From NCBI GenBank assembly GCA_029262115.1, contig JAJCZZ010000026.1:1-64000 (forward strand): a DNA stretch of 64,000 nt, written 5' to 3'. A model generated the notes under the pieces. It searched no databases, was not told the DNA's origin, and was given only the letters and a program-made list of their open reading frames with translations. The translations under genes were made by a program, and so were the position numbers. This DNA comes from Gemmatimonadota bacterium. Lineage in GTDB: Bacteria > Gemmatimonadota > Gemmatimonadetes > Longimicrobiales > Gaopeijiaceae. Below, piece by piece: positions 1-64,000 of this stretch (the stretch's first letter is position 1; the number at the start of each line of letters is the position of its first letter).

Positions 1-474
1 TTCACCCATGGCGTGTTTGTCTGCGCTCGCGAGGAAGATGTGGATTCGATACCTCCATCTTATTGCGGCACAAGCAGATACGCCATGGGCTTTTTATGCC
101 CCCTCTATGCTTCCCCTAGCTTCGTGGTGAATAAGCCGGGCTCAGCTGTCTGCAGGTTCCTGCGTTTAGTGCCCTCTTGTCGTACGCGTGGGGTCACGAA
201 AGCCAACATCTCAGTCTTGCCCAGACGGAGGCTCAGTCGCAGGCCAACGATATCTATTCACAATGGGAGACTACTGTCAGCGACTCGGAGGCCGGTGCGC
301 GACAGGTAGCAAACAGTGCACAGAATTCCATGCATGAGCGAGTAAGCATCGCGTCGCTATCCCTTCACAACCCCAACAATCCCCTCCCATCATGGGTGAT
401 TCGGTACCGTATCGCTCTTGGGTGGTGGGAGGTGGCTACGGTATTTCCGACGCACTAGGCCTCAAGGAGGCGAT
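1..474. other. Left-edge region without a supported gene
   Basis: Short open frames exist on the plus strand, but none has a ribosome binding site, a recognisable domain or the strong G/C third-position bias of the neighbouring genes. Base composition is visibly lower in G+C than in the rest of the window. A Shine-Dalgarno sequence (AAGGAGG) at 464-470 belongs to the gene that follows. Confidence 0.5.
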
Positions 475-1170
475 GTGATTCTACGAATGAGTGTGCTCGC
501 TGTCTTCGGGCTCGCCCTAAATACCGCTGACTCTAGTGGCCAACGGATGCAGGCACTTCCGGCCCACGGCGAGTCTGTATCGGAAGCGATCGGTGCTCTA
601 CGAAACTTGGGTCATTCGCGTAGCGTTGAAGCGATCCTTTCGCAAGAGGCCGGCCCGTGGGAGGCCGGTAGCCTGGATGCTATGGCCGATAGCTTGGTGC
701 TAATCGCGTCTCACTACCGTCAGAGTGGGTCAGAGGCGGAGCGGAGATCGGCTATGGCTGCGGTGAATGCGCTTGTGCTGTCTTCCTCGGTAGAGCATCT
801 CTCCCAGCGAAAGGCTGCTCTCGCCGATCGTGGGATCGTGATCGCTCCGACACCCTACAGAGGGGCGCGCCACGCACTCGAACGCGTGGTTCGCGCGAGA
901 GGGGACGTTGGGGTCCGCGCCGTGGCGCTGACCGCCATAGGAGAAGCTCTGGATCCCGCGGCTGTTCCGTTTCTCATATCGATCGCCACCGCCACCGCTG
1001 AACCCGAAACGGACCTTTCCCGACTCGCGATCCGTCTTTTAGCTGAGCGCGGGGATAGTCCATCAGCGTCCGCCCTAGAGCGATTGTACCGGCAGGATCG
1101 GGTGCTTGAGGTTAATGCTCGAGAGCTTCTTCGAGCTATTGCGGCGGACCGGGGGTTTAGGAAGAAGTAG
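475..1170 (+). CDS. Predicted secreted alpha-helical (HEAT-like) protein of unknown function
   Basis: The 231-residue product starts with a short charged segment and a hydrophobic stretch (residues 5-16) that looks like a signal peptide. The body is rich in alternating Ala/Leu/Arg helices. Segments such as VGVRAVALTAIGEA and LAIRLLAERGD resemble HEAT-type repeats, which act as protein-protein scaffolds, but the match is weak. I chose the GTG at 475 because AAGGAGG ends 4 nt upstream; an ATG at 487 is the alternative. The gene stands alone between two gene-less stretches and is lower in G+C than the genes after 3 kb, which suggests acquisition by transfer. I do not recognise a specific family, and the function is unknown. 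Confidence 0.6.
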   Translation: MILRMSVLAVFGLALNTADSSGQRMQALPAHGESVSEAIGALRNLGHSRSVEAILSQEAGPWEAGSLDAMADSLVLIASHYRQSGSEAERRSAMAAVNALVLSSSVEHLSQRKAALADRGIVIAPTPYRGARHALERVVRARGDVGVRAVALTAIGEALDPAAVPFLISIATATAEPETDLSRLAIRLLAERGDSPSASALERLYRQDRVLEVNARELLRAIAADRGFRKK

Positions 1171-1653
1171 CGCTTTTTATTGAAGTTCCGTTGACGCCAA
1201 CCAATGGCTGGCGTGGGACACAGGAAGTTGCCCCGAACTCAGTTGAGGGTGGTGGCTCGGGTCTTTCAGGGCTGAAGCCCCCCAGACTCGAAGGAGTCGC
1301 GAACAAAGTGGGAGTCTCGAAGGCAGCATGTGCTAGGAGCAGATCCTCTACAGTCTTTCGAAAAAGCGTCGCGCGGGCTACGACAGCGACACGAAAGCGA
1401 CCTGTACCGAACTCTCTCGCCCGCGGCTCCGAGGAGCGAGTCATCGCGGGGCACTCACTAGCTGCGATCCGAGTCGGAAGGTTGAGAGCCGACTAGGAAG
1501 AAACACAGCCAAGACCCAACGCCCCTGGGAAAGGCAGAGTCGCGATCCATCAGTTCGCTGAATGACCTGTCAGCTCCCGCTTGCCTGGCGGGGTGAAGGG
1601 CAACTAGGCCGCTTGTCGGCCTCACATCGTGAAAAAGTTGACGATGTTGCTGT
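1171..1653. other. Gene-less stretch downstream of the HEAT-like gene
   Basis: No coding frame here has a start signal or a recognisable product. A small perfect hairpin, GGGCT-GA-AGCCC, lies at 1269-1281. This kind of short REP-like palindrome is often found at edges of mobile or decayed DNA. The open frame of the split gene to the right runs into this stretch (to 1458) only in its shifted, non-homologous phase. Confidence 0.4.
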
Positions 1654-2675
1654 TCATGCGGCGATCCCGAGGTGGGTGAAGAGGTTGCGCATCTCGTTGT
1701 GGAGCGCGGCGTACTGGCGGTCCAAGACGGTGCGTTCCCGCGGCCGGAGTGCGGGCTCGGGTCGCGATGCGGCGGCGATGAGCGGACGGAGCACGCGGTC
1801 ACGGAGGATGAGCAGAGCCGCCATAGCTCGAAGGCCGGAGGCGTCGGCCGCGTAGCGGCGGGACCGCGGGATTTTTTTCGGACGAGGCCCTTGCAGCGGA
1901 GCTTCCGGAGGTCGTAGGCGGCCCGGCTCGGCGTGTAGTTTCCGGCGGCCAGGAGAGGCCCGACTCTGGCGGCGAGCTCGGACGAAGTGAAGCCGCGTGG
2001 ATTGGGCGAGAGCGCGAGGACCGCTTCCATGACGGCCCGGATCCTGGGCCGGTTGATGTCGAGGCCGCCGACCCGAACCGCACCGAGTCGGCCCGGTTGC
2101 GAAAGTTCATCCATGAGCCCGGCGTCGATGAAGGCGGTGTCCAGGCAGTCGAGAACCTCGACGAAGCGATCGACCATCTTGCGCAATTCGCCCACGATCT
2201 CGGGAAAGTACACGCTGCCCAGACGGCAGCGAAGGTCGCGGATATTGTGCGCCATGGCCTCGGTGCGGAGGACGCGCTCGCCTTTGGTGTAGATCTTGAG
2301 CGTCACGCGGCCGAAGTGGATCCGCAGGATCGTCAGATCGTACGCAGGTTTCTCGAGCGCGATCTCCTCGGCCGGGGCACGGAGCTGACCCTTCTGTCTC
2401 CGCGGTCTCTGCCGCCGCCCAAAGAGCGTCTTCACCTTCCGGATGTCGAGCGGCCTACGGATCCGGTCGATCAGGCCGCTGAACACCTGGTCCATCTGCC
2501 GCCCATCACGGAAGAGGAGGTTTCGGCTGTACTCGGCCTGGAAGACCGAGTAGCTGTAGCGGAGCCCCGTCCGCTCCTGATCGGCGATGTCCATGGCGAA
2601 GCACAGCACCGCCGAATAGATCCAACGCTCCGAGACCTGGACCAGGCGCCCTACAGAGCTCTCGGAAGAGCTCAA
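1654..2675 (-). pseudogene. Conserved hypothetical protein with C-terminal winged helix, N-terminally truncated and split by a -1 frame change
   Basis: The zero frame encodes a protein with a C-terminal winged-helix-like segment (FTSSELAARV, then AAYDLRKLRCKGLVRK). The plausible reading leaves that frame at an A7 run (1872-1878) and continues in the -1 frame as IPRSRRYAADASGLR, then RNLFTHLGIAA, with a stop at 1654. The unshifted frame runs on as Pro/Ser-rich nonsense to 1458. From memory the segment resembles the C-terminal half of a widespread hypothetical family of about 450-500 residues, so the N-terminus appears lost. An in-frame TGA lies directly upstream of the TTG at 2675, exactly where another truncated gene ends. 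It is either a decayed gene or one expressed by frameshifting. A mobile-element role is possible but unproven. Confidence 0.55.
1872..1878 (-). other. A7 slippery heptamer at the frame change
   Basis: On the minus strand the zero frame reads CGA AAA AAA TCC, so the run has the phase A AAA AAA. That is the classic -1 ribosomal slip pattern used by several insertion sequences. A -1 slip here joins the two halves of the split gene exactly. A possible GC hairpin (GGCCG-loop-CGGCC) follows about 22 nt downstream, further than is usual for a stimulator. A one-base indel in the homopolymer explains the same data. Confidence 0.5.
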
Positions 2676-2792
2676 TCAGGATTGACCAGTAGGCGGGTCA
2701 CCCCCGCCCCCGCTTCGGGGCGTGCCGCAGCCGGCGAGCAGGAGCGACAAGGCCGCAAGGCAAGCAGTTCGGCAGACAGCGGCGAGCTTCAT
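2676..2792 (-). pseudogene. Lipoprotein N-terminal fragment
   Basis: The 38-codon frame starts with a textbook lipoprotein signal peptide: Lys after Met, a hydrophobic Leu/Ala core and the lipobox LLAGC near residues 18-22. It continues with a Gly-rich linker for only about 16 residues before TGA. Lipoproteins this short are rare, and the stop abuts the truncated gene at 2675, so this looks like the 5' end of a gene cut by a rearrangement. Its ATG overlaps the TGA of the upstream YVTN fragment (ATGA), which shows that the two were once an operon. Confidence 0.5.
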
Positions 2793-2945
2793 GGGCGGGG
2801 CGTCCGGGTTGTGGCGACCGCGGTGGGACCTGCTCCGACGGTGATCGTGCCCGTCACCGTACCCGACGCGACATCGATCACCTATACGTTGTCGTCATCG
2901 TTGTTCGTCACGTATGCGGTAGCGCCCCGAACACCGACGAAATGA
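2789..2945 (-). pseudogene. YVTN-type beta-propeller C-terminal remnant
   Basis: The minus strand reads GATAYVTNNDDDNV, an in-frame TAG at 2882-2884, then VIDVASGTVTGTITVG and GPTAVA. This is a near-consensus YVTN propeller blade, a family of secreted or surface proteins, interrupted by one nonsense codon. The upstream part of the gene is gone and the sequence runs into a different propeller gene fragment near 2945. The terminal TGA overlaps the ATG of the lipoprotein fragment. The call rests on the blade motif. Confidence 0.6.
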
Positions 2946-3195
2946 CCTCCGTCGTCTGGCGATTCGGGAGACCCCCGCCCGCCGCGCTGAAGCGGTGACC
3001 ATCGAATCGCACGGGACCGCCGTAGGTCGTGATCCACATGTAGCCATCGTCGGCAACGGCGATCCCCGTTACGGAGCCCTGCGGGAGCCCATCCTCCATC
3101 ACCCACCGGGTCGAGACGTACCGATCAGGTGGAGGGGGGGGCGGGGAGGTCGCTGCGAGCTGGGCGATCAACAGGAGAGCGGGCATGCGGGCCAT
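2908..3195 (-). pseudogene. N-terminal fragment of a two-component-type propeller sensor
   Basis: After a signal peptide (residues 1-15) the product carries WVMEDGLPQGSVTGIAVADD, then GYMWITTYGGPVRFDGHRF. This is the hallmark first blade of the periplasmic ligand-binding propeller in hybrid two-component sensors (reg_prop type). Such proteins normally exceed 900 residues; this one ends after about 95 when the frame collides with the YVTN remnant near 2945. The histidine kinase or output part is absent, so the gene is almost certainly non-functional. Confidence 0.6.
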
Positions 3196-3285
3196 GATCG
3201 CGGGGCGACGGCGCTCCGTCGAGCCCTGGGCTTGGAAAAGGCGATCTCTTCAGCGTAATCTGCCGGTCCGACGGCTGTCCTTGCC

Positions 3286-3969
3286 CTACATCCGGTCCAA
3301 CGGAAAGACCACGAACACGATCACGTCCCACACCAGATGCGTGATGAACGGCGTCACGACGTTCCCCTCCCAGAGCCGTTGCGCGGTCCACACCCCCCCC
3401 GCGACCAACGCGAGGAGGATCAGCACCATCGACCCGCCCATGAGTTGGGGCACGACGTACAGGCTGAGGGCGAGCGCCCACACGACCCACTTCGGCCGAC
3501 CCTCTCTTGAGACGAGCTCCACGCCCAGCCCCCGCCACACCACCTCCTCGGCGGCCACCACCAGCGCGACGATCGGCAGGGCCAACCACCGCCCGGGCGG
3601 GGCATCCAGAGCGGCATACAAAGCGCTCGTCTGAAGGGTCAGGTCGGGCGCTATCGTGGCTGCCACCGCATAAGCCGCGTAGGTGCCCACGGCCATCACG
3701 AGCGCTCCCGCGACGCCTCGAGCGACTCGGCCGACCGTCGGTGTGGCCAGACCCGCGAGACAGCGAGGGTGTGCCCAGAACGCCAGCGCGAGGCAGACGG
3801 CCCCGGTCAGAACCGACGCGACCCAGAGCAGGTCGCTTCCGCGAAACCAGAGGGCCACGCCGAACAGGACGGTCGACAACACCAACGCGCTCCAGGCCCG
3901 ACCAGGCCGGAGCGCGTCCTTGCGCAGGGGGTCGTCCAGGGGCGGGTCCAGCGCCGCGTCGTTCGTCAA
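3286..3969 (-). CDS. CPBP-family (CAAX protease-like) integral membrane protein
   Basis: The 227-residue protein has about seven hydrophobic segments and the EExxxR motif of the CPBP/Abi intramembrane metalloprotease family (EEVVWRG, residues 141-147). The third motif is also present (HLVWD, His211 and Asp215). The second motif, normally F-x-x-x-H, reads Y-V-V-P-Q near residue 171, so one expected metal ligand seems to be missing and activity is uncertain. Members process prenylated or other membrane proteins, or act in bacteriocin immunity. The ATG overlaps the stop of the upstream epimerase-like gene (ATGA), so the two are probably co-translated. Confidence 0.8.
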   Translation of the reverse strand: MTNDAALDPPLDDPLRKDALRPGRAWSALVLSTVLFGVALWFRGSDLLWVASVLTGAVCLALAFWAHPRCLAGLATPTVGRVARGVAGALVMAVGTYAAYAVAATIAPDLTLQTSALYAALDAPPGRWLALPIVALVVAAEEVVWRGLGVELVSREGRPKWVVWALALSLYVVPQLMGGSMVLILLALVAGGVWTAQRLWEGNVVTPFITHLVWDVIVFVVFPLDRM

Positions 3970-4943
3970 ACCGTGGCCGCTTCACCTCTGCGGAGGATGC
4001 GCTCGATCATCTGTCGATCGGGGCACTCGCCTCGATCGCACCGAGCTGCGTCGCCGAGGGCCGTCTTCACGGCTTCGTCGACTTCGGCCGGTCGGTACCC
4101 GCCCATCCGCTCCCAGACTCGGGGCTGCGTCGGAAGGAGGTCCGAGCGAAGTCCTTCGACGAGCTCCTTCGCGACATGGAAGTTGGCGTCGCTGATCAAA
4201 CCCACCCATAGCGACGACAAGCCAGGGAAGACGGCAGGAACGTCGATCATGGGCGGGTCGTGCCCACATTCCCTCGCCACCCTTTGTAGCAGATCGCGGT
4301 GGCTGATGACCTCGCCACCCGGTGCGTCGAAGAGAAGGCTCTTGTCCGTGTCCATGAGAAGCGCCGCTCGGAGCGCGATCACGAGGTCGTCGATGAGCAC
4401 TGGCATGGACCGGTTGCGAAGCCAGGAGGGGATGGCCATGGCGGGCAGGCGCTCGGCCAGATCCTTCACGATCCGCCACGAGATGCTCCCCTCGCCGATG
4501 ACCATCGCGGCCCGGAGCTCCACCGTCGGCACCGAGCCTTCACGGAGGAGGCGTCCCGTATCGATCCGACTCCGGAGGTGCTTCGACACCTCGCCCTCTG
4601 GCTCCACGCCGCCCAGGTAGACGATTCGCGACAGCCCGGCGTCGGCGGCGGCGTTCCGGAAGCGGGTTGCCGCCCGCGCCTCGCGCTCCGCATAGCCATC
4701 GCCTGAATCCATGCCGTGGTAGAGATAGACGGCCGCGTCACAGCCGTCCAGGGCGTCGAGAAGGCCGTCGCCCGAGTCGAGATCCAGCGTCCTCCAGTCG
4801 GTCATCGGTCCCGACTCCGGAGCGCTCTCCGGGTGGCGCGTTCCACAGCGCAGTTGGATGCCGTCGTCCTCGAGGATGGGGCGGAGGTGGCTTCCGACGA
4901 AGCCGGTCGCACCGACGATGAGAACGCGCTGAGGTTGGGCCAT
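3966..4943 (-). CDS. Atypical short-chain dehydrogenase / NAD(P)-binding epimerase-like protein
   Basis: The N-terminus has the Rossmann nucleotide-binding motif GATGFVGSHL right after beta-strand 1 (VLIVGA). This is typical of extended or atypical SDR proteins of the NmrA/complex I NDUFA9-like group. Residues such as YLGGVEPEGEVSKHLRSR take the place of the classical YxxxK region, so it may be a binding or regulatory SDR rather than a classical epimerase. The ATG at 4943 gives 325 residues starting just before the Rossmann strand; an ATG at 4988 would add 15 residues unlike the family. It is co-transcribed with the CPBP protein and divergent from the sirtuin gene. The substrate is unknown. 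Confidence 0.75.
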   Translation of the reverse strand: MAQPQRVLIVGATGFVGSHLRPILEDDGIQLRCGTRHPESAPESGPMTDWRTLDLDSGDGLLDALDGCDAAVYLYHGMDSGDGYAEREARAATRFRNAAADAGLSRIVYLGGVEPEGEVSKHLRSRIDTGRLLREGSVPTVELRAAMVIGEGSISWRIVKDLAERLPAMAIPSWLRNRSMPVLIDDLVIALRAALLMDTDKSLLFDAPGGEVISHRDLLQRVARECGHDPPMIDVPAVFPGLSSLWVGLISDANFHVAKELVEGLRSDLLPTQPRVWERMGGYRPAEVDEAVKTALGDAARCDRGECPDRQMIERILRRGEAATV

Positions 4944-5085
4944 GATCTGGAAGGAGAGGTGGTAGGGGGATGGCACCTGGGTTGTCATTGCAAGACATGC
5001 GCCCGGGAGCGAGGCCGATCCTCACGCCGAGACATACAATAAACGGAAAGCGGATCCGGGCTTCGCCGCCGGAGTATCGTGTCCT

Positions 5086-5919
5086 ATGGCATCGCCGACG
5101 GCCGCAGCGCACCTCGATCTCCTCCGCTTCCTGGAGCGTCGCCGACCCGTTGTGGTGACCGGGGCAGGGTGTAGCACCGAGTCGGGCATCCCCGACTACC
5201 GAGGACCCAACGGGACGCTCCGTACGCGCCAACCGATGCGGTTCCAGGAGTTCATGTCGAGCGCGGCGGCGCGGCGGCGCTACTGGTCCCGGAGTGTGGT
5301 CGGGTGGCCGCGGTTCAACCGCGCGGGACCCAACGCGGCCCATCACGCCCTGGCGGCCCTGGAGCAGGGTGGGCGGATCGCCGGCCTCATCACCCAGAAC
5401 GTGGACGGTCTCCACCAGGCCGCGGGCAGCGACAACGTCATCGAACTGCACGGCTCCCTCGGCCAGGTGCGCTGCATGGGATGCGGGGGCACGCGGACGC
5501 GGGCGGATATGCAGGACGCGCTGGAATCGCTGAATCCGGAGGCCGTGACCCGTCCGAACCGCTACATCGCCGACGGAGACGCCGAAGTCGACCCGTCCCA
5601 CCAGGCGGACTTTGCGGTGCCCGCGTGCGAGAAGTGTGGGGGCATCCTGAAGCCCGACGTGGTCTACTTCGGCGAGTCGGTTCCTCGGGGCAGGGTCGAC
5701 GCCTGTTGGGAGATGTACGAAGCGGCGGACTCGGTGCTGGTCGTCGGCTCGTCCCTGACGGTCTTCTCCGGTCGGCGTTTCGTCCTCCGCGCCGAAAAAG
5801 AGGGCGTTCCCGTGGCCATCCTCAACCTCGGCGCGACTCGTGGGGATGCGGCCGCGGCGCTCAAGGTGGACGCGCCCGTCGGGCCGGCGCTGAGTGAGGT
5901 CGCGAAACGGCTCGCGTAA
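5086..5919 (+). CDS. Sir2-family NAD-dependent protein deacylase (sirtuin)
   Basis: The 277-residue protein has all sirtuin landmarks. The NAD loop GAGCSTESGIPDYRG is at residues 26-40, TQNVDGLH at 103-110, and the catalytic His122 sits in ELHG. A zinc ribbon is formed by Cys130, Cys133, Cys181 and Cys184. The GAGCST loop and the long zinc-module insertion resemble the SIRT4-like class II group. Sirtuins remove acyl groups from lysines of cytoplasmic proteins, consuming NAD. A TACAAT box at 5035-5040 is a candidate -10 element, but no convincing -35 is seen. The gene is monocistronic and divergent from the SDR gene. Confidence 0.93.
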   Translation: MASPTAAAHLDLLRFLERRRPVVVTGAGCSTESGIPDYRGPNGTLRTRQPMRFQEFMSSAAARRRYWSRSVVGWPRFNRAGPNAAHHALAALEQGGRIAGLITQNVDGLHQAAGSDNVIELHGSLGQVRCMGCGGTRTRADMQDALESLNPEAVTRPNRYIADGDAEVDPSHQADFAVPACEKCGGILKPDVVYFGESVPRGRVDACWEMYEAADSVLVVGSSLTVFSGRRFVLRAEKEGVPVAILNLGATRGDAAAALKVDAPVGPALSEVAKRLA

Positions 5920-6072
5920 TGCGTCGGCCGAGGCCAACGATGAGTCGATGGTGGCTCGCCCCTTGGTGCCACGCACGGAGTGCTTCTGTAGCGCGGCAAC
6001 TTGAGCGCCATACGATCCGACCGTACTTTTGTGAGAGCCAACCCTTCGAATTGGGTCGATGCGTCATACTGC

Positions 6073-6084
6073 GATACTAGTATC
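6073..6084. promoter_or_regulatory. Perfect 12-bp palindrome, candidate operator upstream of the response regulator
   Basis: GATACTAGTATC is a perfect inverted repeat 43 nt before the ATG at 6127. It overlaps a possible -10 box (GATACT) that lies 16 bp from TTGGGT at 6051-6056. The position fits an autoregulatory or repressor site, but the bound protein is unknown. Confidence 0.35.
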
Positions 6085-6126
6085 TTTTGGCATTCCCCCC
6101 CGGGGAGTGCGCCGAGGAGCCGCCCG

Positions 6127-6837
6127 ATGAGCGACCCTCCCGAGACTGAAGTTGCGCCCGCCACCGGGACTGCCGGCAGCGGGTCGGCGGACGTGATCGC
6201 TGTCGCGATCATCGAAGACAACCGGCTGGTGCGGGACGGCATCACGGCGCTCCTGAATGACGTTCATGGCCTGAGCGTCGTCGCCGGAGCGGCCAGCGGT
6301 GACCTCTCTCGGCTGAGCTCGGTGAGCCCCGATGTCGTCCTCCTGGACCTCGGGTTGCGGAACGGCGACAGCCTGCGCGTGGCGGAGCGAGTCGGACGGG
6401 ACCTCCCGATGTCCAAAGTCATCGTGATGGATCTACTCCCGGTGCATGAGGACACCATGGAGTTCGTCCACCTGGGCGTGCAGGGCTTCATCATGAAGGA
6501 CGCCACGCTCGAAGATCTGGTGCGCACGATCCGATCCGTGGCCGGGGGGGCCACCGTGCTGCCGCCCCAGATGACCAGCTCGCTCTTTTCCCAGATCGCC
6601 AAGGTGGCGGTGGCGAGTGGTCGGCCCCAAACGCTCGATTCGGTGCGCATGACCTCGCGTGAGCGGCAGGTCATCGGTCTCATCTCGGAAGGGTTGAGTA
6701 ACAAGCAGATCGCCGCGCGCCTCCATATCTCGGTCCACACCGTGAAGAGCCACGTGCGCAACATCATGGAGAAGCTGGCCCTGCACACGCGATTGCAGAT
6801 TGCCGCCTACGCCCACGGCGCTCAAGGGGATGAGTAG
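6127..6837 (+). CDS. NarL/FixJ-family response regulator
   Basis: The 236-residue cytoplasmic regulator has a receiver domain at about residues 24-140: acidic pair Glu30/Asp31, phospho-acceptor Asp74 in VVLLDLG, and conserved Lys124 in FIMKDA. A LuxR-type helix-turn-helix follows at about 173-230 (TSRERQVIGLISEG, then NKQIAARLHISVHTVKSH). I chose the ATG at 6127, preceded by GAGGAG, over the longer frame from 6001, whose extra 42 residues are not domain-like. The Thr/Ser switch position before VHEDT reads MD, so phosphorylation signalling may be atypical. No sensor kinase is adjacent, so its partner must be elsewhere. Confidence 0.88.
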   Translation: MSDPPETEVAPATGTAGSGSADVIAVAIIEDNRLVRDGITALLNDVHGLSVVAGAASGDLSRLSSVSPDVVLLDLGLRNGDSLRVAERVGRDLPMSKVIVMDLLPVHEDTMEFVHLGVQGFIMKDATLEDLVRTIRSVAGGATVLPPQMTSSLFSQIAKVAVASGRPQTLDSVRMTSRERQVIGLISEGLSNKQIAARLHISVHTVKSHVRNIMEKLALHTRLQIAAYAHGAQGDE

Positions 6838-6983
6838 GCCGCCTCGTCCCTAGTCTAGTCCTTCCGAACGACCCCTGTTTGAGCGATACCTGCGGACGTC
6901 ACGCGGGACTAACGTTCCGAGCAGGTTCCGAACACGGCAATTTCGCCTGACTTCGAAGTGACCTGGGGACGCGCGAGTCGCTC

Positions 6984-7373
6984 ATGCCACACGAGCCACC
7001 GCCCGGAGGGTCCAAGCCCTCTTGGGCCTATGCCTACCAGATCGTGCCTCCACAGCCGGAAGACCGACTCCGCGCCATCAAGACCTTGCTCGACCGGGAG
7101 CGCAAGCAGGCCAGACTCGGCGAGCGTACCTGGGAGGGTCGGCTCGTTCTCGAGCAGCAGGCGACGCACATTCTCGTCGTGAGTGACAGCCCCGCCCAGG
7201 ACCTCGAGGTCAACCGGCGCCTGGAAGCCGAGCTGACCGGCCTCGAGGTGGGGTTCGCTCGGACCGTACCGATGTCCGTAGAGGGCGAACCGGCGCCACC
7301 TGCCCTCGACCCGGCCCTGGTCGTCCCCCATCCGCCCGGCAAGCCTTCCGGACGTCTTCCCCCCAAGACCTGA
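6984..7373 (+). CDS. Small Pro-rich hypothetical protein
   Basis: The frame encodes 129 residues with Pro-rich ends and a central charged, probably helical part (RLRAIKTLLDRERKQARLGE) followed by a short strand (ATHILVVSD). No family is recognised. It lies between the response regulator and the Mla operon on the same strand, and codon use is typical of the chromosome (high G+C at third positions). There is no strong ribosome binding site at the ATG, so both start and expression are uncertain. Confidence 0.5.
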   Translation: MPHEPPPGGSKPSWAYAYQIVPPQPEDRLRAIKTLLDRERKQARLGERTWEGRLVLEQQATHILVVSDSPAQDLEVNRRLEAELTGLEVGFARTVPMSVEGEPAPPALDPALVVPHPPGKPSGRLPPKT

Positions 7374-7413
7374 TGCCCGCGCCGACGAAGCGTCGATCTG
7401 GCCGCACGCGGGC

Positions 7414-8586
7414 GTGGGCGCCCCCTCAGGTGACGCGAGGGCCGCCGAAGCAGACGACGCGGCGACCCCCGTGCAGGTAGATCTCCGCCAGGAAGACGAT
7501 GCCCTCATCGCCAGCTTGGCCGGCGTCTGGAATCTGGAGAACCCGACCCCGAGCTTCGACGGTCTCGTAGAAAGTTGGCCGTCCCGACCCACCGTCGAGG
7601 CCATCGCGTTCGACACCGCTGAGCTGGGCACCTGGGACAGCAGCCTGCTGGTCTTCCTGCTGCGGAGCAGGGATTTTTGCGACGCCCACGGACTCGACTT
7701 CAGATCCGAGACCCTGCCGGAGAACATCGGCAGCCTGCTCGAACTCACCGGGGCGGTGCCGGAGCGGGATCTCGAGCGCCCGGAGTCCGAGACGTCGTTC
7801 TTGGCAAGGCTCGGGGCGCGGGGGCAGACGTCGTTCGAGGGCTTCCTGGCGTCGATAGCGTTTACCGGTGAGGTGGCCGAGAGCGTGTTCCGGCTTCTCC
7901 GCGGTCGGATACGGATGCGCTGGCGGGACTTCTGGGTGGTCGTGCAGTCGAACGGCGCCGGTGCCCTGCCCATCGTCACCCTGATCAGCTTTCTCGTCGG
8001 TCTGATCATCGCCTTCCTGGGCGCCGTCGTGCTGCGTCGCCTCGGCGCCGGCTACTACGTGTCCTACCTGGTGGGCTATGGGATGCTGCGAGAGATGGCG
8101 GCGCTGATGACGGGCATCATCATGGCCGGACGGACCGGCGCGGCGTTCGCCGCCGAACTCGGGAGCATGAAGATCACCGAGGAGCTCGATGCCCTCAGGA
8201 CGCTCGGGGTGTCGCCCATCGACCACCTCGTGCTGCCACGGGTCCTGGGCATTTTCTTGATGATGCCCCTGCTGACGATCTACTCCGTGTTCGTCGGGAT
8301 CCTTGGAGGGTTGATCGTCTCGGTCGCCCTTCTTGACCTCAGCGCCACGCAGTTCATCGGTGGACTCTTGACACCCCTGACCCTCTCGGACGGCGTGCTC
8401 GGGGTCTTCAAGGGGACGGTCTTCGGACTGATCATCGGCATCAGCGGTTGCATGCGGGGCATGCAGACCGGGAGCGATGCCGGCGCCGTGGGCAGGGCGG
8501 CGACGTCCGCCGTGGTCACGGGCATCACCTCGATCGTCGTGGCCACGGCCGTCATCGACTGGCTTGCCGCGCTGCTGGAGGTGTAG
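7414..8586 (+). CDS. mlaE: MlaE-type lipid ABC transporter permease with N-terminal STAS domain
   Basis: The 390-residue inner-membrane protein has a STAS-like domain in its first ~130 residues, where MlaB would be a separate protein in Escherichia coli. An MlaE permease domain follows at about 150-388 with the family signature region (MTGIIMAGRTGAAFAAELG, then GSMKITEELDAL). It forms the channel part of the complex that moves phospholipids between the inner and outer membrane to keep outer-membrane asymmetry. The GTG at 7414 opens the frame. Its stop overlaps the next start by one base, so it is the first gene of a tightly coupled four-gene operon. Confidence 0.92.
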   Translation: MGAPSGDARAAEADDAATPVQVDLRQEDDALIASLAGVWNLENPTPSFDGLVESWPSRPTVEAIAFDTAELGTWDSSLLVFLLRSRDFCDAHGLDFRSETLPENIGSLLELTGAVPERDLERPESETSFLARLGARGQTSFEGFLASIAFTGEVAESVFRLLRGRIRMRWRDFWVVVQSNGAGALPIVTLISFLVGLIIAFLGAVVLRRLGAGYYVSYLVGYGMLREMAALMTGIIMAGRTGAAFAAELGSMKITEELDALRTLGVSPIDHLVLPRVLGIFLMMPLLTIYSVFVGILGGLIVSVALLDLSATQFIGGLLTPLTLSDGVLGVFKGTVFGLIIGISGCMRGMQTGSDAGAVGRAATSAVVTGITSIVVATAVIDWLAALLEV

Positions 8587-9389
8587 TGGACGAGGCTACC
8601 TGCATCGAGATCAGGGATCTCACGATGATGTATGGCAAGCGCGTCATCATGCGGGACCTGTCGTTCGACGTCCGGCGTGGAGAGATCTTCGTGGTCATGG
8701 GAGGGAGCGGCAGCGGCAAGAGCACGCTGCTGAAACACCTCATCGGGCTGAAGAGGCCTGCCGAGGGTACGATTCTGTTCGAGGGCGAAGATTTTGGCGC
8801 GGCGGATGACGAGGCCCGCAGAGGCATCCTCCGCCGCATCGGCGTGACCTATCAGAACGGCGCCCTGTGGAGCGGTTTGACGCTCGCCGAGAACGTGGCC
8901 CTCCCCCTCGAAGAATTCACGACCCTGGGGGCCGAGGCCGTCGCCGAGGTCGTTTCGTTGAAGCTCGCGCTGGTCGGCCTGCGCGGCTTCGAGCCGCTGT
9001 ATCCGGCCGAGATCAGCGGCGGCATGCGCAAGCGAGCCTCTCTGGCTCGCGCCATCGCGTTGGACCCGGAGGTTCTCTTCTTCGACGAGCCTTCATCCGG
9101 CCTGGATCCCATTACCGCGAGCCGTCTCGACGACCTGATCCTGCGGATCCGAGGCAGCTTCGGCACCACCATCGTCGTCGTAAGCCACGACCTCGCCAGC
9201 ATCTCGAAGATCGCGGACCGGGCGCTCTTCCTGGACATAGAGCAGAAGACCATGACGGCCCTCGGGAGCCCGGCCGACCTGCGAACGAACCCCCCGAGCG
9301 AAGAAGTGCACCGATTCCTGACACGGAGCAGCGGAGACCGGGACACGCCGGCGTCCGAGCATCCCCCAGCGAGGACCTATCCGACATGA
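8586..9389 (+). CDS. mlaF: MlaF-type ABC transporter ATP-binding protein
   Basis: The 267-residue ATPase has Walker A GGSGSGKST (residues 39-47), signature ISGGMRKRASLARA, Walker B LFFDEPSSGLD and the switch His in VVSHDL. The MRKR form of the signature is typical of MlaF/Mkl ATPases. It powers the MlaE permease from the cytoplasmic face. The GTG at 8586 shares its G with the mlaE stop codon, and the TGA overlaps the mlaD ATG, so translation is coupled at both ends. Confidence 0.93.
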   Translation: MDEATCIEIRDLTMMYGKRVIMRDLSFDVRRGEIFVVMGGSGSGKSTLLKHLIGLKRPAEGTILFEGEDFGAADDEARRGILRRIGVTYQNGALWSGLTLAENVALPLEEFTTLGAEAVAEVVSLKLALVGLRGFEPLYPAEISGGMRKRASLARAIALDPEVLFFDEPSSGLDPITASRLDDLILRIRGSFGTTIVVVSHDLASISKIADRALFLDIEQKTMTALGSPADLRTNPPSEEVHRFLTRSSGDRDTPASEHPPARTYPT

Positions 9390-10372
9390 GTATGCGTGCG
9401 AACCCGACCGCCATCGGCCTGTTCATGATCGGGGCCCTGGTGTTGGCGGTGGTGGCCGTCGTCTCGCTGGCCTCCACCTCGTGGATGAACAAGGAGTCGA
9501 CCTTCGTGAGCTACTTCGAGGAATCCGTCAATGGGCTGGACGTCGGCGCGTCGGTGAAGTTCCAGGGTGTGCCGGTCGGCCAGGTGACGGATCTCCTCAT
9601 TCAGATCGGGGAGACGGACAAGACGTTTCAGGTGCCCGTGCACTACAACGTGGACCTCGCGAGGCTGACGTCGGCCGGCGGTGGCTTCATCGACCTGGAC
9701 GATCCGACCGTGCTCCGCCAGCAGATCAATGCCGGCCTCCGTGCTCAGTTGCAGATGGAGAGTCTCGTCACCGGTCAGCTGTACATCGAACTGCTATACC
9801 GCCCCGATGCGACGGCGCCCAATCTGGAGGGCCGTTCGACCTCCTATCCGGAGATCCCCACGAGTCCGTCGCTCCTGGCGGCGTTCGGAACGCAGGCCGG
9901 CAGCGTCGTGGGCGACGTGCTCAAGATCCTCATCCGAGTCAACGACATGCTGGCATCGGTGAACGTGGAGGAGATCAACCGATCGGTGGTGGCGTCGGCC
10001 GGGGCCGTGGAGCGCCTGGCCAGCTCCGCGGAGCTCAAGGCCGCGATCGACGGGGTGCCGGGGATGACCGCGCAGTTCACCAGCGCCATGAGCGGAATGC
10101 AGGAGCTGATCGAGCGGCTCGACGAGGCGGTCAGTCCGCTGCAGGGGCAGATGGAGCAGACGAACGCGGAGTTGAACCAGACCCTGCAAACGATGCGGCA
10201 GGCTATGGAAGACGTTCGAGGGCTGCTGTCGGCAGACTCGGGCGTAGGCTACCAGATGGAGGGCGCCATGGCCAGCCTCAAGGAGGCGGCGGACGCGATG
10301 CGCGCCCTGGCGCTTTCGCTGGAACGGAATCCGGACATGCTTATTCGAGGGAGGAAACCCGGTGGACGCTGA
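9386..10372 (+). CDS. mlaD: MlaD/MCE-domain substrate-binding protein
   Basis: The 328-residue protein has one N-terminal transmembrane anchor (about residues 12-30) and a single MCE domain (NGLDVGASVKFQGVPVGQV at about 47-65). A long C-terminal helical segment with heptad-like spacing follows (about 190-320). MCE proteins form periplasmic hexameric rings that carry lipids. The extended helical tail suggests a tunnel or needle form, as in PqiB or LetB relatives, rather than the short MlaD. The ATG overlaps the mlaF stop (ATGA), and its 3' end overlaps the next gene by 11 nt. Confidence 0.9.
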   Translation: MSMRANPTAIGLFMIGALVLAVVAVVSLASTSWMNKESTFVSYFEESVNGLDVGASVKFQGVPVGQVTDLLIQIGETDKTFQVPVHYNVDLARLTSAGGGFIDLDDPTVLRQQINAGLRAQLQMESLVTGQLYIELLYRPDATAPNLEGRSTSYPEIPTSPSLLAAFGTQAGSVVGDVLKILIRVNDMLASVNVEEINRSVVASAGAVERLASSAELKAAIDGVPGMTAQFTSAMSGMQELIERLDEAVSPLQGQMEQTNAELNQTLQTMRQAMEDVRGLLSADSGVGYQMEGAMASLKEAADAMRALALSLERNPDMLIRGRKPGGR

Positions 10373-11015
10373 AATGAGACATCGGACGCGCCCGATCGGG
10401 GGAATCGGCCTGTGCTTCGCTCTGGGCCTCACCTCGTGTGTCAGCCTGGGCAGAGAGGAACCGCCCCAGGAATATTACGTCCTCGGGGCCGACACAACGC
10501 AGGCGGTCCTGATCCAGGCTCCCGATGCCGCCGGCATTACCGTCGCCGTGCGACGGCTCAAGCTGGCCTCGTACCTCGGCTCGCCGTCCATGGTGGTACG
10601 CCGCGGACCGAACCAGGTCGACTTCACGGAATTTCGCCGGTGGGGTGAGCCGCTCGGCGCCGGCATCAACCGCGTGGTGGCCGGCGGCCTGTCGTCGCGA
10701 GGATTCCGCGACGTGGCCGTGGCCCCGTGGGCGGTCCAGCAACGGTTCGACTATCTGGTCCAACTCGACGTGGAGCGCTTCGAAGGGCTGGCGCCCGAGG
10801 ATCCCACGGCGACGGACGGAGGGGTCCACCTGTTGGCGACGTGGGAGATCATCCGACCCGACGACGGTGTCGTGCTCGCGCGGGGAACCACCGACTATCG
10901 GAGGCCCGGCTGGACCGTGGGAGACTATCCCGGTCTGGTGAGCATGCTCGACAGCGGCCTGAGGGTCCTGTCGGCGGACATTGCGGCCGCCGTGGTGGGG
11001 CTCCGCGGAGGCTGA
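10362..11015 (+). CDS. ABC-type transport auxiliary lipoprotein (PqiC-like)
   Basis: The 217-residue product has an N-terminal lipoprotein signal with a lipobox-like LTSC near residue 26. It continues with YYVLG and repeated beta-rich segments (ITVAVRRLKLASYL) typical of the PqiC/ABC auxiliary lipoprotein family. The predicted place is the inner leaflet of the outer membrane, receiving lipids from the MCE ring. GGAGGAAA sits 7 nt before the GTG at 10362; an ATG at 10374 is the alternative. As the last gene of the mla operon it completes permease, ATPase, MCE protein and outer-membrane lipoprotein. Confidence 0.82.
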   Translation: MDAEMRHRTRPIGGIGLCFALGLTSCVSLGREEPPQEYYVLGADTTQAVLIQAPDAAGITVAVRRLKLASYLGSPSMVVRRGPNQVDFTEFRRWGEPLGAGINRVVAGGLSSRGFRDVAVAPWAVQQRFDYLVQLDVERFEGLAPEDPTATDGGVHLLATWEIIRPDDGVVLARGTTDYRRPGWTVGDYPGLVSMLDSGLRVLSADIAAAVVGLRGG

Positions 11016-11256
11016 GGTGCCCTCCCGCGCGATGCGGGTTCCCGCCAGGCCGCGACCCAGCGCCCGCCCACCCCCCGAACGGACTAGTCCCCTTTTCCCC
11101 CATCCATGCGATGGGTGCGCGGGAGAGGCCCCACTAGCGTTAATGCACCTGTCCCACGGATCAGCAACCGGAAGACGCTTGCGTTCGGCCGCCTCGTTCA
11201 ACGGTGGGCGGCACGTACGAAACGAGCAAGCTCCAGGAAACCGTTCTTAGGGAGTT

Positions 11257-11290
11257 CCCGAGAAACCAGGCGCATCCGCGCCTGCTCGGG
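11257..11290 (+). promoter_or_regulatory. Two-part stem-loop in the leader of the Ig-repeat lipoprotein gene
   Basis: An outer stem CCCGAG/CTCGGG encloses an AAAC bulge and an inner stem CAGGCGC/GCGCCTG with loop ATCC. It ends 30 nt before the ATG at 11321. It could be a leader RNA element controlling translation or transcript stability, or a terminator for upstream transcription (the flank CCTTTC is a poor U-tract). The rest of 11016-11320 holds no gene and presumably the promoter of the next gene. I do not recognise a known riboswitch class. Confidence 0.4.
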
Positions 11291-11320
11291 CCTTTCATGC
11301 ATCAGGTCAGGAGGTGTTCG

Positions 11321-14170
11321 ATGAGTGCTTTCAAGAACGGTCGTATCGCGCGAGCTCTCGCTCGACGGGCGAACGTACCGCGAGGGCTCGTGGTGGCCCT
11401 GTTGGCCGGGCTGTCCATCTCCGGCTGTGATGTCCACGGGATCAGTGATCCCGGCAGCCTCTCGTCGATCATCATCTCGCCCAATCCACAGACCCTCGTC
11501 GTGAACGGCACGCAGCAGTTCGTGGCGACCGGTCGTGACTTCGAAGGGGCCAACGTCCCGATCACGCCCGTCTGGTCCATCGTGGCCGGAGGAGGCGCGG
11601 TCAACGCCACCGGCCTCTTTACGGCGGGTACGGCCCCCGGGACCTTCGCCGCCACCGTCAAGGCGACCAGTGGCGAGCTTTCGGCGACCGCCACGGTCAT
11701 CGTGACGCCTGGTCCGCTCGCGAGCATCGTCGTCTCGCCGAACCCGACCTCGATGGCCATTGGCACGACACAGCAGTTCCTGGCCGTGGGCAAGGACGCC
11801 TTCGGCAACGTCGTCCAGTTCACTCCTTCCTGGTCGGTCGTGGCCGGGGGCGGGGCGTTGAGCGACACAGGCCTGTTCACAGCAGGAATGGTGTCGGGCA
11901 CGTTCGCCAACACCGTGCAGGCCAGTGACGGCAGCATCAGCGGGACCGCGACGGTCACGGTGACGCCCGGACCGTTGGCCACCATCACCGTCACACCGAA
12001 TCCGACCTCCCTCAATGTGGGCGAGTCGCGGCAGTTCACAGCCGTCGGCCAGGACGCGGGCGGTAACGTCGTCCCGATCACGCCGCTCTGGTCCGTTGTC
12101 GCGTCTGGCGGCGCCATCAGCACGTCCGGCTTGTTCACGGCAGGGACCGCGCCCGGGACGTATGAAAACACGGTCAAGGCGACCAGCGGTAGCATCTCAG
12201 GCACCGCGACGGTCACGGTGACCGCGGGTCCGCTTGCGACCATCTCGGTCACGCCGAACCCGGCCACGCTGGGCATCGGTGGCACGCAGCAGTTCACGGC
12301 GGTCGGCAGGGACGTCGGAGGCAATGTCGTTGCGATCAGCCCGACATGGGGGGTGGTCGCGGGTGGCGGTTCCATCGACCTCAGCTCCGGCCTCTTCACC
12401 GCGGGCAGCGCGAGTGGCACCTACACGAACACGGTTCGCGCGAGCGTCGGAAACCTGGCCGGCTTCGCAACGGTCGTCGTGACCAATGGGGCTTTGGCTT
12501 CCATCATCGTTTCGCCGAATCCGGTCTCTGTACAGACCAATGCCACGCAGCAGTTCACCGCGGTCGGCATGGACTCGGGCGGCAACACCTTCACGATCAC
12601 CCCGGTCTGGTCGGTCGTGAATGGGGGCGGCACCATCAACGCCAGCAGCGGCGTCTTTACGGCGGGTACCACCGCCGGGACGTTCACGAACACGGTGCAG
12701 GCGACGAGCGGCTCGATCTCGGGCGCGGCGACCGTCACCGTGACAGCGGTCGCGCCGTCCCTTGCGACCATCATCGTGTCGCCCAATCCGGCCACGGTGC
12801 TGCCCAATGGCACGCAGCAGTTCTCAGCAGTCGGCCTGGATGGGAATGGAGACATCTTCCCGCTTTCGCCGGTCTGGACGGTCGTCAACGGTGGCGGAGG
12901 CATCGACGCCAGCACGGGTCTCTTCACCGCCGGCGCAGTGGCGGGGACCTTCACCAATACCGTCACGGCAACCAGCGGTGCGATCTCGAGCACGGCGACC
13001 GTCATCGTGACCGCGGTCCCGCCGTCGCTCGCGACCATTATCGTGTCGCCCGATCCGGCCACGATGCTGCCCAATGGCACCCGGCAGTTCTCGGCCATCG
13101 GCCTGGATGGGAATGGAAATCCCTTCCCGCTTTCGCCGGTCTGGACGGTCGTCAACGGTGGCGGAGGCATCGACGCCAGCACGGGTCTCTTCACTGCGGG
13201 TGCGGTGGTGGGGACCTTTACCAAGACCGTCGTGGCGACGAGCGGCGCGATCTCGGACACGGCAACCGTGATCGTGACCGCGGTCCCGGCGCTCGCGACC
13301 ATTACAGTGACACCCGATCCGGCCACCATGCTCGCCGATAGCACCCGGCAGTTCGTGGCGGTCGGCCGCGACGGGAGCGGCAACATCTTCCCGATCACGC
13401 CCGTCTGGACGGTCGTCAACGGTGGCGGTAGCATCGTCGACAGCACGGGTCTCTTCACCGCCGGTTCGGTGGCGGGGACGTTCACGAAGACCGTCGTGGC
13501 GACCAGCGGTGCGATCTCGGACTCGGCGACCGTGACCGTGACGGCCGCCCCGCCGCCTCCGCCTCTAGTAGATCTGAAGACGGCGGCACCGAACGGGATC
13601 ATGGCCGGTGCCTCGGTCACGTGTGTCATCGGCGGCACCATCAACGCCGACGTGAGCATCAGCCCCGGAAACACAATCACGGGCTTCCCTCCCTGCGTAA
13701 TCACCGGCGTGCAGCACCTCGGTGATGCCGTGGCGGCGCAAGGCCAGCTCGACCTCAAGGCCGCGTACGACCAGTTGGCAGCCATGCCGTGCCCGCCGGC
13801 GAACGCCATCTCGGCAAATCTCGGCGGCACCACCCAGCCGGCGGGTGTCTACTGCACCGCGAGTGGCATCGGCGTGACGGGCACGTTGACCCTCGACGGC
13901 GGGGGAGACCCGAACGCGACGTTCGTCTTCCAGGCCGGGACCTCGCTGATCACTGCGGGCAACGTCGTGCTCATCAACAGTGCGCAGGCCAAGAACGTGT
14001 ACTGGCAGGTCGGGACGTCGGCCACGCTCGGGACGGGGTCTCAGTGGCAGGGCAACATCCTGGCGCTGACCAGCATCACGCTGGTGGACTTCGCGAATCT
14101 GGTGGGACGCGCTCTGGCGCGGAACGGATCCGTCACGCTGGGCACCAACAACGTCATCATCCTGCCATAA
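11321..14170 (+). CDS. Surface lipoprotein with eight Ig-like repeats and C-terminal DUF3494 (ice-binding-like) domain
   Basis: The 949-residue protein starts with a lipoprotein signal (LAGLSISGC near residues 27-35). AGGAGG precedes the ATG at 11321, which is why I prefer it to the frame-opening start at 11204. Eight tandem BIG2-like repeats of about 85-88 residues follow, each running from LATIxVSPNP to ATVTVT. A Pro hinge leads to a DUF3494 domain of about 200 residues (NADVSISPGNTITGF to LGTNNVIILP). DUF3494 forms a beta-helix known from ice-binding proteins and adhesins; repeats on a lipid anchor usually display such a domain away from the cell. An ice-binding, adhesive or carbohydrate-binding role is inferred. 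A hairpin and the ompA-like gene follow. Confidence 0.88.
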   Translation: MSAFKNGRIARALARRANVPRGLVVALLAGLSISGCDVHGISDPGSLSSIIISPNPQTLVVNGTQQFVATGRDFEGANVPITPVWSIVAGGGAVNATGLFTAGTAPGTFAATVKATSGELSATATVIVTPGPLASIVVSPNPTSMAIGTTQQFLAVGKDAFGNVVQFTPSWSVVAGGGALSDTGLFTAGMVSGTFANTVQASDGSISGTATVTVTPGPLATITVTPNPTSLNVGESRQFTAVGQDAGGNVVPITPLWSVVASGGAISTSGLFTAGTAPGTYENTVKATSGSISGTATVTVTAGPLATISVTPNPATLGIGGTQQFTAVGRDVGGNVVAISPTWGVVAGGGSIDLSSGLFTAGSASGTYTNTVRASVGNLAGFATVVVTNGALASIIVSPNPVSVQTNATQQFTAVGMDSGGNTFTITPVWSVVNGGGTINASSGVFTAGTTAGTFTNTVQATSGSISGAATVTVTAVAPSLATIIVSPNPATVLPNGTQQFSAVGLDGNGDIFPLSPVWTVVNGGGGIDASTGLFTAGAVAGTFTNTVTATSGAISSTATVIVTAVPPSLATIIVSPDPATMLPNGTRQFSAIGLDGNGNPFPLSPVWTVVNGGGGIDASTGLFTAGAVVGTFTKTVVATSGAISDTATVIVTAVPALATITVTPDPATMLADSTRQFVAVGRDGSGNIFPITPVWTVVNGGGSIVDSTGLFTAGSVAGTFTKTVVATSGAISDSATVTVTAAPPPPPLVDLKTAAPNGIMAGASVTCVIGGTINADVSISPGNTITGFPPCVITGVQHLGDAVAAQGQLDLKAAYDQLAAMPCPPANAISANLGGTTQPAGVYCTASGIGVTGTLTLDGGGDPNATFVFQAGTSLITAGNVVLINSAQAKNVYWQVGTSATLGTGSQWQGNILALTSITLVDFANLVGRALARNGSVTLGTNNVIILP
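11459..13560 (+). repeat. Eight tandem Ig-like domain repeats (about 255-267 bp each)
   Basis: Each unit encodes LxxIxVSPNPxxL, QQFxAVGxD, PxWSVVxGGG, GLFTAG and ATVTVT in that order. Units 6 and 7 are nearly identical at the DNA level, for example 12861-12927 against 13128-13194, while units 1-4 have diverged. This indicates recent duplication or gene conversion near the C-terminal end of the array. Confidence 0.9.
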
Positions 14171-14181
14171 CGCGGAGGATC

Positions 14182-14208
14182 GCTGGGGCCGGACTGTCCG
14201 GCCCCAGC
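14182..14208 (+). terminator. Long perfect hairpin between the DUF3494 gene and the OmpA-family gene
   Basis: GCTGGGGCCGGAC and its exact complement GTCCGGCCCCAGC are separated by one base, giving about 12 bp with a tiny loop. There is no U-tract after it (ATCCCTTCG), so it may be a weak or factor-assisted terminator or an RNA-stability element that lowers expression of the downstream gene. Confidence 0.55.
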
Positions 14209-14248
14209 ATCCCTTCGTAACGGGCCACAGGTTTTCAAGGAGATTCAG

Positions 14249-15304
14249 ATGTCGATCAAGGCACTTACGATGGCTGTCGCGGTGGTGGTTTGGGCCGCGC
14301 CCGCCGCGGCGCAGCACCAGCGCGGGACGATGGAGTTCGGCGCCTTCGGGAGCGGCGCGTCCTTCGACAACGACCTCAGCCTCAAGACCGCGTACGGCGG
14401 AGGCGGGCGGATCGGCATGTTTCTCCATCCACGCTGGTCCACGGAGTTCGAGGGCGCAGTGATGCGGGCGACGCGACCAAATGGGCTGGCGGACGTCAAC
14501 GTGGGACTCCTGTCCGGACGGCTGGTGTTCTCCACTCCCGGCGCGTTTTCGCTGCTCCTCGGCGCGGGTGCGGGTGTCTCCACGGAGACCAACTTCCTGC
14601 ACAGCTATGGAGTGGATGCGTTGGTCGGTTTCAAGATCGGGATGGGCGACAACGCGGCATTCCGGGTGGATGGCCTGTGGGACTGGCTCGCCAACGCGGA
14701 TTGGAAGTCGTACCAGAGCATTCGGGTGGGCATCAGCCTCTTTCGCCAACCCACCGTACGCACGGTGGAGGTGGTGACACAGGCGCCTGCGATGGAGATG
14801 CAGATGCAGAGGCCCGCGGCCGGGCCGATGCGCCAGGATTCGGTCAGCGCGGCGGAGACGCGCCGCCTCCGTGCCCGCGACGCCGCCCTGCGGGCGTTGC
14901 GAGACTCGCTGCGGAACGTCCCGGGGGGGGGCGTGTCTGCGACCGACGCGGCAAACATGGAGTCCCACATCCACTTCGACTACGACAAGTCGGTGCTCAC
15001 GGACTCGGCAACGACCGTGTTGGACGAGAAAATGCGGGTGTTTCGGGCCTACCCCGACATGAACATCATTATCGTGGGACACACCGACATGGCCGGGACG
15101 GACGGCTACAACATGGCGCTGGGCACGCGCCGCGCCCAGGCCGCAAAGGCGTACCTCGTGGCGCGTGGCATCGCCTCGAACCGCATCGAGATCGCCTCGG
15201 CGGGGGAGAGCCAGCCGGTGACAAGCGCCTCCGGACGAGCAGCTCAGGCATTGAACCGTCGGGCCGCGTTCCGGATCCTCATCGCGCCGGACGGGCGTCG
15301 GTAA
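14249..15304 (+). CDS. OmpA-family outer-membrane protein
   Basis: The 351-residue protein has a Sec signal peptide ending in AAAQ (about residue 21) and an N-terminal beta-barrel-like part of about 160 residues. A charged helical linker (about 190-235) leads to a C-terminal OmpA peptidoglycan-binding domain. That domain begins IHFDYDKSVL and has GHTDMAGTDGYNMALGTRRA with the conserved Asp/Arg that bind diaminopimelate. AAGGAG lies 8 nt before the ATG. It probably tethers the outer membrane to peptidoglycan and may share transcripts with the Ig-repeat lipoprotein upstream, which would put both surface proteins in one unit. Confidence 0.9.
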   Translation: MSIKALTMAVAVVVWAAPAAAQHQRGTMEFGAFGSGASFDNDLSLKTAYGGGGRIGMFLHPRWSTEFEGAVMRATRPNGLADVNVGLLSGRLVFSTPGAFSLLLGAGAGVSTETNFLHSYGVDALVGFKIGMGDNAAFRVDGLWDWLANADWKSYQSIRVGISLFRQPTVRTVEVVTQAPAMEMQMQRPAAGPMRQDSVSAAETRRLRARDAALRALRDSLRNVPGGGVSATDAANMESHIHFDYDKSVLTDSATTVLDEKMRVFRAYPDMNIIIVGHTDMAGTDGYNMALGTRRAQAAKAYLVARGIASNRIEIASAGESQPVTSASGRAAQALNRRAAFRILIAPDGRR

Positions 15305-15379
15305 AGAAGACGGCCGGGGCGGGCAGCACACGGTCCCGCGTCTGATCGTCGGGCGGGTCGAACACTCCGGCGGAGATTC

Positions 15380-15408
15380 AGCCGGGCGCGGGTTTTCCGC
15401 GCCCGGCT
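15380..15408. terminator. Bidirectional terminator between convergent genes
   Basis: A perfect 12-bp stem AGCCGGGCGCGG/CCGCGCCCGGCT with loop GTTTT lies between the OmpA-family gene (plus) and the 2TM gene (minus), whose stop is 4 nt away. The position and symmetry fit termination from both sides, although no strong U-tract follows on either strand. Confidence 0.7.
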
Positions 15409-15411
15409 GGA

Positions 15412-15828
15412 TCAGTCCGGCGTCACCGTACCGCGTAACTCCCGCCCGTCCTCGCTCTCCAGGACGAGGATCCCCTTGGATCCCACCCGTCCGTGCCATT
15501 CTTCGCCGTGGGGGTCGGTGACCGTCCAACTCCCGCTCCACGCCGACCCGTGCCAGCGCCCGTCGGGACCGGTGATCTCGACGTTGCCGTCGGGGGTCGC
15601 GTGGCCCAGGTAGCGTCGCTCCTGACCGTCCACGAACACGACGGAGCCGAAGGTCGGGGGCTCGTCGAAGTGGTTGGAGGCCACCCAGCCCGCGTAGAAC
15701 GCGAAGCCGACGATGGTGAAGCCGACGTAGACGTCCGTGATCGGAGATCCGACCAGGACGTTCAGGACCGCGACCGACAGGAACCAGGCCCCGAACTTGA
15801 TGGCCACACCGCCGCCGAGGTCGGTCAC
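15412..15828 (-). CDS. Small two-transmembrane protein downstream of msrQ
   Basis: From the GTG at 15828 the product has 138 residues: two transmembrane segments (AWFLSVAVLNVLVG and VGFTIVGFAFYAGWVA, about residues 12-45) followed by a soluble domain of short beta-strands (FGSVVFVDGQERRYLG, then GTVTPD at the end). A CTG at 15873 that overlaps the msrQ stop would add 15 Pro-rich residues and is possible. The family is not recognised. Its place directly after msrQ suggests co-transcription with the methionine sulfoxide reductase, but nothing in the sequence proves a shared role. Confidence 0.6.
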   Translation of the reverse strand: MTDLGGGVAIKFGAWFLSVAVLNVLVGSPITDVYVGFTIVGFAFYAGWVASNHFDEPPTFGSVVFVDGQERRYLGHATPDGNVEITGPDGRWHGSAWSGSWTVTDPHGEEWHGRVGSKGILVLESEDGRELRGTVTPD

Positions 15829-15869
15829 CCGTGCGGTCGGCCGGGACGGGCCCTCCGGCGCGGGTGCGC

Positions 15870-16526
15870 TCAGTCGGCCCCCGCGGAGACCGGCTCCTTC
15901 GTCGCACGGGCGTTGGCGGGCCGGCCCCTCCGTGCGCCACGCTTCGCGGCCCACTTCTGCACACGGAACGCCATCAGCACGACGAACACCGCGATCAGGA
16001 GGAGCGGCAGCCGCACGTCGGCCTTGACCAGCCAGTAGTAGTGGAGAAGACCGAGCCCCGTGACCACGTACGCCAGCTTGTGCAGCGTGGCCCATCGCTT
16101 TCCGAGTCTGCGGATCCACCCTTTCGTCGAGGTCAACGCCAGGGGCGTCAGGAGGAGCAGCGCCGTGAAGCCCACCGTGATGTACGGCCGCTCCAGAATG
16201 TCCTCGGCGACCCACTCGAGTTGGAAGCCCAGGTCCAGCACCATCCACACCGAGAAGTGGAGGAGCGCGTAGAAGAAGGCGAATAGTCCGAGTGGCCGGC
16301 GCACCTTGATCAGGGGATTCCACCCGGTCAGGCGACGGATCGGCGAGACCGCCAGCGTCACGAGCAGGATGACCAGCGCGGTCATCCCCGTGACGTGCGT
16401 CAGCTTCTCGATCGGGTTGACCCCGAGCCACCCGAGGAGCGCTCCGGCCCCCAGCCACGCGGCGGGCGCGAGGCACCCGACCCACATGACCACCCGCAGC
16501 AGGGTGAGGCCCGTCTTGCTGTTCAT
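15870..16526 (-). CDS. msrQ: MsrQ, haem-binding membrane subunit of periplasmic methionine sulfoxide reductase
   Basis: The 218-residue protein has six predicted membrane helices of the ferric-reductase-like fold. The conserved histidines expected to bind haem b include His in ALLHFSVW, HKLAYV and LLHYYW. MsrQ passes electrons from the quinone pool to MsrP, which repairs oxidised methionines in envelope proteins. It follows msrP with a 37-nt gap. A basic C-terminal tail (about residues 185-218) is longer than in the E. coli protein. Confidence 0.9.
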   Translation of the reverse strand: MNSKTGLTLLRVVMWVGCLAPAAWLGAGALLGWLGVNPIEKLTHVTGMTALVILLVTLAVSPIRRLTGWNPLIKVRRPLGLFAFFYALLHFSVWMVLDLGFQLEWVAEDILERPYITVGFTALLLLTPLALTSTKGWIRRLGKRWATLHKLAYVVTGLGLLHYYWLVKADVRLPLLLIAVFVVLMAFRVQKWAAKRGARRGRPANARATKEPVSAGAD

Positions 16527-16563
16527 GTCATCGGTCCGTTGAGGAACGAAGGCGTGTGCCGCC

Positions 16564-17592
16564 TCAGATCCAGCGCTTCAGATCCATGCCGGCGTACATC
16601 TGGCCGACCTCTTCTTCGTACCCGTTGAACATGAGGGTCTCACGACGCCGCAGCTCACCGATCCGCCGCTCCCGGCCCTGGCTCCAGCGTGGGTGGTCCA
16701 CCTCGGGGTTCACGTTGGCATAGAAGCCGTATTCGCGCGGGTTGGTCATCCACCAGGTGTTGCGCGGCATCTCCTCGACGAAGCGGATCTTCACGATCGA
16801 CTTCACGCCCTTGAAACCGTACTTCCACGGCGTGATGAGCCGGAGCGGGGCACCGTTCTGGTTGGGCAGGTCGGTGCCGTAGACGCCGGTCGCGAGCAAC
16901 GCGAGCGGATTCATGGCCTCGTCCATCCGCAGCCCCTCGATGTAGGGCCACTCCAGCACGTTGGTCCGCTGACCCGGCATCTCCTCGGGACGTACGACCG
17001 TGGTCATCTCCAGGAACTTCGCGGCGCTCGTGGGCTCCACGCGCGCGACCAGATCCTTCAGCGGAAAGCCGTACCACGGCACGACCATCGACCACGCCTC
17101 GACGCAGCGCATGCGGTAGACACGGTCCTCCATCGTGTGCGGCGCGAGGAAGTCCTCGAGCGCGTAGTTGCCCGGCTTGTTGACGTGTCCCTCGATGGCC
17201 ACGGTCCAGGGACGCGGACGGAACCGTCCGGAGTTCCTCGACGGATCGGACTTCGCGGTGCCGAACTCGTAGAAGTTGTTGTATGTCGTGATCTCTTCCC
17301 AGGAGTTCAACTCCTCGCCCAATTCGCTCTCCATGCCGCGAAAGCGGGCGGGCACTTCCTGGTCTCGTGGGGCGGGCACGCCGTTTCCGACTGCCGCGCC
17401 CGTCTTCGGGCCCTCAGAGGCCGCGGCCCCCGCTTCGGACGTCTCGCACGCCGACAGGGCCGTCGGCAGAAAGCCGGCCACGGCCGCTCCGGCGGCGGCC
17501 CGCCGGATGAACGAACGGCGGTTCACGTACACGTCTTCGGGGGTGATCTCGGACGATGCGACGTCCGAGCGCCTACGGGACCGGATGATCAT
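16564..17592 (-). CDS. msrP: MsrP, molybdopterin catalytic subunit of periplasmic methionine sulfoxide reductase
   Basis: The ATG at 17592 gives 342 residues and matches the usual MsrP opening (MIIRSRRRSD, then SSEITPEDVYVNRR). A twin-arginine signal (NRRSFIRR, residues 24-31) is followed by a hydrophobic region ending LSAC. The molybdenum ligand is Cys163 in YRMRCVEAW, and NGAPLRLITPWKYGFK carries the cofactor-binding region. The enzyme is exported folded and reduces free and protein-bound methionine sulfoxide in the periplasm with MsrQ. The 244 bp upstream (17593-17836) hold no gene and probably its promoter. Confidence 0.94.
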   Translation of the reverse strand: MIIRSRRRSDVASSEITPEDVYVNRRSFIRRAAAGAAVAGFLPTALSACETSEAGAAASEGPKTGAAVGNGVPAPRDQEVPARFRGMESELGEELNSWEEITTYNNFYEFGTAKSDPSRNSGRFRPRPWTVAIEGHVNKPGNYALEDFLAPHTMEDRVYRMRCVEAWSMVVPWYGFPLKDLVARVEPTSAAKFLEMTTVVRPEEMPGQRTNVLEWPYIEGLRMDEAMNPLALLATGVYGTDLPNQNGAPLRLITPWKYGFKGVKSIVKIRFVEEMPRNTWWMTNPREYGFYANVNPEVDHPRWSQGRERRIGELRRRETLMFNGYEEEVGQMYAGMDLKRWI

Positions 17593-17836
17593 CGGGCTGA
17601 AACTCCATGCGAGTGGGCGGCCAGCGTCCACTCCAACCGGGCGCAAGCTTCATGCTACTCAACCCCCAGCGGGGTGCGCGGTTCCCGAAAGCCTGTAGTG
17701 GCGCGGGAAATTGCGAGGCCTCGGCCGCCGAGCCGGCGTCGTCGCGTGTTTCACGAAACGCGAACCTCGGAGGGCTGGAAACGACGTTGAAACGAGGCGC
17801 GTTGCGACGGACCTCACGCCACGGGATACGCCCCGG

Positions 17837-19732
17837 TCAGCCGCCTCTCAGCGCCTCAGCCGGATCCACCCGAAGCCCTTCGCGACCGGCGCGCAGGGAC
17901 GTGAGCACGAACGCCCCGACCATAAGCAGGACCACCGCGAAGAGCCCGCCGGGCCCGAGCATGGGCACCCCAGCTGACGTCTTTCGGATCAAGGCGATGC
18001 CGAATGTGCCGAAAAAGAGCGCCCAGGCTCCGGCCCACGCCCCGGTTCGGGCCGAGCCTCCGAGCACGCCGAGGACGATCCGCCGGTCGGACGCCCCGAT
18101 CATCCGGCGGATGGCCAACTCGTCGCGACGGCGGCGGGTGACCTGGAGCGCGGTGGCCCGTGCGCCCGCGAGCGACAGGGCCAGGGTCAGCAGCCCGAGC
18201 ACGGCGGCCACTCGAGCCATCCACGCCAGCGGGGCCGCGGCCCCCGCGCGATGCTCCTTCAGGGAACGGGATTTGGCGGGTGCGAAGCCTCGGGCAGTGA
18301 GCACGGCGCGCGCCCTCTCGACGGCGTCGTCCGAGCCGCGCACGATCACCTGGGCCGACACCGGAGGCTGCTGCAAGGCGCTCACGTAGACCGCTTCCCG
18401 CTGCAGATCGTCGCCGCCGACGGCGACGACGGGCAGGTCGTCGACGACGCCCACCACCGTGAACCAGGCGTCGAAGCCGCCACCGAGCTTGATCATCTTG
18501 CCCAGCGGCTTGCCGCCCTCGAACGAACTGTTCGCGAACGTCCGGTTGACGACGGCCACGGGCGGGGCGCCCTCCCCGTCGTCGAGGGTGAGCGCTCGGC
18601 CCTCCACGAGGGACAGGCCGACCACGTCGAAGTAGCCGGGCGCTACCGCGTGGTGGTCCACGATCGCACCCCACATCGGCATGGGCAGCCCGCCCCGGTA
18701 GCAGGCGCCGCACTGCGTGACCGAGTGGTCCCGCACGCCCAGGCCGACGAGCGTTCCAGGCGTGGCCAACGTCTCCGCCTCCATGCCGGGGATGTCGGCG
18801 AGCGCGGTCAACACCTCGTCCCAACCGACCGTGCCGGACGGGCGGGTCGAGGCCATCACCCGGGTGGCCGCAGCGGGGTTGCCCGGTGCGCGCTCGGAAT
18901 CGCCCGCTCGGTCGGTGAAGGAGCGCGCGGGCCCCGCGGCCGCCAGCGCCAGGACCGTCGTGGCCATGACGACGGCGGCCGCGGTACCGGTCTGGGCCAC
19001 GGAGAGCGCGCGCCGCAGGAATACTGCCCGCCTCGGTGACGTGACCCGCGATCCAGAGGTGAGCGCTCCGGCGAGGACACCCCGCCGCGCCGTCACGAGC
19101 CCCACTCCCGCGTACGCGAGCGCGCACATGAGGGTGGTGGCCACCAACACGGCAAGGACGGTCGTCGCGCTGCCCAGAAGGCCCATCCCTTCCACCCCCC
19201 CCGGCCAGGTCAGCCGGAGTGCCGAACCGGTCGTGAGTCCGAGGAGGAGCCCGGTGGACGCGCCCCCGACGAGCAGAACGCGCAGGTCCTGAAGAAGGAG
19301 GGCGATCAGCCCGCGTGGCGTGGCTCCGAGTGCGGCCCGAACGGACACCTCACGCCAGCGAGCGCTCCCCGCCTCGAAGAGGAGCACCAGCGCGTTGAGC
19401 AGCGCCACGGACGCCGCCGCGAGGAACAGGGCGGCCACCAGCGTCGCGAATCGCTCGAGCGCGGCCGTCTGGAGGTCGACCGGCCATACCGCGCGGTCGC
19501 TCCAGACCATGCCCATGGTTTCGCGGGGGATGTCGGGAAGGCGGAGCAGCCCACTCGGTCCGCTCCGATCAATCGACATCACGGCCGCGAGGCCCGCCAA
19601 CAGCCCGGTGGCGGCCGAGAGCGACAGGAAGGCCCCACCGAACCGGCGGAGGTCGGTCCAGCCCATCCGGCGCCCCGTCGGGGCTCGTCTCATCCGCGCG
19701 ACACGACCCTCGGTCCCTCGTTTCGCCCGCAT
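17837..19732 (-). CDS. MacB/FtsX-type ABC transporter permease (ADOP-like)
   Basis: The product of about 631 residues has four-helix FtsX-like permease blocks at both ends (ALLNALVLLFEAGSARWREV, and TRRRRDELAIRRMIGASDRR near the C-terminus). A periplasmic MacB-type core domain lies between them (VAPGYFDVVGLSLVEGRAL). It ends in DPAEALRGG, a typical ADOP C-terminus. No ATPase gene is adjacent, which is usual for such orphan permeases. Either this ATG or the GTG at 19765 may be the start; the latter would include three 11-residue Arg/Gly-rich repeats (GRAVRPRRGAD, GRAMRAKRGTE, GRVARMRRAPT). The substrate is unknown. The thioredoxin-like gene is directly upstream. Confidence 0.82.
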   Translation of the reverse strand: MRAKRGTEGRVARMRRAPTGRRMGWTDLRRFGGAFLSLSAATGLLAGLAAVMSIDRSGPSGLLRLPDIPRETMGMVWSDRAVWPVDLQTAALERFATLVAALFLAAASVALLNALVLLFEAGSARWREVSVRAALGATPRGLIALLLQDLRVLLVGGASTGLLLGLTTGSALRLTWPGGVEGMGLLGSATTVLAVLVATTLMCALAYAGVGLVTARRGVLAGALTSGSRVTSPRRAVFLRRALSVAQTGTAAAVVMATTVLALAAAGPARSFTDRAGDSERAPGNPAAATRVMASTRPSGTVGWDEVLTALADIPGMEAETLATPGTLVGLGVRDHSVTQCGACYRGGLPMPMWGAIVDHHAVAPGYFDVVGLSLVEGRALTLDDGEGAPPVAVVNRTFANSSFEGGKPLGKMIKLGGGFDAWFTVVGVVDDLPVVAVGGDDLQREAVYVSALQQPPVSAQVIVRGSDDAVERARAVLTARGFAPAKSRSLKEHRAGAAAPLAWMARVAAVLGLLTLALSLAGARATALQVTRRRRDELAIRRMIGASDRRIVLGVLGGSARTGAWAGAWALFFGTFGIALIRKTSAGVPMLGPGGLFAVVLLMVGAFVLTSLRAGREGLRVDPAEALRGG

Positions 19733-19775
19733 CGCCCGACCGTCGGCGCCTCGCCTCGGACGCACAGCCCGACCC
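19660..19775 (-). repeat. Three to four 33-bp repeats at the start of the permease gene
   Basis: On the minus strand, units encoding GRAVRPRRGAD, GRAMRAKRGTE, GRVARMRRAPT and the partial GRRMG follow each other in frame. They span the gap between the thioredoxin-like stop and the first transmembrane segment. They may be translated, as a basic cytoplasmic tail, if the GTG at 19765 is used. Confidence 0.5.
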
Positions 19776-20429
19776 TCAGGCCCCGTCGCACGTCGGTCGG
19801 CCGGCGGCGGCCGCTTCCAGCAGCGCCACGACCTCCTCGACGGTGGAGCGGCCGCCGTCCGTGTCATACCAGCCCATCTTCGCCTCGAACAGCGCGTCAC
19901 GGCTGATTTTCCCGTCGTTCTCCGCCAGATACGCCTGAAGGTCCTTCGGCCGCTCGATGAAGCAGCCGGCATCGTCGAAGTCGGCGTCGAGCAACACGAC
20001 GGTCGGGGTCGCCGCCCGGCCGTCGGGCGTCCGCCGGGCTTCCATGACCGCACGACCCACGTCGGAGTCGACGATGCGCATGTCGAGCCCCGGGACCAGG
20101 TCGGTCAGGAGGGCCAGGTAAGGGATCGTGTTGACCGAGTCGGAGCAGGCATCGATCGCCACCGAAAGAAGGTGCCAGCTGCCTCCGACCGCCCGCGCCC
20201 GCTCGACCAGCGCGGAGGGAAGGGTCCGCGCGTAGTTCCGGTCCCACAACTCCTTGCGACGTGTGGCCCGTTCGTGGAAGGCGGCGAACGTCTCACCCTG
20301 CTGGTACAGCGCGCGCAACTCGTCATCCGGTCCGGACACCACGACGGGAAGGCCGGCGGAGTCGATGCACACGAGCGGAGCAGGGGGCGGTGCGATGAGC
20401 ACCAGGGCGGCGAGCGCGGACAGGATCAT
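19776..20429 (-). CDS. Exported thioredoxin-like protein
   Basis: The ATG at 20429 gives 217 residues starting with a signal peptide (residues 1-20, ending before VCIDS). The body fits a thioredoxin-family protein of the kind also annotated in Bacillus-type bacteria (YARTLPSALVERA, then TPTVVLLDAD for the strand before the cis-Pro region). A CxxC active site is not present: the cysteines seen lie in DACSDS, AGCFI and PTCDGA. Redox activity is therefore doubtful. It lies between the S9 peptidase and the ABC permease on the same strand with short gaps, so an operon is likely. Confidence 0.6.
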   Translation of the reverse strand: MILSALAALVLIAPPPAPLVCIDSAGLPVVVSGPDDELRALYQQGETFAAFHERATRRKELWDRNYARTLPSALVERARAVGGSWHLLSVAIDACSDSVNTIPYLALLTDLVPGLDMRIVDSDVGRAVMEARRTPDGRAATPTVVLLDADFDDAGCFIERPKDLQAYLAENDGKISRDALFEAKMGWYDTDGGRSTVEEVVALLEAAAAGRPTCDGA

Positions 20430-20472
20430 GGGCGGTTCCGGTGTGTGGGGTCGAGCTCGGGTGCAGAAGCCG

Positions 20473-22602
20473 TCAGCGAACCGTGAGCGTGCGGTCGAAG
20501 AAGTCGGCGGCCGCGCTGAACGCCGCCCGCCAGTTCCGGTGGAGCAGGAAGCCGTGCACTTCGTCCGGGAAGATGAGCTGTTCGAACGGGACACCCCGAC
20601 GGGCCAACGACTCCGCCAGATCTACCGACTCGCTGAACGGAACGTTCCGGTCGTCGTCCCCGTGAATGATGAGCACGGGGGAACGCCATCCGTCCAGGAA
20701 GGCCATGGGGGAAGAGGCATACGCCAGCCGGCTGAAATCGGGGTGGTCCTCGGGTTCGTAGTCGGGCACGAAGTTATTGATGACCACGTTCCAGTCGTGC
20801 ACACCGTGGAGGTCGACGCCCGCCTTGAAGAGGTCGGATGCGCGGGCCAGGCCCATGGCCGTCAAGAATCCCCCGTACGACCCACCCCACAGGCCGATGC
20901 GATCCGCGTCGACATCGCCGCGCGATTGAAGGTAGAGCCCCGCGCCCAGGACGTCGTTGAACTCACTCGCGCCGGTCGCGCCGTAGTTCAGAGCTTCCCT
21001 GAATTCCATGCCGTAACCGATTCCGCTACGGTAATTTACGGAAAGAACCACATACCCCTGCGAGGCCAGGTACTGGTTGAAGGCGTACGCTCCGTGGTAG
21101 TAGCCGCGGTGGTGGAAGCCGAGGAGCATCTGACGCCGTGAGCCCCCGTGGAAGAAGGCGACGGCGGGAGCGCGCGCGCCGCTCGGGAGTCCGGGGGGAA
21201 GAAAGAGTTGCGCGTGGATGGGCATGCCGTCGGCCGCCCGGAACACCACCGCCTGGGGCTCGACCAGCGCCGCCGCTGGGAAGTCGGCATCGAGCGGCGG
21301 ACTCACCCGGCGACGCGCCCCGGCCATCAGGACCTCGGTGTGGGCCGGCTCCCGGCTCGACGAGGCATGAAAGGCCACCGCGCCGGACGACGTGACCACG
21401 GCACCCCATTCGATCCCGGAGCCCGGCGTGAGCAGGCGGGGCGCGCCGCCCGAGACCGGGACGCGCCACACGTGCTTGCGGTCGATGTCGTCCTGGCCGG
21501 AATCGTACACGATGCTCTGGCCGTCCGGAGCCAGCGCCGCGAACTGCACCTCGAACGCGCCGGGCGTGAGAAGCCGTGCGGTACCTCCCCGGGCCGGTAC
21601 GCTGTAGAGGTGCTTCCAGCCATCGCCCTCCCAGGGAAAGACCAGGACGTCGCCCTCGGCCCAGAAAAGTTGATTCGAGGCGCCGATGCCGCTGAAGACG
21701 CTCCCCACGCCCGGATCGGCCCGCCAGACCTCGCGCCCCTCACCGGACTCCGCGTCCGCCACCCGGATGGAGAACGGGAGCCCCTCGCGACGCGGCATGA
21801 ACGGGAGGATGTCCCGCTCGTTCGGTTGCCGAAGAAAGGCGACCTGACGCCCGTCCGGGCTCCACACCGGGGAGCCGTCGGAGTGCACCGACGGGTCCAG
21901 GTAGACGATCCGCTCGTCCGCCAGGTGGAGAACGCCCACGAAGCCGTGGTCTCCGCGGTTGCTCACAAAGGCGAGCCGCCGCCCGTCCGGTGACCAGGTG
22001 AGGCCGCCGGCGCCCCCGCGGATGCGCGCCACCCGTTCGGCCTCGGCGCCCTCATCGAGCGACAGCACCATGAGATCGCGTCCCTGGCTGTAGGCGATTC
22101 GGTCGCCGTCAGGATGGAGCACAAAGCCGCCCCCTTCCCGGATGAGTCGAGGATCGCCGCCGGAGGCATCGACCGCCCACAGCGCGCGTTCCTCTGCGGC
22201 AGGTGTGTAGACGGGGTCGGGGACTTCTCCCTGACGGTTCGTCGCGCCGCCCCGCACATAGAGCAGCGTCCGGCCGTTCGGCCCGAAGGTGAGGTCGGCC
22301 AACTCCTGCCCGTCATCGCCCTGATACGTGGTGAGTTGACGTCCGCGCCACTGCGGACCCTCCGCCACCCAGATGTTGCGCTCGCCCTCGTCGTTTTCGA
22401 TCCAGGCGATCCTGTCCCCGGCGGGCGCGGCCACGAGGCCGGACGCGAACGAGTAGGACAGGACGTCGTCGAGGGAGAAGGAGGCTTGCGCGGCGATGGG
22501 GGAGGGGGCGCCCAGGTGAAGCGCTACGATCGCCAGATACACCGCGGGCTGCGCGCGGCGGCGGGCGACATGACGGACGATCGAGTGTCGGTGTGTCTTC
22601 AT
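20473..22602 (-). CDS. S9-family prolyl oligopeptidase/dipeptidyl peptidase
   Basis: The 709-residue secreted enzyme has a signal peptide ending near IAAQA (about residue 40). A beta-propeller of WD40-like TolB blades follows (LTWSPDGRRLAFVSNRGD, SPVWSPDGRQVAFLR). The alpha/beta-hydrolase domain occupies about residues 460-709 with catalytic Ser575 in GGSYGG, Asp651 in HGDDDRNVP and His683 in DEVHGF. Such enzymes cleave small peptides after Pro or Ala in the periplasm. The ATG overlaps the stop of the upstream coiled-coil gene (ATGA), so the two are co-translated. Confidence 0.93.
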   Translation of the reverse strand: MKTHRHSIVRHVARRRAQPAVYLAIVALHLGAPSPIAAQASFSLDDVLSYSFASGLVAAPAGDRIAWIENDEGERNIWVAEGPQWRGRQLTTYQGDDGQELADLTFGPNGRTLLYVRGGATNRQGEVPDPVYTPAAEERALWAVDASGGDPRLIREGGGFVLHPDGDRIAYSQGRDLMVLSLDEGAEAERVARIRGGAGGLTWSPDGRRLAFVSNRGDHGFVGVLHLADERIVYLDPSVHSDGSPVWSPDGRQVAFLRQPNERDILPFMPRREGLPFSIRVADAESGEGREVWRADPGVGSVFSGIGASNQLFWAEGDVLVFPWEGDGWKHLYSVPARGGTARLLTPGAFEVQFAALAPDGQSIVYDSGQDDIDRKHVWRVPVSGGAPRLLTPGSGIEWGAVVTSSGAVAFHASSSREPAHTEVLMAGARRRVSPPLDADFPAAALVEPQAVVFRAADGMPIHAQLFLPPGLPSGARAPAVAFFHGGSRRQMLLGFHHRGYYHGAYAFNQYLASQGYVVLSVNYRSGIGYGMEFREALNYGATGASEFNDVLGAGLYLQSRGDVDADRIGLWGGSYGGFLTAMGLARASDLFKAGVDLHGVHDWNVVINNFVPDYEPEDHPDFSRLAYASSPMAFLDGWRSPVLIIHGDDDRNVPFSESVDLAESLARRGVPFEQLIFPDEVHGFLLHRNWRAAFSAAADFFDRTLTVR

Positions 22603-23504
22603 TCCGTGAGACCTTCGGTCAGGGACTCGAGCTCTCGCTCCGCGCGAGACTCACTTTCCAGGATGCGGTCGGCCACCTCCTCGATGGCGTGGACGGGTGC
22701 GCGCTCCGCACCGTCCAACAGGTGGAACCGTTCGATTCCGGCCAGCGCGGACATCACGTCATCCGCATCGCGCAGAAACCGTTCGGCCACGGCTTCGACC
22801 GTCAACGAAGCGTGCTCGATGGCCAGGTCGGCGTCCACTACGAGCCCCGAAAGTCGTCGGCTCTCTTCGGCGTCACGGGCACCGCGCTTGAGCGCCGCGA
22901 CCCGTCCTTCACAGCGGTCGAAGAACCTCCGGAGCGCGTCTGTTCGGCGTCCGAGGCTGTCCAATGCATGCCTGACCTTCGATGCCAGCGCGTCAGCGGT
23001 GGCCGCGTGCGTCCCGATCACCGGGTCGCTCGGGTCCTGTTCCACCCGCTCCCGCCAATACGCTTGGGACCGTTCGGCCTCGTGAAGGGCCCGCTCCAGT
23101 TCCTGGCGCGAGAGGCCCGCCTCCGACTCGTCGCCGAGGAGTTCGTGACGCCGCGCCTGAATCCGCTGATCGAAGATCCCGACGAGCCGCTCCTGGAAGT
23201 CCAACGGGGACTCCCGCAGCCACCGGGCGTGGTTCCGGCGGTCGGCCGCCTGCGAGAGCCGTGCTCCGCCCTCACCCACCACGAAGAACATCGTGAGCGC
23301 GGCCGCCACCACCGCGGCGAGCCTGCCCGCCACCAGGGGCCCGGCCGTGACGTCGATGGCGATCTGGACGAGCCAGAGCGCGAGGACCAACCCCGCCAGG
23401 TACGGACCGAACCGCTCGCCCCAACCGAGCCGGGGAGCCAGTTCGGGAGCGAAGTGCTCGACCAACGCCTCCGTGCTCCGGATCTCCAGGTCCTTCATTT
23501 CCAT
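22599..23504 (-). CDS. Membrane-anchored coiled-coil protein of unknown function
   Basis: The 301-residue protein has two N-terminal membrane segments (about residues 33-52 and 59-76: [15 protein letters not shown] and [19 protein letters not shown]). A long Arg/Glu-rich helical region follows, predicted to form coiled coils ([20 protein letters not shown], then [15 protein letters not shown]). No enzymatic motif is visible. The cytoplasmic helical part could be a scaffold. It is translationally coupled to the S9 peptidase downstream and lies just after the aminotransferase gene on the same strand. Confidence 0.75.
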
Positions 23505-23533
23505 TGATCGCCCCCGCTATCGCCCGCCCGACC

Positions 23534-24844
23534 TCATGCAGAAATCCCGTTGCGCACGACGTCCTCCATGGCGTCAATGAATCGGTCGAGCTCAGGCAGC
23601 GTCGTGTAGACGCTGGGCGAGACGCGGATGCCCCGGAACTCCGCGTGGTTGATGGCCACGGAGATGATCCGGTGGCGATCCCAGAGATGCGTGATCAGGT
23701 CCGCCGGTTCGACGCCGTCGATCTCGACGTTGGCAATGCCGCACGCCATGCCCGGTTTGAGACTCGTGTGCAGGCGCACCCGGTCGTGCCGCATCAGGGG
23801 CTCCGCCCAGTAGTTACGCAGGTAGACGAGGCGGGCGTCTTTGCGCGCCGCCCCGATGCCCTCGTGAAAGGTCAGAGCCTCGCCGATGGCGAGATAGTTG
23901 GCGGCCGGGTGGGTGCCGATCTCCTCGAATTTGCGGATGTCGCCGTCCATCCGCTCGGGCGCCGCCATGAGCGGCCACACGCCCGCGATCTTGTCGCGAC
24001 GCACGTACAGCATGCCCGTGCCGTGCGGCGCAAAGAGCCATTTGTGGAGCGAGGTCGAATAGTTGTCGACGTCCAGATCGCCAAGGTCGAAGTCGAAGTG
24101 CGCGAGGGCATGCGCCCCATCCACGATCAGGGGGATGCCGTGGCGACGGGCCATCGCGTTCAGCGCGGTGACCGGGAGGATCTGACCGGTCAGGTTGATC
24201 ATGTGGCAGGCGAGGATGGCCCGGGTCCGGGGCGTGATGGCCTGCTCGAAGAGGCGGACGACCTCGGCCGGATCTTCGGCGGGCACCGGAATCTGGATCT
24301 GCCGGAGGACGATCCCTTCCCGGCGCTCTCGCTGTTTGAACGTGGTGATCATGCGGCCGTAGTCCTGAGTGGTGGTCAGGACTTCGTCGCCGCGCCGCAG
24401 GTCGATGCCGAGCTGCATGGTCTGCAGGCTCTCCGAGGCGTTCCGGGTGAACGCCACCTCCTCCTTATCGACGCCCCATGCGCGCGCCATCCGCTCCCGC
24501 ACGCCTTCGCGCTGGGGTTCGAGGATGCCCCACATGGTGTACGACGGCGCCAGATTCGAGAAGTCGAGGTGCCGCTTCATGGCGTCCTGCACCCATCCCG
24601 GCGATGGGCTCACCCCGCCGTTGTTCAGGTTGACGAGCGTGCGATCGACCGTGAAGGCCCGCGCCACCTCGAACCAGAAGTCCTCGTCCCGCGCGACGTC
24701 GGACGGGAGCCCGGGGTGGCCGGCCAGATTGGCCGCCACCTCCAGCGCGCTCGCTTCGAGTCGCCCGGGCAGGAGGGGAAGTCCGGCAGCCGCTGCGGCC
24801 GCGGGAAGGGTGAACGTTCCGAGGAAGCGACGACGGGTCTGCAT
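23534..24844 (-). CDS. Tat-exported class V aminotransferase (isopenicillin-N-epimerase-like)
   Basis: The ATG at 24844 gives 436 residues with a twin-arginine signal (TRRRFLG, residues 3-9, and an Ala/Leu-rich core). The rest is a class V PLP enzyme: [13 protein letters not shown] near residue 71 opens the fold, DGAHALAHF at 242-250 holds the ring-stacking Asp, and Lys268 in [13 protein letters not shown] is the Schiff-base residue. Exported members of this family act as epimerases, desulfurases or unknown PLP enzymes. PLP enzymes in the periplasm need the Tat pathway because the cofactor is loaded in the cytoplasm, which fits the signal. The substrate cannot be told. Confidence 0.9.
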
Positions 24845-25033
24845 GATGGCTCCGGGCCGGTGCGGACAGGACGGCGGGGCGCCCGTTGCCGCGGCGGTCC
24901 CGACCACGGCAGGATACGCCGTGGAGCCCGTGGTTGTCCAACGTTTGCCGCCGTGTGCGCATCTTGGATGGGCCCTCGGGCGGGGCTACCTTGCCGGCGC
25001 CCGCCGTCCCCTCCGTTCCGACGTGCCCTCGCC

Positions 25034-26101
25034 ATGATCCGCCTGACGTTCCTCGGCACCGCCGCCTCCCGCCCCACGGTCGGGCGGAACGTGAGCGGTA
25101 TCGCGCTACAGCGGGAAGGCGATCTCTTTCTCCTGGACTGCGGCGAGGGCTCTCAGCGCCAGATGATGCGCTACGCGACCGGATTCGGTGTGTCGGCCAT
25201 TTTCGTCACCCACGCGCACGCGGATCATTTCCTGGGGATAACAGGCCTTCTGCGCACGATGGCGCTCCAAGGACGCACGGATCCGCTGACGGTGTGGGGT
25301 CCCCCTTCGAGTGGCACCCTCCTGAGTGCGGCGGTCCACCTCGGCGTCGATCGCGTAACCTTCCCGGTGGAGGTGCGTGAGGCCCGCGCGGGGGAGGGCC
25401 CGACCTTCGACGGCTACCGGATCGAGGCGTTTGCGGTGAACCACGGGACGGCCGCCGTCGGGTGGGCGCTCGTAGAGGCGCCACGGCTCGGTCGCTTCGA
25501 CGTCGGGCGCGCCCGAGCCCTCGGCGTTCCCGAGGGTCCGCTCTTCGGCCGGCTCCACCGGGGCGAGACGGTCGAGGTCGAGGGCCAATCGATCGCACCG
25601 GAACAGGTGGTCGGACCGTCGAGGCCCGGCCGCCTGGTCGTGTATACGGGCGATACCCGTCCGGCGGAGTCGACCGTCGATCGCGCTCGGGGCGCCGACG
25701 TGCTCGTGCACGAGGCCACCTTCGCGTCCGATGAGGCCGGACGCGCCCGGGACACCTTCCACTCGACTGCGGAAGAGGCCGGACGCGTGGCCCGCCAGGC
25801 GGGTGTGGCGCGGCTCTTTTTGACGCACCTGTCCGCGCGCTACTCGGATGACCCGCGCGAGTTGGAGGCGGAAGCCCGACGCGAGTTCCCGGGCGCGAAG
25901 ATCGCTCGGGACGGGCTGACGATCGAGGTCGGGTATCCCGCCGATGATGAGGACGGGAAGGGTGGGGAGCCTGGCTCGGACGGCACCACCACGGATCGCG
26001 GGAGCACGGCTGCGGTGAGCGATGGGGCTGGCGGTCCGGGCGTGGCCAGGGCAGCCGCCCAGGACGGGATGACCGGGCCCACCGTGCAGGGCGCCGGATG
26101 A
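25034..26101 (+). CDS. rnz: Ribonuclease Z (tRNA 3' processing endonuclease)
   Basis: The 355-residue metallo-beta-lactamase-fold protein starts [12 protein letters not shown] and has the zinc motif [10 protein letters not shown] (His60, His62, Asp64, His65). Further ligands are in [15 protein letters not shown] and FLTHLSARY. The family consensus has H-x-H-x-D-H with Leu and Gly as the variable residues (HLHGDH); here they are Ala and Ala. The last ~50 residues (after [11 protein letters not shown]) are low-complexity Gly/Thr/Asp/Ala and not part of the enzyme fold. It trims the 3' trailer of pre-tRNA. It overlaps the next gene by 4 nt (ATGA) and opens a run of housekeeping genes. Confidence 0.92.
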
Positions 26102-26478
26102 GCGCGTTCCTCCCCGATCGGGGTCGCGGACTGGACCCCGCGCGAGCGTACCCCGAGCTGATCGATCGCCAGGACACGGTGGACACGGTCCGCCGGGCGT
26201 GGGAGCTGCGGGCGGGACAGTGGCAGGCACGCCATCTGGCCGAGGTCGTTTTCGGCGGTCCGGTGCGGTGCACGGTCATGGGCTCGTCGGACCCTCTGTC
26301 CGGTCGGGGACCGTGGCGGGGGCTGCTGCAACTCGACGTCCCGTTCGTGGACCTGGACCGACACCGCGAACTCGAAGCGATCTTTCTGGCCGCCGTCTCC
26401 CGCGATCCCGTGCTCGAACAGGTGCCGTTCATCTACCTGATCGGTCCCGCGCCCGCGCCCGCGCCCGTGGAGCCCTGA
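26098..26478 (+). CDS. Conserved-looking hypothetical protein between rnz and tyrA
   Basis: The 126-residue product has no membrane segment or motif that I recognise. It reads as a compact alpha/beta domain ([19 protein letters not shown], then [18 protein letters not shown]) with a Pro/Ala tail. Its ATG overlaps the rnz stop and its TGA is immediately followed by the tyrA start, so it is translated in the same operon. The tight coupling argues that it is a real gene. Confidence 0.75.
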
Positions 26479-26479
26479 G

Positions 26480-27319
26480 GTGCCTGCGGTGGCGGACGGT
26501 CCGGTCGCGATCCTCGGTCTGGGCGTCATGGGAGGGAGCCTCGCCCAGGCGCTGGCCGCCTCCGCGGACGCTCCGGAGCTGACCGGGTGGGATACGTCGA
26601 CCGAGTCGGCGGACGCCGCCCTCGCGGCGGGAGCCGTCGACCGGATCGCCCGCTCGCTCGCGGACGCGGTAGAAGGGGCGTCCCTGGTGGTGGTGGCCCT
26701 TCCACTCGAGGCCACCCTCCGCACGGTGACGGAACTCGCGGAAGTGCGGCGCGCGGGAGCGATCGTCACGGACGTGGCCAGCCTGAAAGCCCCGGTGCGT
26801 GACGCCGCCCACCGCGCGGGGCTTGCGGGCCGCTGGGTCGGCTCCCACCCAATGTGTGGCAGCGAGGACAGCGGCTTTGCGGCCGCTCGCGCCGATCTGT
26901 ACGCGGGCGCGTCTATCTGGATCGTGCCGGGCACACCGGACGCCACGGCGCGGGTTGCGGCCCTCTGGCGTTCAGTGGGCGCCCACCCGCTCGAGACGGA
27001 CGCCGAGGAGCACGACCGCCGGATGGCGTGGGCGTCGCATCTGCCCCAGGCCACCGCGAACGCGCTGGCCTGCGCGTTGGCGGGCGGGGGAGTCCTCCCG
27101 ACGGACCTCGGGCCGGGTGGGCGAGACATGACCCGTCTGTCGGCCAGCAGCCCCGACATGTGGGTGGATCTGTTCCAGCACGCACCGCCGGAGCTGGTGG
27201 AAGGACTCCGGTCGCTGGCGGGCGAGATCGCGGCACTCGCCGACCGCATCGAACAGGGCGACGTTGCCGCCGTGCGGTCGTACATGGAGGCCGGTCGGAG
27301 CTGGAAGGGCCAATCGTGA
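26480..27319 (+). CDS. tyrA: Prephenate dehydrogenase
   Basis: The 279-residue enzyme has a Rossmann NAD(P) motif GLGVMGGSLA near residues 13-22. VALPLEATLRTV and TDVASLKAPV match the family, and the catalytic His lies in GSHPMCGSEDSGF, followed by the helical dimerisation domain (SHLPQATANALA). It converts prephenate to 4-hydroxyphenylpyruvate in tyrosine synthesis. No ACT or chorismate mutase domain is fused. The GTG at 26480 follows the preceding stop at once; a GTG at 26489 is also possible. The next gene, aroA, acts one pathway step before chorismate, so they share a biosynthetic role. Confidence 0.92.
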   Translation: MPAVADGPVAILGLGVMGGSLAQALAASADAPELTGWDTSTESADAALAAGAVDRIARSLADAVEGASLVVVALPLEATLRTVTELAEVRRAGAIVTDVASLKAPVRDAAHRAGLAGRWVGSHPMCGSEDSGFAAARADLYAGASIWIVPGTPDATARVAALWRSVGAHPLETDAEEHDRRMAWASHLPQATANALACALAGGGVLPTDLGPGGRDMTRLSASSPDMWVDLFQHAPPELVEGLRSLAGEIAALADRIEQGDVAAVRSYMEAGRSWKGQS

Positions 27320-27434
27320 GGGCGGGGCGCGGAAGCCGGGGCTGCCGTGCGGCCGGGCCGCTGAGGGTCATCCTCGTGGGCGCGACCGACGTAGCACGGG
27401 GCGCCCGCGTCGCCGCGCCCGGGAGCACCGCTCG

Positions 27435-28727
27435 ATGATCGTTCGCGTCCCAGGCGACAAGTCGCTCACCCAGCGCGCGCTGATCTTCGCCGCGCTGGCC
27501 GAGGGCCGGAGCCGACTGTCGGGCCTGCTCTACGGTGGCGATGCCGCGTCGACGGCCGATGCCCTGCGCGCGCTCGGCGCGTCCATCGACCCCCTCCGGG
27601 CCGACGGCGGCGACGTCGAGGTGGTCGGGAAGGGGCTGTCGGGGTGGTCGAATCCCGCCGGGCCGCTGGACCTCGGAAACAGTGGGACCGGCACGCGCCT
27701 CCTGATGGGAGCCCTGGCCGGGAGCGGGCAGACCGCTCGGCTGGACGGCGACGCGTCGCTCCGGAGCCGCCCGATGGGGCGCATCACCGACCCTCTCCGG
27801 ACCATGGGCGCCGACTTCACCCATCATGGGCAGGTGGGTCGGCTGCCGCTGACCGTCCACGGCGCCCGCCCGCTGAAGCACCTCGACTGGACGAGCCCGG
27901 TCGCGAGCGCCCAGATCAAGAGCGCCATCCTGCTCGCGGGGGTGACGGGTGGCGCGCCGGTCCACATCACGGAACCCCGCCGATCCCGCGACCACACCGA
28001 GCGAATGCTGGAGCACGTCGGCGTGGGGGTCACCGAGCACGCCGGGGAAGGGGGATGGCGGGTGGAGCTGCGCGACCCACCGGAGCGGCTCCGCCCGCTC
28101 GACTTCGCCGTGCCGGGCGATATCTCGTCCGCGGCGTTCGTCCTCGCCTTCGCCGCGCTGGGGGGCACCCCGGGAGACGTGACGGTCGAGGCCGTCGGAC
28201 TGAACCCAACGCGGTCTGCATTCCTGGAGGTCTTATCGGACATGGGCGCGGTGGTGGAGGTGCGCACCGAGGCGACCGGTCCGGGCGAGGCCGTGGGTGC
28301 GGTCACGACGTCGCGCGCGTCCCTGCGGGGCGTCCATGTGCCCGAACCGGATATCCCCCGGCTCATCGATGAGCTTCCCTTGATTGCGGTGTTGGGCGCC
28401 CGTGCCGGAGGAACCACGATCGTCACGGGCGCCGAAGAACTCCGCCACAAGGAGTCCGACCGGATTGCGCTGGTCGTGGAGAACCTGCGGGAGCTCGGGG
28501 TGCAGGCTGAGGAACTGCCCGACGGCCTGGTGGTGGAGGGGTCGGACGCGCCGCTCGCGGGCTCCGTGCGAACCGCCCATGACCACCGGATCGCCATGGC
28601 GTTCGGGGTGCTCGGCGCACTGCCGGGCAACGACATCCGTATCGATCACCCTGAGGCCGCCGACGTGAGCTTTCCTGGATTCTGGGACCTCCTCGACCGC
28701 CTTCGGACCGGACGCGCGGCTCCATGA
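27435..28727 (+). CDS. aroA: 3-phosphoshikimate 1-carboxyvinyltransferase (EPSP synthase)
   Basis: The ATG at 27435 gives 430 residues, starting at the conserved VPGDKSLTQRALIFAAL, and the length is normal for the family. Other landmarks are LGNSGTGTRLLMGAL, the SRPM region (LRSRPMGRITDPL), DIPRLIDELPLIAVL and RHKESDRIALVVENLRELG. DKSLTQRAL replaces the more common DKSISHRAL, a variant also seen in other phyla. The enzyme joins PEP and shikimate-3-phosphate in the cytoplasm. A 115-bp gap (27320-27434) separates it from tyrA, and its TGA overlaps the cmk ATG. Confidence 0.94.
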   Translation: MIVRVPGDKSLTQRALIFAALAEGRSRLSGLLYGGDAASTADALRALGASIDPLRADGGDVEVVGKGLSGWSNPAGPLDLGNSGTGTRLLMGALAGSGQTARLDGDASLRSRPMGRITDPLRTMGADFTHHGQVGRLPLTVHGARPLKHLDWTSPVASAQIKSAILLAGVTGGAPVHITEPRRSRDHTERMLEHVGVGVTEHAGEGGWRVELRDPPERLRPLDFAVPGDISSAAFVLAFAALGGTPGDVTVEAVGLNPTRSAFLEVLSDMGAVVEVRTEATGPGEAVGAVTTSRASLRGVHVPEPDIPRLIDELPLIAVLGARAGGTTIVTGAEELRHKESDRIALVVENLRELGVQAEELPDGLVVEGSDAPLAGSVRTAHDHRIAMAFGVLGALPGNDIRIDHPEAADVSFPGFWDLLDRLRTGRAAP

Positions 28728-29419
28728 CTCCCACGGAGAGGCGCCGCGGCCCGATCGTGACGTTGGACGGACCCGCCGGCTCGGGGAAGTCGTCTACTGC
28801 GCGGGTCGTCGCCGAGGCGCTCGGCTTCCAGCATCTCGATTCGGGCGCCCTCTACCGCGCCCTGACCTTCGCGCTCCTGGAAAAGGGGATTCCGGCCGAT
28901 GCCTGGCCGGAGCTGTCGACGGACGATCTCAGCCGCCTCGGCGTGGAAACCGCACGGGATAGCCGCGGTCGGCAGATCGTGCTTCTTGCCGGCAACCCCA
29001 TCCCGGACGAGGCACTCCGAACCCCGGAGGTGAATGAGCGCGTATCCAGCTTGGCACGGCTGCATGCGGTGCGCGGCACCCTGCTCGACCTTCAACGCCG
29101 GGCCGGCCGGGAGGGGGGCCTCGTGGCCGACGGGCGGGACATGGGGACCGTCGTGTTCCCCGACGCCGAGGTGAAGGTCTACCTGGTGGCGGACCTCCGC
29201 GAGCGTGCGCGCCGCCGCTTGCTCGAGCGGACCGGATCGTGTGACGCCGCTGCCGTGGAGGAGGAGGTCGCCGCCATCGCCGCGCGCGACGAGATCGACC
29301 AAGGCCGTGAGCTCGCCCCGCTCAAGCCCGCGACGGACGCATGGGAGCTGGATACGACGGAGTTGTCGTTCGACGAGCAGGTGCAGGCGATTGTGGAGCG
29401 GGTGCGGGGCGTGGGGTAG
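28724..29419 (+). CDS. cmk: Cytidylate kinase
   Basis: The 231-residue enzyme has the P-loop GPAGSGKSS near residues 16-24, the CMP-binding DSGALYRALT, the DGRDMGTVVFP segment and the lid ARDEIDQGRELAPL, all typical of Cmk. It phosphorylates CMP and dCMP. The ATG overlaps the aroA stop (ATGA). In many genomes cmk is followed by rpsA. Here it is followed by a G-rich tract and accessory genes, so the housekeeping run breaks at this point. Confidence 0.95.
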   Translation: MTPTERRRGPIVTLDGPAGSGKSSTARVVAEALGFQHLDSGALYRALTFALLEKGIPADAWPELSTDDLSRLGVETARDSRGRQIVLLAGNPIPDEALRTPEVNERVSSLARLHAVRGTLLDLQRRAGREGGLVADGRDMGTVVFPDAEVKVYLVADLRERARRRLLERTGSCDAAAVEEEVAAIAARDEIDQGRELAPLKPATDAWELDTTELSFDEQVQAIVERVRGVG

Positions 29420-29432
29420 GGGGGGAGTCCGC

Positions 29433-29455
29433 GGGTTGGGTGGGGCGGGCGGGGG
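29433..29455 (+). other. G-quadruplex-forming tract downstream of cmk
   Basis: Five G-runs of 3-5 separated by loops of only 1-2 nt (GGG TT GGG T GGGG C GGG C GGGGG) start 14 nt after the cmk stop, on the RNA-like strand. This meets the usual quadruplex rule with very short loops. More G-runs follow to about 29515. The remaining gap to 29664 has no gene. Confidence 0.6.
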
Positions 29456-29664
29456 ATAGTTGGGGTGACGGGCCCGGCGGGAGGACCGAGGGGATGGATC
29501 GTGCGGTTGGACTGCACGGGGGTGATGGCGTTGGAGGCTGCGGGTCTGGCAGGCTAGACGCCCACGCCGATTGTGCCGGAAGGGGTGTGGCCATTGGCGT
29601 GTGGATGAAGTGGAGCTTTGCGGGAAGTGCCGGGCTGGCTGCCCAAATGGCCAATAGAGCTAGG

Positions 29665-29970
29665 TCAGGCGACGTGGGGTGGGCGAATGTCCTTAAGGTC
29701 AGCGGCCCGCTCTGACTTCAACGCGTTCCATAGGTCCAGCGTCTGCTGCAGATTCAGCCAGAACTCCGGCTCGGTCCCGGTGTACTTCGCCAGCCTCAAC
29801 GCGGTATCCGGCGTCACGGAGCGCTTCCCTCGAATGATCTCGTTCATCCTCGGGTACGAGATCTTCAGGTCCCGTGCCGCATCCTTTTGAGTGATGGCCA
29901 GGGGCTCAAGGAAATCCTCGAGGAATACCTCTCCAGGATGGGCCGGGCGCCGATTCTTGGGAGTACGCAT
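29665..29970 (-). CDS. higA: HigA-family antitoxin (orphan)
   Basis: The ATG at 29970 gives 101 residues with AAGGAG upstream. HPGEVFLEDFLEPLAITQKD opens the HigA/VapI type of XRE helix-turn-helix, and the recognition part continues AARDLKISYPRMNEIIRGKR. The C-terminal half (FWLNLQQTLDLWNALKSE) is the usual antitoxin tail. HigA binds and neutralises HigB and represses the operon. The matching higB would lie upstream, but only a tail-like remnant is found there, so the antitoxin appears to have lost its toxin. Confidence 0.85.
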   Translation of the reverse strand: MRTPKNRRPAHPGEVFLEDFLEPLAITQKDAARDLKISYPRMNEIIRGKRSVTPDTALRLAKYTGTEPEFWLNLQQTLDLWNALKSERAADLKDIRPPHVA

Positions 29971-29992
29971 GGATGTCTTCTCCTTGGCCTGA

Positions 29993-30451
29993 TCAGTGAT
30001 AGTCCACGATCTCAACGTACGTCGTAGCGGCGCCCCCCAAGCCCGTCACGACCCAGCGGCCGTGGGCGGCCGTCGAGCCGTCGGCGTCCGCTCCGCCGCC
30101 CAGCCGAACCCGAGCCGGTGATCCGTCCGGCGGGGGGATGGACGTGGATCCTTCCTGGACGGCGGTGACCAGGCCGGTGGAACTCACCGTGGCCACGCCG
30201 GGGTCGATCGACGTCCAGGCCACGTTCACGCCCGTCACGGAATCCCCGTCCAGCGTGGTGATCCGGACCCCCAGCTCGCCCTGCGCGCCGGAGAAGCCGA
30301 GCGACAGGGACGGAGGAGACACCACCATCCGGCCCGGCGACGCCGTGGGCTCCAGGGGCAGGCGGCGGATGGACGTATTGTCGGCGTCGCAGCCGGCCGG
30401 AGTGGCCAGCGCGACGATGAGCGCGGACGTTCGTACGGACGGGTGGGGCAT
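29993..30451 (-). pseudogene. BIG2-domain lipoprotein fused in frame to a HigB-like tail
   Basis: The 152-residue frame begins with a lipoprotein-type signal (PHPSVRTSALIVALA, then PAGCDADN). A BIG2 Ig-like domain follows (LSLGFSGAQGELGVR, then AWTSIDPGVATVSSTGLVT). The last ~45 residues, ending YVEIVDYH just upstream of higA, resemble the C-terminus of HigB toxins, which commonly ends VEIVDYH. I read this as a lipoprotein gene that cut into higB and fused to its 3' end, leaving higA intact. The chimera may still be secreted but can hardly act as a toxin. An alternative is that the DYH ending is chance similarity. Confidence 0.5.
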
Positions 30452-30631
30452 GCGGATCCGGGTCGTCGGTAAGGGCGGGTCCGAGGGCGGCAGGGAGGCC
30501 GCATCGTGATCGGACGCTATACGAACGGTACTATTCCCGGACCTTGTCGCTACCGTCACGACCCCGACGGCCGACCCCGGGGGGCCCGCGAGGCCACCGA
30601 TCCACACGGCATTCCGGCCCCGAATCGCCTA

Positions 30632-30931
30632 ATGACCGACGACGCCGACCACTTCTACGACCGGGCCGACCGCAACTCCGATCGGGTCGGCCACTTCTCC
30701 GAACGGGCCGACCTCTACGCCCGGCACCGGCCCGACTACCCCCCGGCGGTGGCCGAGGCCGTGGCGGCGGCCGCACCGGGTCGCACCCGCGTCTGGGAGC
30801 CCGGATGCGGCTCCGGGCAGCTCACCCGGTCCCTGTCGGAGGCGTTCGCGCGGGTGGTGGCCTCCGATCCCAGCGCCGACCAGCTCGCCCGCGCCCCTCG
30901 CCTGCCGGGCTCGGCCGGCGACCGCCCATGA
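30632..30931 (+). pseudogene. N-terminal fragment of a class I SAM methyltransferase
   Basis: The 99-residue frame (ATG at 30632) starts like small methyltransferases (FSERADLYARHRPDYPPAVAE) and contains motif I (VWEPGCGSGQLTRSL) and motif II (VVASDPSADQLA). It then changes to GSAGDRP and stops. The family normally continues for another ~140 residues with motifs III-VI, which are absent. The TGA overlaps the ATG of the nucleotidyltransferase gene, suggesting that a deletion fused this 5' part to the next gene. Loss of function is likely. Confidence 0.6.
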
Positions 30932-32223
30932 CGGGCTCCACGGGCGGTGACGAAGCGACCCTTCCCTGGGAGCTGGCGCTCCCGGCCGAGGAGGTGGCCC
31001 GACGCCTCGAGTGGGGCCGGACCCGGGGCCACCCCGACTACGTGTGGCCGGAAGTGCCCCCCGGATCGTGGCGGAAGGCCGTCCGGGAGATCGAGGACAT
31101 CGTGCGACGCGTGCTGGTGGACGAGCCCGCGTCCCTCGCGGAGCGGGACGACCAGGCCCTGCGGGCCCTGGGAGTGGCGGCGTTCACGTCGGGCACGGGC
31201 CCGTTGCTGGGCCGCTGGGTCGAGGACGGACGGCTGGACGCAGCGCCGGAAGTGGCCCGCCTCCTGGCCGTCCACCTGGCCCACGGACGGATCCGGGCCG
31301 AGCGCTTCCGCACGGTCCTCGACCGGGCGGTGGACGCCCTGGCGGACATCGGTGTCCGACCGCTTCTCCTCAAGGGCGGACACACCGGGCCGGTCTACTT
31401 CCCGGAGTCGGGTGCGCGCCCCGCCGCCGATCTGGACCTCATGGTGGACCCGGAGCGGTTCGAGGCCGCCGAAGCGGCCCTCCGGGGCGCGGGTTTCACC
31501 CCCACGGGGCGCCAGCGGCGGCCGCTCAAGTCCGACTGGCTGGCCCCGGGATCGGCCGCGACGCCCCGGTCCCTGGAGGTGGCCCACGGGGAGAGCCAGT
31601 ACGCCGTGGACCTCCACGCCAGCCTGGCCCGCAACTTCTTCGGCGTCCGGACGGTGACCCTTCCCGCGACCCGCACGCCCGCCGGCGATCCGCCGGGTCC
31701 GGACGTGGACGTCCTGGCCCAACCGGCACTGTTCGCCCTCCACGCCCTTCACGCCTCGGAGGGGCTCCACTCCCTGACGTTGGTCCGCCTCGTGGAGCTG
31801 GCGCTGGTGGCGCGCCGGGACCAGGCTTCGGGCGACCTCGACGACGCCGATCTGGCCGCCCTCCTCGACGAGGCGGACGCGTGGCGTTTCGTCTACCCCG
31901 CCCTGGCGCTGGCGGAGCGGCTGGCGCCGGGCACGGTGGCGAAACCGGTCCTCGAGCGGGCCCACGCCGCCGCCCCGAGGGCCATGCGACGCGTGCTGGG
32001 CCCGATGCGTCCCGCCGACGCCCACCGACCCGAGGCGCTGTCGCTCCGGGAACGCTTCATGTGGTGTGCCGGTCCCGGGGATCACGTGCGGCGCCTCCTC
32101 CACATGGTGGCCCCGGCGCCCGCGGGGCGGTCTCCCGCCCGCCTGATCCGGACCTACGTCGACCGGCTCCGCCGGATCGGACGGGGGACCGTGGCCCGGC
32201 GCGACGACGAGCGGGCGGGCTGA
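30928..32223 (+). CDS. Nucleotidyltransferase-fold protein (NTP_transf_5 type)
   Basis: The 431-residue cytoplasmic protein contains the nucleotidyltransferase-like core LLLKGGHTGPVYFP with the acidic pair ADLDLMVDPERF (about residues 165-175) and a later DLHASLARNFFG. Proteins of this type occur in exopolysaccharide, exosortase and lasso-peptide gene clusters, often with an HPr-kinase-like protein; such a protein is encoded 7 kb away. The real reaction is not established for the family. The ATG at 30928 overlaps the stop of the truncated methyltransferase. It is convergent with the radical SAM gene to the right. Confidence 0.72.
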   Translation: MTGSTGGDEATLPWELALPAEEVARRLEWGRTRGHPDYVWPEVPPGSWRKAVREIEDIVRRVLVDEPASLAERDDQALRALGVAAFTSGTGPLLGRWVEDGRLDAAPEVARLLAVHLAHGRIRAERFRTVLDRAVDALADIGVRPLLLKGGHTGPVYFPESGARPAADLDLMVDPERFEAAEAALRGAGFTPTGRQRRPLKSDWLAPGSAATPRSLEVAHGESQYAVDLHASLARNFFGVRTVTLPATRTPAGDPPGPDVDVLAQPALFALHALHASEGLHSLTLVRLVELALVARRDQASGDLDDADLAALLDEADAWRFVYPALALAERLAPGTVAKPVLERAHAAAPRAMRRVLGPMRPADAHRPEALSLRERFMWCAGPGDHVRRLLHMVAPAPAGRSPARLIRTYVDRLRRIGRGTVARRDDERAG

Positions 32224-32290
32224 CCCGTCCCGTCGCATCGCCTACCGGCCTCAATGGCCCACCCACCTTTTATGGCCCACCCCGCCAACC

Positions 32291-33805
32291 CTAGCGGATG
32301 GCTTCGGCGGACGGCCGGAGGTGTCCGTACTCCACGGGATGGGGCCGTGGCACCCGGGCCATGCGGCGCACCGCCTGGAGCAGCCCGGTCCGGTCGTACC
32401 GACCCCGCCGCCAGGGACCCGCCGCCACCATCCGGGCCAGCGCCTTGCCCCACCCCCGGGTGCGCCGGTCGTGGATGGACGGGAACCGGCTCTGGAGGAC
32501 GAGGACGAACCGCTCCACCTTCTCCTTCAGCTCGGGCGTCATCCACGGGACGTCCGGGTCTTCGTGGGTCATCCAACGCACCCACTCGGGGCGGGTCCAT
32601 TCCTCGAGGACCGTGGGCGTGCCCGACAGGGGGTCCACGTCGCCGTAGGCATCCCCTCGCTGGGGCGTCGGCGTGTAGAAGTAGGTGATCAGTTCGAAGT
32701 CCGGGTTCACGCCCTTCAACTCCCGGATGAAGTCCAGCGTCGTGTCGATCTCGGCTTCGGGATCCTCGGGCCCCCCGAAGCAGAACGAGAACTCGGGCAC
32801 GATTCCCCACTCCCGGGTCCGGGCCGCCACCTCCAGGGTCTGCTCCGTGGTGAGGTTCTTGTCCATGCTGGCCAGGACGTCGTTCGACCCGGACTCGGCG
32901 CCGAAGAAGACCATGGTCAGCCCCGACTCCTTCAGCGCGCGCCACGTAGCGTCCGAAAAGCGCAGCATCGCGTCCACCCGGGACTCGCACCACCACTTGA
33001 GGCCCAGGGGCTTCATGCGCTCGGCGAGCTCGACGGCGTGGCTCTCCTTCAGGAAGAAGTTGTTGTCGTAGAAGTGGACCGAGTCGACGCCGTGCTCCCT
33101 CACCAGGTATTCGAGGTGCCGGACCGTGCGCTCCGGCGTCTCCACCTTCTCCCGCCGTCCCCACATCGACACCACGCCGCAGAACTTGCAGCCGTAGGGG
33201 CACCCGATGGACGCCTGATAGACGGCGCCGCGCCGGCCCAGGAACGTCGGATGGATGTAGTCGTCGACGTCGATCTTGTGGTAGGGCGGCGGGGGCAGCT
33301 CGTCGGGGCCCTCCCAGGGGCGCTCCGGCCCGATCCGGCGCTCGCCGTCTTCCGTGCGGAAGCCGAGTCCGGCCACCGTCCCGGGATCCCGGGTGCCGTC
33401 CAGGACGTCCAGGAGCTTCACGAAGGTCCGCTCGCCCTGGCCCCGGACGATCCAGTCGACGTAGTCGGCGTCCAGCACCGGCGCCGGGTAGAGCGACGGG
33501 AAGAAGCCTCCCCACACGAGGGGAAGGTCGGGATACCGAGCCTTGAGCCGCTGGGAGAGGGGCACGGCGCTGACGAGCTGGGGACCCGGCATGACCGTGA
33601 GCGCCACGGCGCGGACCGGGTCCGCCGTCCCCCGTCGGGCCTCCACGTGGGCCACCACGTCGTCGAACTCGTCGACCGAGGGACGGTTGCCGTCCACGAT
33701 CTCCCAGGACACGCCGTCGGGAAGTGCGGCGCCCACCGACATGAGCGAGAGCGGAAAGCGACGGTTCTCGGGCCGGCAGACCTGCGGGTTGACGAAGACG
33801 ATCAT
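32291..33805 (-). CDS. B12-binding-domain radical SAM enzyme (first of two)
   Basis: The 504-residue enzyme has an N-terminal cobalamin-binding-like Rossmann part (residues 1-140, including PLVWGGFFPSLYP). The radical SAM core binds its 4Fe-4S cluster through Cys202, Cys206 and Cys209 (GCPYGCKFC). FFGAESGSNDVLASMDKN and EFSFCFGGPEDPEAEID are typical of the core. Such enzymes do methyl transfers, ring changes or C-C bond chemistry on lipids, sugars or antibiotics. Whether B12 is bound is not certain: a DxHxxG motif is not evident. It is followed downstream (minus strand) only by the convergent nucleotidyltransferase gene. The three-domain fusion gene lies just upstream. Confidence 0.82.
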   Translation of the reverse strand: MIVFVNPQVCRPENRRFPLSLMSVGAALPDGVSWEIVDGNRPSVDEFDDVVAHVEARRGTADPVRAVALTVMPGPQLVSAVPLSQRLKARYPDLPLVWGGFFPSLYPAPVLDADYVDWIVRGQGERTFVKLLDVLDGTRDPGTVAGLGFRTEDGERRIGPERPWEGPDELPPPPYHKIDVDDYIHPTFLGRRGAVYQASIGCPYGCKFCGVVSMWGRREKVETPERTVRHLEYLVREHGVDSVHFYDNNFFLKESHAVELAERMKPLGLKWWCESRVDAMLRFSDATWRALKESGLTMVFFGAESGSNDVLASMDKNLTTEQTLEVAARTREWGIVPEFSFCFGGPEDPEAEIDTTLDFIRELKGVNPDFELITYFYTPTPQRGDAYGDVDPLSGTPTVLEEWTRPEWVRWMTHEDPDVPWMTPELKEKVERFVLVLQSRFPSIHDRRTRGWGKALARMVAAGPWRRGRYDRTGLLQAVRRMARVPRPHPVEYGHLRPSAEAIR

Positions 33806-33850
33806 GAGGCTCGGGGCAGAGTCATGGGGATGGCGAGGGGCCGGTCCGGG

Positions 33851-36598
33851 TCACGACGGGCCGTTCCGGGTCACGACGGACCAGGCGCGGCGGAGCGTTG
33901 CGTTGGCGCCGAGGACCGCTCCACACACCGCCAGGGTGTCGGCACCGATCCCCAGGGTTCGATACCCGTGGCCTTCGAGCCGTTCCTTCGAGGCGATGCG
34001 CTCCTCGGGCTCGAGGTGGACGTCCTCGTAGAGAATGACGGCCGGTGCCGCGCCGGTGAGATCCAGCGTGTCCAGGATCCTCCCGTCGTGCCCCTCGGCG
34101 TCGACGACGACGACGTCGGGCACGGAAACGCCGTGGGCGACGCCGAGCTCGGCCAGGGTGACACACCGGACGGTCCGGGTCGAAACGGAGGCGCCGGGCG
34201 GGGCGTGCCGTTCGAGGTGGGCAGGGCTCAACGAGCCGAGCTGGTCCAGGTCCCCGCGGCCGTCCTCGACGACGAATTCGTGGAAGCCGCGGCTGCCCGG
34301 GTGCGCGTCCACCGCCGCCTCCTCGATGCGGAACCGGTCGCCCCACGGGCGATAGTTCTCCCGGAGCCGGGCGCACGGCCCCGGCGCCGGCTCCACCAGC
34401 ACGCCGCTCCAGTTCGGATACCTGCGGAACGACCAGAGCGGATCGTGGATCACGCCGTCGTGGGCCCCCACCTGGATGAACCCTACCGCGCGGCGGGACG
34501 CCAGCAGCGCGTGGATCACGCAGTCGACGGGGTCGCGGAAGCAGGCGAAGCGGGCCGGGGGCCACGGGATCCAACGCCACGCCGGGGACTCCCGCCCCAG
34601 GATGGGTCGGATCAGCCGCCGGAGCGCGCGCCGGCTCGGGCGGGCGTCCCCGGCCTCGACCAGGAGTTCCGCCCTGCGGCGGGTGGCCGCCGCCTTCAGC
34701 TTTCCCTCGGGGAGAAGGGGCAGGAGGCCGTCGTAGGTCCGGGCCGAAATCTGGAACGCCTCGGATGCCCCGTGCCGCCGGGTCGTGCGGCCGGCGTGGT
34801 CCCGGACCCGCGCCAGGCGGCGGGGCACCGCGTGGGTCGGAGCACGGAGAGCCAGGCGGATCAGGAAGTCCAGGTCCTCCCGGATGCCCGGGTCCGTTCG
34901 GAAGCCCCCCACCTCCTCGACCAGGGTGCGCTCGACCAGGACCGTAACGATGGACACCGGCGCTTCGGCCTTCACCAGGGCGAGGGCCACGTCGCCGCTC
35001 ACGGGGCGCCAGTGGCCGGCCCGCGCCGCCACGGGGTTTCCCCCCGCGTCGACGTGGTCGTAGAGCGTGTAGCTCCAGGCGGCGCCGGCCCCACGGATCT
35101 CGGCCAACTGCACGTCCAGCTTGTCCGGGAGCCAGAGGTCGTCCGAATCGAGGAAGGCCAGAAAGGTGCCCCGGGCCTCGGCGATCCCGCTGTTCCGGGC
35201 CGCCCCGGCCCCTCCCCCCTCGGCGCCGCGTACGACGCGGAGGCGGGGATCGGCCACGGCGTCCAGGTACCGCACGGTCCCGTCCGTGGAAGCGTCGTCG
35301 ACCACGATGAGCTCGAGATCGCGGAACGTCTGGGCCAGGACGGAGTCCACCGCCGCGGGCAGCCACTCGACCCGGTCCCGGGTCGGGACGACCACGGACA
35401 CCGTCGGGCCTCCCGACGCCCCGTTCGGGCGGGAGGGGGCCGTCATGGCGGGGTCCCGGCCGCGGTCGCCGCCCGCAGTCGCCGTCGCGGGGTCCGTGCG
35501 CCGGTCGAAGATCCGCCCCGCCTCGGGCCAGGCCCCCACGATCCGGGCCGCCACCGTCCCGAGGGGTGCGGCCACGACCTTTTCCGATCCCTGCACCGTG
35601 AGCGGCTCCATGGCCACACCGGCCTGCTCGAAGAGGGGGGCCAGGTGCGCGTCTCCGAGGACCGGGCGGCCTCCAACCACCACCAGGGCCACGTCCGCGG
35701 CGGTGGCGTCGAGGACCGGACGGCGCAGACAGATCAGATCCGCGCGGGCACCGGGCTCCAGACTGGGTGCCTCCAGACCGAGGCGCCGGGCCGCGGTCGC
35801 GCCCACGGCGTCCTCCAGGCGGCGGTCGTCCAGGATCCCCAGGCGCCGGGCGTGGCGGATCTCGTCCAGGAGCGTCCCGTCTGCGGTCAGGAGCGAATCG
35901 GAGCCCAGGAGGACGTCGATGCCCGACGCGATGAGGGCTTCCGGCGCGGTCCGGCCGAAGAGGAAGTGGTTGGACGAGGGGCACCACACCATGGCCGAGC
36001 CGGCCGTCCTCAGCCTCTCGACGCCCTCGTCGTCCACGCCCACCAGGTGGACCGCCAGGAGCGAGGCGTCCAACAGCCCCAGCTCGTCCAGGCGTCGGAC
36101 CTCGTCGGCGTCCCCGGGCGTGGTCCCCTCGGCCAGATGGATGCAGAGCGGCAAGCGAGGGTCGCCGGCCCCGCTCCGCACCGGGTGAGGGTCGAACCCG
36201 AGGGAGTGGACCTGCCGGACCCGGGCCACCCGGATCGGAAACTTGTGCTCGAACGCGGCTTCCCACGCATCGTGATGCACGACCGTGGTCACCCCGGCCA
36301 GGAGGTTCTTCAGCGCACCGAAGAGGAGGGCGTCCGTCCGGTCCACCGCTCTGCCCCGCTCGATCTCGTCGGACCAGCGGGTGTGGAGGTCCCGCCCCCA
36401 TGCGTAGGCATCCGGGTACGGCGGATCGCCCAGACGGGGGTAGTGGTTCCGATGGAGATGGTCGTGGCCGTTGATCAGCCCGGGGACGATCCATCCGGGG
36501 CCGAGGTCCACGGTGGGTCCATCCACGGCCTCGGCATCGACCAGGCGGCCGTCCTCCACCGCCACGGCGGCGCGGTCGGTACGGAGGCGGTACCTCAT
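33851..36598 (-). CDS. Three-domain fusion: amidohydrolase - GT2 glycosyltransferase - FkbM methyltransferase
   Basis: One uninterrupted frame encodes 915 residues. Residues ~1-380 are a metal-dependent amidohydrolase of the AtzA/TrzA deaminase type with all ligands: NGHDHLH, IHLAEG, AVHLVG, CPSSN and GSDS. Residues ~397-660 are a GT2 glycosyltransferase (VSVVVPTRDR, VVDDASTDGT and FLDSDD). Residues ~704-905 are an FkbM methyltransferase (GFIQVGAHDG, VVVVDAEGHDGRI). An ATG at 35446 just before the GT2 part could restart translation. Linkers are Ala/Asp/Arg-rich and show no decay. The product could hydrolyse, glycosylate and O-methylate one sugar intermediate. It lies between a radical SAM gene and methyltransferases on the same strand. 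Confidence 0.82.
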   Translation of the reverse strand: MRYRLRTDRAAVAVEDGRLVDAEAVDGPTVDLGPGWIVPGLINGHDHLHRNHYPRLGDPPYPDAYAWGRDLHTRWSDEIERGRAVDRTDALLFGALKNLLAGVTTVVHHDAWEAAFEHKFPIRVARVRQVHSLGFDPHPVRSGAGDPRLPLCIHLAEGTTPGDADEVRRLDELGLLDASLLAVHLVGVDDEGVERLRTAGSAMVWCPSSNHFLFGRTAPEALIASGIDVLLGSDSLLTADGTLLDEIRHARRLGILDDRRLEDAVGATAARRLGLEAPSLEPGARADLICLRRPVLDATAADVALVVVGGRPVLGDAHLAPLFEQAGVAMEPLTVQGSEKVVAAPLGTVAARIVGAWPEAGRIFDRRTDPATATAGGDRGRDPAMTAPSRPNGASGGPTVSVVVPTRDRVEWLPAAVDSVLAQTFRDLELIVVDDASTDGTVRYLDAVADPRLRVVRGAEGGGAGAARNSGIAEARGTFLAFLDSDDLWLPDKLDVQLAEIRGAGAAWSYTLYDHVDAGGNPVAARAGHWRPVSGDVALALVKAEAPVSIVTVLVERTLVEEVGGFRTDPGIREDLDFLIRLALRAPTHAVPRRLARVRDHAGRTTRRHGASEAFQISARTYDGLLPLLPEGKLKAAATRRRAELLVEAGDARPSRRALRRLIRPILGRESPAWRWIPWPPARFACFRDPVDCVIHALLASRRAVGFIQVGAHDGVIHDPLWSFRRYPNWSGVLVEPAPGPCARLRENYRPWGDRFRIEEAAVDAHPGSRGFHEFVVEDGRGDLDQLGSLSPAHLERHAPPGASVSTRTVRCVTLAELGVAHGVSVPDVVVVDAEGHDGRILDTLDLTGAAPAVILYEDVHLEPEERIASKERLEGHGYRTLGIGADTLAVCGAVLGANATLRRAWSVVTRNGPS

Positions 36599-37362
36599 CG
36601 GCTCAGGCAGACCTGGAGCACCAGCGGAAGGTCCCGCTGCTCGTCGAAGCGATCGCCGCGGCCGGCGGCGGTCCAGTAGGGCCGCTCCTCCTCGTCGGGG
36701 GTCAGGTCGTGCACCGTATCCACCCGCCATCCGGCGTCCGCGGCGGCGCGGCGATGGTCCTCGGCGTCGTGGCGATGGTGCGCCACCTCCCGCACCACGC
36801 CGCCCGGGTCCCGGAACGTGCGGGCGTGTCCCGCGTCGGCAGCGGCGGGATGGAAGTCAGTCACGACCAGGTGGGCGTCGGACGACCGAGCCACCCGGCC
36901 CAGCTCCCGGTAGGCGTCCCCGAGCTGCGGGACGTGGCCCAGGACCAGGCGACACCAGACGGCGTCGAAGGCGTCGGCGCGGAACGGGAGGGCGCGCATG
37001 TCCCCGGCGGCCAACGAGACGACCGCCTCCCGATCGGCCGGACCCTCCCGATCTGCCCGACCCTCCCGATCTCCCTGATCCGCCCGACCCTCCCGGTCCT
37101 CCCGATTCCCCCGCTCCGCCCGCTGCGGTCGGTCCGCCGTCAGCATGGCCGGGACCAGGTCCACTCCGATGCGGAGGACGGCCCCCTCGGCGTCGCGGAG
37201 CCGCCGGCCCGTGCCGCACCCCACGTCCAGGAGCGTCCGGCCGCCCACGCCGGGGGCGAACGTGGCGACTCCGCGCCGCTCCAGGGCCGAGAGGGCGGTC
37301 TCCCGACGGTAGGAGGGCGCCCAGAGGCGGTAGGCCTCCCGAGGGGAAAGGGCCGGCGTCAT
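36595..37362 (-). CDS. SAM-dependent methyltransferase with a low-complexity insertion
   Basis: The 255-residue protein has motif I LLDVGCGTGRRL at about residues 43-54, an acidic post-I region (RIGVDLVPAMLTAD), DAVWCRLVLGHV and the C-terminal HDLTPDEEERPYW. This is the UbiE-like small-molecule class. Between motif I and the next strand it carries a ~30-residue insertion made of 9-nt repeats, encoding Arg/Glu/Asp/Gly-rich sequence (DREGRAD units). The ATG at 37362 overlaps the stop of the upstream didomain methyltransferase gene, and its own stop overlaps the fusion gene start (ATGA). The substrate is probably a sugar or lipid of the island. Confidence 0.8.
   Translation of the reverse strand: MTPALSPREAYRLWAPSYRRETALSALERRGVATFAPGVGGRTLLDVGCGTGRRLRDAEGAVLRIGVDLVPAMLTADRPQRAERGNREDREGRADQGDREGRADREGPADREAVVSLAAGDMRALPFRADAFDAVWCRLVLGHVPQLGDAYRELGRVARSSDAHLVVTDFHPAAADAGHARTFRDPGGVVREVAHHRHDAEDHRRAAADAGWRVDTVHDLTPDEEERPYWTAAGRGDRFDEQRDLPLVLQVCLSR
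37041..37125 (-). repeat. 9-nt-based minisatellite inside the methyltransferase gene
   Basis: The plus strand reads GACCCTCCCGATC at 37041, 37059 and, with one change, 37086. All spacings are multiples of 9, so the frame is kept and the insertion becomes a charged linker rather than a frameshift. Confidence 0.6.
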
Positions 37363-39098
37363 GCGAGGCTGCCCTCCCACATGTCGAACCGGGACGACGG
37401 GCGCCGGCCGGCGAGGCGCGCCAGCGGTCCCCGTAGCTCGTAACGCATGGGATACCGGACACGGTGCCGCCGCCACGTGAGCCCCAGGCCCCTGGACGCC
37501 GCCGCCACACGATCCGCTGTCAGGAACTCGATGAAGGGAGGCGCCATCAGGTCGTCCGCCCGTTCGCCGAACCGTTGGTGCATCGTGCGACGCTTCTCCT
37601 CGACCATGGCCGCCCCGTGTCGCTCCGCGCGATAGAACGGCGAATCCAGGACCACGATGCGGCCGCCGGGTCGGAGCACCCGTACGGCCTCGGTCAACGT
37701 GCGGTCCAGGGCCAGGGCGTAATGGAGCGAGGCGTTGAACACCGCCAGGTCCCACCCGCCGTCGTCCAGGGGCAGCGCCTCGAACGACGCGGCGATGCGG
37801 GGCGGGATGCCCGGTTCGTGCCCGCGGAACGCCTCGGCGGCCCCCAGGCCGTCCACGGCGTCGGTCCGGACGTCCACCGCCACCCCCCGGTGCCCCGCGG
37901 CCACGACCCTCCGGGCCAACCACCCCGGCCCGGCGCCGAGGTCGAGGACGTCCAGCCGCCTGGGGCGCACCGCTTCGGCCCGGGGCGCCAGGATCGCCGA
38001 GACGAACCGGTCGAAGGTGCGGGCCCGGACCGCCCACTGGGGAGCGGTCGGGCCGTCGCTCAGGTACGGGAGGGCCAGGAGCTCGTCCGCGCCCCCCCGC
38101 CCCTCGGCTGCGCGGTGCTGCCCGTACGTCTGCCGGAACCGGCGGAGGGCGGCGGAGGGGTCGGGCGACGGAGAGGGCCGGAACTCCGGCGACTGTGGGC
38201 GGAGCCCGCTTCCGTCGGTCCCGGCCGGGGCGTGGTCCGCCACCGCCGACCGGGGCGCACCTCCCTCGACCCTTTCGGCCGGTACCTCCGTCCGCTCCAG
38301 GCGGAGGAGCACGTGGTCGCCCAGCCGGGCCAGCGGGCGCTCGACGTACCGGTCGAGTCGCTCAAGGAGGCCCAGGAGCCGCGGGTGGCGCGAGATCCAC
38401 GGCTCCGCGGCACTCGGCGGCACGAACACCCCGATGCCCCGGGTCTCCACGAGACGGAATTCCGGTTCGAAGGCGCGGCGGACGTCGGTGGGGGAAGGAT
38501 ACCAGACGGAGAACGGCACCCCGCCCAGCCGGGCCTGCACCGGACCGCGCTCCAGGCGGCGGAAGGCCGCCGCGGGGTCGCCGCGGAGAAGCTGGACCAG
38601 GACCTCGCCGGGCGCGAACGGCCCGAAGACGACCAGGGCCGCAGTGGCGCCTGGAGGAAGGAGCGCCGCCAGTCCCCGCGCCACCGGCCGGAGATCCTCG
38701 ACGCAGTTCAGGGACGCGAAGTTGGAATAGGCCCCGTCGAAGGGTCCGTCCGCGCGCCGGTCGGCGGCGAACGTGTCCAGATCCTCGAGGACCGCCGTGG
38801 CCGTCTCCACCCGATCCGCCAGCCCGGCCCGCTCCACCTTCTCCCGCGCCCGCTCCACCATCTCGGGGGAGCCGTCGGTCAGGGTCACCCGGTACCCGCG
38901 CTCGGCGAGCCAGAGGGCGTCTTCGCCGGTCCCGCCCCCCAACTCCAGGAGGTGGGCCCCCGGGGGGAAAGCGTCCCCGAGGTGGCCGCGCACGGCACGG
39001 CGCTGGGCGGCGACGCTCCGCCACTCGCCAAAGCGGGCGTCGAAGGTGTCGGCAGCGGTGCCGAACGCCCGGACGGCGAGCGGGCCGTCCTCACCCAT
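37359..39098 (-). CDS. Tandem didomain SAM-dependent methyltransferase
   Basis: The 579-residue protein holds two class I methyltransferase domains. Domain A (residues ~1-270) has motif I LLELGGGTGEDALWLAERGY and the post-I VTLTDGSPEM. Domain B (about 300-575) has VLDLGAGPGWLARRVVAAGH and AVDVRTDA. The domains are only distantly alike, so this is a fusion of two different enzymes rather than a recent duplication. They are joined by a Pro/Ser/Glu-rich linker (about 275-305). Two methylations on one or two sugars of the polysaccharide are a reasonable guess. It is the first gene of a minus-strand operon and divergent from the HPr-kinase-like gene, with a 91-bp promoter region between (39099-39189). 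Confidence 0.8.
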   Translation of the reverse strand: MGEDGPLAVRAFGTAADTFDARFGEWRSVAAQRRAVRGHLGDAFPPGAHLLELGGGTGEDALWLAERGYRVTLTDGSPEMVERAREKVERAGLADRVETATAVLEDLDTFAADRRADGPFDGAYSNFASLNCVEDLRPVARGLAALLPPGATAALVVFGPFAPGEVLVQLLRGDPAAAFRRLERGPVQARLGGVPFSVWYPSPTDVRRAFEPEFRLVETRGIGVFVPPSAAEPWISRHPRLLGLLERLDRYVERPLARLGDHVLLRLERTEVPAERVEGGAPRSAVADHAPAGTDGSGLRPQSPEFRPSPSPDPSAALRRFRQTYGQHRAAEGRGGADELLALPYLSDGPTAPQWAVRARTFDRFVSAILAPRAEAVRPRRLDVLDLGAGPGWLARRVVAAGHRGVAVDVRTDAVDGLGAAEAFRGHEPGIPPRIAASFEALPLDDGGWDLAVFNASLHYALALDRTLTEAVRVLRPGGRIVVLDSPFYRAERHGAAMVEEKRRTMHQRFGERADDLMAPPFIEFLTADRVAAASRGLGLTWRRHRVRYPMRYELRGPLARLAGRRPSSRFDMWEGSLA

Positions 39099-39189
39099 GG
39101 CCCGGACTCCCCTCGACTGGCCACCACCTTCGGCCGGGTCGACGTGGAGGGTAGCTTTGCCGGTGTCGCCATCCCCATGGAGAGAGCAC

Positions 39190-40215
39190 GTGCCTCACCC
39201 CGCCGCCGGTCCGCTCGTCCTGCCCGTCCTCGGGATCCCGGTCCGCTTCCACGCCGACGACCCCCGCCTCCGGGCCGCGGCCCGGAGGGCGTTCGGGCGG
39301 TGGCGGGCACTCGACGAGGCCCTGACCGTCCCGGAGTCCGCAGAGTCCGGTCCCACGATCCGGCTCCTGTTCGATCCCGCCGCCCGGGAGGAGCGCTCGG
39401 AGGTGCGGTCGGCAGTCTCGACCATGCCCCTGGAAACCGGAAGACCGGCGACGCCCGCCACGACCATCCGGACCCCCCGCCCCGGTGCTCTGGTCCTGAC
39501 GGCCCCCGGCATCGAGGCCCGGGCGGACGCGGGCCGGAACGAGGCCACGGTGGAGGTCGCCGAGCCGGCCCTCGCAGACGAGGACATCCTCCGCCACGCC
39601 CTCGACACGGTCGTCCTCTTCCTCCTCACCCGCCTGGACCGCCAGCCGGTCCACGGCGCCGCCGTCGCGCGGGACGGGGCCGGCGTGGTTCTGGCCGGCG
39701 CCAGCGGCGTGGGAAAGAGCACGTTGGCCTACGCAGCCTGGCTGGACGGCTTCCAGGTCCTCTCGGACGACGCCGTCTACGTGCAGCTCGACCCGGCCGT
39801 CCGCGTGTGGGGGATGGGGCGACCCGCCCATCTCCGGGCGGACACCGTCGCATGGTTTCCGGAGATCGTTCGGGCCCCCCTCAGGGAGCGACCGTCCGTC
39901 GACCGCAAACGCGCGCTGCCCGTTCATGACGATGCGCGGGACGAAGAATTGGCGCCGCCGCTCATGGTCCAGCGGACGGCCCTGTGCCTCCTGGAGCGGG
40001 GCGCCGGCCCGACCCGGGCCGAGGCGGTGGACCCCGACGTCCTGGTCACGCGCCTCGCGTCGAGCCTGGATCCGGGGTTCGACGTCTTCCGGGACACCAT
40101 CCGCCCCCGGCTCTCCGCCCTCGCCCGGGGAGGGGCGTGGCGCCTGGTCATCGGCGGCCCGCCCCGAGAAGCGATCCCGATCCTCCGGGAGATCCTTCCC
40201 GATTCCACGGGATGA
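39190..40215 (+). CDS. HPr-serine-kinase-like protein of a polysaccharide cluster
   Basis: The 341-residue protein has a P-loop GASGVGKST at residues 170-178, followed by LAYAAWLDGFQVLSDDAVYV, which is characteristic of HPrK-like proteins in exosortase/EPS and lasso-peptide clusters. The N-terminal half is a beta-rich domain of unknown role. The GTG at 39190 with GGAGAG just upstream fits better than the ATG at 39177, which is out of frame. It probably phosphorylates a cluster-specific molecule rather than HPr, since no PTS gene is nearby. It is convergent with the second radical SAM gene (46-bp gap). Confidence 0.75.
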   Translation: MPHPAAGPLVLPVLGIPVRFHADDPRLRAAARRAFGRWRALDEALTVPESAESGPTIRLLFDPAAREERSEVRSAVSTMPLETGRPATPATTIRTPRPGALVLTAPGIEARADAGRNEATVEVAEPALADEDILRHALDTVVLFLLTRLDRQPVHGAAVARDGAGVVLAGASGVGKSTLAYAAWLDGFQVLSDDAVYVQLDPAVRVWGMGRPAHLRADTVAWFPEIVRAPLRERPSVDRKRALPVHDDARDEELAPPLMVQRTALCLLERGAGPTRAEAVDPDVLVTRLASSLDPGFDVFRDTIRPRLSALARGGAWRLVIGGPPREAIPILREILPDSTG

Positions 40216-40261
40216 GAGCCCGCGGGGCGCCCCGCCTTGCCCGCCCTCCGGCGCCGGACGC

Positions 40262-41746
40262 TCATCCGACCGTCGTCGGCGCCTCGGAGCGGAACCCGTC
40301 CGCCGACGCCCCGAGGCGCTCCCACCGCTGGTCCAGCCGTCGCCGTCCCTCGAGGTCGTCCGGCGCGATCTCCCGCACCTCGTCGTGCAGGAGGGCCCGA
40401 ACCGACCGGTAGAAGGGCGTGCGGAAGGTCCCCTGGAACATCATGGCCAGTTCGTCCGAGTCCTCCCAGTTGCGCTTGGTCCCGAGCTGCCCACGCACCC
40501 TCTCGAAGAAGGGGGTACCGGGCAGGGGGTAGGAAACGGATACGCCCACGTCGTCAGGCCGCTCCTCCCGGACCAGGTCCCGGGTGGCCAGGATGTCCTC
40601 CCACTCCTCGCCGGGATAGCCGAGCTGGACGAACCATCCACTCCCCACCCCCGCCGCCCGGAGGTTGCGGGTGGCGTCCCGGGCTTCGGCCACCGTGGAG
40701 CCTTTGTCCATGGCGTCGAGGATGCGCTGGGAGCCTGACTCGACGCCCATCCACACCTCCTCGCACCCGGCCCGCTTCAGGGCCCGACACGCCTCGGGCG
40801 CCATGAGGTTCACCCTCGACTGCACCATGAACGGGGTCGCGGCATTCCGACGGGCCACCTCGTCGCCGAAGGCCTCGATCCACTCCACCGTCAGTCCGAA
40901 GATGTCGTCGGCGAACCACAGGTGGTCCGGGGCCACCTCCTCCCGGAGACGGGCGATTTCCTCGGCCACCGCCTCCGGGCTCCGCTGGGCATAGCGCCGC
41001 CCGAACACCGGCTTCGCGCACCAATTGCACCCGTAGGGGCATCCCCGGGAGGTGACCACGTTCCACGAGAACCGCCCGTGGGCGTCGGTCCAGGCCCGGC
41101 GATAGCGCTCGTGGTCCACCAGGTCCCAGGCGGGAAGCGGCAGCGCGTCCAGGTCGCGCAGCCCGGTGCGCGGGAGGGTCCGCCGGATCCGACCGTCGAG
41201 CGCCTGAGGGCCTCTGCCGTTGACAGGCAGGCTCCGCCCCGTCGTCCCGTCGAGGGGCAGCGCGAGCCCCGGAACGTCGTGCACGGAGGCGTCGGACCGG
41301 CCCGTCCAGGCGGCGAACAACTCGACCGCCGCCGCCTCCACCTCCCCCACGATGACCGCGTCGGCTCCGGCCTCCAGGTAGCGCTCCGGATGATCCGTCG
41401 CGTCGGAGCCGTTGACGGCCACCCGGGCCCCGGCACCCTTGGCGGCCCGGATCATGGCCACCGTGGCCTCCCGCATCTGCACGGTGCACATCTTCGTGAG
41501 GAAGTTGAAGTTGTCCTCGAAGATGCCCACTACGAGGGGGCGCTCCCGCGCGACGCGCTCGGCGAACGCTTCGGGTCCGGGGGCCAGCATGGCATCGAAG
41601 AGGCCCACCTCGTACCCCTCCTTCCGGAGCACGGCGGCCGCCAGCAACGTTCCCAGGGGCGGGTACGGCTTCATCTTCTCCCGCTGCTTCGCGTCGCGCC
41701 GCAGGTAGTACGAATGCGCGAGGAGGATCCTGGATGCGTCAAGCAT
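40262..41746 (-). CDS. B12-binding-domain radical SAM enzyme (second of two)
   Basis: The 494-residue enzyme starts MLDASRILLAHSYYLRRDAK and has a cobalamin-type N-terminal part in residues 1-150 (PPLGTLLAAAVLRKEGYEV, EAGADAVIVGE). The radical SAM cluster is held by Cys236, Cys240 and Cys243 (GCPYGCNWC), with EVWMGVESGSQRILDAMDKG in the core. It is a distant paralogue of the 32-kb enzyme. The longer frame to 41944 adds Arg-rich residues unlike the family, so I used the ATG at 41746. The ABC exporter lies upstream on the same strand after a 59-bp gap. Confidence 0.83.
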   Translation of the reverse strand: MLDASRILLAHSYYLRRDAKQREKMKPYPPLGTLLAAAVLRKEGYEVGLFDAMLAPGPEAFAERVARERPLVVGIFEDNFNFLTKMCTVQMREATVAMIRAAKGAGARVAVNGSDATDHPERYLEAGADAVIVGEVEAAAVELFAAWTGRSDASVHDVPGLALPLDGTTGRSLPVNGRGPQALDGRIRRTLPRTGLRDLDALPLPAWDLVDHERYRRAWTDAHGRFSWNVVTSRGCPYGCNWCAKPVFGRRYAQRSPEAVAEEIARLREEVAPDHLWFADDIFGLTVEWIEAFGDEVARRNAATPFMVQSRVNLMAPEACRALKRAGCEEVWMGVESGSQRILDAMDKGSTVAEARDATRNLRAAGVGSGWFVQLGYPGEEWEDILATRDLVREERPDDVGVSVSYPLPGTPFFERVRGQLGTKRNWEDSDELAMMFQGTFRTPFYRSVRALLHDEVREIAPDDLEGRRRLDQRWERLGASADGFRSEAPTTVG

Positions 41747-41805
41747 TCGGAGCGCACCGGGAGCGGGGCGTGACGGGGCGAGGGGCAGGCGGCATCGTCG
41801 GGAAT

Positions 41806-43557
41806 CTACGTCGCGACGGCATGGTTCCTGACCGTTCCGCCAGCGTCGAGAACGTAGACGCCGTCGGCGACCGCCGACAGGGCGTGGCTGTGGGACGCCA
41901 CGAGCACGGTCACGTCCGGGCCGACCCGGGCGAGGGCGTCGCACACGTCCGCCTCGGTGGCCTCGTCGAGTTCGGACGTCGGCTCGTCGAGCACCAGTAG
42001 CGACGGCCGGGTCAGGAGGGCGCGGGCCAGGGCGACGCGTTGCCGCTCTCCTCCGGACAGGCGCCCCCCGCGCTCGCCCACCTCGGCGTGGATCCCGGCG
42101 GGCAGCGCGGAGACGAACCCCAGTGCGCCGGCCCGCCGGAGGGCGTCCTCCACGTCCCCGTCGGACGCTCCCTCCACGCCGAGCGCCACGTTCCGCGCCA
42201 CCGTCCCGCGCAGCAGGATGGGCTCCTGGGGCACGTACCCGATCTGCCGCCGCCAGGCACGCCGGTCGAGATTGGCCAGCGGCACGCCGTCCACGAGGAT
42301 CCGGCCCTCGTCCGGCTCCCGCAGTCCGACGACCAGGTCCAGCAGCGTCGTCTTGCCCGTCCCGGAGGGGCCCACCACCACCGTCACGCCGCCCGCGGGA
42401 ATCTCCAGGGTCAGGTCCCGCAGGACGGTCCGTTGGCCGTGTCGGAACGAGACCCCCTCCATCCGGATCCCCCGGCTCAGCACGGGTGGAGCATCGCCTC
42501 CGGCCGGCTCGACGGCCCGGGCGGCCCGGAGGATCTCCTCACGTATTCCATGGAACGCCCCCTCCGCCGTCATCGAGGCCTGATACTCGGCCTGCGCGGC
42601 GTGGCTGCGCGAGACGATCCGGTGGAAAAGGAAGACGGCGACCAACAGCACGGGCAGCTCGATGTCGCCCACGGTGAGGGCCAGGTACACGCCGGGAGCC
42701 AGGAGCGCCGCCAGGATCGGCTCCTGGAACGCGTGGAGCGCCTCCACCGCGACGATCTGGCGCCGCTCCGCCACTTCCAACCGGTCGGCATGACCTTCCA
42801 GGTCGGCCAGATAGGCGTGCTCGCGTCCCATCCCCCGGATGGCCTTCACGCCGCCCACCACGTCCAGAAGGCGCGACGCGAGGTCGCGGGAGCGGTGGGT
42901 CATCTCGATCCCGGCCCGACGGGCGAGGCGGACGAAGGCGCCCAGGCCGAGGGTCACCAGGGCCGCCACCGCCACGGCCGCCACGCCCATGCGCCACGAG
43001 ACCACGAGGACCACGAGGGTATACACCACCACCTGGAGCAGCGCGGCCAGGGCCGTGCAGGCGTGCCGGTACGCCTGGGCGCCCCACAGGGCCTCCCGGC
43101 CCATGGCGCTCGTGACCACGCCGGCGCGGGAGTCCGCCACGTGGCTCCAGCGGGCTTCCAGGAGCGTGCGGGCGAGCTGGACCCGGAGGTCCCGGGCGAC
43201 TCCCGTCACCGCCACCGCCACGCGGCGCATCGCGAGCCAGCGGAAGAGCCCCTTCGCGACCAGGGCGGCGACGATGAGCGACAGGAGCCCGCCCACGCTC
43301 GCCGGGACGCCGACGGACCGCAGCGTCTCCACCGCCAGGGCGTCGGCCACGCCGCCGCCCGGCTCGGCGCCCGTCGCCACCCGCAGCAACGGGAGCAGCG
43401 TTAGCAGCCCGACGCCCTCCGCAAGGCCCGAGAGGACCAGGAGCCCCACCAGCATTGCGGTTCGCCGGGGATAGGTCCGCACGAACCAGGCGGTCATCGC
43501 TCCGACGCGGACCGGATCCGACTTGCGGCCCCCGCGCGGGCGGCGTAGAAAGCTCAT
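41806..43557 (-). CDS. ABC exporter half-transporter (fused membrane and ATPase domains)
   Basis: The 583-residue protein has six membrane helices (about residues 20-330) and a C-terminal ATPase. The ATPase carries Walker A GPSGTGKTT, signature LSGGERQRVALARALL, Walker B LLVLDEPTSELD and switch His in VLVASHSHAL. It belongs to the MsbA/LipA-exporter-like class and probably works as a homodimer that moves a lipid-linked or peptide cargo across the inner membrane. The ATG at 43557 (MSFLRRPRGG) is preferred; an ATG at 43497 (MTAWFVRTYPRR) is possible. It is divergent from the export/assembly operon (126-bp intergenic, 43558-43683), so both may share a regulatory region. Confidence 0.88.
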   Translation of the reverse strand: MSFLRRPRGGRKSDPVRVGAMTAWFVRTYPRRTAMLVGLLVLSGLAEGVGLLTLLPLLRVATGAEPGGGVADALAVETLRSVGVPASVGGLLSLIVAALVAKGLFRWLAMRRVAVAVTGVARDLRVQLARTLLEARWSHVADSRAGVVTSAMGREALWGAQAYRHACTALAALLQVVVYTLVVLVVSWRMGVAAVAVAALVTLGLGAFVRLARRAGIEMTHRSRDLASRLLDVVGGVKAIRGMGREHAYLADLEGHADRLEVAERRQIVAVEALHAFQEPILAALLAPGVYLALTVGDIELPVLLVAVFLFHRIVSRSHAAQAEYQASMTAEGAFHGIREEILRAARAVEPAGGDAPPVLSRGIRMEGVSFRHGQRTVLRDLTLEIPAGGVTVVVGPSGTGKTTLLDLVVGLREPDEGRILVDGVPLANLDRRAWRRQIGYVPQEPILLRGTVARNVALGVEGASDGDVEDALRRAGALGFVSALPAGIHAEVGERGGRLSGGERQRVALARALLTRPSLLVLDEPTSELDEATEADVCDALARVGPDVTVLVASHSHALSAVADGVYVLDAGGTVRNHAVAT

Positions 43558-43683
43558 ATACATCAAGCTCGTAAGATTCGAGGGATCCGTCATCAATCCG
43601 ACGGCTCGTCCCGCGATCCTGCCCCTCCGGGCCGGCGCCGACAAGTGCGTCCACCGGCCTCCATCCCACCGCCCGCCGCCCCG

Positions 43684-44292
43684 ATGCCCATCCGGCTCCT
43701 CGTCGTCATCGGCCTTCTGGCCGCACCTGGTGGAGCCCTGCACGCCCAGGTGGACGCGCCGCAGCTCCGGCTCCGTCCCGGCGACGGGGTGCGCCTCCAG
43801 GTCGAGGACGAGCCCGGCCTCGCGGGCACGCGCCCGGTGACCGAGGACGGGACGGTGCTGCTGCCGCTCATCGGGATCGTACCGGTGGCGGGGCGCCCGT
43901 TCGAGGACGTCCGGGAGGCGGTGCGCGCCCTCTACCGGACCGAGCTTCCGGACGCGGCCGTGGTGGTTACCGCGGTGCTCCGGATCCCCGTGCTGGGCGA
44001 GGTCCGCACGCCGGGGCTGGTCGAGGCCGACCCGACCTATACTCTGGCCGACGTGCTCGCCGCGGCCGGCGGTCTCGCCCCCGACGCCAGCGCGGACCGC
44101 ATCGACCTCCTGCGCGAGGGCGCGAGTCGGCGGGTCTCCCTGACGTCGTGGAGCAGCGAAGCGCTCCACCTCCGTTCCGGGGACCAGGTCCACGTGGGAC
44201 GCCGGGGGTGGGCGAGCCGGAACCTGCCCGTGATCGTGTCCGCGGCGGGCTCGGTGGTCGCGGCGGTCCTCACCAGCCTCATCCTCCGATGA
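43684..44292 (+). CDS. Wza-like polysaccharide export protein
   Basis: The 202-residue protein has a signal peptide ending GALHAQ (about residue 20). A polysaccharide export (PES) domain follows (LRPGDGVRLQVED, DGTVLLPLIGIV) and then a SLBB-like motif (VLGEVRTPGLVEADPTYTLADVLAAAGG). A C-terminal hydrophobic helix (VIVSAAGSVVAAVLTSLIL) probably sits in the membrane. It likely forms the outer-membrane or periplasmic part of the channel. It is shorter than E. coli Wza. It is the first gene of the plus-strand operon and overlaps the Wzz-like gene by 4 nt. Confidence 0.87.
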   Translation: MPIRLLVVIGLLAAPGGALHAQVDAPQLRLRPGDGVRLQVEDEPGLAGTRPVTEDGTVLLPLIGIVPVAGRPFEDVREAVRALYRTELPDAAVVVTAVLRIPVLGEVRTPGLVEADPTYTLADVLAAAGGLAPDASADRIDLLREGASRRVSLTSWSSEALHLRSGDQVHVGRRGWASRNLPVIVSAAGSVVAAVLTSLILR

Positions 44293-46247
44293 CCGAGCCG
44301 ACGGAAGCCCGCACCTCACCGGTGGCCCTCTGGCACCGCGTCGTCCGGCGGCGCTGGAGGACGGGCCTCGCCATTGCCGGGGCGGTGACGACCCTCGGCG
44401 CCGCGGTCCTCCTGCTGTCGCGACCGATCCACCGGGCCGAGGCGGCCCTGCGCCTCGGCGAACCCCCGCCTCCCGGCGGGATTTCCCCGGCGGGCGGGGT
44501 CTTCTCGTTCCTCCAGCTCGGGGGGGATCCCTTCGCCAACGACCTGGAGCTCCTGGCCAGCCGCTCCCTGGCCGAGGGCGTGGTCGAGGCCAACGCGCTG
44601 GCGGTGAAGCTGGACGCCCCGGCGGAGTGGTATCGCGACTCCCTCGTGTCGGCGCTGGCCGCGTCCCGCGACACGGACGAGGGCGCCTACGAGGTCCGCT
44701 GGCTCGACGACGGGCAGCTGTCGGTCCGGCAGGTGGCGCCGACCGATTCGGCCGTGGGCACGGTGGCGCCGGGCACGCCCGTCCGCTTCGGCGGCGTCAC
44801 GGCCGTGTTCCTCCCCCATCGCCCCGGGATGCCGGAGACCGTCCGCGTGTCCACGGTCCCCTTCGGCGAGGCCGTGCGCAGCCTGCGCGGGTCCGTGTCC
44901 GTCGAGCGTCCCCGACGGGAAGCGAATGTGGTCGCTCTGGCCTACGACCACCCCGACCCCGCCCTGGCCCACGCCGTCGTGGCCACCGTCATCGAGGAGT
45001 TCGTCCGCCTCCGCACCGACCTCCAGCAGCGGGAGAGCGGCGAGACCGTGGACTCCCTCCGGGCCGTCTCCCAGCGCACGGCCCTGGAGCTGCGCGGCGC
45101 CGAAGAGGAGCTGGAACGCCTCCAGCGCGTGGACCGCATCGTCGCGCCCGACGCCCAGATCGAGGCGCTGGTCGAACGGCAGACGGAGTTGCTGTCCCAC
45201 CTCCAGCGCGCCCGGGGCGAACTGGCCGGCGTCGACGAGGCCCTCCGGCGCCTCGAAACCGTGGAGGATCCGGCCCGGGCGTGGACGGCGCTGCTGTCCT
45301 ACCCGGCGTTCCTCGAGAACGAGACGCTGGGCCAGCTCCTGTCGCGCATTACCGAGTTCCACGCCGAGCGGGAGGCCCTGGCGGCCCGGCGCGCCGAGAC
45401 CAACCGTGAGGTGCGCGTCCTCGACGAGCAGATCGCCTATCTGGACGCCTCACTGCGCCAGGTGGCCCGGGAGTACCGCACCGGGCTCCTCGAGCAGGTC
45501 GCGGTCCTCGAGCCGGAGCTGACGTCCCTGGATCGCCTTCTGGAAGGCCTTCCCGCCCGTGCCCTGGCGTTGGGCCGCCGTCAGCGAGACGTACGGCTGC
45601 TCTCGGAGGTCTTCGTCCTGACCGAGCAACGGCTGCGCCAGGAGGAACTCCGCGACGCCCTGACCTACTCCAACATCCAGGTCATCGACCCGCCGGCCCT
45701 GCGGGACCGGCCGGTCTGGCCCCGGAAGAAGCTGGGGCTGGCGGTCGTGCTCGTCATCGCCGGAGGGTGCGGTCTCCTGGGGATGGCCGTTCGGGAGCGC
45801 ACCGATCCCCGCCTGCGCTCCGTGGAGGACGTCGAGGCCGCCCTGGGCGCGCCGGTCCTGGCCGTCCTGGTGGCGTCCGGCGGCGGGGCGGCCGTGACGC
45901 CGGCCGTGGCCGACGGTCTCCTCCACCGGGCGGGCGTCGGGAGCAACGGCTCCGGCGCCCTGGTCCTCGTGACGACCCGGTCCGGCGGCCGCTCCGAGGG
46001 CACGGCCGACGGGCTCGCCACGGCGGCGGGGAACGGCTCGGACCCTCCACGAATCCACCGCATAGGGCCGGGACTCGATCCGGCGGCCCGGGTGGAGGGA
46101 CCGGCCGCGCTGATGGTTGAGGCCGGACAGACGACCGTCGACGAGGTCCGCCGGGCCCTCCGTGCCGTGACCGACGCCGGCGGACGGGTGGTCGGAGCGG
46201 TGCTGGTGACCCGGGACGAGGCGGAGAGGGAACGAGTATGGCGGTGA
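44289..46247 (+). CDS. Wzz/GumC-like polysaccharide chain-length protein
   Basis: The 652-residue inner-membrane protein has an N-terminal membrane helix (about residues 28-48) and a large periplasmic coiled-coil part (about 240-490). The second helix follows the motif DPPALRDRPVWPRKKLGLAV, which marks the Wzz/PCP family. The cytoplasmic tail (about 530-652) lacks the Walker A of a Wzc-type tyrosine kinase and ends in VLVTRDEAERERVWR. It is thus a PCP protein that sets polymer length without kinase control. It overlaps its neighbours at both ends. Confidence 0.87.
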   Translation: MTEPTEARTSPVALWHRVVRRRWRTGLAIAGAVTTLGAAVLLLSRPIHRAEAALRLGEPPPPGGISPAGGVFSFLQLGGDPFANDLELLASRSLAEGVVEANALAVKLDAPAEWYRDSLVSALAASRDTDEGAYEVRWLDDGQLSVRQVAPTDSAVGTVAPGTPVRFGGVTAVFLPHRPGMPETVRVSTVPFGEAVRSLRGSVSVERPRREANVVALAYDHPDPALAHAVVATVIEEFVRLRTDLQQRESGETVDSLRAVSQRTALELRGAEEELERLQRVDRIVAPDAQIEALVERQTELLSHLQRARGELAGVDEALRRLETVEDPARAWTALLSYPAFLENETLGQLLSRITEFHAEREALAARRAETNREVRVLDEQIAYLDASLRQVAREYRTGLLEQVAVLEPELTSLDRLLEGLPARALALGRRQRDVRLLSEVFVLTEQRLRQEELRDALTYSNIQVIDPPALRDRPVWPRKKLGLAVVLVIAGGCGLLGMAVRERTDPRLRSVEDVEAALGAPVLAVLVASGGGAAVTPAVADGLLHRAGVGSNGSGALVLVTTRSGGRSEGTADGLATAAGNGSDPPRIHRIGPGLDPAARVEGPAALMVEAGQTTVDEVRRALRAVTDAGGRVVGAVLVTRDEAERERVWR

Positions 46248-46855
46248 GCCCACCGGGTCGACTCCGCCGGGCCGTGGAGATGGCGGTGGCCGCGGCCCTC
46301 CTGACCCTGACCACTCCGCTCCTCGCCGTCGCGGCCCTGGCCATCCTGGTCACATCGGGCCGGCCCGTCTTCTACGGGCATCCCCGAGTGGGGATGGGGG
46401 GACGCCGGTTCCGGTGCTGGAAGCTCCGCACCATGGCGGTGGACGCGGACGCCGCGCTGCGGACCGATGACACCCTCCAGGAGGCGTGGCGGACCAACGG
46501 ATACAAGATCCCCGGAGACCCCCGCCGCACGAAGCTGGGCCGCCTGCTGCGGCGAACCTACCTGGACGAGATCCCCCAGCTCTTCAACGTCATGCACGGG
46601 ACGATGGCGCTCGTGGGTCCCCGGCCGGTGGTGGCCGAGGAGCTGGAGGAATTCGGCCCCTGCGCCGACGAGCTGCTGTCCGTCCGCCCGGGCATCTTCG
46701 GCGCGTGGAACAGCCGTGGACTGGAGCGTCCGGCCTATCCGGAACGGGCCGATGTCGAGCTCGAGTACGTGCGCACCCGATCGGTGCGCCGCGACCTCGG
46801 CATCCTCCTCGCCTCCATCCCGGTCGTGTTGCGCGGACACCACGAGGACGCATGA
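46238..46855 (+). CDS. Undecaprenyl-phosphate sugar phosphotransferase (priming transferase)
   Basis: The 205-residue protein has one N-terminal membrane segment (about 13-38). The conserved catalytic region includes KLRTMAVDADAAL, GDPRRTKLGRLLRRTYLDE, then IPQLFNVMHGTMALVGPRPV and the RPGIFGAWNSRG end. This is the short (PglC-like) class of bacterial sugar transferases that attach the first sugar phosphate to undecaprenyl phosphate. It therefore starts the repeat unit. It overlaps the Wzz-like gene by 10 nt and the flippase by 4 nt. Confidence 0.9.
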   Translation: MAVSPPGRLRRAVEMAVAAALLTLTTPLLAVAALAILVTSGRPVFYGHPRVGMGGRRFRCWKLRTMAVDADAALRTDDTLQEAWRTNGYKIPGDPRRTKLGRLLRRTYLDEIPQLFNVMHGTMALVGPRPVVAEELEEFGPCADELLSVRPGIFGAWNSRGLERPAYPERADVELEYVRTRSVRRDLGILLASIPVVLRGHHEDA

Positions 46856-48423
46856 CGGGGAGGGAGCGCCCGGGAGCGCTCGGCGCCGAAGATTCCGGAG
46901 CTGACGAGTCGGGCGCGGAAGCGTCCGGAGGCGGGGAGCCCGACGCCGGCGCGGTGCGCCGGGTGCTCCTGAACGCCGTCGCCCTCCTCGGGGCCTACGT
47001 GCTCCCCCGCCTCTTCACGTTCGGCGCCGCCGTGGTGGCGGCCCGGGCCCTCGGCGTCGAGACGTTCGGCCGGTACGGGACGGTGGCCGCGCTGGCCGTC
47101 ATGCTCTCCATCGTCTCGACCCTGGGCATGATGCAGCTTCTCGTCCGCGAGGTGGCTCGGGACCCGGAGGGGGCGCCCGACCTCCTGGGCGCGGCCCATC
47201 TCGTCAAGGCGGTGAGCGGGGCGGCCATGCTCCTCGTGCTGGGAGGGCTGGCAGCCGGACCCCTGGGCTACGGTCGGGACGCCGTGACGGCGGCGCTCCT
47301 CCTGGGCGCCTCCTACGCCGTGGGCTCCTTCGTGGAGAACCTGGGAGCGTGGGTCCAGGGCGTGGAGCGGATGGGGGCCTGGACCGTGGCGCAGGCCCTC
47401 TTCGGACTCGTTTCCGGGGGCCTGGGGATGACGTTCGCGCTCACCACCCGCAGCCTGGTCTGGTTCTGCGCGGCGCCCCTGATCGGGCAGGCGGTGGCTC
47501 TGGCGTATCTGGCCCGGAAGGTGCCGGCGTCCGTTCTGTGGCGGTGGCGCGTGCCCGGCTCGGACGCCCGTCGGCTGGTCCGAGGACTCGTGCCCTTCAC
47601 CGCCGCCACGGTGGCCCTCACGGCGTACTACAAGATCGACGTGGTGATCCTCGAGGCGCTCCGTGGCGCCGGCGAAGCGGGTGTGTACGCCGCCGCCTAC
47701 AAGTTCGTCGATGTCGCGCAGGCGCTGGCCCTCGTGGTGGCCATGTCGGTCTATCCCCGGTTGTCGCGGGCCGCCGCCCGGGCCACGCCATCCGAGCGGC
47801 ACGAGCCCGCCCCCGCCGGCCTCCCCGAACGGCACGATTCCGCCCGGGCGGAACGGAGCGCGTCGGCCGCGACCCGCGTGGCCGAGCTCCTCCTCCTGGC
47901 CGCCGTCCCCGCCGCCGCCCTGCTGTGGCTGCTCCGGACCCCGATCGTCGCGGTCGTCTTCGGCGCCGACTACGGCGCGTCCGCGGCCGTGCTGGCCGTC
48001 CTGGCGCCCATCCTGCCGCTCCTGGCCCTCAACGCCCTGGGATCCTACGTGCTGGCCGCCGCCGAGCGGATGCGGGTCGTGGCGACCCTGTTCGCTGGGG
48101 CCCTGGGGCTCAACGTCGTCCTCAACCTCCTCTGGATCCCCGGCCTCGGAGCCCGGGGGGCCGGCCTGGCCATGGCCGCCTCGGAGGCCGCGCTGGCGGG
48201 GGCCATGCTCGTGGTCCTGGGACGCCATGCGGCGGCCCCCTCCCTCCGGGTCGTGGGGGCGGCGCTGGCCGCGGGAGGAGCGGCCGTCCTGGCCGCCCGG
48301 GTTCCGCTTCCCGCCCTGGCGGTGGTGGCGCTGTACCTGGCGGCGGCCGCCGGGATCTACGCCGTCGCCCGTGTGCTGGCCGCAGGAGAGTGGCGGCTCC
48401 TGCGGGAGGCGGTCGGGCGATGA
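46852..48423 (+). CDS. Polysaccharide flippase (Wzx/MATE-like)
   Basis: The 523-residue protein has about 12-14 hydrophobic segments and the flippase markers FGRYGTVAALA and the middle charged loop (SERHEPAPAGLPERHDSARA, about 320-340). A central segment VALTAYYKIDVVILEALRG, with K/D in the membrane, is typical. It moves the lipid-linked repeat unit to the periplasmic side. The N-terminus has a ~35-residue Gly/Ala/Glu-rich extension before the first helix. The gene overlaps both neighbours by 4 nt. Confidence 0.88.
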   Translation: MTGRERPGALGAEDSGADESGAEASGGGEPDAGAVRRVLLNAVALLGAYVLPRLFTFGAAVVAARALGVETFGRYGTVAALAVMLSIVSTLGMMQLLVREVARDPEGAPDLLGAAHLVKAVSGAAMLLVLGGLAAGPLGYGRDAVTAALLLGASYAVGSFVENLGAWVQGVERMGAWTVAQALFGLVSGGLGMTFALTTRSLVWFCAAPLIGQAVALAYLARKVPASVLWRWRVPGSDARRLVRGLVPFTAATVALTAYYKIDVVILEALRGAGEAGVYAAAYKFVDVAQALALVVAMSVYPRLSRAAARATPSERHEPAPAGLPERHDSARAERSASAATRVAELLLLAAVPAAALLWLLRTPIVAVVFGADYGASAAVLAVLAPILPLLALNALGSYVLAAAERMRVVATLFAGALGLNVVLNLLWIPGLGARGAGLAMAASEAALAGAMLVVLGRHAAAPSLRVVGAALAAGGAAVLAARVPLPALAVVALYLAAAAGIYAVARVLAAGEWRLLREAVGR

Positions 48424-49565
48424 AGGTCCTCTATGTCTCGAAGGCGCTGGTCGTGGCCGCGTACCGCGACAAGATCCGGGAACTGGCCCGCCACGTGGAG
48501 GTGGAGGCGGTGATCCCCGACCGGTGGGACGGGGCACCCGCGGAGACGTCGCCCGACGGCGTGCCCGAGCCCCGGCGCGTGCCCGTCCGCTTCCCGGGAC
48601 ACAACCACTTCCATCTGTACCGGCAAGCCGCCCGCTGGCTCGACGCGGCGGCCCCGGATCTGGTCCACGTGGACGAGGAGCCCTACAGCCTGGTCACACT
48701 CCAGCTCGGCCGGTTGTGCCGGCGCCGGGGCATCCCCTGGCTGTTCTTCGCCTGGCAGAACCTCGACCGGCGCCTCCCTCCGCCCTTCGGCGTCGTACGC
48801 TCCGCCGTGTTCCGTGGCGCCCGGGGCGCCGTGGCCGGGACGCCGGCCGCCGCCAGGGTCCTCCGCGCTACCGGCTACCAGGGGAGCCTGGAGGTGATTC
48901 CCCAGTTCGGGGTGTGCCCGCGACGCTTCTCCCACGATCCAGAGTCCGGGCGGAGGGTGCGGGAGCGCCTCGGCATACCCACGGACGCCTTCGTGGTCGG
49001 GTACGGGGGCCGCCTCGTGCCGGAGAAGAACGTGTCCGGTCTGTTGGAGGCGTTCCGACGACTGTCCGCGGACCACGGCGGTGGCGTCGGGGCAGGTAGC
49101 GAGCCCCACCTCGTCGTCGTGGGCGACGGTCCCCAGCGGGACGCGCTCGCCGCGGCCGCCCGGACCGCCGGCCTGGCCGACCGGGTGCACTTCACGGGCC
49201 TTGTGCCCTCCACCGAAATGCCCGGACACCTGTCCGCCATGGACGTCCTGGTGCTGCCGACGGTCGGGACCGCGACGTGGGCTGAGCAATTCGGCCGGAT
49301 CCTCGTCGAGGCCATGGCGTGCGGCGTGGCCGTGGTGGGAACACGCCACGGGGAGATCCCGGAGGTGATCGGGGACGCGGGCGCCCTCGTTTCACCCGGC
49401 GACGTTCCGGCCCTGGTGGCCGCCATCGACGCGCTCCGCGACCGGGAGGTCCGGGACACCCGTTCCGCCGCCGGTCGGGCCCGGTTTCTGGCCCACTACA
49501 CCCAGGAGCGTGTGGCGGAGCGGACGGTGGCGTACTACCACGAGCTCCCGGGGGGACGGGCGTGA
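48420..49565 (+). CDS. GT4 glycosyltransferase 1
   Basis: The 381-residue protein has a two-domain GT-B fold with the donor-binding motif EQFGRILVEAMACG (E-x7-E form, about residues 282-295) and VVGDGPQRDALAAAA. The signature VVGYGGRLVPEKNVSGLLEA, with a Lys that binds the donor phosphate, is also present. It adds one sugar to the growing repeat unit on the cytoplasmic face. Start overlaps the flippase stop (ATGA). The donor and linkage are unknown. Confidence 0.87.
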   Translation: MKVLYVSKALVVAAYRDKIRELARHVEVEAVIPDRWDGAPAETSPDGVPEPRRVPVRFPGHNHFHLYRQAARWLDAAAPDLVHVDEEPYSLVTLQLGRLCRRRGIPWLFFAWQNLDRRLPPPFGVVRSAVFRGARGAVAGTPAAARVLRATGYQGSLEVIPQFGVCPRRFSHDPESGRRVRERLGIPTDAFVVGYGGRLVPEKNVSGLLEAFRRLSADHGGGVGAGSEPHLVVVGDGPQRDALAAAARTAGLADRVHFTGLVPSTEMPGHLSAMDVLVLPTVGTATWAEQFGRILVEAMACGVAVVGTRHGEIPEVIGDAGALVSPGDVPALVAAIDALRDREVRDTRSAAGRARFLAHYTQERVAERTVAYYHELPGGRA

Positions 49566-51097
49566 GCATTCCCGGAGCCACCCTGGCGCCCCCGGCCGCG
49601 GGCCGGAACTGGTTCGGGACCGCCGGAGACGGCGTACTGGCCCCCGCGGCCGTGGCGGCCCTCGGGTGCGGCCTCGTACTGGCCGGGGCGGGAGCCGTCG
49701 GCGGCGACCTCCTCCTGGGCGTGGGCGGCGTCGCGGCCGCGGTCGACAGCCTTCTCCTGCTGGTCGTGGGCGTCGCCCTGGCCGCCCTCGCCCTGGTCCT
49801 GCTCATGGCCGGTGACTGGATCGACCCCGGCGTGGTGTTGATCCTGTCGCTTCCCTTGCCGGCCCTTCTGGCCTCCGACGCTCTGCGCCTGGCGCCGGCG
49901 GCGCCGGTCAGCGCCATGGTGGTGGCCGCCTGGTTCGCCACGTGGGGGCCGTCCCGGAGGAGACTGCGGGCCGGCGAGCTGCCCCTGGGTCGGCTGCTGC
50001 TGTTCCTCGGGGCCTATGCCTTCGCGTCCCTCGTCTCCGAGCACCGGGCCACGGCCGCCCGGGAGATGGTGAACCTCCTCGTCCTGGGCGGGCTGCTGGT
50101 GGCCCTCACCGACCGGCTGTCCGGCTCCGAGGAACGGACCCGCCGGCTGCTGACGGCGGTGGCGTGGGTGGCCGGCCTCGCGGGCATGCTGGCCGTCCTC
50201 GAGGCCGGGGGGGTGATCCCCGGGCGCTTTCCCGAGCCCAGCGGCCTCAACCGCGCCGCCCTCGGCTTCGGACAGCCCAACGGGCTCGGGATGTTCCTGG
50301 CTCTGTGCGTACCGCTGGTGGCCCACGTCCGGGCCACCGCCCGGACCGTCGGGGGGCGGGGAGCCGCGGGGCTGGCCCTGGCGGCCACCGTCGCCGGGCT
50401 CATCGCCACCCTGTCGCGGGGCAGCGCCCTCTCGGTGCTGGCGGGCACCCTGCTGCTTCCGCTGGTCGGGCAGTGGCGGACGGCGCTGCGGATCTGGGGC
50501 GCCGCCCTGCTGGCCGCCGTCCTGGCGGACGTGGCCACCGGAGGGGTCGTCCGCGATACGGTCGCCGGGGTGGTCACCGACTGGACCGTGGCCCAGCGGG
50601 CCGCCCTGATGCTGGCCGGGATCCGCCTCTTCCTCGAGAGCCCCCTCGCGGGCATCGGTCCCGGCGCGTTCGCCCACGAGCTCGAGCGCGCGGGGGTGCT
50701 GGTGCCCACGCTCTGGGATCTCCAAGCCACGCCCCACAACGCGTACATCCAGGTGGCGGTGGAGGCGGGCCTCCTGGGTCTGGTGGCGTTCGGCGCCTTG
50801 CTGGCGGCGGTGTTCGTCCGCCTCCTCCGCAGCGCCCGCGTGCCGGGCCTCCCGTTCCAGGAGCGCAGCCTCCGGATGGCGCTGCTGTGGGGCTTTGGCG
50901 TGGTGCTGGCCGAGGGGATGGTCGAGTGGCCGCTGTCCCACGGGCAAGGCCAGATGGTGGTGCTCCTGGTGGCCCTCGGCTGCGCCCGGGCCGCCGCGGC
51001 GCCGACGAGCGCCGAGCCCGGCGGGGGCGCTGCGGCCACCCTGGACGCCGAGGGCGGCGTCTCCCGCGATCCTGCCCTCCGCCCGGCGGTCCCGTGA
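49562..51097 (+). CDS. O-antigen ligase/polymerase (Wzy/WaaL family)
   Basis: The 511-residue protein has about 12 membrane helices and the Wzy_C-type periplasmic loop. In that loop lie LSRGSALSVLAG (conserved Arg) and FLESPLAGIGPGAFAHELE, followed by TPHNAYIQVAVEAGLLGL with the conserved His. It polymerises or ligates repeat units in the periplasm. With the flippase and the Wza/Wzz-like genes it completes a Wzx/Wzy-type pathway. The start is GTG (GTGA overlap). The last ~30 residues are Ala/Gly-rich and probably cytoplasmic. Confidence 0.85.
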   Translation: MSIPGATLAPPAAGRNWFGTAGDGVLAPAAVAALGCGLVLAGAGAVGGDLLLGVGGVAAAVDSLLLLVVGVALAALALVLLMAGDWIDPGVVLILSLPLPALLASDALRLAPAAPVSAMVVAAWFATWGPSRRRLRAGELPLGRLLLFLGAYAFASLVSEHRATAAREMVNLLVLGGLLVALTDRLSGSEERTRRLLTAVAWVAGLAGMLAVLEAGGVIPGRFPEPSGLNRAALGFGQPNGLGMFLALCVPLVAHVRATARTVGGRGAAGLALAATVAGLIATLSRGSALSVLAGTLLLPLVGQWRTALRIWGAALLAAVLADVATGGVVRDTVAGVVTDWTVAQRAALMLAGIRLFLESPLAGIGPGAFAHELERAGVLVPTLWDLQATPHNAYIQVAVEAGLLGLVAFGALLAAVFVRLLRSARVPGLPFQERSLRMALLWGFGVVLAEGMVEWPLSHGQGQMVVLLVALGCARAAAAPTSAEPGGGAAATLDAEGGVSRDPALRPAVP

Positions 51098-52227
51098 GGC
51101 TGGCGGTCAACGGTCGGTTCCTGGCCGCCCGGCCCACCGGAGTGCAGCGGGCCGCCCGCGAGCTCGTGGTGCGCCTCGCGGACACGGTGGACGTGACGCT
51201 CCACCTGCCCCGTGGCGTGGGCGAGGGGTCGTGCCTGCGGGCCTCACGCGTCCAGGCCGGCGTCAGCGCCGGACCCTTCTGGGAGCAGGTGGAGCTGCCG
51301 TGGCGCCGGGCCCGCGACGGCTATGACGTGGCCCTCGATCCGGCCAACGCCGGACCCCGAACGGGGCGCCGGCGGGTCCTGGTGCTCCACGACGCGTTTC
51401 CCGTCACGCACCCGGAATGGTACGGACCGGCGTTCCGGCATTGGTTCGCTGCGTCGGTGGCGCCGTCGGCGCGGCGGGCCGACCGGGTGGTGATGTTCAC
51501 CCGGTGGGCCGCAGACCAGGCGACGGAGGCCCTCGGTCTCGACCCGGCCCGGATCCGGATCGTGGGTCAGGGCGTGGAGCCGTTCGACGTGCCCCCTTCT
51601 CCCGACGAGGTGGCGGCCGTGCGCACTCGGTTCGGGCTGCCCGAGCGGTACCTCCTGGCCGCCGGAGGAGGCGACGCCCGCAAGAATGTCGCGTTCGTCG
51701 CGGCGCTGCTTCCCCGCCTCGACGGTCTGCCCCTGGCCGTCGTCGGCGCGGGGTACCCACACGTGCACGCGGACGACGGCGCCGCGTCGGGGCCGGACGT
51801 GGGCGACGTCGTAGACGGGCCGTGGCCCGCCGCGCGCCACCCGGGGGACGGGCCGAGGCCCGACATTCGACGCCTGGGTCACGTCAGCGACGACGAGCTG
51901 CGCGCGCTCTACCGGGGAGCCGCGGTCTTCTGCTTCCCGTCCCGGGCGGAAGGCTTCGGCCGGCCTCCCCTGGAAGCCATGGGGGTCGGTACGCCGGTCG
52001 TGGCGGCCGACTACGGCGCGGCAGAGGAGGTCCTGAGCGACGCGGCGGTCCGGTTGCCCCCGGATCCGGACGCATGGGCGGACGCCGTGCTCGAGCTGGC
52101 GGACGAGGGCCCCGCCCGGCGGCGGGCCGTGGCGGCGGGGCTCGACCGGGCCGCGGCCTTCCGCTGGTCCGACGCCGCCACGGCCCTGGCGGGGGTCTGT
52201 CGCGAGGTGGCGGCGGTGTCTCGATGA
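51094..52227 (+). CDS. GT4 glycosyltransferase 2
   Basis: The 377-residue protein opens VRLAVNGRFLAARPTGVQRA, the start of the mannosyltransferase-like subgroup (GT4, WbdA/WbaZ type), and has PSRAEGFGRPPLEAMGVGTP in the donor motif (E-x7-E). A 40-residue Asp/Gly/Pro-rich stretch (about 225-255, GPDVGDVVDGPWPAARHP) sits where the family has a short loop. It is translationally coupled to both neighbours (GTGA and ATGA). It probably adds mannose or a related sugar. Confidence 0.86.
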   Translation: MRLAVNGRFLAARPTGVQRAARELVVRLADTVDVTLHLPRGVGEGSCLRASRVQAGVSAGPFWEQVELPWRRARDGYDVALDPANAGPRTGRRRVLVLHDAFPVTHPEWYGPAFRHWFAASVAPSARRADRVVMFTRWAADQATEALGLDPARIRIVGQGVEPFDVPPSPDEVAAVRTRFGLPERYLLAAGGGDARKNVAFVAALLPRLDGLPLAVVGAGYPHVHADDGAASGPDVGDVVDGPWPAARHPGDGPRPDIRRLGHVSDDELRALYRGAAVFCFPSRAEGFGRPPLEAMGVGTPVVAADYGAAEEVLSDAAVRLPPDPDAWADAVLELADEGPARRRAVAAGLDRAAAFRWSDAATALAGVCREVAAVSR

Positions 52228-53348
52228 CCCGCGTGGCCCTCGTGCACGACTGGCTCACCGGCATGCGGGGCGGCGAGCGCGTCCTGGAGGCGCTGATCGG
52301 GTTCCTCCCGGGCGCCGAGATCTTCACGTTGGTGCATCACCGTGGGTCGGTGTCAGAGGCCATCGAGGCCCGGCCGATCCGGGTGTCGTTCCTGGACGCC
52401 ATCCCCATAGCCCGGCACAGGTACCGCTGGACCCTGCCGCTCATGCCGGCCGCCGTGGAGCGGTTCGACCTGTCGGGCTTCGACCTGGTCGTGTCCAGCA
52501 GCCACTGCGTGGCCAAGGGCGTGCGGCCGCCCCCGGGGGTGCCCCACCTGTGCTACTGCCACACGCCGATGCGGTACGTGTGGGACCAGTACGACGCCTA
52601 CTTCGGGCCAGGGCGCGCCTCCCTTCCGGTGCGGGCCGCCATGGGAATGGTGGCTCCCCGGCTCCGACGCTGGGACCGGGCCACGGCGGCGCGGGTGACC
52701 GCGTTCGTGGCCAACTCGCACCACGTCCGCGAGCGCATCCGTCGGCTCTACGACCGGGACGCAGCGGTGGTCCATCCGCCGGTGGCCCTGGAGCGGTTCT
52801 CCCCGGGCGATCGGCGCGAGGACTTCTACCTCTGCCTCGGCGCCCTCGTGCCCTACAAGCGCGTCGACCTGGTGGTGAACGCCGCCACCCGCCTCGGCCG
52901 CGCCCTGGTGGTGGCGGGCGACGGCCCGGAGGCCTCTGCCCTGCGGCGGCGGGCGGGACCGACGGTCCGCTTCGTCGGACGGGTCACGGACGAGGAGGTG
53001 GCGCGCCTCCTGGGCCGGTGCCGCGCGTTGGTGCACGCCGGCGTGGAGGACTTCGGCATCACCCTGGTGGAGGCCCAGGCCGCGGGCGCGCCGGTGGTGG
53101 CCCGGGGCGCGGGCGGCGCCCTCGAGACGGTGATCCCCCCCGGCGGGGACGCTCCGCCCACGGGTGTGCTCTTCGACGCGCCCACGGTGGACGGGGTGGC
53201 CGACGCGCTGCTGCGCTTCGAAGCTACGACGTTCGACCCGCTCCGGCTCCGCGCCCACGCCGAGGGCTTCGGCGCCGACCGCTTCCGCGAGGGGATGCGC
53301 CGAGCCCTCGACGCCCTGGGCCGACCCGGGGAGGCGGCGCGGGCGTGA
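52224..53348 (+). CDS. GT4 glycosyltransferase 3
   Basis: The 374-residue protein starts VALVHDWLTGMRGGERVLEA, the signature of the WbaZ/WcaI-like GT4 group. It has HTPMRYVWDQYDAYFG, YLCLGALVPYKRVDLVVNAA and VEDFGITLVEAQAAG (E-x7-E variant). In this group the donor is usually GDP-mannose, so an alpha-mannosyl addition is likely but not shown. Both ends overlap neighbours. Confidence 0.88.
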   Translation: MTRVALVHDWLTGMRGGERVLEALIGFLPGAEIFTLVHHRGSVSEAIEARPIRVSFLDAIPIARHRYRWTLPLMPAAVERFDLSGFDLVVSSSHCVAKGVRPPPGVPHLCYCHTPMRYVWDQYDAYFGPGRASLPVRAAMGMVAPRLRRWDRATAARVTAFVANSHHVRERIRRLYDRDAAVVHPPVALERFSPGDRREDFYLCLGALVPYKRVDLVVNAATRLGRALVVAGDGPEASALRRRAGPTVRFVGRVTDEEVARLLGRCRALVHAGVEDFGITLVEAQAAGAPVVARGAGGALETVIPPGGDAPPTGVLFDAPTVDGVADALLRFEATTFDPLRLRAHAEGFGADRFREGMRRALDALGRPGEAARA

Positions 53349-54517
53349 AGCGCGTCGTCCACGTCGGCTTTCTCCTCGATAGGACCGGGCGCTCGCCCGG
53401 GACGCTTCTCGACGCCTGGCCCACTCTGGTGGCCGGGGCGGCGGCGGCGGCCCGAGCCGGCTGGGAGGTCACGGTGGTCCAGCCCGCCGATCGGGACGCC
53501 ACCCTCCGGCGCCGGGGGGTCGACGTCCGGTTCGTCCAGGAGCGCCGAGGCGCCCGCCGGGGGCCACCCGGCCTGCGCCCGGTCCGTGCGGACGCGCCAC
53601 GGCTGGGCCAGGCGGTGACGAGCCTCGCGCCCGACCTCGTCCACGTCCACGGCCTGGCGCTCCCGGGCCACGCCCGCCGCCTCCGGGCCCACCTCCCCGC
53701 CGGCACCCGCATCCTGGCCCAGGATCACGCCGACCGCCCGCCGCGGCCGTGGCGGCGCCGGGGATATTGCCGGGACGCCGCCAACTGGGACGCGGTCTCG
53801 TTCACCGTGCGCGCCCAGGTCGAGCCGTTCGTCCGCGCCGGGGCCCTCCCCCCCGACCTGCCGGTCCATGAGGTGCTGGAGGCGTCCACCGACTTCACGC
53901 CGGGGGACGCCGCCCGGGCGCGGCGGGACGCCGGCATCCACGGCACCCCGACCCTCGCCTGGGTCGGGCGCCTGGACCCGAACAAGGACCCGCTGACCGT
54001 GCTCGACGGCCTGGCCCGCGCCACGGACACGCTGCCCGACCCGCACCTCTGGTGCTGCTACCAGGACGCCCCCCTCCTGGACGCGGTGAGGACGCGCGTC
54101 GGGGCCGACCCCCGCCTGGCCGGCCGCGTCCACCTTCTCGGCTCCCTGGACCGGCCCGCCGTGGAGCGGCTCCTCCGGGGCGCCGACGGCTTTCTGCTCG
54201 GAAGCCGGCGCGAGGCGGCATGCTTTGCGTTGCTCGAGGCGATGGCGTGCGGGGCTGCGCCCATCGTCACGGACATCCCCGCATTCCGTCGCATGGTGGG
54301 GCGCACCGCCCGGCTGTGGACGGCGGGCGACCCGGAGGCCCTGGCCGCGGCCCTCCGGGCGTGGTGGTCGGATCCCGACCGTCCCGCCCATTCCCGGATC
54401 GTTGAGCACTTCCGGAACGCCCTGTCGTGGGAGGCCGTCGGTCGGGAACTGGATGCCGCGTATAGGGCATGCCTGGCGCCCCGCGCGGGCGGCCCCGCGT
54501 CGGCCGGCGCCCGATGA
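53345..54517 (+). CDS. GT4 glycosyltransferase 4
   Basis: The 390-residue protein has the N-terminal GT-B acceptor half (VVHVGFLLDRTGRSPGTL, then DLVHVHGLALPGHARRL) and the donor half with LAWVGRLDPNKDPLTVLDGL and REAACFALLEAMACG (E-x7-E). The start is GTG at 53345. C-terminal Ala/Gly/Pro residues lie outside the fold. Its position at the end of the glycosyltransferase run suggests a late addition in the repeat unit. Confidence 0.85.
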   Translation: MKRVVHVGFLLDRTGRSPGTLLDAWPTLVAGAAAAARAGWEVTVVQPADRDATLRRRGVDVRFVQERRGARRGPPGLRPVRADAPRLGQAVTSLAPDLVHVHGLALPGHARRLRAHLPAGTRILAQDHADRPPRPWRRRGYCRDAANWDAVSFTVRAQVEPFVRAGALPPDLPVHEVLEASTDFTPGDAARARRDAGIHGTPTLAWVGRLDPNKDPLTVLDGLARATDTLPDPHLWCCYQDAPLLDAVRTRVGADPRLAGRVHLLGSLDRPAVERLLRGADGFLLGSRREAACFALLEAMACGAAPIVTDIPAFRRMVGRTARLWTAGDPEALAAALRAWWSDPDRPAHSRIVEHFRNALSWEAVGRELDAAYRACLAPRAGGPASAGAR

Positions 54518-55782
54518 GGGTCGCCTTCGTCGTGCCGGGGGGCGTCGACCCCACCGGAACCCACGAGGTCATTCCGTGCCTGCTGTGGCTCCTCGAGCGC
54601 GTGGCCCGGCTCCACGACGTCCACGTCTTCGCCATGCGCGGGCGTGGCGGTCCCGGGGCGTATCCCCTCCTCGGCGCCACGGTCCACCCCGTTGCGACCG
54701 GCGGCAGAGGCGCGACGGTCCACCCCGTCACTTCCTGCAACGGAGGCGCGACGGTTCCCACGTTCCGGGCGCTGGTCGCTAACCACCGGCGGGACCCGTT
54801 CGATCTGATCCACGCCTTCTGGGCATCGGGGCCCGGCGTGCCGGCCGGCGCGGCCGGGCGGCTGCTCCGCATTCCCGTGCTGCTCCACGTGACGGGGGGT
54901 GACCTCGCGGCCATCCCCGACATCGACTACGGAGGACGCCGTTCTGCGTGGGGCCGGATCCGCGTGCGCTTCGCCCTGGCCGCCGCCACGGTCCGCACCG
55001 CCCCCAGCGCCTCCCTCCGGGCCCACGCCGAGATGCTGGGCCATCCCACCCGGCGCCTCCCCCTGGGCGTGGACCGCCGGGTCTGGGACGCCGCTCCCCA
55101 CCCGCGCGACCCCCACGTCCCGGCCCGTCTCGTCCACGTGGCGAGCCTCAACCGGGTCAAGGACCAGAGCACTCTCCTCCGAGCCCTGGCCCACCTCGCC
55201 GCCGAGGACGTCCCGGTGGCCCTGGACGTCGTAGGAGCCGACGTGCTGGACGGCCGCGTGCAGGCCGAGGCCCGGGCCCTGGGTCTGGACGCTCGGGTCC
55301 GGTTCCACGGCTTTCTCCCGCAGCGGGAGCTCCGCCCCCTGGTGGAGCGAGCCCACGTCCACGTGGTCTCGTCGCGCCACGAAGGCGATCCCATTGCCAT
55401 GCTCGAGGCCGCCGCTGTGGGGGTTCCGACCGTGGGCACGGCCGTGGGCCATCTCCCGGATTGGGCCTCCGACGCCGCCTCAGCAGTGCCCGTGGGAGAC
55501 GACCGCGCCCTGGCTCACGCCATCCGGGACCTGCTGGCGGACGAGACGCGGCGGCTCCGCATGGCTCGGGCCGCCCGGACCCGAGCGCTGGCCGAGGACG
55601 CCGACTGGACGGCGGCGCGGGTGCTGGAGATGTACGAGGAGTTGGCGGGTGCCGGGATGGGCTCCACGATGCCGAGGGACGGGACCGTATCCACGATGCC
55701 CGGGGACGGGACCGTGCCCACGAAACGGGCGAACCGTCTCCGCCCGGCCGCGGATCGCGGCCACACCGAGGAGCCCACATGA
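54514..55782 (+). CDS. GT4 glycosyltransferase 5 with minisatellite insertions
   Basis: The 422-residue protein has GT-B features: VDPTGTHEVIPCLLWLLERV, LIHAFWASGPGVPAG, LVHVASLNRVKDQSTLLRAL and HEGDPIAMLEAAAVG (E-x7-E). Two repeat insertions are visible: three 36-bp units near residues 53-80 (GATVHPV) and 27-bp units in the C-terminal tail (STMPRDGTV, STMPGDGTV). Neither breaks the frame. The tail after residue ~385 is probably not part of the enzyme. The gene ends the operon and overlaps the start of a broken propeller gene. Confidence 0.85.
   Translation: MRVAFVVPGGVDPTGTHEVIPCLLWLLERVARLHDVHVFAMRGRGGPGAYPLLGATVHPVATGGRGATVHPVTSCNGGATVPTFRALVANHRRDPFDLIHAFWASGPGVPAGAAGRLLRIPVLLHVTGGDLAAIPDIDYGGRRSAWGRIRVRFALAAATVRTAPSASLRAHAEMLGHPTRRLPLGVDRRVWDAAPHPRDPHVPARLVHVASLNRVKDQSTLLRALAHLAAEDVPVALDVVGADVLDGRVQAEARALGLDARVRFHGFLPQRELRPLVERAHVHVVSSRHEGDPIAMLEAAAVGVPTVGTAVGHLPDWASDAASAVPVGDDRALAHAIRDLLADETRRLRMARAARTRALAEDADWTAARVLEMYEELAGAGMGSTMPRDGTVSTMPGDGTVPTKRANRLRPAADRGHTEEPT
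54673..54759 (+). repeat. 36-bp tandem repeat in glycosyltransferase 5 (three copies, last partial)
   Basis: Units begin GGCGCCACGG at 54673, GGCGCGACGG at 54709 and GGCGCGACGG at 54745. The spacing is exactly 36 nt, so each copy adds 12 residues (GATVHPV...). Confidence 0.7.
55663..55722 (+). repeat. 27-bp tandem repeat in the tail of glycosyltransferase 5
   Basis: Units begin TCCACG at 55663 and 55690 and CCCACG at 55717, encoding STMPRDGTV, STMPGDGTV and a partial third. The spacing is 27 nt, in frame. Confidence 0.7.
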
Positions 55783-56208
55783 ACGTCGCGAACCGCCCGT
55801 CGCCCGGGGGAGCCCACATGAACGACGCCAACCGTCCCGCGCCCGGGCCGCGCGCCGGCCTCCGCCCCGTCCAGGTGCTCCTCCTGGCCCTGTCCGGCGC
55901 CACATGGGCGGCGTGCGGTGAGGCGGGTCCGCCCGCAGACGACCCGGTGGGCGTCCCGACGGTGACCGTCGAGCCGCGACTCACGCTGCGGGGGCCGTCG
56001 GCCGGGTCGCCGACGTGGCCGTCGCCCCCGGCGACACCATCTACGTCCTGGACGGGGCCGAACGGCGCGTGCAGGTCTTCGGTCCGGACGGCACGTTCGT
56101 GCGGAGCATCGGCCGCCCCGGTCAGGGTCCGGGAGAGCTGGAGCGCCCCGGCGATCTCTTCTGGGGTCCCGACGGGATGCTCTGGGTCGCCGACATGAGG
56201 GATAGGAG
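55779..56208 (+). pseudogene. 6-bladed beta-propeller lipoprotein, frameshifted and truncated
   Basis: The frame starts at an ATG overlapping the glycosyltransferase stop, encodes a signal with AAC lipobox (TWAACGEAG), and runs to PRLTLRG. Near a G5 run (55990-55994) the propeller reading moves to the next frame: VAVAPGDTIYVLDGAERRV, GPDGTFVRSIGRPGQGPGEL, then LFWGPDGMLWVADM. Homology ends near 56208. Typical members have about 400 residues; here fewer than 150 remain. It is the first of three propeller genes in the decay zone. Confidence 0.7.
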
Positions 56209-56470
56209 TTTCAAACGCCCTCATGGCCTGAAAGCCAAGGTAGGACGGGGCTTCCGGGCGGACGAGGCGGGGTGGCGAAGGCGCTCATGGGGGTCGATTG
56301 GGTGAGGACGTGCTCTGACGCACTGGCTGAGCCGTGGCCGGCGGAGAAGATGGGCGAAGCGGTCACGGGGATGCTTGGATGGGCGGAGCCGGCCGGACCG
56401 GTCACTAGGCGGGAGTCCTGGGTAGATGAGGATCTCCGCCGTCCGGTTAGCCGTTGAGGAAGTCTGGCAG

Positions 56471-56514
56471 CGACTGGTCGAAGTCGAATTTCGGTCCCGA
56501 CTGGTCGAAGTCGA
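56471..56514. repeat. Pair of identical 17-nt direct repeats
   Basis: CGACTGGTCGAAGTCGA occurs at 56471-56487 and again at 56498-56514, 27 nt apart. TGGTCGAAGTCGA-like words are common in dispersed intergenic repeats of some phyla, so this may be part of a genome-wide family. Confidence 0.6.
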
Positions 56515-56929
56515 GGGCACCGACGCGGAGCGTTGGTCGGGCGCGGGCTGGGCCTCAACGAGATCGAGGGCACCGCGCGAAGCGTGGTCGGGGGATTGGT
56601 CGAGGAGGAAATCACCCTGCGGAGGCCCGTGTGCCGGTGACATGGGAGGGGGCCGGGGAGGCAGGTCGAGGTGCACGGGGATAGAGCGGACGACGGGTGG
56701 ATCGAGGAAGGCGCCAGGTTTGGGACGCCTGTATTCAGAGGGCGCGCTCGTTGTCTCAGCCGGGGATCGGGGCCGAGCCTGCTCCGCGCTACGGCGACCC
56801 GATATTCGTTCCTCTCCACGGAGCGAAGCTCACGCTCCCCGCTGTCCGTGGCCACCAGCCGTCGTCCGAATTCCTGTCCTGGCACGACGAGAATCGGTTC
56901 GTGGGCTAGCCGAACGAACCAGTCTTTCT

Positions 56930-56983
56930 AAGGGTTCCGAACTGCTGAACGGGCGGGTGCGTGGCTTGTCCGACTCTCCCGCC
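56930..56983. repeat. Left copy of a ~45-bp direct repeat flanking the decay zone
   Basis: AAGGGTTCCGAACTGCTGAA, then CGGGCGGGTGCGTGGCT and TGTCCGAC, match 60992-61035 in about 39 of 44 positions without gaps. The two copies lie 4 kb apart in the same orientation. Confidence 0.6.
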
Positions 56984-57023
56984 TTCCCCTGGTGGCCTTC
57001 CGGAAATTTGTACCGAATTGAGA

Positions 57024-57052
57024 TTGACAGGGCGTGTAAATCCGTGTATCCT
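57024..57052 (+). promoter_or_regulatory. Sigma-70-type promoter upstream of propeller gene
   Basis: A perfect -35 box TTGACA (57024-57029), a 17-bp spacer and a -10 box TATCCT (57047-57052) lie 85 nt before the ATG at 57137. The local AT-rich sequence stands out in this high-GC window. Confidence 0.7.
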
Positions 57053-57136
57053 GCGGTCAGGAGCTGGGCCAGGCGGGCGCATACGGCGCTGGTAACGGGG
57101 CGCGTCTTGCAACGCGGATATGTGTGACATGCCATC

Positions 57137-58184
57137 ATGACACAAGTACAGCTCCAGGACTTTGGTCTCGGGCTTGCGGTGTTAGCTGCGACGGTCGGCA
57201 TTGGGACGACTCCGGCCGTCGCGCAAGATTTGGGAGATCTCTCGGCGATCGTATCGTGGTCGGACACCCTGATCTTGGAAGAGAACAGGGACGTGGTGAA
57301 CGTCCTGTACAATGTAGAAATCGATCCAGCCGGCGGTTTCCTCGTGGCCGATACGCGGGAAGGCCAGTTTCGACGCTATGCCTCGGACGGCCGTCTGCTA
57401 TGGGCTTTCGGCCGGAAGGGGGACGGGCCAGCGGAGTTTTTCACTCCCCTTCGCGCTTCGCGGCTAGGGAACGGAAGCCTTGTGGCTCTGCTGGATCGTC
57501 GGGGGAAGGTGGCAGTCCTTGACGAGGCGGGTGACAGTCTGGTCTCCACGGCGCGGACCGATCTGATTCGCATTAGCGACTCAGCCGTTCTCAATGGCGG
57601 CGATGTCTGGATCGGAACCAGCCTCCTGAATCCGAACGATCCGAAAATGTTCTACCGGCTGGACATTACGTCCGGCGAGCAACTGGCGACGCTGCCACCA
57701 CCCTGGCCTGGTGACCAGTTCGGGAAGGAAGAGATGTATATGAACTGGTCCGGCCTGGCCCCGTCCTCCACCACGGGGGAGATGTGGGTCACGATTGCGG
57801 CCTCGGACACGATATACCGAGTTGGTCTCGCCACCGGCCAATATACACAGCGCATTCCCATTCAGTCACGCTTGTTCAAGCCCATGACCAAGGGCAGTGC
57901 CGAAGAATGGGAGTCCGTTCAGGGTCGGCGAGGGTGGGCCGAGAATCAATCGTATCTCACTGATCTGTACCCGCTTGCCGACGGGCGATTCGTCGTTCAG
58001 CCAGACGTTTCAAAATGCGCTGCCGGTCTGGGGGTTGATGCTCGTTGAGCCGGACGGTGTTGTGGCTTTCGAGTCGGACGAGACCCACCGCCTACTCGCC
58101 GTCGATCGGCGAACATCCACCGTGGTATTCCAAGACGGCCGGGCCCTCGCCGGCAATCGCTGGCTCGTGGGCACCCTTCGGTGA
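57137..58184 (+). pseudogene. 6-bladed beta-propeller protein split by a frameshift
   Basis: The ATG at 57137 opens a secreted protein (signal ending AVAQ, about residue 29) with propeller blades (GGFLVADTREGQFRRYASDG, LLWAFGRKGDGPAEFF, then SLVALLDRRGKVAVLDEAGD). The first frame ends at 58048, but the family C-terminus (TFQNALPVWGLMLVEPDGVV, then LAVDRRTSTVV) continues in the next frame to 58184. The change lies near 58000 at CAGCCAG and needs one extra base. It may be an inactivating mutation or a sequencing indel. An intact promoter precedes it. Confidence 0.75.
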
Positions 58185-58211
58185 TGGACCGGCGGGTCCG
58201 TTGCGATTCCA

Positions 58212-58484
58212 GTGGCCCTGGCCTGCCTGATTCTCGTTCTGGCGGTATGCATTGGTGGGGATAAATGGGCCGGTGTCGGGGTCCTTGAAGTGCTTTCATC
58301 AAGGCTCGAAGCGGCAGAATTGGCGGGGCCGAGCCCGGTGTGGGTGTTCTCGACAGAGGACTGCCTCGAATGCAAGGGCTTCCTTCCGGAGCTATCTGCC
58401 ACACGGCGTCGCACGGAACTGCCTTTCATTGCCTTCCACGAAGGCCCGTTTAGCGATCGGGGATTCGTGGCCGCCTGTCGCTGA
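58212..58484 (+). pseudogene. Thioredoxin-like protein fragment
   Basis: The 90-residue frame has a signal anchor (ALACLILVLAVCIGGDKWAG) and a thioredoxin-type active site C-x-x-C with a following Lys (STEDCLECKGFLPEL). It stops after FHEGPFSDRGFVAACR, where a complete thioredoxin fold would need another 50-60 residues. It probably was a redoxin that worked with the neighbouring secreted propellers. A GTG at 58212 is the best start. Truncation by a frameshift near the 3' end is likely. Confidence 0.5.
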
Positions 58485-58512
58485 TGTCTACACCAACGGA
58501 GGCGCAGGCCTG

Positions 58513-59928
58513 ATGGTGCGTACCGCCAGCCTGCTGGCCGCCCTGTTCGTTCTTGGTGCATCTCAGGCGCTAGGCCAGTACGACGCTATTCTCGTGACCC
58601 GAAACGACAGTGCTGGTGTCGAAAGGGTTCGTTCGGAGATCCCGGAGTCCTTGCGTTCCTGGACCCTGGACACGGTGACGGTGCTGACAATAGATGAAGG
58701 CAGATCCGGGGGATGCGGGGCTGTCAACCAACCATCGACGGTGGAAGCGCTCAGTACCGGGGTTCTCATCGTAATTAGCGGCCCGCGACGCGCGTTATGC
58801 GCGTTCTCTCCCACAGGTCATCTTCTGTGGAAGGTTGGTGGCAGGGGCGATGGCCCTGGAAGATTCCGTTGGATCGAGAACGCGTCAGTTAGGGGCGACA
58901 CCCTTTGGCTCTATGACGATCAACTCGGTCGAATGACCTCGTTTTCAGCGGACGGCGATCTACTAGACACGACAACCGTTCCCTTGCCGTCTGGTGGCCG
59001 ACCTCGAAGGGCCTGGCCTTTAGAGGTCGGTGGAATGATGGCTGTCGCAGTGGAGCAGGTCAGTTCCGGGCTTCCATCGGGACTGGTAGTCACGAGGGCC
59101 ACATACTTGGCCCGGCGGGGTGTCGAAACCCCCGATACCATTGCCACCGCACCAGGAGATGAAATCTTCGTGCTCCCTTCTGGGCCCTCCGGTCGACCAG
59201 GCTTCCGAGTCCCAGTATTCGGGCTCAGGGAGTCTTCCGCCTTCCGCAGAGACGGGAGGCTGTTCGTTCGCATTGGGCGGGGTCGTATCGTTGGCGAGTT
59301 CGATCTGACTCGGGGCCTGGTACGCACGATTGCGTGGGGCGACGGCGATCTCACTCTGACGGACTCCACTTGGATCGATGGATTAAGGCAGGCGTATGGC
59401 CCTTTGGCACCCACCCCTGAGCAGTATGACATGCCTCGTCCCAGTCACGTGCCAGGCCTCGGAAGGATGGTGCTCGACACCCATGATCGGCTTTGGATTA
59501 GCAAATACGCGCAGTACCAGCGCTATGCATCCCGGTGGTTCAAAGTGTCCGAGGACGGTAGTGTCGTCGGAGTCTTGGATCTTCCCACCGGATTCCGCCT
59601 CCTCGGTGTGACCGGAGACCGAGCAATCGGCGGGCAGGAATTGGAGGGAGGTGGCGTGGAGATTCAGGTGCGCCGGATCCTCGCCCGGGGACTCCGGACG
59701 TTCCACGAGAGTGCTCCGGTGGAATCCAGGGGCTACGGTCGGGCCTCATTGACCCACAGCGCGATTTCCATGAGGAGTTCGCCCACCTCACGCCGACTGG
59801 GGTCGTCCAACTTCTCGAATCGACACGCCCTGACGCTGAGGACCTGTGGGGGCTCTGGTTGTCGCTGGTCTTGTTTCTTTCAGGGCGGGGGAACGCTGCC
59901 ACCTCGCCGATCCCCAAGAACCGCATGA
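58513..59928 (+). CDS. Secreted 6-bladed beta-propeller protein with abnormal C-terminus
   Basis: The ATG at 58513 opens a signal peptide ending SQALGQ (about residue 22). Propeller blades follow (ALCAFSPTGHLLWKVGGRGD, DTLWLYDDQLGRMTSFSADG, LDTHDRLWISKYAQYQRY). Similar proteins usually end soon after a strand like GGVEIQVRRIL, here reached at about 59690. The remaining ~80 residues to 59928 are Ser/Arg/Pro-rich and look like out-of-frame sequence. The N-terminal ~390 residues appear intact, so this is the best-preserved copy of the three propellers. Confidence 0.65.
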   Translation: MVRTASLLAALFVLGASQALGQYDAILVTRNDSAGVERVRSEIPESLRSWTLDTVTVLTIDEGRSGGCGAVNQPSTVEALSTGVLIVISGPRRALCAFSPTGHLLWKVGGRGDGPGRFRWIENASVRGDTLWLYDDQLGRMTSFSADGDLLDTTTVPLPSGGRPRRAWPLEVGGMMAVAVEQVSSGLPSGLVVTRATYLARRGVETPDTIATAPGDEIFVLPSGPSGRPGFRVPVFGLRESSAFRRDGRLFVRIGRGRIVGEFDLTRGLVRTIAWGDGDLTLTDSTWIDGLRQAYGPLAPTPEQYDMPRPSHVPGLGRMVLDTHDRLWISKYAQYQRYASRWFKVSEDGSVVGVLDLPTGFRLLGVTGDRAIGGQELEGGGVEIQVRRILARGLRTFHESAPVESRGYGRASLTHSAISMRSSPTSRRLGSSNFSNRHALTLRTCGGSGCRWSCFFQGGGTLPPRRSPRTA

Positions 59929-59966
59929 TCGAGAATTGGGAGGACTACCCGGGTGGGCGGCCTTAG
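59709..59966 (+). pseudogene. Unidentified gene remnant in another frame
   Basis: Another frame over the abnormal tail of the propeller gene reads like real protein (IDPQRDFHEEFAHLTPTG, LLESTRPDAEDLWGLWLSLV, then NRMIENWEDYPGGRP) and ends at TAG 59964-59966. It has no start. It could be the 3' end of a lost gene. I do not recognise it. Confidence 0.3.
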
Positions 59967-60007
59967 AAAGACCTTGCGGCGGTCGGCTTGTCCGTGGAGC
60001 TTTTGGC

Positions 60008-60223
60008 ATGTCGAAGACCCGAGTCGATTTCAGCCGCCTGACCGTTGCCGAGCGAATTCAGTTGGCTGAGGACCTCTGGGACAGTGTGGCTGAATCGGAT
60101 GAGGTGCTTGATCTCACCGATGCCCAACGGGCTGAGCTCGACCGCCGCCTCAAGGCACATCGTGACGACCCGACCACAGCCATCCCTTGGGACGTGTTCC
60201 GCGAAGAACTCCTCAATGGCTGA
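60008..60223 (+). CDS. Addiction-module antitoxin (putative addiction module component family)
   Basis: The 71-residue protein (DFSRLTVAERIQLAEDLWDS, DAQRAELDRRLKAHRDDP, then PWDVFREELL) matches the small antitoxin family that pairs with RelE/ParE toxins. The ATG at 60008 is preferred over the frame opened at 59846, which adds unrelated residues. It would neutralise the next gene product and repress the pair. Confidence 0.85.
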   Translation: MSKTRVDFSRLTVAERIQLAEDLWDSVAESDEVLDLTDAQRAELDRRLKAHRDDPTTAIPWDVFREELLNG

Positions 60224-60232
60224 CGGCGTCCG

Positions 60233-60523
60233 GTGCGCCTCCAGTTTCGCCCCCAGGCTCGCCTTGACATCCTTGACGCGCGGCAGTGGTACGAGAGCCA
60301 ATCCCGTGGACTCGGTTCTGAGTTCGCCCGGGCCGTCGATGCCGCGGCTGCTGGAATCCTCCGTTTTCCCGCATCCAACCGTCGAGTTCGCGGGGACGTG
60401 AGAAAGGCGATCTTGCGTCGTTTCCCCTATTCGCTGCTATACGTCGCGGCACCGGACGAGGTCACGGTGCTCGCGTGCTTCCACCATCGCCGCGATCCCC
60501 GCACTTGGAGTGACCGGGTCTGA
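60233..60523 (+). CDS. RelE/ParE-family toxin
   Basis: The 96-residue protein has the RelE/ParE pattern: RPQARLDILDARQWYESQSR, then RFPYSLLYVAAPDEVTVLAC and the C-terminal HHRRDPRTW. The N-terminal helices and the Arg/His-rich end match the ParE-like group, whose members poison gyrase or cleave mRNA. The GTG at 60233 starts 9 nt after the antitoxin stop. The pair looks complete amid decayed genes, as expected for a module that resists loss. Confidence 0.85.
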   Translation: MRLQFRPQARLDILDARQWYESQSRGLGSEFARAVDAAAAGILRFPASNRRVRGDVRKAILRRFPYSLLYVAAPDEVTVLACFHHRRDPRTWSDRV

Positions 60524-60637
60524 GGTCTAAACAAGGGATATCTGGACTCCTCCTCTGGGTAGGATACAGACGCGCGGCAATGTTCACCACATGAGCAGCT
60601 CTCCGTTGGCCTGTGGAAGGGGTGGTCGCGGCTCCGG

Positions 60638-60790
60638 ATGGGAACCCCGTGGGCCTCCACCGTATGGATCATCGACGAGGCCGGAGACCCCATACTCGTG
60701 ACCGCTATCCGACTGCGAGAGACCGATGAAAGAACTGGACACGGTTGTTCTGCGCCGGCCCCTGCCCGAGGCGGGTCTCGAAGCTGGTGA
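60638..60790 (+). pseudogene. Possible DUF6883-like remnant upstream of the DUF4926 gene
   Basis: A short frame reads MGTPWASTVWIIDEAGDP, then ILVTAIRLRETDERTG. From memory it resembles the C-terminus of the small domain often paired with DUF4926. It overlaps the DUF4926 start in another phase and continues with unrelated residues. The rest of 60524-60725 has no gene. The assignment is tentative. Confidence 0.3.
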
Positions 60791-60950
60791 CGTGGGTGCG
60801 GTGGTACACCGCTACGACGCCGAGTCGTACGAGGTTGAGTTCGTCTCAGGCGAAGGCAGAACGGTCGCTGTGGTAACCCTCCCGGCCAGTGACCTCAGGC
60901 TCATCGAGGCCCGTGAAATCCTCCATGTGCGGAGCCTTGCAGCAACCTGA
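60726..60950 (+). CDS. DUF4926 domain protein
   Basis: The 74-residue product starts MKELDTVVLRRPLPEAGLEA and has GDVGAVVHRY and YEVEFVSGEGRTVAVVTLPA, the typical SH3-like DUF4926 pattern (ELDxVxL at the start). Function is unknown. It is often encoded next to another small protein in toxin-antitoxin-like pairs. Here its partner seems degraded. Confidence 0.8.
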   Translation: MKELDTVVLRRPLPEAGLEAGDVGAVVHRYDAESYEVEFVSGEGRTVAVVTLPASDLRLIEAREILHVRSLAAT

Positions 60951-60991
60951 GCCCGACCGCGTCGTCGTGCGGTAGGACGCTGCCTTCTATC

Positions 60992-61035
60992 AAGGGTTCC
61001 GACCTGCGGAGCGGGCGGGTGGGTGGCTCGTCCGA
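60992..61035. repeat. Right copy of the ~45-bp direct repeat
   Basis: AAGGGTTCCGACCTGCGGAG, then CGGGCGGGTGGGTGGCT and CGTCCGAC, repeat the sequence at 56930-56983. It sits in the gene-less stretch 60951-61126 that separates the DUF4926 gene from the PadR promoter. Confidence 0.6.
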
Positions 61036-61126
61036 CCGGCCCTGACCCCCGCGCACCGGCTCCGCCTAGCCGTGGCGGTGGACGAGCCGTAAGGTGGGCG
61101 TGCTACCCCTCTCACTTACAACGTCA

Positions 61127-61155
61127 TTGACCTCCGGACGGGTCCCCACTACCCT
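61127..61155 (+). promoter_or_regulatory. Promoter of the padR-permease operon
   Basis: TTGACC (61127-61132), a 17-bp spacer and TACCCT (61150-61155) form a good sigma-70-type promoter. A PadR operator starts 1 nt after the -10 box, so bound repressor would block initiation. Confidence 0.6.
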
Positions 61156-61156
61156 C

Positions 61157-61171
61157 ACTTACAGTGTAAGT
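61157..61171. promoter_or_regulatory. PadR operator (perfect palindrome)
   Basis: ACTTACAGTGTAAGT is a perfect inverted repeat around a central G. TACA/TGTA palindromes are typical PadR sites. A half-like CACTTACAACG lies upstream at 61113-61123. The site is 50 nt before the padR start codon and right at the predicted transcription start. Confidence 0.7.
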
Positions 61172-61220
61172 CTTGCGACCGGTCCCGTCGGGATCGTCGC
61201 GTCCGTGACCGGGAGGAGAC

Positions 61221-61550
61221 GTGGGGAAGAATCGACTGGGAGAGTTCGAGCATCAGGTGTTGCTGGCCATGCTACGGTTGGGCGGAGAGGCGTACAGCGT
61301 CCCCATCGTCCTCGAACTCGAAGAGCGGACCGGGCGTGAAGTCTCGCAGTCTTCGGTGTTCATCGTGCTGCAGCGCCTGGAGAAGAAGGGTCTCCTCTCC
61401 TCACGGATCGATGAGAGCACGAAGCCTCAGACGGGTCGTGTGCGGAGGTACTTCCGCCTGACGCCGGCTTCCATGAAGCGCCTGCGAGAGGCCAGGAGCG
61501 ACTTCATCGCGCTCTGGGACGGGGTGGGAGCGACCCTGGACGAAGCATGA
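61221..61550 (+). CDS. PadR-family transcriptional repressor
   Basis: The 109-residue protein has the PadR winged helix (LGEFEHQVLLAMLRLGGEAY, then QSSVFIVLQRLEKKGLLSSR and the wing up to RVRRYFRLTP). Lack of a C-terminal helical extension places it in the small PadR group that controls ADOP-type permeases. The GTG at 61221 follows GGGAGGAGACG. Its TGA overlaps the permease ATG (ATGA). It probably represses its own operon through the palindrome upstream until a drug or envelope stress releases it. Confidence 0.88.
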   Translation: MGKNRLGEFEHQVLLAMLRLGGEAYSVPIVLELEERTGREVSQSSVFIVLQRLEKKGLLSSRIDESTKPQTGRVRRYFRLTPASMKRLREARSDFIALWDGVGATLDEA

Positions 61551-64000
61551 GTCGCCGCTCTGCGGGGGCTCCGAGGCCGGGCTTCCTGGTGGCCCCTATC
61601 CTGCGCCACCGGATCGAGCCTTCTCAGTGGGCTCGGCTACGGGACGAGTTCCTCGAACTGTACGAGCACCGGAAAGCGACTACAGACCAGAAATCGGCCG
61701 ACAGGTGGCTCCGACGTGAGTACCGACGCCTTGCATGGCGACTCCTGACGGGGGCGCGTCTGGATGGACCCGCCGCTGCGGCACGGCCGTCTCGGGGCAA
61801 TCGCTTATCCGGACTCCGGCAGGATATTCATCACAGTCTGAAAGGACTCGCCCGGGCACCGATGTTCACATCGACGATCGTTGCCACCGTCGGACTCGGC
61901 ATCGGCGGGACGACGCTCGTGTTTGCGATCGTGCATGCGGTCCTCGTTTCGCCCCTGCCGTACCCGGACGGGGAGCGCATGGTGCTCCTTCGCACGGTCC
62001 ACGGTGAGCAGATGTGGAGCACGTCCATGGCGGACGCGCACGCGCTGTTCGAGACGCCCCCCGAGTCGTTCGAACAGCTCGCGGCGTACTCGAGGGTGAC
62101 CAGCAGGGTCGCCCAGGGAACGGGCGTGGAGCTGATCAGAACCAAGCAAGTTACGCCCGAGTACTTCCGACTCCTTGGACACGACCTGGTGTCGGGCCGC
62201 CACTTCAGTGAGGCGGAAGGCCGTCCCGGAGCGGCGCCCGCTGTGCTCATCACCGAGGGGTTCCGCCGTCGCAGTTTCGCCGCAGATATCGAAGTGCTCG
62301 GTCGATCGTTGCTCATCGATGGCCAGCCACGGGTCATCGTGGGCGTGCTACCGGATCGCCTGGGCCCGCTGGACCGGGGGATCGAGATCTTTCCGGCCCT
62401 CGTTGTCGAGGTGCCGCCACGGAAGGGCCCCTTCTTCTACCCGATGATCGGGCGGCTTCGAGACGGCGTGGATCCGGACGTTGCCCGGAACCAGTTGGCG
62501 GCCGTTTCCGAGCGGATTTTCCCAATCTGGCAAAACTCGTTCACACAGAGGGACGCCGTCCTGGGCTTCATTCCACTCAAAGGCGCGTTGGTAGGCAACG
62601 TGGAGCGCACGCTCCTGATGGTGCTGACCGCCGTGGCATTCCTCCTGGTGATCGCGTCCACCAACGCATCGAGTCTTCTGGTGGCTCGGGGGATCACACG
62701 TGCTCGCGAGCTAGCGATCCGCGCTGCAATCGGAGCCTCGACTGGGCGGGTCGCCCGGCTGCTGCTTACCGAGGCGTTGGTAATCGCCACTGCCGCCGGC
62801 GCGTTCGGCCTCCTGTTGGCGATAGGAGGGCTGGAGGTGGTTCGGCGCTTGGGGGTTGGCCGGCTCCCGCGTGTGGAGGAGGTGGGGCTCGGCCCCACGG
62901 CCACCGCCTTCTTCATGATCGTAGCCGTGGGCAGCTGGCTGCTCTTCGGAGTCGTTGCCGGTGTGATCACCGCCCGGAATCGGTCTGCGGACCTCGCCGT
63001 CGGTGGCGGTCGATCGACAGCTTCGCGCGGCATGCTCGTCCTGCGACGAGTTCTGGCAGGGGCACAGTTCGCTGTGACCATTCCGTTGCTCGTGGGTGCC
63101 GGACTCCTCGTCGTGTCACTCGAGCACGCGCAAAACGAGAGCTTCGGATTCGACCCGGAAGGGCTTGTCTCCATGCTCGTGACGCTGCCACGTGAGAACT
63201 ACCCGGATCAATCGGACGTGCGTGCGTTCTGGAGGACCACGCTGCCCGAGATCGAGGCAATACCGGGAGTCGAGGTGGCTGGGCTGGCCGACGCGCGGCC
63301 GCCGTTGCCGACTGGAGGTGGAAACAACTTCGTCCTCGAGGACCGGCCGGCCGGTCCGGACGTTGCCGCCGTGACCGCTCCGTGGATCACAGCCGACCCG
63401 GGCTTCTTCCGCACGCTCGGGCTAAGGACGGTCGAGGGGCAGGTATACGATCCGGTCCCGTCAGACACGATGCGTCACGCCGTCGTCGACGAGAGTTGGG
63501 TCGCTCGCTTCTATCCAGATGCTTCGCCGCTCGGCAGACGGTTCAGGTCGGGCGGGTGTACTGTGGACGGCTGTCCATGGGACGCGATCGTTGGCGTGGT
63601 CCAGGACGTGAAGACGTCCGGCCTCGATGACACGCGGAAGGAGGGCACCATATACTACGACTTCGCCCGCGACAGCTACTGGTCCCTCCGGCTTCACGTC
63701 CGGGCGCGAGGGGACGCGCTCGCAGTCGTGCCGGGTGTGCGCCGGGTGGTCGCGGCTCGGGATCAAGGCGTCCCGGTGGGGGAGGTACGGACTGTCGAAG
63801 ATCTGGCGTCCGAATCCCTCGCGGGTCGTCGCTACACGAGCACCCTGGTCCTGATTCTTGCGGCCACCGCGCTGCTCCTTTCGGTCGTCGGCGTCTATGG
63901 CGTGATGGCGTACTACGTGAAGCAACACGTCCGTGATATCGGCATCCGCATCGCACTCGGCGGGGGGCCGACCTCTGCGCTGAACATGGTGCTGAAGCGT
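61547..64000 (+). CDS. ADOP-family ABC transporter permease (3' end outside the window)
   Basis: The 818 residues visible start MSRRSAGAPRPGF with a cytoplasmic helical region (RLRDEFLELYEHRK and GRLxW-like RRLAWRLLTG) typical of ADOP permeases. The first membrane helix follows (STIVATVGLGIGGTTLVFAI), then a MacB-type periplasmic domain (PYPDGERMVLLRT) and FtsX-like helices (RARELAIRAAIGASTGRVAR). A second core domain and permease block start at about residue 500 and continue past 64000 (GVMAYYVKQHVRDIGIRIAL). It is likely part of an efflux or lipid/peptide transport complex whose ATPase is encoded elsewhere. It is translated with padR. Confidence 0.9.
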   Translation, partial: MSRRSAGAPRPGFLVAPILRHRIEPSQWARLRDEFLELYEHRKATTDQKSADRWLRREYRRLAWRLLTGARLDGPAAAARPSRGNRLSGLRQDIHHSLKGLARAPMFTSTIVATVGLGIGGTTLVFAIVHAVLVSPLPYPDGERMVLLRTVHGEQMWSTSMADAHALFETPPESFEQLAAYSRVTSRVAQGTGVELIRTKQVTPEYFRLLGHDLVSGRHFSEAEGRPGAAPAVLITEGFRRRSFAADIEVLGRSLLIDGQPRVIVGVLPDRLGPLDRGIEIFPALVVEVPPRKGPFFYPMIGRLRDGVDPDVARNQLAAVSERIFPIWQNSFTQRDAVLGFIPLKGALVGNVERTLLMVLTAVAFLLVIASTNASSLLVARGITRARELAIRAAIGASTGRVARLLLTEALVIATAAGAFGLLLAIGGLEVVRRLGVGRLPRVEEVGLGPTATAFFMIVAVGSWLLFGVVAGVITARNRSADLAVGGGRSTASRGMLVLRRVLAGAQFAVTIPLLVGAGLLVVSLEHAQNESFGFDPEGLVSMLVTLPRENYPDQSDVRAFWRTTLPEIEAIPGVEVAGLADARPPLPTGGGNNFVLEDRPAGPDVAAVTAPWITADPGFFRTLGLRTVEGQVYDPVPSDTMRHAVVDESWVARFYPDASPLGRRFRSGGCTVDGCPWDAIVGVVQDVKTSGLDDTRKEGTIYYDFARDSYWSLRLHVRARGDALAVVPGVRRVVAARDQGVPVGEVRTVEDLASESLAGRRYTSTLVLILAATALLLSVVGVYGVMAYYVKQHVRDIGIRIALGGGPTSALNMVLKR

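Follow-up and report, generated by a model that had tools for sequence, protein, structure and literature searches.

Proteins that combine a glycosyltransferase with a methyltransferase have been described in flagellin glycosylation islands, where GT2 or GT41 proteins bear a methyltransferase domain (PMC4875605); these proteins lack an amidohydrolase, and their fused domain is not termed FkbM. Amidohydrolases of the cytosine-deaminase/ATZ-TRZ type, such as PA adenosine deaminase (4gbd/4dyk), AtzA (4v1x), TM0936 (1p1m) and DR_0824 (2imr), have the same metal ligands, HxxE motif and TIM barrel as the N-terminal module described here, which differs from them in its length (~370 vs ~440 residues), in an identity of ~20% and in reaching no curated family model. 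The TuaG-/chondroitin-synthase-like GT2 glycosyltransferases share the Pfam GT2 domain and the DxD and ED motifs with the second module, but the GT2 domain is joined here to an amidohydrolase. The third module passes the curated cut-offs of the FkbM methyltransferases (PF05050/TIGR01444) and is a C-terminal fusion module, whereas the relatives found are stand-alone.

The window analysed, a stretch of 64,000 nucleotides from a Gemmatimonadota draft genome of 110 contigs, contains an open reading frame of 915 codons on the minus strand, with its ATG at 36598 and its stop at 33851. It encodes, in this order, an amidohydrolase (residues 1-367), a linker of ~31 residues, a GT2 glycosyltransferase (~399-655) and an FkbM methyltransferase (~686-915). 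The presence of three enzyme domains in a single frame, proposed in an earlier note on this DNA, was borne out by the reading frame and by Pfam, with all three domains above the curated cut-offs; the coordinates in that note are correct, and it named no strand. A 959-residue version starting at the upstream ATG 36730 would read into the preceding gene, and the start at 36598 was preferred; the plus-strand reading of 33851-36598 has no start codon at its beginning and does not contain the described motifs. The features of the locus are the following:

33851..36598, minus strand: fused amidohydrolase-GT2-FkbM reading frame, 915 residues, ATG start (open reading frame list, translation, Pfam)
35498..36598, minus strand: amidohydrolase module, residues 1-367, compact, ATZ/TRZ-adenosine-deaminase-like (Pfam, alignment, AF2, fold match)
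35405..35497, minus strand: linker, residues 368-398, rich in Ala/Gly/Arg/Pro/Asp/Thr, predicted disordered (sequence, coding score, AF2)
35444..35446, minus strand: internal in-frame ATG, Met385, probable former GT2 start (sequence)
34634..35404, minus strand: GT2 glycosyltransferase module, residues ~399-655 (Pfam)
33854..34543, minus strand: FkbM methyltransferase module, residues ~686-915 (Pfam, NCBIfam)
36595..37362, minus strand: MT3, SAM methyltransferase, in ATGA overlap with the fused frame, fused to the amidohydrolase in Acidobacteriota (Pfam)
37359..39098, minus strand: MT1-MT2, tandem SAM methyltransferases (Pfam)
40262..41746, minus strand: rSAM_A, B12-binding radical SAM protein
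32291..33805, minus strand: rSAM_B, B12-binding radical SAM protein (Pfam, NCBIfam)
39190..40215, plus strand: HPr-kinase-like protein, recurring with the cassette described below
30928..32223, plus strand: NTP_transf_5 protein, recurring with the cassette
44289..52227, plus strand: exopolysaccharide genes, namely GNVR/Wzc-like (652 residues), Bac_transf, Wzx-like, Wzy_C and glycosyltransferase-like
53345..55782, plus strand: two GT4-type glycosyltransferases, recurring with the cassette

Between 56500 and 61900 the GC content drops from ~75% to ~60-65%, and three reading frames tested in this region gave no Pfam matches; it is possibly acquired or unusual DNA.

The analysis of the amidohydrolase module places it in the amidohydrolase superfamily, with the HxH, His, His and Asp metal ligands set in a TIM barrel. 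The Amidohydro_1 domain scored 39 bits in Pfam against a cut-off of 25, and an alignment of 71 homologues revealed that the metal ligands H45, H47, H154, H184 and D234 and the acid E157 are invariant. The module alone was modelled by AF2 with a pLDDT of 94.9, ordered up to residue ~371 and with residues 372-384 disordered, whereas the full-length AlphaFold model was poor beyond residue 367, its alignment containing few GT2 and zero FkbM relatives. The best structures retrieved by Foldseek were adenosine-deaminase-like and triazine-hydrolase structures (E down to 1e-17, ~20% identity, probability 1.00), and some of the top fold and profile matches carry bound adenosine analogues or are named MTA/SAH deaminase. 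All curated deaminase models of NCBIfam remained far below their cut-offs, and the module does not qualify as an SAH/MTA/5'-deoxyadenosine deaminase equivalog (PRK07228, 27.2 vs 522 bits). The deaminase-type chemistry proposed earlier agrees with the fold, the nearest structures being of the adenosine-deaminase/AtzA type, and the module could plausibly carry out deaminase-type chemistry on a small compound from the cassette or remove SAM by-products.

The other two modules were assigned by Pfam in the case of GT2 (Glycos_transf_2, 104.8 vs 23.3 bits) and with two curated models in the case of FkbM (Methyltransf_21/FkbM, PF05050, 45.5 vs 22.7 bits; TIGR01444, 44 vs 37.7 in NCBIfam). The translation of the GT2 module contains the motifs VVDDASTDGT, DSDD (484-487) and RED (573-575), including the DxD and the catalytic acid, and that of the FkbM module contains QVGAHDG, VEP and VVDAEGHDG, with the SAM motif present. 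With the amidohydrolase ligands invariant and the GT2 and FkbM motifs legible, the active-site motifs are intact as the earlier note had stated.

The survey of relatives covered ~90 related loci from Gemmatimonadota to Acidobacteriota, Proteobacteria and Chloroflexi (80 public plus whole-genome loci, some of them identical contigs). Amidohydrolase homologues within Gemmatimonadota are mostly 54-63% identical, with 59% in an order-level relative (G061), and proteins 33-58% identical were found in Sphingomonas, Caulobacter, Gluconacetobacter, Rhodanobacter, Acidobacteriota, Chloroflexi, Bacteroidota, KSB1 and Latescibacterota. No amidohydrolase in the ~90 loci has a C-terminal fusion, and homologues with intact ends stop at family residue ~345-400, matching the end of the domain in the window. 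The complete amidohydrolase-GT2-FkbM fusion was sought in the order, the phylum and public genome contigs and was found in this one genome only; the domain order is unusual, in agreement with the earlier note, and a conserved architecture is not indicated (0 of ~90 related loci). In a genome of the same class (G288), the genes rSAM_A, MT1, MT2, rSAM_B, MT3 and amidohydrolase lie on one strand, followed by a stop, 28 nt and the GT2 gene, an arrangement that represents the first two modules in unfused form. The GT2 gene lies immediately upstream of the amidohydrolase gene in G062, GT2 homologues lie beside the cassette glycosyltransferases in G369, G172 and G392, and an equally close homologue in G084 is located outside the cassette. 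Relatives of the FkbM module were found as unlinked stand-alone genes only, one of them among glycosyltransferase genes, and no match spanning both GT2 and FkbM was obtained in 395 genomes of the phylum (three candidates scored per genome) or in plasmids. Separate genes with an intervening stop, the pattern that the earlier note would have read as an assembly error, are thus present in relatives for the amidohydrolase and GT2; they argue for a local fusion and do not by themselves demonstrate such an error.

The continuity of the frame bears directly on this question. In the +1 frame a TGA at 35445 overlaps the GT2 ATG at 35446 (ATGA), as would be expected if two overlapping genes had once lain here, and since these codons overlap, a single indel could create or destroy the fusion. 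It may accordingly be asked if a one-base indel in the draft assembly has merged an amidohydrolase gene with an overlapping GT2-FkbM gene. Such an artefact would be in line with the stop found at the end of the amidohydrolase in all relatives, with the similar ATGA arrangement by which the ATG of the fused frame (36598) overlaps the stop (36595) of the upstream methyltransferase gene in the same operon, and with the 110 contigs of the draft. Coding potential was examined with a codon-usage model from whose training the fused gene had been excluded, and the fused frame outscored both alternative frames over both junctions. Codons 365-384 are coding-like in the fused frame only (+2.1 vs -5.0 and -5.4), although the lead of this frame is weak over residues 370-399 (+0.4 to +0.8 per 20 codons). 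Moreover, codons 365-385 contain no homopolymer longer than four bases, the nearby cassette genes are unbroken and an A after an ATG is not rare by chance, which makes an assembly artefact an unlikely origin of the frame.

The ATG at 35446 had been suggested as the start of a second, shorter product, by which the gene would yield a 531-residue GT2-FkbM protein in addition to the 915-residue fusion. The codon exists, is in frame and lies at the beginning of the GT2 module, at a distance from the domain similar to that of the stand-alone GT2 in G288; the ribosome-binding site is not convincing, with GGA as the only Shine-Dalgarno match, and there is no conserved start for comparison, so that translation of both products is doubtful, if slightly less so than an assembly artefact.

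The preferred reading, to which a probability of about 0.65 is given, is that adjacent genes of one orientation have genuinely fused in this lineage alone, and that two of these genes belong to the cassette. It rests on the single open frame, the three complete domains, the ordered amidohydrolase with a disordered linker behind it and the separate genes in relatives. Points against it are that the architecture is present in one genome only, that the coding signal is weak over residues 370-399, that no relative was found with FkbM joined to this GT2 and that the ATGA overlap is the expected remnant of a split gene pair. The event is probably local, since the first two enzymes are encoded by separate, sometimes adjoining, genes in relatives, and the architecture looks like a recent fusion and not like a conserved assembly line. 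Under the preferred reading, the amidohydrolase and the GT2 would be the cassette members, and the FkbM module would come from a common type of polysaccharide-associated methyltransferase, in a genome whose cassette adjoins exopolysaccharide genes. The amidohydrolase would act as a mononuclear-metal hydrolase of the deaminase type, its target being a small compound from the cassette, with MT3 as its probable closest partner, the GT2 would transfer a nucleotide-activated sugar and the FkbM module would O-methylate the glycan. Each of the three modules would fold by itself, with flexible linkers between them, and with modules of this kind the fusion would provide co-translation and equal amounts of the enzymes, rather than a demonstrated channel.

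The loci, retrieved with the amidohydrolase alone, indicate that this enzyme is part of a widely shared gene cassette, which also encodes B12/radical-SAM proteins, small methyltransferases and glycosyltransferases. Where more than 7 kb of upstream sequence was available (60 loci), rSAM_B was found in 49, rSAM_A in 45, MT1 in 45, MT3 in 43 and MT2 in 37; owing to a low level of similarity among MT1, MT2 and MT3, individual genes may have been assigned to the wrong one of the three. A SPASM radical-SAM gene, the HprK-like and NTP_transf_5 genes and two GT4-type glycosyltransferase genes recur with the cassette, and the full core set (MT3, rSAM_A, rSAM_B, MT1, MT2) is present near the amidohydrolase of the window, all within 32291-41746. 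The cassette was seen at 32291-41746 (minus strand) and in loci L022-L028, L032-L111 and L146-L158, from many phyla. The radical-SAM/SPASM gene adjoins the amidohydrolase in L022 (11340-12416), L107 (8880-9950) and L028 (8469-9611), and is weakly similar to the cytosylglucuronate decarboxylase BlsE and to SynChlorMet cassette proteins. In L053 (Sphingomonas sp. 7/4-4, NZ_CP115960.1) several frameshifts seem to interrupt the cassette genes, which points to sequencing errors in the record.

Other genes of the cassette are also fused. In at least 10 Acidobacteriota loci (L060, L065, L071, L075, L081, L085, L086, L089, L098 and L108) MT3 and the amidohydrolase share one open frame of ~650-710 codons, and these frames imply repeated fusion of cassette genes. 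Such proteins (L108, L060 and L071, for example) resemble that of the window in having a homologous amidohydrolase and cassette in one frame, and differ in the partner, which is an N-terminal MT3 there and a C-terminal GT2-FkbM here. MT1 and MT2 share one frame in the window (37359-39098) and in G020, and are separate genes in most other relatives.

These data bear on the function of the fused protein. According to the first interpretation, a single rare sugar would be handled in assembly-line fashion by one polypeptide, which takes off an N-group, transfers the sugar and adds a methyl group to the product. Three intact modules, a deaminase-like fold and the GT2-methyltransferase proteins known in flagellin glycosylation islands (PMC4875605) speak for it, as does the polysaccharide neighbourhood, which was confirmed by the exopolysaccharide genes adjoining within the window. 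However, the amidohydrolase is associated across phyla with genes for B12/radical-SAM proteins and small methyltransferases, 77 of 80 loci having one or more of the core cassette genes, and in nearly all of these loci it stands free of GT2 and FkbM. For FkbM, unlinked stand-alone genes were all that was found. In addition, the nearest amidohydrolase structures act on nucleosides and triazines, not on sugars, and the sequence reveals no substrate. That all three modules act on one sugar is a guess to which the pattern in relatives gives no support, and the rare-sugar assembly line is considered improbable.

A housekeeping role, in which the amidohydrolase deaminates S-adenosylhomocysteine or 5'-deoxyadenosine, which the radical-SAM enzymes and methyltransferases of the cassette release as inhibitory by-products, is somewhat less improbable and still unlikely. 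If this were its function, it would be understandable that the enzyme is fused to a methyltransferase, to FkbM in the window and to MT3 in other genomes; the cassette is rich in SAM enzymes, MT3-amidohydrolase fusions exist and the top fold and profile matches are those adenosine-deaminase-like proteins. Against this, the identity to them is only ~20%, the NCBIfam deaminase models are far under cut-off (PRK07228 reaching 27 of 522 bits) and the domain is shorter than these enzymes.

A broader interpretation, tentative although more probable than either of these, is that the fusion may be a Rosetta-stone link in an undescribed biosynthetic cassette, whose product would be a component with many methyl groups, either linked to an exopolysaccharide or synthesised together with it. 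This cassette would comprise two B12-radical-SAM proteins, three small methyltransferases, the amidohydrolase, often a SPASM radical-SAM protein, and HprK-like, NTP_transf_5 and glycosyltransferase proteins, and it extends over Gemmatimonadota, Acidobacteriota, Alpha-, Beta- and Gammaproteobacteria, Chloroflexi, Bacteroidota, KSB1 and Latescibacterota. No description of the fusion or of the cassette was found in open-licence full-text papers.

The fusion itself is a modest novelty, built from known families in a domain order that none of the relatives examined has. It ties the amidohydrolase to the GT2, whose genes recur in the same neighbourhood elsewhere, and in this way points to the cassette, which is the better lead, as it is widely distributed, lies beside polysaccharide genes here and appears in none of the papers searched. 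The cassette is also testable, since, to judge by their record titles, its carriers Sphingomonas, Caulobacter, Rhodanobacter and Edaphobacter look culturable.
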